Positions 1 through 64,000 of a DNA stretch of 64,000 bases are shown here, piece by piece. A program made the translations under genes and the position numbers. The notes beneath the pieces are model-generated. The model was not told the DNA's origin, searched no databases, and was given only the letters and a program-made list of their open reading frames with translations. This stretch comes from Membranipora membranacea (Eukaryota > Bryozoa > Gymnolaemata > Cheilostomatida > Membraniporidae), in NCBI GenBank assembly GCA_914767715.1, contig OU612067.1, positions 19,101,001 through 19,165,000 on the forward strand, in the 5' to 3' direction. The number at the start of each line of letters is the position of its first letter. The stretch's first letter is position 1.

Positions 1-365
1 CCGTGAATGGCTGAATAGCTCAGTGTGTAGAGCTACTGCCTAATAATCACTGTTAATAAGATTGTTGTGGGTTCGAATCCCATCAAGGTCAGTTTTTTTC
101 AAATGGGTGCTTTATAACTGGAGCATTTTTACCGTAATCTTCTACTGCTATTGAGTTGTTTTCTGAAAGTACCCAACAGCTCAGTGAGCTATTGAAATAC
201 CTCTCTGCTTGCACTATTTTGCTACCGATATGCAAAAATTTCCATGGTGGGAGGGCGCCCCCCCCACACCCTCCCCGCCTACGGCGTGTGGATCGGGCTG
301 CACCCATTCATTATGCTCATCTCTAAAAAGTCAGTGAGTGAAATATTTTAGAATATACGCCCCTG
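1..365. mobile_element. hAT-like non-autonomous element with tRNA-like core, partial (copy 1)
   Basis: The left end lies outside the window. The right end reads AATATACGCCCCTG, the inverse of the left terminus CAGTGGCGTATATT seen in the full copy at 54,630-55,036. Near the left is a tRNA-like segment with a Pol III A box (16-33) and an exact B box GGTTCGAATCC (70-80). The element sits in the intron before the Roc-coding exon of ROCO copy A, and the same insertion is present in copy B, so it predates the duplication. A third copy at 34,609-34,974 has a clean 8-bp target duplication, which identifies the family as hAT-like. Minus-strand open frames inside it are repeat sequence, not a gene. Confidence 0.75.
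16..80 (+). promoter_or_regulatory. Pol III A box and B box inside the hAT-like element
   Basis: The A box TAGCTCAGTGTGTAGAGC lies at 16-33 and the B box GGTTCGAATCC at 70-80. Both match the internal promoter of eukaryotic tRNA genes. No convincing acceptor stem is visible, so this is a tRNA-like promoter relic rather than a tRNA gene. Confidence 0.6.
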
Positions 366-389
366 ATATATATATATATATATATATAT
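366..389. repeat. (AT)n microsatellite
   Basis: This is an uninterrupted AT dinucleotide run directly abutting the end of the hAT-like element. The equivalent run in copy B (55,037-55,070) is longer. Its sequence blurs the 8-bp target duplication of the element. Confidence 0.9.
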
Positions 390-646
390 CCCTCATCACC
401 AGCTCATTAACCACCATGCTTTTCAGCGTGGTAATTAACTCATAACGCCTGAGCTATTTTGCCCACCACCTTTCTCATAATATCGCTCAATGTCGCATAT
501 TACATGCTGTAAAATTTCAAAAGTGGAGCCTTGGGCATATTACGTAAAATTCCTGCCGTCAAATGAATTTATGGTTTTTGATATATTAGCTTTCATGGTT
601 AGGTGCAGTAATGCTTACATTCAAAGTTATGTTCTTTTACTTGCAG

Positions 647-3600
647 CATTGGACAGCTGACCAATCTCATCAAACTGGATGTCCGATACAATGACAAGCT
701 AACCAGCATTCCTGAGAGTCTGTACAGTGTTAGTACATTACAAGAAGTCCTGTGTGATGGCTGTCATACACTAACCTCTCCACCTCTGGCTGTCTGCAAC
801 CTCGGAGTTAAAGCTGTGAGAAAGTACTTATTTGATCTCCGTGTGGAACGAGGAAGTAACCAACTGCTTATTCCTGTCACAGTAATAGGAAAGAGTAAGG
901 CAGGTAAAACTAGCCTTGTTCAAAGTGTCCAACAGAACAAAAGAGTGCTGACACGACGAGATTCTGAAGAAGGTCTGGTTGATGCTGCCACCAAAGTATT
1001 CAAAGTATGTGAAACTGATGTAGATAAGACAACGAAACTGATATTTACTGACTTTGGGGGACACACAATGTACCACTTTTCTTATCAGCTAACCTTCAAG
1101 ACTCAGTGTGTGCCACTGCTGGTAATAGACATAGCTGAGTTTGACAGGTTAGCTGATAAGAATGGAGAGGAGTCAGCTTGTGAGGAACTATGTCTAACAT
1201 GGCTAGCTCATCTCTATATCTCATCACCTGGTCTCAACCGACCAGTAATAGTCCTTACTCATCGTGACAAAGTAAGTGAGGAATGTTACGACCGCAGAGA
1301 ACAGCAACTCATGGAGGTTACTGAAAGGTTACGTCAGCGCATCATTGAAGCTGAGAGAACTGTATCCCCAACGCTAAGTCCTGTTTTTACTATGACCACC
1401 TTTAGTGATATCTCGGAACCCTTCATAGGACACATTGACATTCTCGATTTATCAGACACATCTGATCTGTCTGATATTAATGACCTGAAGAACGCCCTCA
1501 TCATTGCAGGTTTAGATTTAATCACTGAGATACCGGGCATTTGGTATCTGATGCTCATCAGAATCACTGAGCGAGTTGACCGCCCATTCATTCACATGTC
1601 AGAAATAGATAAGGAGTTTCCTGATGACAAAGAGCATGTAGCCCTCCAATATCTCCACGAAACAGGACGTATCATGTGGTTTGGGAAAATAAACAAACTT
1701 TCCAATTACATATTCCATCGTTCAGAGGTTTTGACAGGTCTCATAGAAATCCTATACAGCCATACCCTAGATGACGCCTGGAGCAAACGCCTGAACCTCT
1801 TTTCTCCTTTCACCTCTGATGGGAAGAAGATAGATAAAAGGAAATACACTGCTATGATTGACAACTTCAACGCGACAGGAATAATAGAGGCTTCTTTGCT
1901 CCTAAATCTGCTGGAAAAGGAATCTACGATCCCAGCTGATATCTCAGTAGAAATCCTGAAGACATTTCACCTCATTCATCTATGTGGACCAACATCTGAT
2001 TTAAGTCATGAGAAATACATCGTACCATATTTTGCGAAGGACGAGATAAAAGTGCCTGAGGTCTATGATAGTCTGATCCCACTGAAGGTAGATCTATGGC
2101 TACGAGGTCTCCCTATTCCGGGCTACGTCTTCTCCCTCATTACAGCAGCCTACTTGGACATGAACTCAGACCCCTACAACTACCCTGAGGTTGGTAAGAA
2201 CGGTGTAACAGTGACCAACCACAGGAGCAAAAGTGTCAAATATCTTCTACATGATGCTACAGAAAATCGTCTCTCCCTGATTACTCTCGCACCCCTGAGG
2301 AGAATCGGTGATGCATGGTGTGATCATCTCGCCTCACTCCGACAGCTCATCTCAGAACTGCGTTCAGTTTGGAAAGCAGTTCGCTATCAGAATGTCTTCG
2401 TTTGCTCCCATTGCTTACTCTCAAATAAGCCAACTCCAACTACTGCTGTCGATCCTGATTGGTTTCAGCCAGAAAACCTGGATGGAGATCTAGATGTTTG
2501 CTATACGGGAAAGGAGACTTGTGTATGCAAAGCTACAGCTGCCATTACGGAAAGTGAAACCGTTCCAACACCACTGATTTCTCCGTGTGAGTAATATCTC
2601 AAAGACAGCCAAAAAGCTGCTCCTCTTTCCGCTCTGCAAAAACTGTTGCTAGAAATACTAACCTAATTGTCAATAGACAACCATAAGCCCATGATGTGAT
2701 CAAATGTCACTTTCTCTCTGCAACCCCGCTTCATTCCATTGTGTTTATCAGACAGTTGATTGTTAGGCATCATTTCAATGGAGGCTTTAAATTCTTTTGT
2801 TTTATCTGCAGGTTCTGACATATCTGAAACTGGATATGATGTGCTGAACGCTTACATCTCAAACCTCCGAGTTCTGTCTAGTAAGTTGTTTTACACCAAT
2901 CTTTCAAGTGTAATCCGGATAATTGTAAATAATTTGGTTTGTCATATGTTACGACGACTTTGTTCTCAGAACTGTCTGTGCTGATCTTCAATTACTTTCT
3001 GAATCGATGATAATACCCATCATTGATCGAGGTGCATAATATTCATCTTTATTTTCTCATAGATGAGTCAAAGATTCTGAAGGAGCTCATAGAGAAACAT
3101 CCACTCGACACAAAGGACATCAAGCTGCTGTTTGATCACAGTGATCAGTATATAATACCACATCAAGAAACTCATGTGAAGAGATGTGGATTAGTTCTGT
3201 TCAACTCTGACAACAGAGAGGGGGCCGCAGAAGAAGCTAATGCTATGAGTGAGAGCCTCACCAAATCTGGAATTCAGACTAAGACAGTGGAATGGAAGCG
3301 GGACTATGATCTGTTTGCTGAAATCAATGATGAGCTGACTGGGCTGATTTCTGATGGACTATCACTGCTCATCGTCTCAATCATGTCACATGGTACAGCT
3401 GGAATTCTGACCGGAATCAACGACTCCAAAATAGCTATTTCTGATGTGCTGAACACGTTAAGTGTCAAGCTACCTAAACATATCCCTCTGGTAAGTTGTA
3501 TCTCCACTGAATTTCCTAGAATAGTTTTCGGAGGCTGCATTTTTCTATAGATATTTGATCATAATATTGTGTGTTTTGCAGTTATTACGGCAAACCTTAT

Positions 3601-4049
3601 GAAATTGATAATTAAGGAGTAAATCCTTCAATCTTTTGCAGATTCTCATAGTGCAGGCTTGTCAAGCCTATTCCGATTCGGGATCTCAGAGTCATATAGA
3701 CGCTGGCCGCGCAGAACCACCTAAGTCTTATGTAGTTCTGGAGAGGCCTCATACTCTGTTACTGATGTCATCAGTTGTTGGAGGGATGGCTGTTAGAGGA
3801 GTGTTCACAGGGGCCATGGCTAGACAGTTCGCTAAGGCTAATGGGAAGACAACTATAAACGATATGGTGACTAATGCAGTCATCGACATGAAGAAGAATG
3901 AACCAGATAAGTACAATCAGTCTCCAGAATCAAGAAACACTCTACAGAAGAGTCTGATCCTCCCACCAGGTATAGATACACCAGATTCACAGCAACACAG
4001 TGAGGGAACATCTAAGGAAAGCCTCCTGAAGAAACTATTAGGCAAATGA
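647..4049 (+). CDS. LRR-Roc-COR-caspase-like protein, copy A (5' end outside window)
   Basis: Exons 647-2586, 2812-2880, 3063-3490 and 3642-4049 have AG/GT borders and join in frame (phases 2-1-1-0) to a TGA. Exon 647-2586 begins with a terminal LRR (SIGQL...), then a Roc GTPase: P-loop GKSKAGKT, G3 DFGGH, G4 THRD. A COR domain follows, and then a Cys-rich patch (CSHC, later CVC) like the zinc patch at COR ends. The last exons encode a caspase-like fold: His in SHG, Cys in QACQ, then a p10-like segment (SSVVGG...VRG). Family knowledge: ROCO proteins are GTP-dependent scaffolds, and most animal ones end in a kinase or a death domain, not a caspase. Upstream LRR exons presumably lie before base 1. 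The gene converges on the CEP295 gene, with stop codons 2.1 kb apart. Copy B is the complete paralogue. Confidence 0.85.
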
Positions 4050-4848
4050 GTTTTCAAGTTATTTCTGGTCAATGCAAGTCACCTTTCAAGTGACCTTTCA
4101 CAGACTTTCCATGTGGAAGTATTCTATAAACCATCATTCAGGTCAAGATATACAATGATCTCGTAAGATTGATCAGTTCCACAAATCAACCTGATCATTC
4201 TCGCTGTGTTCAGATGTTACGTCTGTAGCGTATCAGCATAGTGACTGGTGAAGTCAATTTCTGTAAATTCGTTGTGTAAATGTTTGACTCAGGCAAGACT
4301 ATGAGTTTTATGTAAATGTGACTGATCACATTTAACACTTTCAGATATTGGTAGATCATTAATTCTGAATCCATGTTTGAAGATGATTTGGATAGCTAGA
4401 ATTATTTTTTGTTGACATTTACTTTTGTACTTTTGTATAACTTGAGACTTGAACATAAGTTTACATCTGGTAATCGCGCCTGCAACTTAATGTTTCTGTT
4501 CCATGCCATTGCTGACCGAGAGTTTTTTATTTCTTTACCAATATATTCTTCATTTACAAGTTTATGCTGTATTTTAATATAGAGAGGGATGATTTTTTGT
4601 GACGAGTCTTCAGTGTTGGTTGTATTTGAATCTATAGCTGTTTATTAATTAGTTTGTGATTCACTGGTATAGCGTGTCCTTGGAATTTCCTACATTAAAA
4701 AATTATATTCAACAATGCCACTAAATTGTCGGGTCTTGTGACATCCAATACTAGCTTTAGTTTCTGTGGATTGTTAGTCAATGTTATTAGGTACTGCCTA
4801 ATTCTTATCAAAGAGGAAAAGACAGTCTTTAACTCCTTGATATTATCA
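4050..4848. other. 3' flank of ROCO copy A; no gene seen
   Basis: This is AT-rich sequence that is nearly collinear with 58,734-59,510 in copy B. It probably contains the 3' UTR. I see no convincing coding potential; short frames near 4,700-4,900 run into the foldback element. Confidence 0.6.
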
Positions 4849-5547
4849 CAGAGTAAGGATAAACAGAGGGGACACTTCAATGATCGTTATAGTGCCTGCG
4901 GTTTTTGAGCTACTGGGGGAAAATCATCATCTGGCCACCTGCCAATTTTCAATAAATATATAAGCTAATAAGGGATTTTCTCATACATACATGCCTACTT
5001 TTGTTGGGCCATCAGTCTTTCTGTATTCATCCCAAAGACTGATTTCCAACTTTTTTGAAATGTCCAACCTTCAAGCTATACACCATATTGTTGTCATTTT
5101 TTGCTAGGATACATAGGCTATGTTTTATATGGGTTTTTAAAATGAGTTATATCATATAGATAAACAAGCGGCTTGGGTCAGTACACGGACATTTCCTAAT
5201 TTTGATGACCAGCCATCCATCAATTGTCACATGTAAATCTATATGGAAAAACTCATTTTAAAATCCCATATAACTCATAGCCTATGTATCCTAGCAAAAA
5301 ATGACAACAATATGGTGTAAAGCTTGAAGGTTGGACATTTCAAAAAAGTTGGAAATCAGTCTTTGGGATAATTACAGAATGAATTATGACCTATCAAAGG
5401 TAGGTATGTCTGCCTAAAACCTCACATTGTAACTTATATAATTATTGAAATTTGCAGGTGGCCAGATTGATGATTTTCCCCCAGTGGATCAAAACCGCAG
5501 GCACTATAACGATCATTGAAGTGTCCCCTCTGTTTATCCTTACTCTG
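4849..5547. mobile_element. ~700-bp foldback (palindromic) transposable element
   Basis: The two halves are long inverted repeats. The ends CAGAGTAAGGATAAACAGAG and its complement extend through roughly 57 bp, and much of the interior also pairs (for example the blocks around 5,040-5,160 and 5,230-5,370). The element is flanked by TGATATTATCA on both sides (4,838-4,848 and 5,548-5,558). Copy B has this target only once, around 59,500, with no insert. That gives an empty-site comparison and fixes the borders, although the duplicated length could be shorter than 11 bp because the ends are partly palindromic. It codes for no transposase. Confidence 0.85.
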
Positions 5548-6170
5548 TGATATTATCATGTAAATTTCACCAGTAAAGTGAGAGGTGAAGAGGCATAGGT
5601 TCCCTGAAGGAAACTGTTGGGCTGATCACGTTTTAACTTTTAGGTCACCCTACGGTGTAACAGCAAGAAATGCTGTCCAGTGGTTCAGAGAGAGTTGCGA
5701 TATCAATGGGATGCTTCTCTGCGAACATTTCAATGCTCACAGAGATCAGACTTAACTACATGAGCCCTCACACTAGAGTAGCATATCACTTCAGTTGACA
5801 TTTAGAAACTAGTTCAACATTAGAATACTTGGTATTAATATACAATCGCAGCTGGACTTAATATCATATCACTCAATCAATCAAAAGTGGCAGAAAAACA
5901 GAAAATTTTCAAAGAAAACTTCTAACCATAGTAGTAATATTTCATCATCTGATAAAACAATATGCAGGGGTAGATAACTTGTTAACGAGATCAATTTGGA
6001 TAAAATTAATATGGTATAAATGTCACATAATATAGAATTGTCAAAACATTCACATCCAGTTCACACAGACACTCCATCAGAACAAATCATATATGAAACT
6101 AGTCTTAGTGCTCAGACTACATTAGAAAACAGATTTATATATTAATATAGAATTATGAATTATTATTTCA
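5548..6170. other. Spacer between convergent ROCO copy A and CEP295 copy 1
   Basis: This is AT-rich sequence collinear with 59,500-60,121 in copy B. It should hold the 3' UTR of the minus-strand CEP295-like gene. No other feature is apparent. Confidence 0.5.
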
Positions 6171-9100
6171 TCATGACGATTTTTTACTCCTAGCCAGTAA
6201 TTTACTCCCATATTCTTTTCTGCGAGCCTGTACATCTACTTTCTGTGCCTCTCTGGCTTTATAAGCTCTCTTCTGTTTTACTTCTTCTAACTGACCATAC
6301 AATCTGTGTATAAGATAAATAGTAAGTGAATAATAGCCTGTGTCCCACACTACAAAGTGGTTGAGGTGGGAGGAGTCCCTATGTACTTACATCAATCAGA
6401 ATTTCCCAATTGGTTTAGAAGGTCAGTTTCTAAAACCAAGAATGATTGAGTTGCAGCCAACAGGACATGAGAGCAGAGGATCTTCGTAACAGTGCGGTAA
6501 GATATGACAGTTTTTTCACAATCTGCTTTCAGATAATAATCCGTTGAGGGTTACCTCATCTCAGTGGCAGACAATGTCATCTATGTTCTGTTATATAACA
6601 TGAGGCCACTCCAAATTAATACCTTGATCTAGATGACAGTATGAGGATTTGTAGGTGGAGGGAGGGAGGTGATTTTTTATTTTATATTTTAGCCCTACAA
6701 AACAGCTGGAGGTAAAATAGTTTTTTTATTTTATCTATCTACCCTGAACTCAAGTGGCTGAAAATTCTATTTTATTTTCTCTCTCCAACTCACATGCACG
6801 AATCTTAAATGGTTGAGTTTGCCACATCATGAGTGTTTGATAATGTTATGCCACAAGCTCACATTGCAAGCCATCAAAGTCTAGTATAAGGCATATATGA
6901 TATAAACTTTTGATATAACCATGTGCTTGCTATCACAATGTTTGTATACAAATAAGTAGCCAATGACACAAGAGTAGCAAGCCACGCCTCCTACCCTGAG
7001 TGAGTCTAATTTTATTATTTGTAAAATCCACGATGGACAATAAAGGAGGGAGACAAAATTGCAGAGAAAGTTTTCATAATATATTTCTTGTTCTCTTCAT
7101 CCATATTGAGTCACCACTCACCATAGGTAATAAAATTATATTTCATGCATACCATGTGCATACATATAGGGAATTTACAGGCGTTTAGGGGTATGTGTTT
7201 TATATTTTACTTGGTCAATTGACCAGGAGGTAAAATATTTTATTTTTTTATGACTATTTCCAACTGGCATCTGGCGGTATTTTGATTTGATCAGGGCTCT
7301 GACAAGGCGGTGGGCATTCATCTAGATCAAGGAATTAATTTGGAGTGGCCTGATTATGCAAAAACTACTCAGAAAATCATAACTGACCTTTTAGTTCTCT
7401 CAGTCATCTCTTTCTTTTGTTTCTTTCTCCCAGCAGAATCTAAAGTTCTCACAGAAGTCTTCGGTCTGACATCTGGGTCGGCTCTAGTCTGTGCTTCTGC
7501 TATAAAGTTATATAAATAGTTATAAGTGTTGTTGGCTATAACTCAATATTGTTATTGCGTGGCTCATAATATTTATGATTTATTATTTATGACCAATAAC
7601 CACACATTAAAAACTTCTGCAATATATAGAAGCCTATTTGATATTGGAGCATACTACATAGGATATGATTGTGACCAGCATGAGAATTAGAACAGTTACG
7701 CACAACAGATGATCATGATCATCAAAATTCTAGCTACCTTCCATTTATTATTATATATATAAACACATATAGAAATACAATTTCCAGTATCCTTATAATT
7801 CAATATACATAGATGAAGCCGGAAGTCATGAACAAACCTGTCAAAGGCTCCTCCTCGATCCACTGTAGTCCAGGTACAGCTGACAGCACCTCACCTACAT
7901 TCTCAGCCTGTTCATCATCACCACTACCTGCAGTCTGTGGTTCCTCTACTAATGTTAGATTGGATTCGTCAGGTATAGTGCTGGCGAATGTGATCTCAGG
8001 TTCTTCTAATAGACCAGTAGAATGTTCTGTGTCCTGAAATGTAATGACATGAAACCGGTAAGAATGCAGTATAAAGGTATGAATATGAAGGTATTTGCTG
8101 AAGTGTAACTATTTTATTTCCATCTTAAAACTTAACAGTTTGTTGTATTTTCCTTCGCAGCTTTCCTCAGTGGAAACTTAGGGGGATTTATCAAACAATG
8201 AGATAGTTGACAGATCACAAAACTCCAAGCGATTGCCGGGTGATAAAATACAATGCAAGTATTTTACATACACCCTGGTCGGTCTCGACCAGCTTTGTTT
8301 GGATGATGCTAAGACAGGCTATATACACTCTAAGTTTATACAAACATAGTACATATAGAACAGCACCTGTAATGGTTTTTGAGGAGTACTACTTGAAGGT
8401 CTACTACTGATAGTTATCTTCATAGGAGTAGATTGCGAGATTTCAGCATCACCAAGCAACATATCATCTACAAAATAATCATACCTTCTCATGTCATACC
8501 AACTTATCGAGCCAAAAGGAAGTTAGACCATAGGAATTCGGAATTTGATATAGCAATGTTGTTCAAAACTTGCTCAATCATTTTCCAGGTCTGAAATGAT
8601 ACATGATACAGATGACCTTTGATCTCTACTACAGTATGGATAATTAGAGGATAACTGGCAGCTTTTTCGAGGCTATAAAGAGCATTTAGTCAGGAAGCAG
8701 CCCCCACTTTCACTTCTACCAAATGACTGGGGTTTAATTGTGCTTAATCTAAGGAGTTTTTGGAGCTGATCACAATGGTGGCACCATATGCGGCTGTTAT
8801 TGACCTTACATGGCCCATTGCAGCGAAAATAATATTTGTGTTTGACTACTCCTACTGTAATAAAAGCTATTCAATAAGAAGGTCATGTCTCCTCTAAATA
8901 TCCCCCCCCCCCCCACCCACCGCAATTTGTCACACTGATCGGCGGTGTCTTTGGAGAGCATTATAGTAATAATAAACACCTACCGACAGAAAATCTAGTC
9001 TCTTCCTGGTCTGCTGCTAATGTTTTCATAGGTGATCCAAAGGAATCTAAAATGAGAGGTACAAATGACAATGGTTGATCACAATTGACACAGTTTAATT

Positions 9101-12100
9101 AACAGGATACACCCACCCTTGGAAAAGGTTTTCATTGAATAAGACAAGCTGATTAAGATGTTTATTTACTGTTATATCTGTGTGGTGTTACAATGTATAT
9201 TTTTTGTGCCGCGTGTAATCACTGAATTGGATTCTGCTCGAACGAATCAGCATTATCTCATAGACTAGAACATTGTAAGTCTGTTGTTGACAGTTTGTCC
9301 CTAGCAGTCAACTATGACCCCCAAATGAAGATTTCATCTAATTTTGAGTCAGCTGCGCCAGAAAATATTGCAGTGTTTTCAAAATTGCAAACAAAAAAAA
9401 AAGGGTGAAGGTCAATGCTACAATGGACGTGTGACTTTACCAAGTCCTTGAGTCTGTCAAAAGAACATATACTGTCCCAGATAAGGGATCAGCAAGTGTA
9501 GTATTCATTACATAGACGCAGAGTGTTTGATCTTACAAGCAGTGAGTATGAACACTCACAGAACGAATGCACGCACACACAGAACATGCATACACACAAA
9601 ACGTACACACACACATCCAGAATGTATGTAAACACACGCACAGAATGTACATACATACGGACGGAACATACACCCACAGAACATACACACACACAGAACA
9701 TACACACACACAGAACACCCTTACACACAGAACATACACACACACAGAACATACACACACACAGAACATACACACACACAGAACGTACTTACACACAGAA
9801 CATACACACACACAGAACATACACACATACAGAACGTATGTACAAACAGAACATGCACATACAAAACGTACATACGCACCGAACATACACACAAAACGTA
9901 CTTACACATAGAACTTACACACACACACACACCGAATGTACACACAGAACGTACACACACAGAACGTACACACCCAGAACGTACACACACACAGAACGTA
10001 CGCACCCAGAATGTACATACACACACACAGAACATACACACACAGAACATACACACACACAGAGCGTACACACACACAGAGCGTACTATCACAGAACTTA
10101 CATACACAGAATGTACTTACACACAGAGCATACACACACAGAGAGCGTACACACACACAGAACGTACACACACAGAGAACGTACTCAAACACAGAGCGTA
10201 CTCACACAGAACGTAAATACACAGAATGTACTTACACACACTGAATGTACACACACAGGACAGACACACACAGAACATACTCACACAGAACGTACACACA
10301 CACAGAACGTACGTACACACACCAACTGACCTGCAGTAGATGAAGTATCTGATTGTCCAGCGCTGACAGTCTGTGGACTTTTCTCTGATTGTACTAAACT
10401 CTGTACTCCTACACTCTGATCAGTTACTGAAAAAGTATGGTGTGTGTGAACAGGACGACTAAACCACGACGGAATGAAGCTTAGCAAGAGTATGAAAAAT
10501 CAATGAAAAAGTGAAAAATGAATCGAAACCATAGTTTGATTTCAGTGAATAATCTTTTGAGAACCAAAAAAACATGACCATATTTTACCTTAGATCAAGT
10601 TTGATCCATTTTGCCAGCATTGGAGTTGCCCCCCCCCTCTACTGACACGCCACAGGGCAACTCCAATGCAGGCAAAATGGATCAAAATATTATTCACCTC
10701 ACTTCATGAACCAACGAGTAAATAATTCAAGTCAAGTTTCAACTTACGACTACTGGCTTAGGTAAGTATCACTTAACTGGGGTAATTTTACCTTGGGTTA
10801 GTTCTCCTGCTCGGCTGGGTGTGGAGCTCTGTTCTGATAGCTGTGACATACTGTGACCTTGACCTGGTTTCTCACCTTGACCTTCACAATGACTGGACAC
10901 ATTATCATCACTGCTTATAGTCTGTAGTATGTCTTCTATGTTCTGAATAGTTTGGGAGTTTTCAGTTTCTGTTGATGAAGAGATCTCAGCTCTTGGTGTT
11001 TTAGACTGGTTTGAACCTTAAATAGACAAGGATACTAACCATGGAGCAGATCAAGTCATGAGTTGATAGTTTTATTTGGATGCGTAAAGGGCCAGAACGC
11101 AAAACTTTATCATGTTGCGTAATCAACACTCCAGTTGTGGAAAGCCACATAATCCTGAAACTAAGAGGTCAGTATCAATCGTTAATAACCCTCAAAGCGT
11201 TTTGGTGTAGATTGCCATTTTCACTGTCGACATCAGCATCAAGTTGTTTTGATCAAAATATTTCCCGGAATTTTGATTTCTACTAGTAGAAATCAAAATT
11301 GCAGGAAATATTTTGAACTTGAATTTTACATTGATGTATGCTATAGAGTGATATTCTTGTACAAAATAGACAACAGCTATACACTCATCAGTAGCAGAAA
11401 AAATATTATTCATTCTACCCTCACCACTGCTCTGATCCGCTGCATATTGCCTCTCATCAGATGATGGCGTCTCCCCAGCCTCTGCGGAAGGGGAGGTAAA
11501 CTCTTCAGCTACATGCTCAGGTACAGATACAGGTACTCCTCTCCACTGGTGACTGATGTGTCGCATCTGTCGTGTCAGAGTGTCACCACTAGGTGTCGAC
11601 TCCTGACTGTCGGTACTATAGGAAGGAGCCGCCGCAGGAACAACAAAGTCATCTAAATGGGATATAAGCAGAGTCGTGAAAGTTCTGTACTTTGTTAACA
11701 TTCACGGTAATGTTTTGGCTGGGAGGACTTAATTTTTGTTTTATGTATTATTTTGCATTATATTATCTTTTGTCCAACATACTAGAATCAAGCTCACACC
11801 ATACTATTTTGTATATTCCCAATAGTTTGGTGCTTACAAAGCTCACATGATGATGAAAAGGGTAAAATTGTTTAACCAGACCTGCTGAATCTGAAGAGTA
11901 GAGATCTAGTATAGTAGGGCTCTGCTGATTGGCAATCAATCCCTGTGATGTCATACCTCCGTCAAGTGTCGTCAACTTTTCCTGTTCCAGAAATCTGTGA
12001 ATGGGAGCAAAATAATAACCACTTAGAGATAGCGACGATGAAGGCTTCAGTGTTGGATTGATGGTAACAGCAAAAAAAGGATCAAAGGTACTCAAGTAGT

Positions 12101-15100
12101 GAGTAGGCTTTATTTTTCCTCCAATTATCTGAGATAGATGTACTGGAGTTAAAACAGGAAAAAATCATTAGAAATGGAAATAACACACAATAGATTAGAA
12201 TTTAATAAAGTTTGATGCACAAAATCATTCGAACACAACCTTAACGCAACACCGCATGCAGCACTCACTTTTGTCTATCTGCTCTCCTAGATTCGAGCTG
12301 CTGCACTAACTGATTTAGTACTCTGATTCTCTCCCCATCTGGACAATTAGCTTCTACATCCGCTCCTGTATGCTCAACATCACCAGGGGTGGATATGATA
12401 GGGGCAGCACTTTTCATGAGAGTGGTGAAGCCGGATAAAGGAGGAGTTGGGGAATCTGATGATGTCACTGATTGTACCTGGTTACAGTGAATATAAAACA
12501 CCAATAAAATTGAGCATCTTAATCGATGAAGTGCAATGAAATAAACATGGCCACCCTGCAGTAGCCTTGTCACATGGGAGCATAAAACAAAAAACAACCA
12601 CATGACAAGGCTAATTCTACAGTATATGAGGAAATTATACACTGAGAGCCAATTATGACAAATTGACCTCAATGACATAGTGCTCGAAGGATGTTGAATT
12701 TTGGGATTGAAGACAAAAAACATAATATGTTGATATTCGGAATAGTCGCGATTTAAATTATACAGCCCCTCCATTAATTAGATATTATGTCTCCTATTGG
12801 AATAAACAATGTTTTAATTCATTACCTTTGATGAAGCTCGCTGTGGATCACAATCATCAGCGCTTGTTGATGTGCTAGATAAGTGGGTATCACTATTAGG
12901 CTGAGGACCCCTGATAGGCTGATGGTAATAGTGTTGATCTGTGATTGGCTCATTTGCAAAGTCTGTGATTGTGATTGGTGGAACATCCATAGATGAGAGA
13001 GAAATTGAGCTCTGCTCAGCCAGAGATCTGCGAAAAAAAGTTCTGCAATATATTGATTTATGGTTCTCTTGCTAAGCCTGGTTCTAAAATTTTCAAATTG
13101 GTCTAAATTTGCATGCAAAGAGTCAAAATTAAAGTAATCGTCAAAGCACTTAGCAGACCTGCTATATTCCTTTCCTCTTGCGTTGGAATTCATGTTCATA
13201 CTTGGGTACAAAGTCTCATCAAATGTGGTGATGTGAGTAGGCGTGTCCACTTCCTGTATCACACTGAGCTCATGGAGGTCAAGGTCATCCAGTCCAGCCT
13301 TGGCTGTCACTGGTGGCCGTAGTGGTATATCTCCTAAGACAAAAATGGAATAAAAGCTTATTTTGCAGCTAGTTCCATAGGAGTCAAAGTGTTTGTACTG
13401 ATTGGCTGTTGGGAGGGAGAGAGCCAACCCGAGGTCCGAAGGTAATTTTCTGAAAATATCAGTCTATTAATACATATTTAATGTGAAAGTAATTTTTTTC
13501 ACTTTTACAATCGCATCTCAATAGGTACTTGCAGTGACCTGGCTTAGCATTGAAAACTTAGCAATATGTATTCAAAACGAACAATATGGTGTTGCTCAGG
13601 ATGCTGCCTACATGATCACCATGTAATATCCCCTTCATTACATGGTAGAAATATTTACATCCGCTCAAATGGTAGAGTACTGACATTGAAGATAATGAAT
13701 GTGATATTCTGAGATAGTTTATAATTGGACTCACTGCTTGGAGTACTTTGTCCTGACTGCTCCTCATCTAACTCTATACCCAGACTATGTAGCGTATGTC
13801 TCAGACTATTCTGTGTATCGAGTAATTCTCTCTGAGATGTCGAGGGAGACAATAACTTCCTTTTCTGGTCCTGAATATCAGCCAGCTGTCGCCTCAGCTC
13901 TTCCTGTCTCCTTAAACAACAAACAGCCAGTTGTAGGAAAAGACAACTCTCAACACAATATTCTCTGATAAGTAGAGTCAACAACTTAGAAAGGGAGTCA
14001 ACTTAGAAAGTCTACAATAAATGTTAGAAAGAGAGCTCGGACATGCAAGTCTTATATTATATGGACTGACCAACAAGCTGGAACTACATACCATCATGAG
14101 CATACAGAACCAGGATAGGGTCACTAACTTGTTAAATTCTTGTTGTTTAGCCATCATCTGCTGATGAAGTGGAGACCATTCAGAATCTATTTCATCCTGA
14201 GGTACAGAAGCACTAGTCTGAGGAACTGCAGAAGTAGGCTCGGTTAGATGTATGCCGCTCCTAACTGGTGAGGTGTCAGATGGACCAGAGGCTAAAGCTT
14301 CTGCCCAAGTCAACCCGCTTCCAGCTGACTTTGCGCTATGATAAAAAGAAAGGCTAACAATAAAATCACGTGTTCAGCAATATTACTCTATACAGTAAAG
14401 CTACTCGTGATTAGCCATGTTATTTTATAGTGGTCTGAGAAAAAGACACTAAACATAAGAAACAGTTGAGGAATTCGGTATTTTTATCAGATTCAGATCC
14501 ATCTTACCAAAAATAACCATCAACATTTTGTAACAAAGACCATTGTGTAAAGCAGAACTCTGAATTGTGAACAAAGTTCTAGAAACAGCATCACTGCTTA
14601 ACTAGAGTGCTCAAAGTCTACTGTGGTTGACACCTGGATGCCACAGCTAGCAATCCACGTAAAGTTCTAGCACCAAAACTACTGGATAACACAGGATTGT
14701 AGGAAAATTGACTGCAGGACACACAGACATAAAAACTCCACTTACTCTGTTTCTTTAGCAATGAATCTCCTTGTGACAGCGTGAAGTAATCTCTCTCTTT
14801 CATCTATAGACATGTAGGTGGGTTTTGATTGGCTGGAGGCTGATGATAGTGTTGGCTGAGCTTCTTGGGGATGGATATCAGACCTCAATTGATTATCAGC
14901 ATTGTTGGAGATGTTCGGTCGGACAAAACGATCCAATTTTACAGACGACATCATATCCTGTAACCGTTCTAACCTTCTAGAATGTTCCTGTAGCTCTGAT
15001 TGTAGCGCTGATGGCTCCTTAGGACCTATGAGTAGAGATATAACCCGGTCATAATCACGTTATCAGGAGGCTAGACTCTCTCATTTTTAGGGCAGAAGGT

Positions 15101-18100
15101 AATGTTTACATCTTGCAGGGCAGCTCACATTATAATATTAATGTTTGATTTTATAATTATTATCAAAAATTAGTATTATTATTACAATATTATTATCATT
15201 GTACAGCGTAGTCGAGGTTACCTCCACAGATTTAATTTTAGGTACTGCATTTTAGGGCAGTGTCACTTTTAAATTGTAACAATGGTTTCCAGTTCACAGC
15301 CAGTCAGGAGTAAAACTTTATTTGATAACATTGATTCAAATTGACTCTTTGCTTGAAACTTTGATATTATTGGCAGAAACATTTATCACGTATGTAAAAC
15401 AGTATACTATTTGGAAATCAGGGAGGATGAAAACATTCCATGCCAGAATGTTTTAGAGTTAGACAAAAAAGAGCGCTAGTTCAGAGTGTATCTGTATGGA
15501 AAGTCTTGTAACATTCGGTCATATCAGCTTGTTCAGAAAACTGTACAACTACTCAGTTTATTGTCGTGCAGTGTTCTCGGTCCTGCTGTGGTTTTCCATA
15601 TATGTAACAATGTGAACTAATGTTAAGACGGAAGTAATTGGAAGCGAACATGTCAACAAGCATGGAAAGGTAACTCACATCAGAGGCAACTCCTAATGCT
15701 TACATTTAAGACCACAATAATAAACCTATTACATGAACATACAGCTACACCAAGTTAGAACATAAAAGTTATTATTGCCACTGGCGACAGTCTCTGTTGT
15801 ATTTATCCTCAAACTTCTGTTCTCCTTGTATGAAGGTAAGTAAGCTCACATGTCTAACTTACTTAACAATATCTCTGTACTATAAACTAAGATGTTCATT
15901 TTTGGTGGTCTAGGGGCTCAAGAGTGACTCATTTGGGATTGTTGCATGTTACAGTTCTAACACAATATTTAATTCATATACTTGGATGTTCGTGTACAGC
16001 AGTCTAAAATCTCAGGATTATTATGCTCTGGCTTATGTTACAAATTAAAAATAATCTGAGATAGCCTTCAACATTGCGTTAAGTTGCTCCTAGAGCTTTT
16101 AAAAAATCAGAAACGAAGTGGCTATTGGTAATGCATTCAACACTTCCGATTTCTTTCCCACCATTTTGTTTATTACTTTTACTTCTTTTTTTTTGGTACT
16201 TTATCTGTCACTACACAACAAATGATCAAATATGACCATAATGTAGATTTCTTAGAGAAAAAAAGTGTAGTACACCAGTATTGATGTGAACTTGAATTTT
16301 GTTATGTTGATTTCAGAAAAAAAAGAACATAAGAGACAAGTAAATGTATGTAAGGGGATGATAGTCGGCGTCAAAGAGGGAGAAAAAGTGAAACAGATTA
16401 ATCTCACTAATATAACTTTTAGCCACATTTATACTCTGAAATTAAAAGGACCACAATTATTACCACATAGCGACTGACTCTCATGTACAAACACAGTCTG
16501 GTTTTGGAACATAGTTTACATTCATTGTTCTTTTGTGTTTTTTTACTGCATGCAGGGCTTTTCCACTGCTGTATAATTTGAGAAGACATACAGTTCTATA
16601 TACAGATTAATGGTAACTAAGCCATCTAATAAAGTATACTGGTACCTTATATTACTTTTCACTTGAACAGAAATTTTCATTGCAGAAAGAAGACGAATGG
16701 ACTAGAAGAAATATCAGAGGAGTAAGTTCACAATCAACAACCATTGTAAGGGCGGATATTACCATATTACCCTTATTTCAGATATCAAAAGTAATGGGAG
16801 TTGTGTCGTTTATATTCAATGAGGAGATAACTTTCAAGTCCGGACTCCCATTCAGTTATTTCCATCAGGGAGAATTCTCCCTGTTTCCATATACTTATTA
16901 TGAAGTGTTTGATTTTTTTATAGAAATAAAAAAGGAAAAATCTGATATAAATCTTTCGTTCTAAAGCCTCAACTGATGCTTCAGTGTGTTTTGGTTGCTT
17001 TACCAACAACAGTGATGCAAACATGTACATGACCATTACAAGACATGCTAAGGAGATCGGAGAAATGAGTAGATGCTATCACGACATGACGAAGCTAACA
17101 AGACTAGGATGGAGTTTGGTTGGTTTCTAATGTAACTGGCACACGGTGGGCTGCATAAAGAGACACACATACTGCAACATGACATATTTTAATGCTTTGA
17201 ATAACGAAAGATCTATATACTAACTAGTTTACTTATTCGCCTGGTTTAACAAAAAGTCATAATTTTTCCAAATCATTGCAGAAAAAATATGATTGACAGA
17301 GATGGCAGTGAGGAGGATTAAAGAGAAAGTGAGAGATTTAGTGAAACAGCAGACAAATACAGAGGTAGAGGTAAGTCATCAACTCCCGATATTTGACAGA
17401 ACGTGACTGATTGAAATAAAGGGATGAACATTTATCCTGACCTTATGAGTTGCCTCCTTTTCTGAATTTCCATATCTTGTCGTTGAAGACAACAGGGACT
17501 CTTAGGTACAATAAATTATTTTTATTTTGATGCAAAGTTCGATAAAAAGAAACAACGGTAGCGGGCACTGAAGAATCGAAGAAGGAGGAAGAGGTGACCG
17601 GGGATGGAGCCAGATGTAAGGAAGAAGATTCAAAGTAAAGCAAGGTACTATACCAAATTCATGTTTATGGTTGAGGCTGATAATGATGGTAACACAAACT
17701 GTCTTAATTGTCTTGCTGTTACCTTTAAGAGGCAAATAAGACAATTTTTACTTCCAAAAGAATCACATAAAAAAATACTTCCAATGCCTCAAAAAAGATA
17801 AAACAGGCTCATCAAATGACCTTCATAACAGAGGATTTTATTGCAGTCTCAGGCATTAAAAAAAGGCAAGGATTTCAACATTTTATAGTTCAGGTACCTC
17901 AATTCAGGTAAACGATTTTACAAAAAAAAAGAGTAGCCGGTTAGGGTGGACAACAATCCCTTCACGAGCATCAGACGGGGCATGTTGAATAGAACAGTTT
18001 TATACTGGTTAAAAAAGAAAAAATAAGATCCCTTGGCTTCCTTGCAACTAACTTTGTTAGCTTGGAATCCAATATACACACTTGCTGGTACCCTTTATGG

Positions 18101-21100
18101 AACCAATAAGACAATGTTTGAAAAAAATCAAAATCGATTTTTCAACTCCAACAGCCTAAAAAAGATAAGATGGGCTGATCAAGTGAACCTCATAACAAAG
18201 GGATTTATTGAAGTCCCAGGGAGTCGAAACAGTTCTAGGATTCAACATCACTGAGTTAAAGTACCTCGATCTGGATAGATTTTGCCACCAAATTATACTG
18301 CTTTATCATTAGTGTGGCAGAGCTACACTTCAAGCTACATGGCCTGTTAGCTTGTGCATAAAACCTGATACAGACTTTGCACATGCAGATCTTGTCCTGG
18401 CTCTGTTGCATGTTAACTTTGTTAGCTTGAAATGCATTGGGGGGGGGGGAGGCCATGATGGCAATGTTTATCTCCAGAAAACAATCTTTGAATTCTTCCC
18501 GCGCGAAGCCTCAAAAAAGATAGGATGGACTGATCAAAAGTGACCAAGTATTGGGAATGGTTTTTGCAGACTTGCAGCATTACATAGAGTCCCCACAGGA
18601 CCAGGGACTTAGAATGACACACCAGGGCTGCCTGACAACATCGACTAGTTATTCACCAGAATGGTATGTTACAAAGGAAGTGACACAGGACCACCGGTAG
18701 CAGCAGAGGGTGGAAATAGAAGGCACTGTGAAGATAATATCTAATGACTGGCATGAAGGGACTGTGGAGAAAGAAGTTGTAGTGAATACAGGTATAGGAA
18801 ATTGGTTATTGGTTATAAATTTCCTGATGAATAGATTATAATTATTGCAGTCTCAAGCCGGCAAAAGCATTTCAAATTTGAACTAGGCTGTAGGATCAAA
18901 TACGGGCTTCTCAGATTGAAAAGTACAGGTCCCGTCTAATGACGAACAGACAGATGAGGGAGAACTTAAGTCTGCAGTTGACTCAGTACTGCAGTCAGCA
19001 GTAATGTATTGTGTCAGCAATATTTTTGAATTCAATTTTTAGACCTCCTGCTCGATATAAAATGTATCCAATACGTAATATTTGTTAAAAGGCTTTACAT
19101 GCACTAATAGACCTGAGGAAAAAAATAATTGAGTATACAGAAAGGCATTTTGTATTTTATTCTATTTAGGATAATTCTGTCTTTTTTCTCTGCATGCTTT
19201 CAACATAACATATTCCTAATTAAAACTGGTATTTACAGATATACTAATCGAAGTACAAAGAACTGCTGAACATGCTAGACTAAATGACAGGGATGACAAC
19301 TCCGAAGACCAGGTCAGGGATTAGAGTTCTATTAATTCAGGTGAAATAACCGAAAGTATTGATACATGATAAATAATATTGTGAATAACAAGTACATTGT
19401 ATTGACCATGAACATATTATTATTATTCTTCCTCTTATATTATTATAACACCTTTGATATATCTTAACTTTATCTTTATAAGTTGCTGCATGTTTATGGG
19501 CTTGACATACTGAAGAGGCTCACACAATGGCATTGTGTTATCAGAGAAATCCAGTAAAATGCGCTCTAGGGATTTCTCTAAAACATAATAAATTACTAAC
19601 AGAAAGTGATGTGATATTATAATCATACAGATGCGATGTTTTGAGAAATTCGGATAGATATAGGAGTTATATACTGATGGCAGATCAACATATGGTGGAA
19701 AGAGTGGAAAGAGTAGGGAGCAAAAAGAAGGGTGAAGACACACTGAACTCAACTGGTCACCAAATGATGATAAGCTTCGTTTTCACTTCCTAAGATTTAG
19801 CTCTCTAAAGAGTTATGATAATGGTCACTTGATGAATAGTATAACAATAAGACATAGCAATGCTAGACGAACCCTAAAAAAAGGTCATCACTGTAAAATT
19901 ACGTTCTTTATTCAAGTTTTACTTCGGATCAAGTTGAGGCTATTGGGTGTGAGCTGGTCGGGAGGAAGAAGAGAAAAAGATTGAGAGATACTTTAATTAT
20001 GTGCTATAAACTAGACACTAACTGTGGTGGACAAGGACCGATTACTGCCTAGGTATCGCCCTGTATACGAAAACTTGAACAGTCGATTTATTATGTAACC
20101 TACCTCTAGAAGCCGTGCCTTCAAAGTTTCCATCCTGAGTTTTCTTTCTATTCTCTGAACTGTGACTATCTAGCGGAGCTCTCATCAGCCTTTCTCTCTC
20201 CTCAACGGACACAAATATGTTCCCCGCAGTGCCTCTAGTTAGAGGTGGAATCTCAGGCGGTGTAGCCTCAGTCCTCATGTATTTAACTGTAGGGAAGGGC
20301 TGTCCATGCAATGTATCTCCATCATACTCGTCTGCAAACAGAATATAAATTTGTTGAACCTTTATGTCAAAAAACATCACAGATGTGAGAAATACTTGAC
20401 TAACACACATTCAAACTACCTCGATGCTCAGTCCAGTATTCCTCACATCTGGAATGATTTTTGAGCTCTCACACATCAAAACAACCTGGTGACAGAACAG
20501 AATAAATAAATAAATTTCCACGCCAAGTAGACAGAGGGTATTTCTTAGTTATCAAAAAGATAAATTCAGGATAAATTCTACTATTTGAGCATGAACCTCT
20601 GGAGAACTCGGGTGCAGACATTCTTGACGGTATTTCTCCTCTTGCTAGCATCTCTCTATCTGTGACTGTCACATATCCTGTTGGGCGTGGCCTATCAATC
20701 ACATGGTCATCTCCTGCAGTCACATGACCAGCACCAGGCTCCGCCCTATAGACAGGTGGTACAAAGTACATGTTTTGTCGCGCCTCAGCAACCTGTGACT
20801 GGTTAGCCATCTGATTGGATGGCTCCTGCTCGAGTCTGATTGGTCGATGAGACTGTTGAAGACAACTTTGGTCAGCAGTATTTTCTAGTCTGCTGTCCAT
20901 CTCATAACCTTTGAATAAGAGTTAATGGATATAGAAAATGCACTGTGTTACAATTTGAAAATCAGTAACAGGTACTTTGATCTCATTGGCCTATTAGCCT
21001 AAATCATGCTGACTCTCATAATGATAGACATGACTCATGTCTATGCTCCTAATGTTGTTAGTACCAGGTTTGAGGGCTACGTCAGCATTGACGGACTCGA

Positions 21101-24100
21101 AACTTCATTCCAATATATCTCATATTATATGTTTGAATATTTAGTTTTCAGTTCTGTCACTGGTTGGTCATTTTGTATGTCAAGTCAATTTTCACAAATT
21201 GAAAAGATCTTTATCCAAGTTTTGAGAAATCGTTCCCATGTTACTGTGATTCACAAATAGAGAAATCAGTTTCTTATAAACAAAATACAGGATGAGGGTT
21301 TCCATAGACTTAATAATACTATTAAGTCAATGGGGTCTTTCCATCATGTTACCCTCTTCGGTCAAAGTTCATAAAATCCTGTGTCACTGCTCATATTTTT
21401 GTTTCGAAATACAGCAAAAAAATCAAATCGATGCAGTCTACACTGTGTGCCAAATGGCCTGATACTATGGTTTTTTTGTCTCACCTCTCTCAGAACTGGT
21501 GATCTGGTTTAGTTTATGTTTGATACTCTCACCAAGTGATGATTTCTGTCTCAGATACCAGTCCCATGTTGATTCTCCTGGTCTTCTAGCTTGAGTATCA
21601 GTGGATCTCGCCGACCTACCAATAACGAGTTAAATTTTCATGAACAAAATTTCAATAACTATCAGCAGTTTTGAGTTCGAATTGAAATCACAGCTCTGAC
21701 TGAAATGAAAATCTTGAGTTTAAAAATATCCAGCATTTATCAAAATATCCAAAAGTTTAAGATCAGAAATCACCTGTCCAGAGATAAAGAGTCTCTGTTA
21801 GCAGGGCAATCGACATGTGGTACAGTACTGTCTGTTAGATCATACGTCTCCGCCTCCAGATTCTCCTGATTGGTCAGTTTTCTCTCTAATCTATCAGCTA
21901 GCTGCTCCTCTTTGTCTAGTAACGATTTCTCCGACTGTCAACAACAAAAGGTTTATGAGTATAATAAGATGGCACAGAAGCAGGCACCTCAGGAAATTAG
22001 CTCTTCCGTCAAATACATAAAAAGGAAAAAGTGTCTTATGAATCACCACCCTCTGCAGGAGGAGTAAAGTTTATCAAAATTGTTTGTCATTTTTGCGACC
22101 TGTGGAATGTCAATTCAAATAAAAAGAGTTGAAAAACCTAATAATGTGCTCCAATGCAAATTATTCTGCTGGCAAAAACAATCTGTTGAAGCGTTCATTG
22201 GGAGTTATCTCCCTTGATGATAGGCAGCATCCCCCTGCTGCTCTGCAGTGTCTCAGGACTAATCTGTATACAGACGGACTTTTATATATAGATTACCTTG
22301 AGAGTTTGCAGTTCACCGATCTGTGTCTCTAATGATTTCATATATTCCATCAGTTCCTTCCTCTGTTTCTCTATAAACTGAGAACTTGTGGTTGTGTCCC
22401 CCTCACTGCTTGTAACTCTACACAGAAGATAAATAAGTTTGCGACACACAGATAACAAACACCAACATGACAGATGACCTGAGAGGTAATGTATTACCCA
22501 AGCCAAGCATCTTGGCCTGATGCTTTAAATATGTATTAGAGCAAACGTTTGAGTTACCCCCTCCCCCTCGACCAGGTAAGACACTGGGTCTGGTTTGGTG
22601 GGTTTCCAGCTCAAATCAATCCCCTCTCGGATGAACCAAACCAGCAAAAATGGAACTCGAGTGGCAGCAGTAAGATCATCAATTTCTTTATTTAATTTAT
22701 TATTTAAACGTAATTTTTTTGATTTATCTTTTTCATCATTTTGATTGAAATTTTTTCCCCCCTTTTTTTTCTCGATGGCTGATTTTGCAAAACATTGTCA
22801 TCGAATGAAACTTATGCCAATAAAGTGTAAAAAAAATGTAATTGTCTTTTTAATATTATTACCTGGTCTGACTGATGGTCTCATTAGTAGATTGATTACT
22901 GGTAGCTTCCTCGCTATATGTGACCTCATATACTTGTTCTAGACTCTGATTGGACGTCGTCTCATTACTAGTCTTAGCCTCGATGTCAACAACAGCAGGT
23001 AAAACTATCACATCATCAGTCTTGCCACCCTGTGAGATAATGAGAACAAATTAGTATGGAGCAGCCGTGGGCAAAGTGCCTTAAATCTATTCAATAGCTT
23101 CTAGATCTTTCTTCGTTGTTCTCGGCTCATATAATCGGGGCAATTGTCATATTGTCAAATATCATAAACATTATCAATCTGGGCAAAAGATTGTGTTCTG
23201 TAATATTTTAATTTCATTTTTCAACATAAATGGCTCGATGAAACATCATATGGACAGGAGAAAACCATTGGCTGGATTGGAGTAGAAAAACTTTATGACT
23301 GATTCGGAGTTCTCAGGTTTCCCAGACATCTGGGCTTCACATTTTAATTATATCAAGTTACCTTTCCATGCGAGTGAGACACGTATACACTAACCAACTG
23401 AATATAAATCTTTGATGAAATGAATATACTACCCACACACCTGATGACGTCCTGTTTGGACTTGGTCAGCTGGTAGAGCCACATCCTCATCATCCTGACC
23501 TTCGACCTCCTCGCTGACCCACTGCTCCTTTTGATTGGCTATTCTCTTCATCATTTTGTTCAGTACCTTTCAAAGAAAGCAGCACGTAACATGCAGAAAT
23601 ATACTGGTACTGAGATTTGAAACACTTTTGTAAGGAGTTTTTTTACAGAATTTGAATGAAAATGAATACTAAGACTATGGCCTCGTTAGGAATTTCAAAC
23701 TCACAAAATTCAATATCAAAAAATTAAAAACATTCATCATCACAATCATATTATTGAGAAAAATAAAGTGCTGCATCTAAATTTAGCAAGTTTCTTACGA
23801 TTGAACTTGGCAATTATTCTAATGAATGTTCTTCTGAAAGCTGTTTCAACTCCTATTGTATCATCCAGTGGATTGAGGCTTTGACGCTTGGACATGTAGG
23901 TAAGTAGCTGCCCTGTCACGCGGCTACTTTTTTGTTACTCCCAAAACCGCGTGACAAAGCTAGGTATGTAGGTCTTATAGGAACCATAGTACTCACGGCT
24001 TTCCTCTTTTTCTCACTGCCAGTGGCCTCAGTGTAATCGCATGTAGCCTCAGAGGTAGTGACTGGGGTGATATTAGTGACATTCTGGAACGGGACGCGTC

Positions 24101-27100
24101 CTCTGACAGAGTCACCATCTCGTACTCTGCTGATAGGAGGACGTGGTTCCGAGTCTGAGGGACTAGATGTACTAGTAGCTTCAGTTACTGTCGGTGTGAG
24201 GTCATAGTTCAGAGGTGGAGCATTGGCTGAAACAAAGCAAATATACCTCTTATGAATCGAAGTCATAAAACCTTTATGAAATCTAACACCATTTAGCTTA
24301 AAATTTGACAGGCTTAGAAACATGAGTAATGTCCGCAATCTATTACTCCTAAAAATAGCAAATCAGCACAATTCTCCCAATAATTATGATGGTACACAAA
24401 CGTTAAAAAATCGGGATAATAACCATGAACTATTCCACAGATTGATCAATTTCCATGTGTGACAGTCATCAGTGTGTCATTGTTGTGTATTTGGAAATCA
24501 ATCCTTCGCAAAATCAAGACCAATATTCGCAACAACAAAAAAAACCGCTGACATCAATGGAAAATATCATGAAAACATCACAATAATAATGAAAGATATT
24601 AGAAATGATGATTTCTTGCTGACAATTAATGTATTTTTATTAATGGTACAAACCTTTGAGATCCACTGGATCATAGTCATGGGAGAATAACTCCTCTACT
24701 TTTCTCTCCATCTGTACCTGTCTGTCCGACTCTCTCTCCATCACGACATGAGCTGGCAGGAACAGAGCCTGTGGTATGTGCTCCAGATTCTGCTGTCTGA
24801 ATAAATGAGCAAAGCAAGTAAACACGTTGGTAGCTTGATAAGCAACGTTTACTGTGCTGTTCCAGACCATGCCGTCATTAAATCATATAATAACTCTACT
24901 AGACTAAGGCTTGGTTCACATTGTCCCAGATGACACTAGGATGCCATCCCAGATGCTTATCCCAGTCACATTATAACATTCATCCCAGATAGCCATCCCA
25001 GTCAATATGATCCAGAAAATGACACAATTCCAGACTGTCTGGGTCCGTCTGGGATAGCATCGGGAAAGTTCGTAAGCGTCAAACTTTCCCGATGCTATCT
25101 GTCTGGGTCCGTCTGGGATTGTGTCATTTTCTGGTTCACATTGACTGGGATGGCTATCTGGGATGGCTATCTGGGATGAATGATATAATGTGACTGGGAT
25201 AAGCATCTGGGATGGCATCCTAGTGTCATCTGGGACAATGTGAACCAAGCATAAATTACCAAACCATTGCAAAACAACAAGAATACAATTTAACACAACC
25301 TATCATCTGCTTCATTTGACTTCAGTTTACCGCATTCAGTTGAGCACATGAGAATTCAAAAGAGAAGCATCGTCAGATTGACAATCCCTGTTCGGATATA
25401 TATAAGGTATTATGTATAGAGCAGTCGCCAGACACACACTGAGCCACTCTACATGACTATTTATAGCTTAGATTATGACAAAGAAGGCAAGTTTTTGCGG
25501 GTCGGTGGTTCACATTACTTTACTTATACGTTTGTTGATTTATTCAATTTGGTCATGCAAGACAAAACGATCAAATTGAGAGATAGAAAGTTGGATGATT
25601 TATACCTGTGTTTTCTGTCGGCTTTCTCGAGCACATCAAGTTCGCTCATCATATTATTATAATGTTGTCTCATCCTTTCTCTCTTTAGTGCATGAGCTCC
25701 TCTTACTCGAGCCTTCTCCAATCTGTCAATAATATACAAGAAAAGTGTTTATTGCAACTCAAGCAGATTAATAATGAAGTAATTTAAATGAATAAAAGAA
25801 AAAAATTCAAAAAAGTAGCGTGACCCAAAACTAGATAGCATATTTTACAAAAAAAAGCTAGTGGCATACTTTGCAGTGTGGCACATAATATACAAGATAA
25901 TTTGTCGTTGATGCATCAAAAATTATGTTTCTTTTACCATGGTTGGATTCTCAATAAAACAGTTAAGTCTTATGTAAATAGCCAGGGTTCCGAGGCTGCA
26001 AGTTATTGCTCACAAGCCACAGAGGGCCTAGTACATGTGTTCAAACTCTGCCCTGGTAGTGGTTTTCCATAACCAAACCCTTAATGGAACGCCACAACCA
26101 ACAAAGTTTATTATGCAACGTACTATTGTAACAGGTTCTAACGCTATGTAAAACAAATCTATTGTCTTCCTTATGCCTAGTCGTTTTTATTCACATGAGT
26201 TCCATTGTTGACCATTACCCATATCATAACCTCAAACCCTAACAAAAGTGTCAATAATACCAAGATAAAATAGAGTCGTTCTATGAACGCTATTTTATTT
26301 TGAAGACAATTTATCATCCTGGACGGATGTTTTCCATAACGAGCCAAATTACGGCAAAAGTGGGGGAGGATAACTCTCAACTGACCTTTCGTTTATGTCG
26401 CACTGGTTATGATGAGTTACCCCCTCTAGCCTATCATTCTCTAGCTCCGCCCCTGTGAGCCCCTCACACACTGAGTCATTATTTCTCTCTACTATACACT
26501 CCTCGGCTTGTATCGTATACGGATAAGTGTATGTGTCCGCATCTGTGAGCTGTCACAAACAAATAAATAGTCGAGATTTTTAAACCAATTCATTTCATTT
26601 AATAAAGTGTTATATCTACCAATCAATAACATACAAAAAGGCTTATTCTCCTAACTAAGGCCACACCAAATTAATGTCTTGATCTAGATGACGAGCAAGA
26701 AGGAATTTTGGAGGAGGGAGGAGGTATATTATTTTTCAATTTATGCCAAAATACTAGAGGAGGCTGGAGGGAATTCCATTTTATTGTTTTATTTTTGGCA
26801 ATTATGGAGAGGACGCTGGAGAGAAATTCATTTTATCACACATTTTGTGTTATTTTTACAATAATTTAGAGAATGATCAGCTGGAGGCTATTTTAGTTTA
26901 TTTCTATGATCCAGATAATATTTTAGAGGAGGGAGGTAAATCTAGATCAAGACATCAATTTGGTGTGGCCTAATTATTATTTTTGTATGTATATATTTCT
27001 TTCTTCTTTTTTTTGTTTATGAACACAAAAAACAATTTTTATTTGCTTATAACATATATATACATATGAAAACCTCAATAATAGTGATATGACAAGTGAA

Positions 27101-29289
27101 AGCAGCTAATCAAAAAATAATATTTATCAGAACAAACAGTTTTTCTATGTCAGATGGTACACACACTCAAACTTGTGAGGAGTGGTAGTGAGTGCCCTTT
27201 ACATTGTGAGGATCTCAGATGTCTAGTAAAAGTTTGATGTGTTGGGTGGCAGGACCCAGTAAAAGGAACTCACACCCCCACCCCCTCTCATCTTTTGAGA
27301 TATGGTACTCTTTACGCCCACTACTCTAGGCAAATATGATTGAATCAAGGAAATGGGTCATTTAATCAGTTGACTAATCTTGGGGCTTTCATCTGTGTAT
27401 GTTTTATGTGAGGTCATCGAGACAGGATATAATGTAAAGCCTCAATCAAAGAACAAGATCACTCATCAGGTTAAGGGCTCAAACGGTTGCGGTTAGCCAA
27501 CGCTCACTCGTTTTCGTGTTGATACTGGGATACAACAGTCCCACTTGCAACCTGTTTTAACCTCCATACTAGTCAATGGTCAGATATCGGCCAGAGAAGA
27601 TTAGTGTCTTCTTCTCCATTAGATAAACCCCTAATCAAATACATCAGTCTGTATCGCTGTTCTCAAAGATTACCACAGGCCATAAAACATAATCCCTCGA
27701 TCATGGCAGTGAAGGTACTCGATTACACAAACATACATACAAAGTCTAGGTGTTACACCGCGTAGCCTACCTGTACTTGTACAGCTTTAGCCTTGTTCAG
27801 CAGCTCTTTGAGATCAGGTCTTACGGGTGGAGGTAGACTAGCGACTTGTTTAGCTCTCATCTTCTCCTTAGCTAAGGCTAAGTTTCTGGCTTGTATTACT
27901 TTAGTTGACTCCGCCTCTTGTATTAATTTATCTTCGTACAACTAAAACGGGAGCAAATCAGTTGAGTTTGTAAAAAGTTAAGGTTATGGTTCTTTACTCC
28001 TCAAACTTGTATTGAGACCAAGATTGATCAAATTTGCCCATACTCCAGTTCTACCAATTGTACTCAGCAAATTTTTATTTTTATAGGCGGCTCAAGCGTG
28101 GTGGCATCAAAATACATATTATAACCTAATGATAACAACAATAATTTGTGTTATCCACAATCATATAATACTGAACATTGTAACTAAGAGGTTTCCTATC
28201 CTCATTCCACAAATGTGCTGACGACATATCCAATTGACCAGTTTATGAACACTATAAACACTTATATATATTTTTATGTTTATGATGAACACACATATCA
28301 AGTTGGGAAAAAAGAACCGATTTCCATGAAGGATGAGAAAACAGGCTTAAAATGATGTAACATCACAGGAGGCAGTAGACTGGGATTCAGTCCAACAATT
28401 TAAAGTTATCTACCCAGGTAGGGTGTGTTGGTTCGTTGTTCACACCAACAAACAAAACCCGACATGAACAGACGACTCAACAACAAACCAAAACCCATCG
28501 GCCAATCAAAACAAAACACAAGCACATGGGTTTATTTAGAAATGCACGATAGTGACCTATGAGTAGATAACACCACAGAAGCAATATCCAACATAAACCG
28601 TAATACAGACAAGGCCCCATTGTTGGCCTGAATCCCAGGCTAGAGGAAAAGGAGAACCAACCTTTTCTAGAGCTGCCTCGTGTCTCTCCTCGGCTCTTCT
28701 GTTGTTCTCCATCTCAGCTGCAGCTTTTCTCTCTAGCCCTAGATCCAGCTCATCAGCCTGGGTGTGCGCCGTCCCTATGTTCTTCAGTGACTCTGCATAA
28801 TCACGCTCTAACTGTATTACCTAAAATCAGCCAAATTATTATACATGTATGATTCTGTCAAAATAGTTGAAGTACATGTGGGTAATTATGTGCTTTTTCT
28901 CAATAATGTTGCATATTGATAGTAGCAGCCAGGACCCACCTAGCATATTTGGTCGTTGGTGATAGTTGAGGCAAGAGCCAAGCATAGAACCACAGCCACT
29001 TAATAACTGTTACAAGGAATCTTCTAGGGCAAGTATCATCTGATTGCCTGTATCTTGAGTTCATGTCATAGAACCACTCTCAATGCAGGCAAGTTTAATA
29101 AAGAGGTGTACCAGACCTATGTATGCCTTGGATAAAAGTGGTACACTCCTGCAGGTTACTAACCCTGTTCTGTTTTTCCATCTGCCATTCTGACTCAATC
29201 CTATCAGCCAATAACTCCAGCTGCTTAACCTTCTCTTGTCTGACGGCCTCCAATCTCTTCTTAGATATCTCCTTCGCTTTCTCTCTCAC
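6171..29289 (-). CDS. CEP295: CEP295-like centriolar protein (29 exons chained)
   Basis: Exons, 5' to 3': 29289-29164, 28820-28662, 27941-27771, 26549-26386, 25722-25606, 24796-24654, 24226-23997, 23566-23441, 23029-22863, 22417-22297, 21934-21774, 21615-21485, 20908-20597, 20331-20104, 15025-14746, 14335-14129, 13910-13735, 13333-13159, 13027-12826, 12477-12269, 11994-11882, 11652-11425, 11016-10792, 10426-10331, 9046-8984, 8467-8367, 8033-7838, 7499-7388, 6303-6171. Every phase matches; the sum is 4,872 nt (1,623 residues). The first exons resemble the CEP295 N-terminus in order: a basic helix (LADRIESEWQ), ASLPPPVRPDL, EKARVRGAHALKRE. The C-terminus (RLYGQLEEVKQKR ... EYGSKLLARS) fits the ALMS motif of CEP295/ALMS1. 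CEP295 and its fly relative Ana1 act in centriole-to-centrosome conversion. The middle is low-complexity Ser/Thr/Glu-rich. Weakest splice sites: donors at 13159, 11882 and 20597. The start codon is unplaced. Confidence 0.87.
6604..7350. mobile_element. PIF/Harbinger-like MITE (in last CEP295 introns, copy 1)
   Basis: The terminal inverted repeats read GGCCACTCCAAATTAAT and its complement, followed inward by TTGATCTAGA. They are flanked by the 3-bp duplication TGA (6,601-6,603 and 7,351-7,353). A 3-bp target and GG-starting termini suggest PIF/Harbinger. There is no transposase frame. It lies only 37 bp from the penultimate CEP295 exon. The orthologous insertion is at 60,555-61,297, and a shorter relative is at 26,659-26,970. 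Confidence 0.75.
9555..10320. repeat. Minisatellite of ACACACAGAAC(A/G)TAC-type units
   Basis: About 760 bp of degenerate tandem units of roughly 14-19 bp combine (AC)n with AGAACATAC or AGAACGTAC. The array lies in the CEP295 intron between exons 10,331-10,426 and 8,984-9,046. Lack of stop codons in several frames is a by-product of the repeat. The same array starts at about 63,535 in copy B and runs off the window. Confidence 0.9.
10601..10685. repeat. 30-bp-arm hairpin
   Basis: The arms 10,601-10,630 and 10,656-10,685 (starting TTGATCCATTTTGCC) are inverted repeats with one mismatch, around a 25-bp C-rich spacer. It is intronic and may be a tiny MITE. Confidence 0.7.
11254..11315. repeat. 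62-bp near-perfect palindrome
   Basis: The centre is ACTAGT at 11,283-11,288. The arms of about 30 bp (CAAAATATTTCC...) differ at about two positions, and there is no spacer. It lies in a CEP295 intron. Confidence 0.75.
15026..20103. other. Longest CEP295 intron (5.1 kb)
   Basis: All other introns of this gene are well under 2 kb. This one contains three degenerate repeats of a segment ending AAAAAAGATA(A/G)...GGCTGATCAA, near 17,790, 18,155 and 18,510. It also holds several plus-strand exon-like pieces, listed separately. No transposase or reverse transcriptase frame is visible. Confidence 0.6.
17302..19312 (+). CDS. Possible nested gene or remnant, exon-like pieces
   Basis: Two pieces chain cleanly. 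18,706-18,791 (reads VEIEGTVKIISND...) ends at a G|GTATAG donor in phase 1. 19,239-19,312 starts after TTTACAG and reads DILIEVQRTAEHARL..., ending CAG|GTCAGG in phase 0. An earlier piece, 17,302-17,370, starts with ATG (MAVRRIKEKVRDLVKQQ) and ends at GTAAGT, but I could not join it in frame to the next candidate (about 17,550-17,613). I recognise no domain. It may be a real small host-intron gene, an exonised repeat, or chance. Confidence 0.3.
24909..25250. mobile_element. 342-bp foldback MITE
   Basis: The ends GCTTGGTTCACATTGTCCCA and the complement form long inverted arms that pair almost to the centre near 25,075. Tandem CATCCCAGATAG-type subrepeats lie within the arms. No clear target duplication was found, so the superfamily is unassigned. 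It sits in a CEP295 intron. Confidence 0.75.
26659..26970. mobile_element. PIF/Harbinger-like MITE, short form
   Basis: The terminal repeats GGCCACACCAAATTAATG and their complement are flanked by TAA on both sides (26,656-26,658 and 26,971-26,973). The TIR and the next motif TTGATCTAGA match the element at 6,604-7,350. It is 312 bp, non-coding, and lies in a CEP295 intron. Confidence 0.8.
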
Positions 29290-30190
29290 CTAGAATCATA
29301 ATCAATAACATTTCAGTGCTGCATTTCAACACACACATTATAGATTGATCAGTCAAAAGCAATGTATATCCTAAACACACACATATGCTAGGAGAAAAAT
29401 AAATAAAAAATTAAATTTGGTGATCGAGCCAGGAATCGTTGAGTTCACAGGTTCAAAATGTTGGCAAAATTTGATTAAAATGATATTCATACAGTGTCAA
29501 TATCCATTACAAAGGCCTTTTTAAACTGCATGACATAACACTTGATGGCACAGGCCAAAATTGTAAACCTTTACTTCCAACAGCACCTGGACATGGTTCA
29601 TGAGATGAGATACATTACTCCTAGCTGGGCCTACTACACTACAGTGCACTTCATCATACAATAATAGTTAAAATAATTACCATAGGTAGGCATATTAAAT
29701 AAATTATAAAATAAAACTTACTTGACTGTGAGGAATAAATAAATAATAATACTAATAAATAACCTACCAAACAAATAGAACAGGATTTTCTCCTGTGTTC
29801 ATTCTTAATTCTGTCAGTGCAAATGCACACAGATTCTTCTTGAGCTATCCTGTTCAAGGAGTGTTTCAGTGGAGTGGTGTGGCTCTCTTTCCTCTCTCTC
29901 TCTCTCCCTCTCTTCCCACCTCATCTCATCTGTGATTGAGTTGGTGTATGGAATATATTTATTTTCTTTTGCTTATTTCTATCATTAACTTTGAAAAGAA
30001 GAAGGATTCTGCAGTATTTCCCCAGCACTTGACTTACTTATTGGATGACAAAACACAAGCTATTTTGAGATGGCCTGCCTTTGACCTTGACAAGGAATTA
30101 CCTTCTCTTTTCAGAATACTCTACAGTCAGAACAATAGAAGACAACTCCTAAAATTACGCAAATTCTAAAATAATATAATTACACAAATT
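29290..30190. other. Upstream region of CEP295; possible first coding exon near 29,768-29,860
   Basis: CEP295 proteins begin with about 35 residues before the first exon I could place. A minus-strand frame ending at 29,768 with donor GTAGGT has the correct phase 0. It reads RIAQEESVCICTDRIKNEHR before a basic patch, loosely like the NEE...ERRRK pattern of the family start. No ATG or clear acceptor is visible, so this stays a candidate. The remainder shows a CT-rich tract at about 29,885-29,915 and nothing else. Confidence 0.3.
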
Positions 30191-30194
30191 ATTA

Positions 30195-31800
30195 CACATA
30201 ATACGGCAGCAACACTTTGTGAACTCATAGTGACTAGCTAGTTTATTAGCAGGCAAATTAGTCTGATTTATGAGAAAACATGATTTTCTGTTTTTAGCAG
30301 AATAAAATGTTACATCCTCTCTCTTATTCCAAACAGGGAAACAAATTCAAGTTTCTTTTTTCGTAAATGTGATAATCAATCAACCACCAAATAGTTCTTA
30401 ACACTTTTCCCTGCCAATGAGCAGCACAGCAGGAGAAATTCTGAACGTGCATTTCCCCATTTGAGGGTATTGACGATAACTGGGAACGTTCTCAACTCGC
30501 TATTTGGTTGCGAATTTTCTATGCTGCCGACTAACATTTCAAAGTTCATAATAATATTATGTCATCTATGCCATTTATTAATGTTCTGTGTTTAATAAGT
30601 CTGACAGTGGAAAAAATCTATTGGTTGCGCATAATCAAAAATCCAAGGAGAGAATTTACCTATGAGGATGAGAGCATCTAAAATCACTAATGACAAGATT
30701 AAAGAATTCTAAGAACCCCTTCCAAATATACTTTTGCTGGAATAAAGGGTCATACCAGAATTTTTGAGTACCGTCTTAGCTCTATCTTTGTGTTCCTTTG
30801 TGCGTTCTCCTAACGATGTCGGCAATGTATGTATACCTATTTTAGGACGTTTATGCCAGGAGTCTGTTATCAAAAATTATTGATGTGATGACCATAACCA
30901 TGTAGATTAAAGTTAAACATTAACATATAGCTTGAACAAGCTGTATTTCACCAATGATTGTCTTTTGTGTAAATTTGAGCACAATTAATTTAACAAGGCA
31001 GTGTTTGATATGCAGACACGCCAATGGCACGACAAATATTATCTCTATAGAAACTTTCCCTAACTTTTCACGAAAAAGAACAATCTCTAGGATTTCTAGG
31101 AGTTCTAAAACTGAAAAGTCACCACATCTGCAATGGGAAAATCTAACTTGTATATAGACAGAAAGTAAATAGGTCAATTGGGCTTATTTTGGCGCCGTCG
31201 CTATGGAGCAGAGATACTCTTATCTCACATCTAGAACAGAATCGATCCCTTTGGTAGCGCAGGGATATTAGTTACTCTTCAGCTACGCTAGAGGCATCTT
31301 GATTCATTGCTTATAGATATTCAAGTATACCAAACATGTTTTAGATGTTAAGTCGAACCCACGCGGAAGAGGAGATTTATTATAGATTTTTGGGCTGTTC
31401 AAAAACTGTTGGTACTTTGCTGGGCAGGTAACATCCATTTTACTTTTTCCAACAAGCTTCAAGGTACGTACCCAGTTGTGGGCTAAAGTAAACCAACCCC
31501 TGCATATCCCATCCTATGCCTTGATTCAATAATTTCTATATTCGCATGCACAGTGACTATTTTGGCAGCATGGACAGGTACAGTATGATCTCCAAATTTC
31601 AGTCCCTATAGGACGACATAGTCGTCCTTATATAGACCACTGTATGCCCTATAGGCCGACTATGCAAACTGATAGGCGATGTGAATTAATGATGTAAATA
31701 AACATTTGATTTTAGCTATCAGTCACATCGCATCCAATAATCTATCAACCGTGACAGATTCTTGGCAGTTGAAATTGTCCTAACATATCCTTGTACAGTT
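30195..31800. repeat. 1.6-kb segment duplicated at 38,287-39,800 (copy 1)
   Basis: The segment matches 38,287-39,800 over nearly its whole length in direct orientation, with small indels. For example, an extra ~60 bp at about 31,595-31,660 holds a short AGGACGACATAGTCGTCCT palindrome. A 67-codon plus-strand frame (30,954-31,157) is open in both copies, but I see no domain. Its tail (31,665-31,940) occurs a third time at 40,240-40,550. Confidence 0.8.
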
Positions 31801-32254
31801 AAATTAAATGTTTTTGAGGTTTATGAACAACATTGAATTAGTTTCAGAAATAATTTCGGCAGAGATACACATTTGCAAAGTCCGCAGGTCAGCCACTTTG
31901 CCTAGCGAAGCATAGTTGTGAAAACAACAGTAATAGCATGAGTAAAGCTCTTGTTATTTGTTTTTTTTGCGCATTCTCAATTCTTGCGCTGCTGTACTCT
32001 GAAGTTTAAGTTTAATTTTGCATCCGATATCATATTGTTTATAAAAGTGAATTCTTACAATGTTATTGTGTTTTTTTATATTAACATGTCTGATCACTTC
32101 TGATGGTTTGAAAAGTAGTCACTAGTTAATCCAGGGCTAGAGTTGACTAAAGCAGTTAGGATTAGTTTTGTGGAGACATAAATCTATCTGTAGTTTATTA
32201 ACATTTACATGATACATACTTATTTATCAATTAGACTAGCCTGCCAAAATGTCA

Positions 32255-32296
32255 TGCTGTGACTGCTGTGACTGCTGTGACTGCTGTGACTGCTGT
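32255..32296. repeat. Short 9-bp tandem repeat TGCTGTGAC
   Basis: Four consecutive TGCTGTGAC units are followed by a partial one. This is a simple tandem array in non-coding sequence. Confidence 0.85.
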
Positions 32297-32430
32297 CCCA
32301 TGCTGACTTGGACAGGTTATTCTCAATCCTTTTACCATTCACATTTCCTTTCACCATTCAGATTCAATGTCAACAGCATGCTGACTGGATATATCATGAT
32401 GGATAAAATCAATTGATCGGTTGACCCGTA

Positions 32431-32846
32431 ATGTGTCTCGTCTATGGGTTGATCTATCATCTTATAATTATAAGAGGGCAGACAAGTCTTAGCAGTTTGG
32501 AAAACGAATATTGTCGAACTGAGATCCAGAACGACAGAATGTGTTTCCTATCCCAATCTCTCTTCCCAAATGTCGTGATACATAAAATCGAAGACCGCGA
32601 CTTCATAGGTCGCTCCATGAGGAAATCAAAGAGTGTTTTAAATTAACCAGAACAATTTTCTTGACAATTTTTATTACAAACAGCCATGAACTGATCCCCC
32701 CCCCCCAGTTTTATGGTATTAATACCGTTGATGAAGCTTTGGATGACATTTTAAACAACTCTACACTATATTTAATGGCAAGTACTGTCACGTTTGCTTT
32801 TGATGATGGTTGGGCATGGAAGGGAACAATTGCCGCAGGGTACTAA
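32431..32846 (+). other. Exon-like frames, unrecognised
   Basis: Two open frames have protein-like composition: 32,431-32,646, and one after a C-rich acceptor-like CCCCCCCAG near 32,709 reading FYGINTVDEALDDILNNS. I find no start, partner exon or family. They may be relics. Confidence 0.2.
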
Positions 32847-33989
32847 TTTCTTGCTGTCTGACACCTAGTCTTATTGTACGGCTAGTAGATAACTAGCAGA
32901 AACCAGCATAAACTTACCAAAAACCTGAGCATTACAGGTCGTGGGAACTTTTTCTCTGTAGAACCATACAGAATGTGCGAGCTCCCTCCTCATGGCATAT
33001 GCAAGCCTAAGCAGCAATCCCCAATGTTAGGAAATAGCCAATGATGTTCTATCTGGTACATTTCTAACATCCTGGAAGATTTGAGGAACAGAAAATACAA
33101 GCTAAGGTCTTAAAACTACATTAAACTACTAAAACATCCACACCAGCAACCTCCGTCAGCTGTAAGGCAACACTCACACTTCCTTCCTCCACTGTCGTCG
33201 TGGAAACCACATTGTCTTTTACAACCAATATGAGACATCGGTGTGGTTGTAAACACAGCAGAGCCACTGCAGGATGATACAAAGTAAGGCATGTTCATAA
33301 GGCCCGTAGTCCAAAGGGAGGTGGGACGCTCTAACTCCCTTAGACCACTCAATAGAGAGGCATAAAAATGTTGAAATGGAACTTTCCAAGTCAGAATCAG
33401 CTCATTTGGGACGTCCATTTGCTATTTGTGTCATTACAACGCTTTGGAGGCTGGGGATTGGCACCCAATTCGGTGTTACTTCAAACCCTCAAGGATTTTT
33501 GCCTCTCCGTTCAATTTTCCTTAACTATGGCTCTGTTAATAACCAGGTGTGATATACAATGGAATATTTCAAGCTGAGATCAGATTTCGCAATCATACTC
33601 AACTCTAGTCAAACGTAGCAGACAAATATAAAGTTGGATTCAGTGACATTGTGGAGACGGCTGCCAATGCTAGGTTGAATATGAGCATGTGTGGTGGTGA
33701 CTGAGGATAACAACTAATCTGAATCTAATACACTAACAATAATCCAGTAAACATTTCACTTACATCTAGTAAGCTATATGTGGTCCTTTAAAAAGTGAAC
33801 CAATCTACACCTTTCAATAATATTGTAGTTGTAGACCAATAAGCAGCCTGTTGCACCCCTCCTCAAAGCAAAATAAATCAATTAACAAACAACTACATAT
33901 GTGCATAGAGACTATAAATTAGACTTGCTTATGTTTTCCGTGATAGAAGAGAGTGTTTGTATTCTCAACGCCAGCATGTTCTATTTTGT

Positions 33990-35070
33990 TTTGTGATGAG
34001 CGGGAGTTGCTCGTCCATCTGGAGTCAGTATAAAACCAATCTAGGTATTAATCTGACGGTAAAAGAGCAATGAGTTCCCCACTTTGTTAATTTTTTCCCA
34101 TTTTTTTTAATTTTTGTTTTTTTTCGAGTCAGCATAATTACCCTGCTGGTTATCTCAGGATATCAATGTTCTAGAATTTGAACAAGGTCAACTTGGGCTC
34201 TAACAAGGTCGAGTTTGAAACAATTCGGACAATCTTTTAAATTTTGAATGCTGCCGTTTTTATTGGAAAAGTGATCCTCGTTAAAAAGAACGCTGAAGGG
34301 CAAAATGTTTTGGCACTAAATGTTAAACATTTTGCCCAAAGTGATTTAGACTGCCAAATGAAGTATTAAAAAAAAAACCGGTTTCCAGTTGTGTGATGAA
34401 CAGGAGTTGCTTGTCCATTTGTGGTAAGTTTGAAACCAGTCTAGTTATTAATCTGAGCGTAAAAGAGCAATGAGTTCCCTCCTTTGTTCATTTTTTCCCC
34501 ATTCTTTTAATTTTTCGTTTTTTCAAGTCAGCATAATTACCCTTCTTATTATCTCAGGTTATCTATATTCTAGAATATGAGCAAGGTCAATTTGGGCTCT
34601 AACTGGACCAGTTGCGTATATTACCACTCACGGCCCACGTTCCTGTGAGTGGATGAATAGCTCAGTGTGTAGAGTGTCCGCCTTTTAATCACTGTTAATA
34701 AGACTGTTGTGGGTTCAAATCCCATCAAGGTCAGTTTTTTTTCAAATGGGTGCTTTATAACTGGAGCATTTTTACCGTAATCTTCTTCTGCTATTGAGTT
34801 GTTTTCTGAAAGTACCCAACAGCTCAGTGAGCTATTGAAATACCTCTCTGCTTGCACTATTTTGCTACCGATATGCAAAAATTTCCGTGGTGCCCCTCCC
34901 ACACCCTCCCCGCCACGCCTACGGCTCATCTCTGAAAAGTCAGTGAGTGAAATTTTTTTGAATATACGCCCCTGAACTGGACCTAGTTTGATAAAAGTCA
35001 GAGAACTTCTAATTTCTGAATGCTGCCGTTTTTTATTGCAAAAGTGACCGTAGTTAAAAAGAATGCTGAC
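33990..35070. repeat. ~390-bp tandem duplication, second copy split by a hAT-like element
   Basis: The block 33,990-34,300 (TGTGATGAGCGGGAGTTGCT... to GAATGCTGCCGTTTTTATTG) recurs from 34,383. It is interrupted at 34,609-34,974 by a transposon and resumes to about 35,070. Both copies end in a frame reading roughly KVxxVKKNAxG, so the unit may once have been an exon coding a repeated domain. Similarity between the copies is moderate. Confidence 0.7.
34609..34974. mobile_element. hAT-like non-autonomous element with tRNA-like core, complete (copy 3)
   Basis: The termini are CAGTTGCGTATATT and AATATACGCCCCTG. They are flanked by an exact 8-bp duplication AACTGGAC (34,601-34,608 and 34,975-34,982), the hAT hallmark. 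The neighbouring tandem copy supplies an empty-site comparison. The interior has the same tRNA-like A box and a B box with one change (GGTTCAAATCC), plus the same right half as the elements at 1-365 and 54,630-55,036. It is 366 bp and non-coding. Confidence 0.88.
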
Positions 35071-35440
35071 GGAGAACGAAGAGCCGCAGATCCAAACAGT
35101 TTCCAGTTATATGTTGAGCAGGATAATTATGACCTGCAGAATCAGATTTTAGATGCTTTTGTTTTTTTTCAGCTCTTTCCTTTTTGCAGCGATTTTTGGC
35201 AAATGAAAATATCTAGCAATAAACTGTCAAAACCTATCCACCCAATTAGATATATGTGAAAGATAGGAAGCTGCCACTGGACTCCAATGAGAAATTCTCC
35301 ATTCATTTGCAAGACCCCAACGAAGCAGATACTTTTTTTATTTGAAAGGGACTTTTTTTGCAAAATGAGAGACAAGTCAATGATCAATGAAGAATTAAAG
35401 ACGGTTCGCAATTAACTTCAGATGGAAAGCAGTAGGAATC

Positions 35441-37181
35441 TTGCAGAGAGGAAACGATTCATACATATTTCATTCGAATTCATCTGCAAATAATGATGAT
35501 GTCACTGGAATGAACTTATGCAGTACTTTATGTTTGATCAATAAGTTCTACAGTCAGTCAGAGTCAAACTTAGTTACAAATTGCCAGTTCAGCATCAATT
35601 GTATTCATACACATTATATTGAGAGAAATGGAAAACCAATCACGTCTTTAGGTTCTGTATTCATACATTTGATCTTTACCTGATAGGTAAGTCTAACTGC
35701 GGCACGATGAGTTCTCTGTTGTTGCAATGGGTCATTATCGGGGATTATGTCATAAATACTGTCAACTGTCTGTGAGGGTTTTCATGACTCTGATCTTTTG
35801 CCAGCCTCAATCGACAAATTATAACTTATGTATCGAAGCTGACGGATTATATCTGGTCATTTCTAGGCGAGTAAGTCAAGAACATCATTTCAGTCTGCTT
35901 CATTCAGGGATGAGCCTGACATGTAACTGCACCTTTATTTACACATCACCTTTTTATTGCATTCAGATCTCATTTTTAGCATAATATATATTATCACCTT
36001 TGAAGCAATGATAGTGATTGCCTCTTGGGTAAAGTCACGTGGACCCATATTGTACTAATGCCCCAAACTTTACCGATTCCGCCGGAGACATGGATATTAT
36101 TTATATCGAAAAGGCAGAGGGGGTTCTTCTTAATATGTGTGTCGTGCTCACACACACTGTACCTCGGGTATCTTTAGTCTTGTTCTGCAAAGACCAGGGT
36201 AGGAAGAACGGTGGGCCAATTCCTAATCAGCTTGTGCCGTGTATGAACTGAACCTCAAAAATAGCAAGTCTGTCCCCTTTATCATCAGATCACGCCTGAA
36301 CGAATCATGTTATACAACATTATTCAGTAGGACATCTCTTAAAGTGCTTTCTATCGCTTCAATTCTTAAATATAAATTAACCTGGAAGCCCTGTGAAGAT
36401 CAGGTCGATCTCACATGATTATTTCATCATTAGACCTGAGCTCACTGGGAATTCCAGAAAAGTGCATTGTGGGATACGTATTGACAGGCCTCAACTCGTT
36501 GTCCCACACAGCATAGTGAGATAAAGCAGTGTAGTTGAGAGGACAGGTTTTAGCCCCAAAGGTCCTAATTTGTTTCTTTTTAGTGTTGAGAATAGGAATC
36601 ACTCATTTTGTGCTTTCCAACCGGACCACCTGATGTAGCAGCAACGCTAAGATTTTGGGTTGATGGCGGAATATTAATCATGACAACAAGTGACATCATT
36701 ACTGATTAAACACACCTCTGGCAGTTTACTATCCATTGAGAACTTACTTTGCGCAACTATCTTATCATCATTTGCTTCAACATTCAATTCCTTTCAACAA
36801 TTCTTTATGATTTGATTATAGATCTGAAGGTCAAGGCTAAGTTGATGCCGGGACTGAGTTGTTCAGGGAGAAGTAATAGGTGCCTATCCCCCAGCTTCAA
36901 TTTTAACGTTTTTGTTTTAGTATCGTTTTAATAATGTATCAGGGTCATTGTCAGAAATTTTGAATGGTTATGCTGAGTTTTTAGGTGATTATGCATTGTC
37001 ATTGTTAATTGGTCAAGTTCAGTTTGAAAATATAATTTATATTTTTGTAAAATTGCAAAATTTTGATCCCACGTTGACAGTGATATGGAGTCAGCGCAAG
37101 ACAACAGACAGCGGTAAATATATCCTAACTCTACCTCCAATCAAGGTAAAGACTAGCTCCAGGCCAGAAACTACAAAATAG
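35441..37181 (+). CDS. Possible exons of an Ig-like-domain gene, unassembled
   Basis: Plus-strand frames of protein-like composition lie at 35,441-35,683, about 35,805-35,868 (AG before, GTAAGT after), 36,039-36,251 and 36,948-37,181. The third reads IEKAEGVLLNMCVVL followed by VSLVLFCKDQG. The fourth ends TVIWSQRKTTDSGKYILTL. These resemble the C-W-(D)xGxY core of immunoglobulin-like folds. I could not chain the pieces in phase, and each ends in a stop. It may be a decayed gene or one with missed exons; the Ig call is by eye only. Confidence 0.28.
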
Positions 37182-37687
37182 AATAATGCTTCTCAAAACT
37201 TATCGTTATAAACCTTTCATGCGAAGCTTTCCACAGAACAAAAATAATTTCAGATTTTGAACTCTGTCCATCTACCTTATTATTATCTTTACTTAGCATG
37301 GACAAATTTTGTGTGAAGTAATAAATTTTTTTGTCTGTGCTTGATAAAACAACAGTGCATATTTTTACGCTGAGGTCCGTTTCCATGTTAATTTCATATT
37401 GAATTGCATCGCAATGTTTTTTTATCGGCTAATAGTTATTTTTCCTTTTGTATCTCGTGTAAACCACGTCATCTTACAGTCGAGTTTAGAGCAGGGCTGA
37501 AGATAAGCAGATTTTGGTTTGGCCGCCTGTCATACCAGAAACATCTCCACAAGGCGTTGCCTTTTCTTTCAACTGTTTAGCGTAACTCATCTCCATCATC
37601 CACTGCTGGAAACCCTTGTGTCAGTGTCCAAGTCCTGCATTTCAATTACATTACAGCCACTTACAGATGCCATATTTTCACACTTTT

Positions 37688-37848
37688 CTGTACTTCGATA
37701 ACTTTCATGATGATAAACATAACACACCGTTTCACTTCTCAGCCTGGTCATTTTGCGAACAGTGAGAGTATCACTGCTCACAAAATGACCAGGCTGAGAA
37801 GTGAAACGGTGTGTTATGTTTATCATCATGAAAGGTATCGAAGTACAG
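37688..37848. repeat. 161-bp palindrome with 68-bp arms
   Basis: Arms 37,688-37,755 and 37,781-37,848 pair with about one mismatch around a 25-bp spacer that itself contains CAGTGAGAG/TATCACTG. No flanking target duplication was found. It is either a foldback MITE or an inverted duplication. Confidence 0.85.
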
Positions 37849-38286
37849 TACAACAATCATATCAGATTTTCGAACACTATCTATCTAGCTGAGCTCTCAT
37901 AGACCTTACTCTCACCTTAACGGGGGTCTAACATGCTCCACTTCTGATATAAAAACAATTAGAATCTAAGCCTGAGTTTCCTCAGCTATTCTGTATTTAT
38001 CTACCATAAATATAAAGTTTGATCAAACTTGCTAGAATTCAGAGTTGTGTCCCTCTACAATTCATCAGATTATCAGACTTAACATAGCAGACGTTATGTC
38101 TGAGCTCAAAACTTTCACGCATGTTAGAAATGACTGTTTTCATTCTGGTATTGCTGCGATTGATTATGCAAGATTCGAGGGTAACATTCGGGTGTCAGTA
38201 TGACGCCCCAGTATAATCTGTTCCCGTTATACTTGTGCGATGCTAAATTCTGGTACACCTTACAATAATTGAGTATGGATTTGGAA

Positions 38287-39800
38287 AAACACACAACACT
38301 TTGTGAGCTTATAGTGCCTAGCTAGTTCATTAGCAGGCAAATTAGTCCGATTTATGAGAAAACATGATTTTCTGTTTCTTAGCAGAATAAAATGTTACAT
38401 CCTCTCTCTTATTCCAAACAGGGAAAAAAATTCAAGTTTCTATTTTCGAAAATGTGATAATCGAACAGCCCCCAAATAGTTCTTAACATTTTTCCCTGCC
38501 AATGAGCAGCACAGCAAGAGAAATTATACATCTCCCCATTTGAGGGTATTGACGATAACTGGGAATGTTCTCAACTCGCTATTTGGTTGCGAATTTTCTA
38601 TGTTGCCGACTAACATTTCAAAGTTCATAATAATATTATGTCATGTATGCCATTTATTAATGTTCTGTGTTTAATATGTCTGACAGTGGAAAAAATCTAT
38701 TGGTTGGGCATGATCAAAAATCCAAGGAGAGAATTTACCTATGAGGATGAGAGCAACTAATATCGCTAATGACAAGATCAAAAAATTCTAAGAACCCCTA
38801 CCAAATATACTTTGGTTGAAATAAAGGGTCATACCAGAATTTTTGAGCACGTCTTAGCTCTATCTTTGTGTTCCTACATGCGTTCTCCTAACGGTGTCGG
38901 CAATGTATACCTGTTTTAGGACGTTTATGCCAGAAGTCTGTTATCAAAAATTATTGATGTGATCACCATAACCAGTAGATTAAAGTTAAACATTAACATA
39001 TAGCTTGAACAAGCTGTATTTCACCAATGATTGTCTTTTGTGTAAATTTGAGCACAATTAATTTAACAAGGCAGTGTTTGATATGCAGACATGCCAATGG
39101 CACGACAAATATTATCTCTATAGAAACTTTCCCTAACTTTTCACGAAAAAGAACAATCTCTAGGATTTCTAGGAGTTCTAAAACTGAAAAGTCACCACTC
39201 CTGCAATGGGAAAATTTAACTTGTATATAGACAGAAAGTAAATAGGTCAATTGGGCTTATTTTGGTGCCGTCGCTATGGAGCAGAGAAATTCTTATCTCA
39301 TATCTAGAACAGAATCGATCCCTTTGGTAGCGCAGGGATATTAGTTACTCTGGAGCTACGCTAGAGGCATCTTGATTCATTGCTCATAGATATTCAAGTA
39401 TACCAAACATGTTTTAGATGTTAAGTCGAACCCACGCGGAACAAGAGATTTATTATAGATTTTTGGGCTGTTCAAAAACTGTTGGTACTTTGCTGGGCAG
39501 GTAACATCCATTTTACTTTTTCCAACAAGCTTCAAGGTACATACCCAGTTGTGGGCTAAAGTAAACCAACCCCTGCATATCCCATCCTATGCCTTGATTC
39601 AATAATTTCTATATTCGCATGCACAGTGACTGTTTTGGCAGCATAGATAGGTACAGTATGATCTCCATTGGATTAAAATGCAAACTGATAGGCGATGTGA
39701 ATTAATGATGTAAATAAACATTTGATTTTAGCTATCAGTCACATTGCATCCAATAATCTATCAACCGTGACAGATTCTTGGCAGTTGACATTGTGCTGGT
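38287..39800. repeat. 1.5-kb segment duplicated from 30,195-31,800 (copy 2)
   Basis: Direct repeat of the earlier segment. It lacks the ~60-bp palindrome-bearing insert and carries scattered substitutions. The 67-codon frame persists at 39,027-39,230. Downstream (39,830-40,160 and 40,540-40,745) a second, smaller duplication repeats GAGAAATGGATT...GACAGAGGTAAGTG. Confidence 0.8.
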
Positions 39801-41948
39801 ATAACCTTATACAATGTAGTTATTAATGTCAGTGAATAAAAAGATGAACAACACTGACATTAGTAGGCAGTGATACACATACACATAGTTGGCATGTCAG
39901 CTTCTTTGGCTGGGGAAGCATAGTTGTGAAAATAACTGCGACAACATAGCCTGCTCAGCTTTGAAAACATCTCTGTTAGTACTAGTAGTGCCAGCATATT
40001 GGCAATACAGGTACTCTGCTTGTAGTGTAGGTGAAAGCTGCAAAAACTAGAATTACATTTTGAGCGACCCAGAAGCTAAGAGAAATGGATTAAACACTGT
40101 AGTAGATGACAGAGGTAAGTGAACTTCTACTTTGATCGTGATGTGGTTTTGAATATTATGGATTTGGCACTAGCTAGGCCAACATGAACTCATAGGAGAA
40201 TTTGATTACAATGTACAAAGTTCAGTATGAATCTCACACAACGACAAACTGATAGGCGATTAAATTGCAACTGATAGGCTATACTACTATGTGAATTAAT
40301 GATGTAAACAGACATTCCATTTTAGCTATCAGTCACATTGCATCCAATAATCTATCAACCGTGACAGATTCTTGGCAGTTGAAATTGTCCTAACATATCA
40401 TTGTACTGTTAAATGTTTTTGAGGTTTATGAACAACATTGAATTAGTTTCAGAAATAATTTCGGCAGAGATACACATGTGCAAAGTCCGCAGGTCAGCCA
40501 CTTTGCCTAGCGAAGCATAGTTGTGAAAACAACAGTAATAGCATACACAGCTCAGCTTTGAAAACATCTTTGTAAGTAGTGTCAGCATCTTGGCAACACA
40601 GGCTTTCTGCTGCTGGGTGAAAGCTGCAAACAACTAGAATAACATTGTGAGTGACTCAAGGCAGCTAAGAGAAATGGATTGACACTGGGGTAGATGACAG
40701 AGGTAAGTGAAATTCTACTTTGATGGTGATGTGGTTATGAATATTATTATTGCTGTATGATGCTTTGACAATAGAAATATTTTGGCACTATCTAGGCAGC
40801 CATTCTCCCTGATTTAGGCAATGAACTGAAGGGAGTTCATTGATCTAGGTCACCAGGAACTTATATTACATATTACAAATATATATTGCCATGAAGGACG
40901 TTTTGAAAATAATGGCAATGCCAACTTCAGTGAATGTAAGCACAAAGCTGCCTTACAGTCGGCCTTTGTCCGATATAGTTGGGATGATACGCACCCTGTC
41001 TTGACAAGCCCCAACAAAGCTTGTCAAGACAGGCTAGGATGATATAGTAGCTAGTAGAATTCAGATCATCAACAGGTGTTAGATCATGGCTGTGTTGATT
41101 AGAATATCGGTAGTACTTGTATCCATGCTGAGTTGCCTCAAGTTGAGCCCATCAGCCTTGTCAATGACATCTCAGGAGGCGTAGGTAGGCATCAAATGAT
41201 CCACAGTTATCGTTATATATGTAATCAATCAATCTTCCGCCAAAGTAGTGAGGGCCAATTTAATACTGTGAGGTTTTGTGGACGGATGTAATGAGACATA
41301 AAACGGTTTGAAATGTTCTTCTAAAATTTGATTTGCTTGACTTGCTGGTTCCCTACAGGTCACATGACTTTGGATCTCCCCCTGAGCCTACTTCCTTGTT
41401 TTAGCTAAACTTTAAGGCTTAATTATACTAAAGCGTATCGTAGGCCGTAGACCGTAATAATTCCAGAATACAGTCGTAATCCGTAATGCACTGGTGAGCC
41501 CACTGCAACGTATACAGCCTTAATAGGTTTGGTTAACAAACACCAGATCAGTAAATGCAAGTGTGCTTTCTTGGGAACAAGATGAGCAGTAGTGAATAGA
41601 GCGAAATAGAGATAGTGATATTTGAGTTCGTTTGGTATTTTATATTCTCCCTGAGTAATGCGGTTTGTGGGTATTGAGAGTACGAGGGGAGAATACGAGG
41701 GGAGAATCCCATGAGACAAGAGGGGAACCCGGACTCGAGACCTTGCTTTATAGTTCTAAATGTGATTAATTGCTCCATCAAATCCTCATTCCAGTGATGT
41801 AATCTAACAGGATATTCTGATATCTCTGTTCTAACTGCTGACCTGTGACTTTATCAGTAAATAAATAATGTACTTCATACAGTGTGTTTCCTGTTGATCC
41901 AGTAATATCTCATTGTCATACGGAGTCGGAGCACTCGTAGATTAGACT
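39801..41948. other. Upstream region of ROCO copy B
   Basis: It holds a repeated ~250-bp piece (40,240-40,550, matching 31,665-31,940) and two GACAGAG|GTAAGTG motifs (about 40,110 and 40,700) that could be splice donors of untranslated exons. A 14-bp-arm hairpin (CCTGTCTTGACAAG, 40,995-41,033) is also present. No core promoter element is recognisable. Confidence 0.4.
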
Positions 41949-44900
41949 ATGGCGGAAGTCGGAGATGGAGGTACTGCCAAAAGACGCAGGACATCAGATA
42001 AACAAATGCTGACTAAAGATGGTTTCCCTGTGACTTCTGAAAGTGAGGCATGTAAGTGGTTAAAAGATACTTAAAGTGAGATCACTATAAGTGTAATAAT
42101 TGTCGTTACTTTTATCTACAACATTTTGTAAATTTGATGACTTACAAGAATAGCGCTCAAGAGACAGTTTTCTGAGCTTTTGAAAAATTTAAGCCGCTCT
42201 TTAGAGTTGTCTTCCCGTCTGTCTTGAAACACCATTATTTTGCCTGATTTTTGCTGACCAACAAAATCTTTATCACAACTGGGAAAACATGCAATTATGG
42301 GCAAATTATATACTTACCTTGACTTGTCTTAAGTGGGGGAAGGGTAGTGCTATGATACTGTATTTTCTGGGATATTGACAGCTACAGATCTTACTTAACC
42401 CTGGACAATTTTTGCCTATTAACTAAACACATCCTTGCTGTCAGTATGGTCAGCATGTTCCAAACAGTATGCCAGTGTATCCATGATTATGAGAGTTGTC
42501 TGTATTTGAGATTCGTATGAATTGAAGCGATCGGTTGCGCTATTTAAAGCTGCTCCTGATTGCTGTTAATATAATAAAAGCTACCCTGTAGAGTTTTAAG
42601 GTTTTTTGAGACTTGAGGAAATAATTAATTTTAGCCTTTCACTTATGTTTTTTTGCAGGTTATAGAATATGGTATAAACATAGTTTGGAGCCAGAGTGCA
42701 CTGACTTCCTGATTAATGACCCTCATCTAACCCAGATATCACTGTCAGATCTGACAGCTGCTATTGATGGCCTCGATATCACTCACATGATCATCGGCGG
42801 TGATATCCCACCTACTCTTGGTCAGATTGCTCCTGATCTGAAACAACTCAGACTAGGACAAATACGACACCCAGATCAGCTACAGAGGTGAGCGTACCTT
42901 TTGTGGGATATGGTATGGTGTGTCTGTATCTGATTTGTGTGAGTGCATTTAGTGAAGTGATAGTATGTCCAAGGAAAACTATTGCTGAGATTCTTAAATC
43001 TCCTATCATGTGAGTTGTCTTCCTATTATCAGCACTATAATGGTGTTGAGTGAAAAATTGAAATTTAATATCATGTGAAATTTATTTCAGTGCAAAACTT
43101 AGATCCCATTTTCTCGTAGGGTGTTTTGATGACCGATATCAATAACCATGGCTATTCGTTATCACCAGCAGTAAGCCCATTAGTTTTATGTGATAGTTAT
43201 TTCCTGATCACCTCACATGTAATTTTAATATATTACAGCATTTTCTCACTGACAGCTCTAGAGGGGTTATCTGTATCAGGTAATAAAAAACTTCAAACAT
43301 TACCTGATGATATAGGTATGATGAAGTTACTGAAGGTGTTAGATGTGTCAAACTGTGATTTGACTCATTTACCTACAAGGTTAGTAATGTTCTCATGATC
43401 AGGACTATAAAAGCAATATATTAGTGATGTTACATTATTTATGACAGATAAGCCCATTAGTTATATGTGATAGTTATTTCCTGATCACCTCACATGTAAT
43501 TTTAATATATTACAGTGTCTGTTCACTACCAGCTCTAGAGAAGTTATATGTAACAGATAATAGTAGACTTCAAACGTTACCTGATGATATAGGCATGATG
43601 AAGTCACTAAAGGTGTTATATATGTTAGACTGTGATCTGACTCATTTACCAACAAGGTGAGTAATGCTCTTATGATCAGAACCATTGTAGAAATATATTA
43701 GTGATGTTACATTATTTATGATAGATAATTTGGATAAAATGCAGGAATCTATAATAAAACAAATTTTCATTTTATATTAGAAGAAAATATTGATGACAGA
43801 AATTCACACTGTGGCTATTATAACAATAATCTGTTACTCGTAGTTATCTCCTTGTTACACTTCATATTTAATATTTATTATGTATATTATAGTATTTGTA
43901 CACTGACAGCTCTAGAGGAATTATCTGTATTCGGTAATAGGAGACTACAAATTTTACCTGATGATATAGGTATGATGAAGTTACTGAAGGTGTTAGATGT
44001 GTCATACTGTGATCTGACTCATTTACCTACAAGGTGAGTAATGCTCTTATGATCAGAACCATTGTAGAAATATATTAGTGATGTTACATTATTTATGATA
44101 GATAATTTGGATAAAATGCAGGAATCTATAATAAAACAAATTTTCATTTTATATTAGAAGAAAATATTGATGACAGAAATTCACACTGTGGCTATTATAA
44201 CAATAATCTGTTACTCGTAGTTATCTCCTTGTTACACTTCATATTTAATATTTATTATGTATATTATAGTATTTGTACACTGACAGCTCTAGAGGAATTA
44301 TCTGTATTCGGTAATAGGAGACTACAAATGTTACCTGATGATATAGGTATGATGAAGTCACTGAAGGTGTTAGATGTGTCATTATGTGATCTGACCCATT
44401 TACCAACAAGGTGGGTAATGCTCTTATGATCAGATTTATGAAAGTGATATATTAGTGATGTTACATTATTTATGATAGATAATTTGGATAAAATGCAGGA
44501 ATCTATAATAAAACAAAGTTTCATTTTATATTGGGAGAAAATATTGATGACAGAAATTCACACTCTGGCTATTATTTCAATAATCTGTGACTGGTAGTTA
44601 TCTCCTTGTATTACTTCACATATAACATATTATGATGTATGTTACAGTGTCTGTTCACTGACAGCTCTAGAGAAGTTAAATGTATCAGATAATAGTAGAC
44701 TACAAATGTTACCTGATGATATAGGTATGATTAAGTCACTGAAGGTGTTATATATGTTAGACTGTGATCTGACTCATTTACCAACAAGGTGAGTAATGCT
44801 CTTATGATCAGAACCATTGTAGAAATATATTAGTGATGTTACATTATTTATGATAGATAATTTGGATAAAATGCAGGAATCTATAATAAAACAAATTTTC

Positions 44901-47900
44901 ATTTTATATTAGAAGAAAATATTGATGACAGAAATTCACACTGTGGCTATTATAACAATAATCTGTTACTCGTAGTTATCTCCTTGTTACACTTCATATT
45001 TAATATTTATTATGTATATTATAGTATTTGTACACTGCCAGCTCTAGAGGAGTTATATGTATCAGGTAATAGTAGACTTCAAACGTTACCTGATGATATA
45101 GGTATGATGAAGTCACTAAAGGTGTTATCTGTGCGGCTCTGTGATCTGACCCATTTACCAACAAGGTAAGTAATGCTCTTATGATCAGATTTATGAAAGT
45201 GATATATTAGTGATGTTACATTATTTATGATAGATAATTTGGATAAAATGCAGGAATCTATAATAAAACAAAGTTTCATATTATATTAGAAGAAAACATT
45301 GATGACTGAATTTCACACTGTGGCTATTATATCTATAATCTGTTACTGGTAGTTATCTCCTTGTCTTACTTCATATTTAATATTTATTATGTATATTACA
45401 GTGTCTGTTCACTGACAGCTCTAGAGAAGTTAGATGTATTCGGTAATAGGAGACTACAAATTTTACCTGATGATATAGGTATGATTAAGACACTGAAGGT
45501 GTTATATGTGTCTAGCTGTGATCTGACTCATTTACCTACAAGGTAAGTAATGTCCTTATGAGCAGAACCATTGAAGCAATATGTTAGGGATGTTACATTA
45601 TTTATGATAGATAATTTGGATAGAATGCAGGAATCTATAATAAAACAAAGTTTCATTTTATATTGGGAGAAAATATTGATGACAGAAATTCACACTCTGG
45701 CTATTATTTCAATAATCTGTGACTGGTAGCTTTCTCCTTGTTACACTTCACATATAACATATTATGATGTATATTACAGTGTCTGTTCACTGCCAGCTCT
45801 AGAGGAGTTATATGTATTAGGTAATAAAAGACTTCAAACGTTACCTGATGATATAGGTATGATGAAGTCACTAAAGGTGTTAGATGTGTCATACTGTGAT
45901 CTGACTCATTTACCAACAAGGTGAGTAGTTCTTATGATCAGAACCATTGAAGCAATATATTAGTGATGTTACATAATTTAAGATAGATAATTTGGATAGA
46001 ATGCAGGAATCTATAATGAATCAAAGTTTCATATTATATTAGAAGAAAATATTGATGACTGAAATTCACACTGTGGCTATTATATCTATAATCTGTTACT
46101 GGTAGTTATATCCTTGTATTACTTCACATATAACGTATTATGATGTATATTACAGTGTCTGTTCACTGACAGCTCTAGAGAAGTTAGATGTATCAGGTAA
46201 TAGTAGACTACAAATGTTACCTGATGATATAGGTATGATGAAGCCACTGCAGGTGTTAGATGTGTCAGGCTGTGATCTGACTCATTTACCTACAAGGTGA
46301 GTAATGTCCTTATGATCAGAACCATTGAAGCAATATATTAGTGATGTTACATAATTTATGATAGATAATTTGGATAAAATGCAGGAATCTATAATAAAAC
46401 AAAGTTTCATTTTATATTAGAAGAAAATATTGATGACAGAAATTCACGCTGTGGCTATTATATCAATAATCTGTTACTGGTAGTTATCTCCTTGTCTTAC
46501 TTCATATTTAATATTTATTATGTATATTACAGTGTCTGTTCACTGACAGCTCTAGAGAAGTTAGATGTATCAGGTAATAGTAGACTACAAATGTTACCTG
46601 ATGATATAGGTATGATGAAGTCGCTGAAGATGATAGCTGTGTCATACTGTGATCTGACTCATTTACCTTCAAGGTGAGTAATGTTCTTATGATCAGAACT
46701 ATCGAAGTAATATATTAGTGATGTTACATAATTTATGACAGATAATTTGGATAAAAATGCAGGAATCTATAATAAAACAAAGTTTCATTTTATATTAGAA
46801 GAAAATATTGATGACAGAAATTCACGCTGTGGCTATTATATCAATAATCTGTTACTGGTAGTTATCTCCTTGTCTTACTTCATATTTAATATTTATTATG
46901 TATATTACAGTGTCTGTTCACTGACAGCTCTAGAGAAGTTAGATGTATCAGGTAATAGTAGACTACAAATGTTACCTGATGATATAGGTATGATGAAGTC
47001 GCTGAAGATGTTAGCTGTGTCATACTGTGATCTGACTCATTTACCAACAAGGTAAGTAATGCTCTTATGATCAGAACTATCGAAGTAATATATTAGTGAT
47101 GTTACATTATTTATGATAGATAATTTGGATAAAATGCAGGAATCTATAATAAAACAAAGTTTCATATTATATTAGAAGAAAACATTGATGACTGAAATTC
47201 ACACTGTGGCTATTATATCTATAATCTGTTACTGGTAGATATCTCCTTGTATTACTTAACATATTACGTATCATGATGTATATTACAGTGTCTGTTCCTT
47301 GACAGCTCTAGAGGAGTTATCTGTAATAGGTAATGAAAAACTTCAAACACTACCTGATGATATAGGTATGATTAAGTCACTAAAGGTGTTATCTGTGTCA
47401 CACTGTGATCTGACTCATTTACCTTCAAGGTGAGTAATGTTCTCATGATCAGGACTATAAAAGCAATATATTAGTGATGTTACATAATTTATGATAGATA
47501 ATTTGGATAAAATGCAGGAATCTATAATAAAACAAAGTTTCATTTTATATTAGAAGAAAATATTGATGACAGAAATTCACGCTGTGGCTATTATATCAAT
47601 AATCTGTTACTGGTAGTTATCTCCTTGTCTTACTTCATATTTAATATTTATTATGTATATTACAGTGTCTGTTCACTGACAGCTCTAGAGAAGTTAGATG
47701 TATCAGGTAATAGTAGACTACAAATGTTACCTGATGATATAGGTATGATGAAGTCGCTGAAGATGATAGCTGTGTCATACTGTGATCTGACTCATTTACC
47801 TTCAAGGTGAGTAATGTTCTTATGATCAGAACTATCGAAGTAATATATTAGTGATGTTACATAATTTATGACAGATAATTTGGATAAAAATGCAGGAATC

Positions 47901-50900
47901 TATAATAAAACAAAGTTTCATTTTATATTAGAAGAAAATATTGATGACAGAAATTCACGCTGTGGCTATTATATCAATAATCTGTTACTGGTAGTTATCT
48001 CCTTGTCTTACTTCATATTTAATATTTATTATGTATATTACAGTGTCTGTTCACTGACAGCTCTAGAGAAGTTAGATGTATCAGGTAATAGTAGACTACA
48101 AATGTTACCTGATGATATAGGTATGATGAAGTCGCTGAAGATGTTAGCTGTGTCATACTGTGATCTGACTCATTTACCAACAAGGTAAGTAATGCTCTTA
48201 TGATCAGAACTATCGAAGTAATATATTAGTGATGTTACATTATTTATGATAGATAATTTGGATAAAATGCAGGAATCTATAATAAAACAAAGTTTCATAT
48301 TATATTAGAAGAAAACATTGATGACTGAAATTCACACTGTGGCTATTATATCTATAATCTGTTACTGGTAGATATCTCCTTGTATTACTTAACATATTAC
48401 GTATCATGATGTATATTACAGTGTCTGTTCCTTGACAGCTCTAGAGGAGTTATCTGTAATAGGTAATGAAAAACTTCAAACACTACCTGATGATATAGGT
48501 ATGATGAAGTCACTAAAGGTGTTATCTGTGTCACACTGTGATCTGACTCATTTACCTTCAAGGTGAGTAATGTTCTCATGATCAGGACTATAAAAGCAAT
48601 ATATTAGTGATGTTACATTATTTATGATAGATAATTTGGATAGAATGCGGGAATCTATAATGAATCAAAGTTTCATATAATATTAGAAGGACATATTGAT
48701 GACTGAAATTCACACTGTGGCTATTATATCTATAATCTGTTACTGGTAGTTATCTCCTTGTATTACTTAACATATAACGTATCATGATGTATATTACAGT
48801 GTCTGTTCACTGCCAGCTCTAGAGAAGTTAACTGTATCAAGGAATAAAAAACTACAAACGTTACCGGATGATATAGGTATGATGAAGTCACTAAAGGTGT
48901 TAGATGTGTCATACTGTGATCTGACTCATTTACCTTCAAGGTGAGTAATGTTCTTATGATCAGAACTATCGAAGTAATATATTAGTGATGTTACATAATT
49001 TATGACAGATAATTTGGATAAAAATGCAGGAATCTATAATAAAACAAAGTTTCATTTTATATTAGAAGAAAATATTGATGACAGAAATTCACACTCTGGC
49101 TATTATATCTATAATCTGTTACTGGTAGTTATCTCCTTGTATTACTTCACATATAACATATTATGATGTATATTACAGTGTCTGTTCCTTGACAGCTCTA
49201 GAGGAGTTATATGTATCAGGTAATAGTAGACTTCAAATGTTACCTGATGATATAGGTATGATGAAGTCACTAAAGGTGTTATCTGTGTCAAACTGTGATC
49301 TGACTCATTTACCTACAAGGTTAGTAATGTTCTTATGGTCAGATTTATGAAAGCGATATATTAGTGATGTTACATTATTTATGATAGATAATTTGGATAG
49401 AATGCGGGAATCTATAATGAATCAAAGTTTCATTTTATATTAGAAGAAAATATTGATGACAGAAATTCACACTATTGCTATTATTTCAATAATCCGTGAC
49501 TGGTAGCTTTCTCCTTGTTACACTTCACATATAACATATTATGATGTATATTACAGTGTCTGTTCACTGCCAGCTCTAGAGAAGTTATATGTAACAGATA
49601 ATAGTAGATTACAAACGTTACCTGATGATATAGGTATGATGAAGTCTCTAAAGGTGTTATATGTGTTAGGCTGTGATCTGACTCATTTACCTACAAGGTG
49701 AGTAATGTTCTTATGATCAGAACTATCGAAGTAATATATTAGTGATGTTACATAATTTATGGTAGATAATTTGGATAAAATGCAGGAATCTATAATAAAA
49801 CAAAGTTTCATTTTATATTAGAAAAAAATATTGATGACAGAAATTCACACTGTGGCTATTATATCGATAATCTGTTACTGGTAGTTATCTCCTTGTATTA
49901 CTTAACATATAACGTATTATGATGTATATTACAGTATTTGTTCACTGACAGCACTAGAGGAGTTACACATCAACAGTAACAAGAAGCTACAAACGTTACC
50001 TGATGATATAGGTATGATGAAGTCTCTAAAGGTGTTAGATGTGTGGGGCTGTGATCTGACTCATTTACCTGCAAGGTAAGTAATGCTCTTATGATCAGAA
50101 CTATCGAAGTAATATATTAGTGATGTTACATAATTTATGGTAGATAATTTGGATAAAATGCAGGAATCTATAATAAAACAAAGTTTCATTTTATATTAGA
50201 AGAAAATATTGATGACAGAAATTCACACTGTGGCTATTATATCTATAATCCGTTACTGGTAGTTATCTCCTTGTATTACTTCACATATAACATATTATGA
50301 TGTATATTACAGTGTCTGTTCACTGACAGCTCTAGAGAAGTTATATGTATCAGATAATAGTAGACTTAAAACGTTACCTGATGATATAGGTATGATGAAG
50401 TCACTGAAGGAATTAAAAGTGCAGTACTGTGATCTGACTCATTTACCAACAAGGTGAGTAATGCTCTTATGATCAGAACTATCGAAGTAATAAATCAGTG
50501 ATGTTACATAATTTATGATCGATAATTTGGTAAAATGCAGGAATCTATAATAAAAAAAAGTTTCATTTTATATTAGAAGAAAATATTGATGACAGAAATT
50601 CACACTGTGGCTATTATATCTATAATCTGTTACTGGTAGTTATCTCCTTGTTACACTTCATATTTGATATTTATTATGTACACTTCACATTTAATATTAA
50701 TTATTATGATATATATTATATTACAGCATTTGTTCACTGACAGCTCTAGAGCAGTTAAAGGTATATGGTAATAATAGACTACAAACGTTACCTGATGATA
50801 TAGGTATGATGAAGTCACTGAAGGTGTTAGAAGTGTGGGGCTGTGATCTGACTCATTTACCAACAAGGTGAGTATTGCTCTTATGATCAGAACTATCGAA

Positions 50901-51673
50901 GTAATATATTAGTGATGTTACATAATTTATGGTAGATAATTTGGATAAAATGCAGGAATCTATAATAAAACAAAGTTTCATTTTATATTAGAAGAAAATA
51001 TTGATGACAGAAATTCACACTGTGGCTATTATATCGTAATCTGTTACTGGTAGTTATCTCCTTGTATTACTTAACATATAACGTATTATGATGTATATTA
51101 CAGTGTCTGTTCACTGACAGCACTAGAGGAGTTACATATCAACAGTAACAAGAAGCTACAAACGTTACCTGATGATATAGGTATGATGAAGTCTCTAAAG
51201 GTGTTAGATGTGTCTTACTGTGATCTGACTCATTTACCTTCAAGGTGAGTAATGTTCTTATGATCAGATTTATGAAGTAATATATAGTCAGGAAATTCAC
51301 CCTCTCAGGATAGCCAGCATGGGTGTAGCTTACTTTATTCTGATTGCCAATATTGGATGCGTAAAGTCTAATGGCACTCCAAGACGAAAAGTCAATTTAA
51401 ATCAAGACTACCACCAAGGCATAAAAAAGAATAAGTTCATTTACTATGATTTGATTTTGTACTAATAAACTCAACACTTACAGATAAACAACGATATAAT
51501 TTGATGAATAAGTAAAAGTAATAAGTACACATTATTAGTCTGGACCGCCAGCAAACATGAAGTGATAAGTTGTAAGAGCGATGGTTTTAGGTTGTTAAAA
51601 CAGGTACAGTCTGATCATTTAAATGATACATTAAAGAATTGTTATAACAGTTAGAACATAGTGAAGGAATTGA

Positions 51674-51705
<32 letters not shown>

Positions 51706-54700
51706 ATGTAGTGACATACCATACCATACCATTCTTATAACAGTCAACCACTATAAATTCCCCACATTATAAGTGGTGTTACATAATTTATGGTATTTAT
51801 TAGATAGATTTTACATAATATTTGATGTGCGATTGGCAAAAATCAGTATTTACATAGCATCACAATTTTAAAAAACTATCTCCAAAGCCCAATTTGAGGA
51901 TCTGTGCTGTACTTTTATACACCACAAACGGCAATTTGGATCGAATCACACTATACAAACATAATCACCATGCCTCAATTATCCATTCAGTTAGATAAAT
52001 CACCAAATTCAATAAAAGTAGATGATTGCTTCCTGATATTCGGAGCTTTCTGTTAGACATGAATAATTAATTTTTCTTGCAGTATCGGTCAGCTGATCAA
52101 CATAGAGAGCTTGGATATCCGTTACAACAGGAGACTAACTACGATACCTGAGAGCTTAATCAGTACCAATGCAGTACGGCGAGTCAAATTTGAAGGTTGT
52201 GATGGGCTAACATCTCCACCTCTGAGCGTCTGTAAACTTGGCCTTGAAGCTATGAGAGGACACTTGAAACATCTGAAAGGTAAATTTATCAATCAAACTT
52301 TTGACGGGAGTCATCAGCTCAAGCTTAAAATTTTGTTTGAAAAAGTGCAACAAAAATTAACGAATCATCGCTATCAATGGGTTTAAAAACTTGAAAGATT
52401 AAACTTGTGATGAACGTAGCTTTCCAATAACACTATTTGACAACTGATATTTGATTGGAGAGATTATCTTTATTTAATATATTAATAGGTTTAGCAGTGT
52501 GGCAACCTAGTAATAATTTGTTGAAAATCGGTGAATCACCTTTTGATATAAAATATGACAAAATAATATAGGCTTCTTTGGAGTCGTGATCTACTCATTC
52601 AATAAAAGGTGTATCCAACAATAATCTGCCACAAATGCGAGGAGGACTGACACTACATACACATCAAGTTTTTACAAGGACATCATAAGGTGTACTCTTG
52701 AGTTTTGGCATCTACTTGTGTTCCTCTCTTTTAGTCTGGTACAGGCATACATTGGAACCAAAGATTGACGCAATTCCATATATAGATGAGGAACAACTGA
52801 CTCAGATCTCATTGTCAGAGTTGACAGCTGTCACTAAAGGGCTTGACATAACACACATGTATACCAGTGGCTATATCCCACAAAATCTACACCAGATTGC
52901 CCCTAAACTGAAACAGCTCAGACTGAATGTGATACCGAAAGAAGATCAACTAATGAGGTTGGTTTTACCATTATTATCATCACTATCAGTTTATAGAAAA
53001 AGCAGAGGCACATGTCAGTTTGGTAGTGTAGAGCATGACTTAGTCCTTGACTTGTAATTAGTCAATTGCTCATTATTCATTATTGGAGAGGTATACACCC
53101 AAGGGTGCTGGGGGATGGAACAATCAACCTTGAAAGTTCTCCAAATGGGACTCGAACCCACAACTCCTGCCGCACTAATCGCCTGGCTGTGAAAAGCAAG
53201 CGCTAACCAATTGCGCATCTCACAATCATCAAAAAATAATGGCCCCAATTAGAAAGCCTGCTATTCACTACTCAGATTTGTGTTGTCACATCTAACAGCA
53301 CATACCAAACCACTGCTGCCACCCTATGAAACACAGCGCACTCGTTAGGGTTCTTGGCCTCACATAGCTCATTGCTGGAATCCCTGAAAGTTAATTCATT
53401 ACCATGCCCTTACACATGGCAGTCATATATCAAATAAGTACTCACGTATTATTTGGTATGTATATCGCTACAGTAGCTCACTGACATATCTGGAGATGTT
53501 GGATGTGTCCTGGAACAGTAAAGTAGACACTTTACCTGACTGGATATGTCAGATAAGATCACTTAAGGAGTTATATGTTCGAGATAATGAACTCAGCAAA
53601 CTACCAGACTCGTGAGTGATGCAATCAGTTTATGTATGGAATATGATGAAGAAACCAGTTTTTCCTACAATACGCTATATTTATGCCTTCACCACATTTA
53701 CATGTGTGTGGTAACATGATCACTTGTGTGCAGGCTGGTCAGCACCATAATGAAATAAAAAGTGTATAACTTGTTCTAGTGCTATCTAGACTAATCAATA
53801 TTTCCACCGTATTACAGGATTAACTCACTAAAAAACCTGGAGAAATTGGATATATCAGGCAATAACGTGGAGACATTACCTGAATGGTGAGCACTTTTAC
53901 ATGTTCATATATATATATATATTTGGAGCCGATTTTATATATTCACTACTAAAGATTCACCATATATGATAAGTAGTGAATCTTTGAGGCCTCTAAACTT
54001 ATAATTGAATGTTTGTGACTCTCAATGTTATGTAATAAAAGGTTTCTGGTTTTAATTTCCAATTCCGTCTGCATTAAGGGTAATATAAATCTGCGATTCC
54101 TTGTTGACCCAGAATTAGCTTAACCTTCATACTGATGATTCAGAATATTGCTTGACATTCCCTTATCAAAATTTGATGCTCCACCAAATAGATCTAAATG
54201 ACAACAAAGATTTCACCAAATTTCTGTTCCCATCGGTATATCAGCATCAGCTTGATGAAGAAGCTAGAGAAGCTAGTTGTATCTCGTAATCAGATTCAAA
54301 CACTGCCTGAGGGGATAGCAGAGATGATATCACTAAAAGAGTTATCTGTATGGAGGTGTAAACTCAGAGAAATACCAGACTGGTGAGTGAATAAAGACTA
54401 GTATGAGAAGGTAGTGTGATACTAGTTTGTTCATATAGCCAGTGTTCACGTATGTTTACACTAAGTCACTATTATTTCACTTCAAACTTCATCTGTATGA
54501 GAAAATGGTAACTGTTTGATTGTATTGTCCTGCATAGAGATATGAAATAGGAATATGTGAGCAAATTTGAATATCGTGCATATCGACCAATATCGATCAA
54601 TATGGGATTACATATACATATATACATATCAGTGGCGTATATTAGCAATCACGGCCCACGGAATGCCGTGAATGGCTGAATAGCTCAGTGTGTAGAGCTA

Positions 54701-55033
54701 CTGCCTAATAATCACTGTTAATAAGATTAATGTGGGTTCGAATCCCATCAAGGTTCAGTTTTTTTCAAATGGGTGCTTTATAACTGGAGCATTTTTACCG
54801 TAATCTTCTACTGCTATTGAGTTGTTTTCTGAAAGTACCCAACAGCTCAGTGAGCTATTGAAATACCTCTCTGCTTGCACTATTTTGCTACCGATATGCA
54901 AAAATTTCCATGGTGGGAGGGCGCCCCTCCCACACCCTCCCCGCCACGCCTACGGCGTGTGGATCGGGCTGCGCCCATTCATTATGCTCATCTCTAAAAA
55001 GTCAGTGAGTGAAATTTTTTAGAATATACGCCC

Positions 55034-55074
<41 letters not shown>

Positions 55075-58000
55075 CATCACCAGCTCATTAACCACCATGC
55101 TTTTCAGCGTGGTAATTCACTCATAACGCCTGAGCTATTTTGCCCACCACCTTTCTCATAATATCGCTCAATGTCGCATATTACATGCTGTAAAATTTCA
55201 AAAGTGGAGCCTTGGGCACATTACGTAAAATTCCTGCTGTCAAATGAATTTATGGTTTTTGATATATTAGCTTTCATGGTTAGGTGCAGTAATGCTTACA
55301 TTCAAAGTTATGTTCTTTTACTTGCAGCATTGGACAGCTGACCAATCTCATCAAACTGGATGTCCGATACAATGACAAGCTAACCAGCATTCCTGAGAGT
55401 CTGTACAGTGTTAGTACATTACAAGAAGTCCTGTGTGATGGCTGTCATACACTAACCTCTCCACCTCTGGCTGTCTGCAACCTCGGAGTTAAAGCTGTGA
55501 GAAAGTACTTATTTGATCTCCGTGTGGAACGAGGAAGTAACCAACTGCTTTTTCCTGTCACAGTAATCGGAAAGAGGAAGGCAGGTAAAACTAGCCTTGT
55601 TCAAAGTGTCCAACAGAACAAAAGAGTGCTGACACAGCGTGAATCTTCTGAAGAAGGTCTGGTTGATGCTGCCACCAAAGTATTCAAAGTATGTGAAGCT
55701 GATATAGATAAGACAACGAAACTGATATTTACTGACTTTGGGGGACACACAATGTACCACTTTTCTTATCAGCTGACCTTCAAGACTCAGTGTGTGCCAC
55801 TGCTGGTAATAGACATAGCTGAGTTTGACAGGTTGGCTGATAAGAATGGTGAGGAGTCAGCTTGTGAAGAGCTATGTCTAACATGGCTAGCTCATCTGTA
55901 TATCTCATCACCAGGTCTCAACCGACCAGTAGTAGTCCTCACTCATCGTGACAAACTTAGTGATGAATGTTTCACCCGCCGAGAACAGCAACTCATTGAG
56001 GTCACTGAAAGGTTACGACAGCACATCATTGAAGCTGAGAGAAGTGTATCCCCAACACTAAGCCCTGTTTTTACTATGACTACCTTTAGTGATACCTCGG
56101 AACCCTTCATAGGACACATTGACATTCTTGATTTATCAGACACATCTGATCTGACTGACATTAGTGACTTGAAGGATGCCCTCCTCATTGCTGGCTCAGA
56201 GCTGATCACAGAGATCCCAGGAATATGGTATCTAATGCTTATCAGAATCACTGAACGAGTTGACCAACCATTCATTCACCTGTCAGAAATAGATAAAGAG
56301 TTTCCTGATGACAAAGAGCATGTGACCCTTCAATATCTCCACGAAACAGGATGTATCATGTGGTTTGGGAAAATAGACAAACTTTCAAACTACATATTCC
56401 ATCATTCAGAGGTTTTGACAGGTCTCATAGAAATCCTATACAGTCATACCCTAGATGATACCTGGAGCAAACGCCTGAACCTCTTTTCTCCTTTCACCTC
56501 TGATGGGAAGAAGATAGATAAAAGGAAATACACTGCTATGATTGACAACTTCAACGCGACAGGAGTAATAGAGGCTTCTTTGCTCCTAAATCTGCTGGAA
56601 AAGGAATCTACAATCCCAGCTGATATCTCAGTAGAAATCCTGAAGACATTTCACCTCATTCATCTATGTGGACCAACATCTGATTTAAGTCATGAGAAAT
56701 ACATCGTACCATATTTTGCGAAGGAAGAGATAAAAGCGCCTGAGGTCTTTGATAGTCTGATCCCACTGAAGGTAGATCTATGGCTACGAGGTCTCCCTAT
56801 TCCGGGCTACGTCTTCTCCCTCATTACAGCAGCCTACCTGGACATAAACTCAGACCCCTACAACTACCCTGAGGTTGGTAAGAACGGTGTAACAGTGACC
56901 AACCACACGAACAAAAGTGTCAAATATCTTCTACATGATGCTACAGAAAAGCGTCTCTCCCTGATTACTCTCGCACCCCTGAGGAGAATCGGTGATGCAT
57001 GGTGTGATCATCTCGCCTCACTCCGACAGCTCATCTCAGAACTGCGTTCAGTTTGGAAAGCAGTTCGCTATCAGAATGTCTTCGTTTGCTCCCATTGCTT
57101 ACTCTCAAATAAGCCAACTCCAACTACTGCTGTCGATCCTGATTGGTTTCAGCCAGAAAACCTGGATGGAGATCTAGATGTTTGCTATACGGGAAAGGAG
57201 ACTCGTGTATGCAAAGCTACAGCTGCCATCACGGAAAGTGAAACCGTTCCAACACCACTGATTTCTCCGTGTGAGTAATATCTCAAAGACAGCCAAACAG
57301 CTGCTCCTCTTTCCGCTCTGCAAAAACTGTTGCTAGAAATACGAACCTGATTGTCAATAAACAACCATAAGCCCATGATGTGATCAAATGTCACTTTCTC
57401 TCTGCAACCCCGCTTCATTCCATTTTGTTTATCAGACAGTTGATTGTTAGGCATCATTTCAATGGAGGCTTTAGATTATTTTGTTTTATCTGCAGGTTCT
57501 GACATATCTGAAACTGGATATGACGTGCTAAACGCTTACATCTCAAACCTCCGAGTTCTGTCTAGTAAGTTGTTTTACACCAATCTTTCAAGTGTAATCC
57601 GGATAATTGTAAATAATTTGGTTTGTCATATGTTACGACGACTTTGTTCTCAGAACTGTCTGTGCTGATCTTCAATTACTATCTGAATCGATGAAAATAC
57701 CCATCATTGATCGAGGTGTATAATATTCATCTTTATTTTCTCATAGATGAGTCAAAGATTCTGAAGGAGCTCATAGAGAAACATCCACTCGACACAAAGG
57801 ACATCAAGCTGCTGTTTGACCACAGTGATCAGTATATAATACCACATCAGGAAACTCATGTGAAGAGATGTGGATTAGTTCTGTTCAACTCTGACAACAG
57901 AGAGGGGGCCGCAAAAGAAGCTAATGCTATGAGTGAGAGCCTCACCAAATCTGGAATTCAGACTAAGACAGTGGAATGGAAGCGGGACTATGATCTGTTT

Positions 58001-58733
58001 GCTGAAATCCATGATGAGCTGACTGGGCTGATTTCTGATGGACTATCACTGCTCATCGTCTCAATCATGTCACATGGTACAGCTGGAATTCTGACCGGAA
58101 TCAACGACTCCAAAATAGCTATTTCTGATGTGCTGAAGACGTTAAGAGTCAAGCTACCTAAACATATCCCTCTGGTAAGTTGTATCCCCACTGAATTTCC
58201 TAGACCAGTTTTCGGAGGCTGCATTTTTCTATAGATATTTGATCATAATATTGTGTGTTTTGCAGTTATTACGGCAAACCTTATGAAATTGATAATTAAG
58301 GAGTAAATCCTTCAATCTTTTGCAGATTCTCATATTGCAGGCTTGTCAAGCCTATTCCGATTCGGGATCTCAGAGTCATATAGACGCTGGCCGCGCAGAA
58401 CCACCTAAGTCTTATGTAGTTCTGGAGAGGCCTCATACTCTGTTACTGATGTCATCAGTTGTTGGAGGGATGGCTGTAAGAGGAGCGTTCACAGGGGCCA
58501 TGGCTAGACAGTTCGCTAAGGCTAATGGGAAGATAACTATAAACGATATGGTGACTAATGCAGTCATCGACATGAAGAAGAATGAACCAGATGAGTACAA
58601 TCAGTCCCCAGAATCAAGGAACACTCTACAGAAGAGTCTGATCCTCCCACCAGGTATAGATACACCAGATTCACAGCAACACAGTGAGGGAACATCTAAG
58701 GAAAGCCTCCTGGAGAAACTCTTAGGCAAATGA
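41949..58733 (+). CDS. LRR-Roc-COR-caspase-like protein, copy B (complete, 33 exons)
   Basis: Exons: 41949-42051, 42659-42887, 22 cassettes of 141 nt (listed separately), 52083-52279, 52735-52957, 53474-53611, 53818-53886, 54245-54382, 55328-57270, 57496-57564, 57747-58174, 58326-58733. All phases match; 7,047 nt, 2,348 residues. The ATG follows an in-frame TAG two codons upstream; an early basic KRRR could be a nuclear signal. Order: short N-terminal module (~35-110), LRRs (~111-1210), a second copy of the N-terminal module (~1211-1284), more LRRs, Roc (P-loop GKRKAGKT near 1481, DFGGH, THRD), COR, a CSHC patch, and a caspase-like domain (His 2180 in SHG, Cys 2220 in QACQ, p10-like tail). 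ROCO GTPases work as nucleotide-gated dimers; a cytosolic sensor with protease output is my inference. Two adjacent genes split near 52,300 remain possible, but no ATG was found for the second. Confidence 0.85.
43239..51244 (+). repeat. Array of 22 LRR exon cassettes (141 nt each, ~377-bp period)
   Basis: Exon starts: 43239, 43516, 43893, 44270, 44648, 45025, 45402, 45780, 46156, 46533, 46911, 47289, 47666, 48044, 48422, 48800, 49179, 49557, 49935, 50313, 50727, 51104. Each is exactly 141 nt, has AG before and GT after, and starts and ends in phase 2. Any number can therefore be gained, lost or skipped without a frameshift. Each encodes 47 residues, two LRRs of 24 and 23: LxxLxVxGNxxLQxLPDDIG, then MKSLKxLxVxxCDLTHLP. 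None has a stop. The period is 376-379 bp except for two steps (277 and 414). Together they would add 44 LRRs. Introns are themselves near-identical, showing recent unequal exchange. Confidence 0.95.
46339..48562 (+). repeat. Recent three-cassette block duplication (1,133-bp period)
   Basis: Cassettes at 46533, 46911 and 47289, with introns, are repeated at 47666, 48044 and 48422, offset 1,133 bp. By eye the two blocks are identical except for an ATT/ATG (Ile/Met) change in the third cassette. This is the youngest step in growth of the array. Confidence 0.9.
51245..52082. other. Intron after the cassette array, with (AT)n run
   Basis: The first ~50 bp still resemble the array introns; the rest is unrelated. 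An AT run lies at about 51,679-51,705. It holds no exon that I can support. It marks the downstream border of the repeat expansion. Confidence 0.6.
52083..52386 (+). other. Terminal-LRR exon with alternative read-through end
   Basis: Spliced at 52,279 (G|GTAAAT) this exon continues into the second N-terminal module. If the donor is ignored the frame runs on to a stop at 52,386, which would give an LRR-only protein without Roc or caspase. The exon is paralogous to the start of the Roc exon (GQL...NKLTSIPESL-type sequence then SPPL..C.LG), so the gene carries two copies of its terminal LRR. Confidence 0.45.
53050..53235 (-). mobile_element. tRNA-derived SINE
   Basis: On the minus strand an A-box-like GCGCAATTGGTTAGCGC is followed by an exact B box GGGTTCGAGTCC about 45 nt later, then an unrelated body toward 53,050. 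A T-arm can be drawn, but the acceptor ends do not pair, so this is not a functional tRNA gene. It lies in the intron between ROCO exons 52,735-52,957 and 53,474-53,611. The 3' border is approximate. Confidence 0.6.
54630..55036. mobile_element. hAT-like non-autonomous element with tRNA-like core, complete (copy 2)
   Basis: The termini are CAGTGGCGTATATT and AATATACGCCCCTG, 407 bp apart. The flanks are ATACATAT and ATATATAT, an 8-bp duplication with one mismatch in AT-repeat DNA. It carries the tRNA-like A and B boxes. It occupies the same intron position as the element at 1-365, giving an inherited insertion shared by both ROCO copies. Confidence 0.85.
55037..55070. repeat. (AT)n microsatellite
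   Basis: Pure AT run at the element's right edge, about 10 bp longer than its counterpart at 366-389. Confidence 0.9.
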
Positions 58734-60121
58734 GTTTTCAAGTTATTTCTGGTCTATGCAAGTGACCTTTCACAGACTTTCCATGTGGAAGTATTCTATA
58801 AACCATCATTCAGGTCAAGATATACAATCATCTCGTAAGATTGATCAGTTCCACAAATCAACCTGATCATTCTCGCTGTGTTCAGATGTTACGTCTGTAG
58901 CGTATCAGCATAGTGACTGGTGAAGTCATTTTCTGTAAATTCGTTGCATGTTTGACTCAGGCAAGACTATGAGTTTTATGTAAATGTGGCTGATCACATT
59001 TAACACTTTCAGATATTGGTAGATCATTAATTCTGAATCAATGTTTGAAGATGATTTGGATAGCTAGAATTATTTTTTGTTGACATTTACTTTTGTACTT
59101 TTGTATAACTTGAGACTTGAACATAAGTTTACATCTGGTAATCGCGCCTGCAACTTAATGGTTCTGTTCCATGCCACTGCTGACCGAGAGTTTTTTATTT
59201 CTTATATTCTTCATTTACAAGTTTATGCTGTATTTTAATATAGAGAGGGATGATTTCTTGTGACGAGTCTTCAGTGTTGGTTGTATTTGAATCTATAGCT
59301 GTTTATTAATTAGTTTGTGATTCACTGGTATAGCGTGTCCTTGGAATTTCCTACATTAAAAAATTATATTCAACAATGCCACTAAATTGTCGGGTCTTGT
59401 GACATCCAATACTAGCTTTAGTTTCTGTGGATTGTTAGTCAATGTTATCAGGTATTGCCTAAATCTTATCAAGGAGGTAAAGACAGTCTTTAACTCCTTG
59501 ATATTATCATGTAAATTTCACCAGTAAAGTGAGAGGTGAAGAGACATAGATTCCCTGAAGGAAACTATTGGGCTGATCACGTTTTAACTTGTAGGTCACC
59601 CTACGGTGTAACAGCAAGAAATGCTGTCCAGTGGTTCAGAGAGAGTTGCGATATCAAAGGGATGCTGCTCTGCGAACATTTCAATGCTCACAGAGATCAG
59701 ACTTAACTACATGAGCCCTCACACTAGGGTAGCATATCACTTCAGTTGACATTTAGAAACTAGTTCAACATTCGAATACTTGGTATTAATTTACAATCGC
59801 AGCTTGACTTAATATCATATCACTCAATCAATCAAAAGTGGCAGAAAAACAGACAATTTTCAAAGAAAACTTCTAACCATAGTAGTAATATTTCATCATC
59901 TGATAAAACAATATGCAGGGGTAGATAACTTGTAAACGAGATCAATTTGGATAAAATTAATATGGTATAAATGTCACATAATATAGAATTGTCAAAACAT
60001 TCACATCCAGTTCACACAGACACTCCATCAGAACAAATCATATATGAAACTAGTTTTAGTTCTCAGACTACATTAGAAAACACATTCATATATTAATATA
60101 GAATTATGAACTATTATTTCA
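58734..60121. other. Spacer between convergent ROCO copy B and CEP295 copy 2
   Basis: AT-rich sequence collinear with 4,050-6,170 minus the foldback element, whose empty target TGATATTATCA is near 59,500. It probably holds the 3' UTRs. No gene is seen. Confidence 0.6.
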
Positions 60122-63003
60122 TCATGACGATTTTATACTCCTAGCCAGTAATTTACTCCCATATTCTTTTCTGCGAGCCTGTACATCTACTTTCTGTGCC
60201 TCTCTGGCTTTATAAGCTCTCTTCTGTTTTACTTCTTCTAACTGACCATACAATCTGTGTATAAGATAAATAGTAAGTGAATAATAGCCTGTGTCCCACA
60301 CTACAAAGTGGTGGAGGTGGGAGGAGTCCCTATGTACTTACATCAATCAGAATTTCCCAATTGGTTTAGAACGTAAGTTTCTAAAACCAAGAATGATTGA
60401 GTTGCAGCCAACAGGACATGAGAGCAGAGGATCTTCGTAACAGTGCGGTAAGATATGACAGTTTTTTCACAATCTGCTTTCAGATAATAATCCGTTGGGG
60501 GTTACCTCATCTCAGTGGCAGACAATGTCATCTATGTTCTGTTATATAACATGAGGCCACTCCAAATTAATACCTTGATCTAGATGACAGTATGAGGATT
60601 TGTAGGTGGAGGGAGGTGATTTTTTATTTTATATTTTAGCCCTACAAAACAGCTGGAGGTAAAATAGTTTTTTTATTTTATCTATCTACCCTGAACTCAA
60701 GTGGCTGTAAATTCTATTTTATTTTCTCTCTCCAACTCACATGCACGAATCTTAAATGGTTGAGTTTGCCACATCATGAGTGTTTGATAATGTAATGCCA
60801 CAAACTCACATTGCAAGCCATCAAAGTCTAGTATAAGGCATATATGATATAAACTTTTGATATAACCATATGCTTGCTATCACAATATTTGTATACAAAT
60901 AAGTAGCCAATGACCCAAGAGTAGCATGCCACGCCTCCTACCCTGAGTAAGTCTAATTTTATTATTTGTAAAATCCACGATGGACAATAAAGGAGGGAGA
61001 CAAAATTGCAGAGAAAGTATTCCTATTATATTTCTTGTTCTCTTCATCCATATTGAGTCACCACTCACCATAGGTAATAAAATTATATATCATGCATACC
61101 ATGTGCATACATATAGGGAATTTACAGGCGTTTAGGGGTATATGTTTTATATTTTACTTGGTCAATTGACCAGGAGGTAAAATATTTTATTTTTTTATGA
61201 CTATTCCCAGCTGGCATCTGGTGGTATCTTGATTTGATCAGGGCTCTGACAAGGCGGTGGGCGTTCATCTAGATCAAGGAATTAATTTGGAGTGGCCTGA
61301 TAATGCAAAAACTACTCAGAAAATCATAACTGACCTTTTAGTTCTCTCAGTCATCTCTTTCTTTTGTTTCTTTCTCGCAGCAGAATCTAAAGTTCTCACA
61401 GAAGTCTTCGGTCTGACATCTGGGTCGGCTCTAGTCTGTGCTTCTGCTATAAAGTTATATAAATAGTTATAAGTGTTGTTGGCTATAACTCAATATTGTT
61501 ATTGTGTGGCTCATAATATTTATGATTTATTATTTATGACCAATAACCACACATTAAAAACTTCTGCAATATATAGAAGCCTATTTGATATTGGAGCATA
61601 CTACATAGGATATGATTGTGACCAGCATGAGAATTAGAACAGTTACGCACAAAAGATGATCATGATCATCAAAATTCTAGCTACCTTCCATTTATTATTA
61701 CATCTTATATAAACACATATAGAAATACAATTTCCAGTATCCTAATAATTCAATATACATAGATGAAGCCGGAAGTCATGAACAAACCTGTCAAAGGCTC
61801 CTCCTCAATCCACTGTAGTCCAGGTACAGCTGACAGCACCTCACCTACATTCTCAGCCTGTTCATCATCACCACTACCTGCAGTCTGTGGTTCCTCTACT
61901 AATGTTAGATTGGATTCATCAGGTATAGTGCTGGCGAATGTGATCTCAGGTTCTTCTAATAGACCAGTAGAATGTTCTGTGTCCTGAAATGTAATGACAT
62001 GAAACCGGTAAGAATGCAGTATAAAGGTATGAATATGAAGGTATTTGCTGAAGTGTAACTATTTTATTTCCATCTTAAAACTTAACAATTTGTTGTATTG
62101 TCCTTCGCAGCTCTCCTCAGTGGAAACTTAGGAGGATTTATCAAACAATGAGATAGTTGACAGATCACAAAACTACAAGCGATTGCCGGGTGATAAAATA
62201 CAATGCAAGTATTTTACATACACCCTGGTCGGTCTCGACCAGCTTTGTTTGGATGGTGCTAAGACAGGCTATATACACTCTAAGTTTATACAAACATAGT
62301 ACATAGTACATATAGAACAGCACCTGTAATGGTTTTTGAGGAGTACTACTTGAAGGTCTACTACTGATAGTTATCTTCATAGGAGTAGATTGCGAGATAT
62401 CAGCATCACCAAGCAACATATCATCTACAAAATAATCATACCTTCTCATGTCATACCAACTTATCGAGCCAAAAGGAAGTTAGACCATAGGAATTCGGAA
62501 TTTGATATAGCAATGTTGTTCAAAACTTGCTCAATCATTTTCCAGGTCTGAAATGATACATGATACAGATGACCTTTGATCTCTACTACAGTATGGATAA
62601 TTAGAGGATAACTGGCAGCTTTTTCGAGGCTATAAAGAGCATTTAGTCAGGAAGCAGCCCCCACTTTCACTTCTACCAAATGACTGGGGTTTAATTGTGC
62701 TTAATGTAAGGAGTTTTTGGAGCTGATCACAATGGTGGCACAATATGCGGCTGTTATTGACCTTACATGGCCCATTGCTGCGAAAATAATATTTGTGTTT
62801 GACTACTCTTACTGTAATAAAAGCTATTCAATAAGAAGGTCATGTCTCCTCTAAATATACTCCCCACCCCCACCCACCGCAGTTTGTCACACTGATCGGC
62901 GGTGTCTTTGGAGAGCCTTATAGTAATAATAAACACCTACCGACAGAAAATCTAGTCTCTTCCTGGTCTGCTGCTAATGTTTTCATCGGTGATCCAAAGG
63001 AAT
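60122..63003 (-). CDS. CEP295: CEP295-like protein, copy 2 (3' end only; continues past window)
   Basis: Exons 63003-62941, 62424-62324, 61983-61788, 61446-61335 and 60254-60122 correspond one-to-one, with equal lengths and phases, to the last five exons of copy 1. The C-terminal ALMS-type motif (RLYGQLEEVKQKR ... KLLA) is intact and the stop is conserved. No frameshift or stop is seen, so nothing suggests a pseudogene in this part. Upstream exons should follow the minisatellite beyond 64,000. Confidence 0.82.
60555..61297. mobile_element. PIF/Harbinger-like MITE (copy in CEP295 copy 2)
   Basis: Same termini (GGCCACTCC...) and TGA flanks (60,552-60,554 and 61,298-61,300) as the element at 6,604-7,350, at the same intron position. 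It is an inherited insertion, not an independent one. Confidence 0.78.
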
Positions 63004-63534
63004 CTAAAATCATAAAAATATATATGTTCTGCCATGAGAGGTACAAATGACAATGGTTGATTACAATTGACACAGTTTAATTAACAGGATATACCCACCC
63101 TTGGAAAAGGTTTTCATTGAATAAGACAAGCTGATTAAGATGTTTATTTACTGTTATATCTGTGTGGTGTTACAATGTATATTTTTTGTGCCGCGTGTAA
63201 TCACTGCTCGAACGAATCAGCATTATCCCATAGACTAGAACATTGTAAGTCTGTTGTTGACAGTTTGTCCCTAGCAGTCAACTATGACCCCCAAATGAAG
63301 ATTATTCATCTAATTTTGGGTCAGCTGCGCCAAAAAATATTGCAGTGTTTTCAAAATTGCAAACAGAAAAAAAAGGGTTAAGGTCAATGCTACAATGGAC
63401 CTGTGACTTTACCAAGTCCTTGAGTCTGTCAGAAGAACATATACTGTCCCAGATAAGGAATCAGCAGGTGTAGTATTCATTACATAGACGCAGAGTGTTT
63501 GATCTTACAAGCAGTGAGTATGTACACTCACAAA

Positions 63535-64000
63535 ACGAATGCACGCACACACAGAACATGCATACACACAAATCGTACACACACACACACACATCCAGAA
63601 TGTATGTACACACACACACAGAATGTACATACATACGGATGGAACATACACACACAGAACATACACACACACAGAACATACAGACACACAGAACGTACTT
63701 ACACACAGAACATACACACACACAGAATATACACACACACAGAACATACACACACACAGAACGTACTAACACACAGAACATACACACGCACAGAACATAC
63801 ACACACACAGAACGTATGTACAAACAGAACATACACATAGGAAACGTACATACACACCGAACATACACACAAAACGTACTTACACATAGAACTTACACAC
63901 ACACCGAATGTACACACAGAACGTACACACACAGAACGTACACACCCAGAACGTACACACACACAGAACGTACACACCCAGAACGTACACACACACAGAA
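63535..64000. repeat. AC-rich minisatellite (copy 2, runs off window)
   Basis: Same units as 9,555-10,320 in the same CEP295 intron. Unit order differs between the copies, as expected for a mutable array. Confidence 0.9.

Follow-up and report, generated by a model that had tools for sequence, protein, structure and literature searches.

A predicted bryozoan ROCO gene with a leucine-rich repeat exon array and a caspase domain

Vertebrates divide the work of sensing and of activating caspases among a sensor, an adaptor and a protease. The NLR inflammasome couples an LRR sensor and a nucleotide switch to the activation of a caspase. It distributes sensor, adaptor and caspase over separate proteins and has a NACHT ATPase as its switch, whereas the gene described here, found in a 64,000-nucleotide stretch of Membranipora membranacea DNA (the window), joins a Roc GTPase and a caspase in one predicted chain. 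Among ROCO proteins, the MFHAS1 type has a Roc-COR core together with LRRs. The groups given in the available part of a ROCO review are proteins with LRRs only, with a kinase, or of the DAPK type with a death domain; LRRK2 and DAPK1 have the Roc-COR core in common with the window gene, and the LRRK type also has LRRs (PMC6337361). The words ‘caspase’, ‘protease’ and ‘peptidase’ do not occur in the main text of that review.

Closer parallels come from three other systems. The available text on bacterial LRR-AP-GTPase(Roc)-COR proteins lists at least 24 C-terminal domains, caspase and TIR among them, and the order LRR, Roc, COR, effector is shared with the window gene (PMC8195603). Those are prokaryotic genes; the window gene differs in its animal-type caspase signature and in LRRs that come from a tandem exon array. 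Novel Gene 1 of a sea anemone, an LRR-Roc-COR-TIR gene, likewise combines an immune effector domain with a COR of low threshold in a ROCO protein of an animal, but it carries TIR where the window gene has a caspase, and the part of the paper available describes no array of LRR exons (PMC5094078). Brown-algal ROCO genes share tandem phase-2 LRR exons and positive selection at concave LRR sites with the window gene; their exons are shuffled 72-bp single-LRR units, and LRR-ROC-COR is the sole architecture reported in the accessible part of that work (PMC11378527), in whose main text ‘caspase’ does not occur. Thus, the gene is not categorically new, since bacterial, anemone and brown-algal ROCO parallels have been published. 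The sequence-only reading had suggested that such a protein would be a new immune or cell-death design, which is not borne out, as the plan of a ROCO protein with a C-terminal effector is already in print, to judge from the available parts of two papers (PMC8195603, PMC5094078). An animal ROCO-caspase was not found in the literature searched. If real, a single-chain ROCO-caspase would tie the effector-bearing ROCO proteins of bacteria to animal cell death.

Domain architecture of the predicted protein

The gene model comprises 33 exons (41,949-58,733, forward strand, as are all features below) and encodes 2,348 amino acids, as predicted from DNA. All exon joins are phase-consistent, all 32 introns are GT-AG and the sole stop is the last codon. 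The first coding exon (41,949-42,051) starts with ATG, encodes a basic N-terminus and ends in phase 1; exact 12- and 17-base pieces of it are unique on the forward strand of the window. In the predicted chain, LRRs are followed by Roc, a diverged COR and a caspase domain spread over two exons. This architecture, the intact frame and the catalytic and S1-pocket residues were computed here, and the ROCO-caspase architecture claimed by the sequence-only reading is supported by both sequence profiles and gene structure. The positions and motifs it had given (P-loop, G3, G4, the His of SHG and the Cys of QACQ) were all recovered. The Pfam search that it had proposed gave a mixed result: within the same spliced C-terminal 948 residues, Peptidase_C14 scores above its cut-off and Roc at its cut-off, but COR-A and COR-B remain sub-threshold.

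A large exon (55,328-57,270) encodes the final LRRs, then Roc and COR, and lastly a tail with cysteines (CxxC). Its Roc match (55,557-55,835; residues 77-169) reaches 27.0-27.7 bits against a cut-off of 27, and on the spliced 948 residues the score of 27.0 equals the cut-off as printed. The P-loop GKRKAGKT lies at 55,569-55,592, the G3 motif DFGG at 55,734-55,745 and the G4 motif THRD at 55,941-55,952. With phmmer, the best PDB match was 3dpu (E 3e-6), listed as a Rab family protein, which we take to be the Roco of Chlorobium tepidum. No NACHT match was obtained with Pfam in the C-terminal 948 residues (E up to 1), the nucleotide-binding domain being Roc, and NLR identity was rejected for lack of this match. 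COR is the weakest domain of the chain and appears diverged. COR-A (56,298-56,411) scores 13-14 bits against a cut-off of 35.3 and COR-B (56,877-57,122), which runs into the CxxC tail, 12-13 bits against 27; on the spliced sequence the values are 13.1 and 12.9 bits, and both follow Roc in the expected order. An AlphaFold2 model of the Roc-COR exon from two near-identical sequences was too poor to use (mean pLDDT 29.1). NCBIfam gave matches to small GTPases and LRR regions only, all below cut-off. Among 20 neighbouring ORFs, none scored above cut-off with Pfam and the lone match below it was judged to be chance; a PDB search with one ORF of 86 residues (E up to 1) came back empty.

The caspase domain begins with a large-subunit exon (57,747-58,174; catalytic His 58,073-58,075, S1 Arg 57,899-57,901) and continues in an exon with the p10-like part (58,326-58,733; S1 Gln 58,338-58,340, catalytic Cys 58,344-58,346, S1 Arg 58,479-58,481) that ends with the stop. 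On the spliced 948 residues, Peptidase_C14 scores 42.5 bits (cut-off 21.4, E 8e-11), and the match covers positions 17-232 of the 233 in the profile. Scored singly, the two exons reach 17.9 bits, below the cut-off, and 22.1 bits, above it; as they match consecutive parts of the profile, there is good support for the join between them. A profile built on human caspases 1, 3, 7 and 8, of which the caspase-3 sequence was verified, gives 28.3 bits for the domain, and the highest score among 2,000 shuffles is 6.5. In this alignment the first strand is out of register, while the catalytic His and Cys and the residues Arg 57,899, Gln 58,338 and Arg 58,479 share columns with the human enzymes. We take these Arg, Gln and Arg columns to be the S1 pocket that gives Asp specificity, and the SHG and QAC signature with Asp-type S1 residues is presumably of the animal type. 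Motifs discriminate caspases from metacaspases, and a metacaspase was rejected on the SHG and QAC signature. Compared with the PDB by sequence, the caspase part had no match at E up to 0.1; a phospholipase at E 0.94 was dismissed as chance. The AlphaFold2 model of the large-subunit exon, again from two near-identical sequences, was too poor to use (mean pLDDT 43.7), and Foldseek with this model returned nothing at E 0.001 or better, with thymidylate kinases and other unrelated proteins at the top and no caspase, an outcome that says nothing for or against a caspase fold.

The LRR exon array

The most unusual feature of the gene, which the sequence-only reading had passed over, is a tandem array of 22 LRR exons (43,239-51,244) with diversifying concave positions. 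Each exon is 141 bp long, in phase 2-2, and encodes two LRRs as counted by eye; the protein would have about 50 LRRs by the same kind of count, most of them from the array. Start-to-start spacing is mostly 376-379 bp, once 277 and once 414. A stretch of 1,133 bp with three exon units (46,297-47,429) adjoins a duplicate at +1133 that is 99.4% identical over 1,133 bp. The array is preceded by an N-terminal module (WYKHSLEP..., 42,659-42,887) with no Pfam match over the 75 residues scanned and is followed by the last LRR exon of the first block (52,083-52,279; phase 2 to 1), which ends in a pre-Roc-like linker. A second module (WYRHTLEP..., 52,735-52,957; phase 1 to 2), identical to the first at 42 of 76 aligned columns, and three more LRR exons (53,474-53,611, 53,818-53,886 and 54,245-54,382; all phase 2-2) lead to the large exon. 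The second half of the gene lacks a good start of its own, because only one of the four ATGs between 52,280 and 52,734 has a phase-1 GT, four bases on, and this is a poor donor.

At the concave-face residues of the array dN/dS is 1.55-1.90, compared with 0.25 at other sites, and the entropy of the concave sites gives a permutation P of 1e-4 or less, these sites having been set from the LRR consensus although the variable columns were already known beforehand. The concave face of the array is thus diversifying and the remainder is constrained, as computed here. The array resembles the brown-algal ROCO system and, if confirmed in an animal, would be another receptor repertoire built on tandem LRR exons.

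One chain, two products or two genes

We read the locus as encoding an intracellular ROCO-type receptor of an animal with a built-in caspase, and give a probability of roughly two in three to a single-chain immune receptor-protease. The joining of its parts in a single mature mRNA, GTP switching, protease activity, the type of ligand and an immune role are what we infer for it. Microbial or danger ligands would be bound by the approximately 50 LRRs, mostly from the array that diversifies at its ligand face. Binding would alter the GTP state and the self-association of Roc-COR, which could bring the caspase domains together for activation by proximity, and the active caspase would then cut its targets after Asp, leading to cell death or an inflammatory response. 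If the predicted chain is real, one molecule might both detect and trigger the response, and with sensor, GTP switch and caspase in one protein the logic of receptor-driven caspase activation could be tested in a single molecule. It is rather doubtful, but conceivable, that the protein is a one-molecule analogue of the inflammasome with a renewable sensor, in which tandem, phase-symmetric LRR exons would supply a GTPase switch that acts directly to activate the caspase of its own chain. The array would then grow by recent unequal exchange, diversify at ligand-facing sites and possibly be mixed by alternative splicing. An anticipatory type of receptor repertoire would in this case be wired directly to cell death.

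The weak point of the single-chain model is the junction 57,270/57,496, where a linker exon (57,496-57,564) connects the ROCO part to the caspase. The gene structure is compatible with a single mature mRNA that carries Roc-COR as well as the caspase. The splice scores of this intron are the lowest among the last three; they are reached by 2.5% of the other GT sites and 1.7% of the other AG sites, fractions that are somewhat too high as the other sites include 19 real donors and 19 real acceptors of the array. Two adjacent genes, an LRR-Roc-COR gene that ends at a stop past 57,270 and a small caspase gene from the ATG at 57,462, are an alternative that we consider unlikely. The unspliced Roc-COR frame stops at 57,276-57,278 (intron bases 6-8), an AATAAA lies between the two parts at 57,356, and the ATG shares the frame of the caspase exons, with an equivalent at 2,778 in a second copy of the locus. 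However, the AATAAA is missing from that copy and arises in 11.5% of mononucleotide shuffles of the intron, the frame ends at a GTGAGT donor followed by an acceptor in matching phase, and the 34 bp from ATG to acceptor, with 2 differences between the copies, are not more conserved than the remaining intron sequence, with 5 in 191. One locus could instead give two products, with LRR-Roc-COR as the default through intron retention, the caspase added by regulated splicing, and a short form of 1,172 residues that skips the array. This is a real possibility, if one that we hold with some doubt, and it is compatible with the single-chain receptor-protease and not a competitor of it. A retained intron gives the stop at bases 6-8 after 57,270, and exon 1 spliced to 52,735 stays in frame. 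Skipping of symmetric exons preserves the frame, and 25 of the 33 exons are symmetric (phase 2-2). Alternative splicing of LRR exons is reported for brown-algal ROCO genes in the available part of that paper (PMC11378527).

The second Roc-COR-caspase copy (647-4,049; exons 647-2,586, 2,812-2,880, 3,063-3,490 and 3,642-4,049) has an intact frame, and its 5′ part lies beyond the window edge. That both copies keep the fusion, as had been claimed, holds insofar as these exons are open in frame. Its weight as evidence is small, given that the copies are nearly identical: the exons past the Roc-COR exon, three in number, differ at 17 of 905 bases, and the three introns at 13 of 558. Between the copies, Ka/Ks is 0.24 for Roc-COR (Fisher P 3e-10) and 0.45 for linker and caspase, the latter not significantly below 1 (Fisher P 0.13); the copies are too recent to reveal selection on the caspase. 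This value, together with the divergence of the domain and its lack of a PDB sequence match at the E limit given above, would fit a pseudo-enzyme or a decaying duplicate without a proteolytic role, a reading that we regard as improbable given that the frame, the catalytic His and Cys and all three S1-pocket residues are kept in both copies. An assembly artefact behind the array of 22 exons, or behind the duplicate lying some 54 kb off, seems slightly less probable still. The 99.4% block in the array and the identity of the copies, 96.4% and 97.7% in two blocks of about 8.4 kb in total, as uncollapsed haplotypes might show, point in that direction. Against this, 20 of the 22 array exons are distinct, all 22 retain the 141-bp length, phase and splice sites, and the ROCO-caspase part at 55-59 kb is untouched by either point.

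Prokaryotic relatives of the Roc-COR region

The Roc-COR exon alone had no match in viral contigs, and in genome contigs ten stretches fitted its pattern, none of which was confirmed. With an alignment of the two window copies and two cyanobacterial ROCO proteins (A3), at least 397 relatives were confirmed among at least 582 matched stretches of genome contigs, and the best 80 were retained. Of these, 71 loci were used for a profile, nine with fewer than 480 residues after the P-loop being left out. The window copies score 7.4 and 6.8 bits with this profile, above all 2,000 shuffles, which reach 4.4 at most, a ranking that rests on one stretch of about 38 residues overlapping the COR-A match. 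A COR profile of two cyanobacterial sequences missed the window sequence, which fell outside the top six of 2,001, its two partial matches scoring below zero bits. A tblastn search of plasmids with the 948-residue part returned two COR proteins of cyanobacteria, with matches confined to residues 1-167.

Tails were scanned in 68 of the best 80 of the at least 397 relatives, the other 12 having fewer than 520 residues after the P-loop. The domain plan of these prokaryotic relatives is that of the window gene, which speaks for the single-chain reading. Peptidase_C14 was found in none of these 68 tails at E 0.001, which speaks against it. COR-B was present in all 68, TIR_2 in eight and TIR in seven (overlap between the two unsorted), and a single tail, from a Desulfonema MAG (L049), carries CHAT.

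Gene model and LRR exon array

The gene under study was modelled as 33 exons on the forward strand (41,949-58,733), with all 32 introns of the GT...AG type, consistent exon phases throughout and a single stop, the final codon; the predicted product is 2,348 aa long. A first exon carrying the ATG (41,949) is followed by an unrecognised N-terminal module (42,659), 22 tandem LRR exons (43,239-51,244), an LRR exon with a pre-Roc-like linker (52,083) and a second N-terminal module (52,735), which is identical to the first in 42 of 76 aligned columns. Three further LRR exons lie between this module and a large exon (55,328-57,270) that encodes the last LRRs, Roc and COR. Behind it come a linker exon of 69 bp and a pair of exons (57,747-58,174 and 58,326-58,733) jointly encoding one caspase domain.

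Directly 5′ of the second module (52,280-52,734) there are four ATGs, one of which is followed by a phase-1 GT. This GT lies 4 bases after its ATG and forms a poor donor (GTTTAA). As no ATG here has a good phase-1 donor, the start codon for the second half of the gene most likely lies upstream. In exon 1, two exact pieces are unique to this position on the forward strand of the window. A direct splice from exon 1 to 52,735 is in phase and would give a product of 1,172 aa with a short LRR block, and the gene could yield either this short form or the long one of 2,348 aa.

All 22 array exons are 141 bp long with an open frame, and 20 of them are distinct in sequence. Each has phase 2-2, so that exon skipping preserves the frame. 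The array varies mainly at the x positions of the LRR consensus (LxLxxN), on the ligand-facing side of the LRR. Under two site definitions, the mean entropy at these positions was 1.76 and 1.49 bits (permutation P 5e-5 and 1e-4, respectively), compared to 0.3 bits elsewhere. For LxVxxNx and xxLxLxx sites, dN/dS was 1.90 (bootstrap 1.19-4.43) and 1.55 (bootstrap 1.00-3.19), respectively, compared to 0.25 (0.20-0.33) at the remaining 34 sites; the sites were set from the LRR consensus after the variable columns had already been seen, and the ratios come from pairwise comparison of paralogous exons, between which gene conversion is possible. They point to diversifying concave positions but do not amount to a formal test. 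Three exon units in the array (1,133 bp) are duplicated as a block with 99.4% identity, suggesting recent unequal exchange.

Roc, COR and caspase domains and their junction

The spliced C-terminal 948 aa were scanned against Pfam, where Peptidase_C14 reached 42.5 bits (cut-off 21.4) and Roc 27.0 bits (cut-off 27). The sequence-only reading had reported a ROCO GTPase fused to a caspase-like protease at 41949..58733; with Roc at and Peptidase_C14 above the cut-off in a phase-consistent 33-exon model, this observation was borne out. Of the Pfam caspase profile, the first caspase exon covers positions 17-104 and the second 121-232; as the two matches follow one another, the intron that separates the exons is secure. 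Scored with a profile built from human caspases 1, 3, 7 and 8, the domain reached 28.3 bits, compared to 6.5 bits for the best of 2,000 shuffles. The human-caspase alignment shows both catalytic residues, His (in SHG) and Cys (in QAC), as well as the S1-pocket Arg, Gln and Arg, which presumably line the pocket for aspartate, although it is out of register over the domain's first strand. We take the SHG/QAC signature to be of the animal-caspase type and not that of a metacaspase; together with the many introns, it is what points to an animal as the source.

COR-A (13.1 bits) and COR-B (12.9 bits) remained under the Pfam cut-off, but were placed in order behind Roc. Their E-values of ∼0.1 each are relative to all 24,736 models and are therefore not negligible for a named model at its expected place. 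In the PDB, the Roc-COR exon matched 3dpu (E 3e-6), which is listed as a Rab family protein and which we assume to be the Chlorobium tepidum Roco. There was a further match to 4wnr (E 2.5e-5) and a weak one to LRRK2 (E 0.015). When 2,000 shuffles were scored with a COR profile built on 71 prokaryotic ROCO relatives, the best reached 4.4 bits. Both window copies, the gene under study (copy 2) and a second Roc-COR-caspase part at 647-4049 on the forward strand (copy 1), took the top two ranks above them, at 7.4 and 6.8 bits. The match is one stretch around YLH-G-F. A profile built from just two cyanobacterial sequences missed COR in the window sequence. Judged by these scores, COR is probably present but diverged.

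The predicted ROCO-caspase fusion rests on the splice from 57,270 to 57,496. If unspliced, the Roc-COR frame reaches a stop at intron bases 6-8, and Roc-COR and caspase might be two separate genes. Two features speak for such an arrangement and against the fusion: an in-frame ATG that both copies have (57,462) and an AATAAA that only copy 2 has (57,356). With a matrix derived from the remaining introns, the junction donor is matched in score by 2.5% of 1,958 GT sites elsewhere and the acceptor by 1.7% of 2,100 AG sites elsewhere, counts in which 19 genuine donors and 19 genuine acceptors of the array are included; the two later introns outscore the junction. Taken together, we consider two separate genes unlikely and favour the fusion.

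Comparison with effector-bearing ROCO proteins

The interpretation given in the sequence-only reading is supported in part: the profiles and the gene model back the ROCO-caspase architecture, but the effector-bearing ROCO design is already known. A survey of bacterial LRR-AP-GTPase-COR proteins by Kaur and colleagues describes at least 24 C-terminal domains, TIR and caspase included (PMC8195603). According to two further papers, anemone genes combine LRR, Roc, a weak COR and TIR (PMC5094078), and brown-algal ROCOs carry phase-2 LRR exons in tandem with positively selected concave sites (PMC11378527). The words caspase, protease and peptidase are absent from the main text of a ROCO review (PMC6337361). 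No animal ROCO-caspase is named in the available portions of PMC7159879 and PMC11797021, nor in titles or opening abstract lines among the open-licence papers listed. A figure legend on sponge NLRs names both CASc and COR (PMC12909245). Within this literature, we found no published case that combines an animal-type caspase effector with a diversifying array of LRR exons.

Prokaryotic ROCO tails were scanned at 68 of 80 loci, the best 80 of at least 397 confirmed relatives. COR-B was observed in 68/68 tails, TIR_2 in 8, TIR in 7, a third TIR family in 2, and CHAT, EAD7 and AAA-type domains in 1 each; Peptidase_C14 was found in 0/68 at E 0.001. CHAT is a member of the caspase superfamily, and the ROCO protein with a CHAT domain at its end, from a Desulfonema MAG (locus L049:700-3567), mirrors in a prokaryote the ROCO-caspase plan of the window. 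In a Beggiatoa MAG (locus L073:2-2989), a ROCO protein has a tail that matches an ATPase domain of the AAA_21 / AbiEii type.

The predicted protein carries the motifs one would expect for GTP binding and for proteolysis, and the steps of the mechanism are predicted. Ligand binding by the LRRs would change Roc-COR self-association through GTP. This might cluster the caspase domains, which could then undergo proximity-driven activation.

Second copy and neighbouring features

A segmental duplication (1-9053 / 54666-63010) has its copies ∼54 kb apart. Positions 1-4,848 and 54,666-59,509 are 96.4% identical, and 5,542-9,053 and 59,493-63,010 are 97.7% identical. It had been claimed that both copies keep the fusion, and copy 1 does retain all four exons and the reading frame. 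Roc-COR has a Ka/Ks of 0.24 between the copies (Fisher P 3e-10), which shows purifying selection on this part. For linker plus caspase, no significant purifying selection was observed between the copies (Ka/Ks 0.45, P 0.13), and the three exons 3′ of the Roc-COR exon differ at 17/905 positions, similar to the introns (13/558). Copy 1 is therefore a weak independent witness for the caspase. As Ks is higher in Roc-COR (0.11) than in the caspase part (0.03) or introns (∼0.02), the 3′ part of the duplication seems to have been homogenised by gene conversion.

Between its two matching blocks, copy 1 carries an extra segment of ∼0.7 kb (4838-5558), flanked by 68-nt inverted arms (99% complementary) and containing a second inverted pair of 181 nt. 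The segment resembles a small mobile element that was inserted into just one of the copies. A further repeated segment (30210-31594 and 38294-39667) is 95% identical over ∼1.4 kb. On the minus strand, 10769-25299 contains several open frames that are perhaps exons of a single gene. Some are rich in Ser/Pro, two contain an ERERL motif, and those scanned gave no Pfam match above cut-off. A long tandem repeat region (9502-10329 and 63457-64000) has several frames open on both strands, with Thr/His-rich translations and self-matches.
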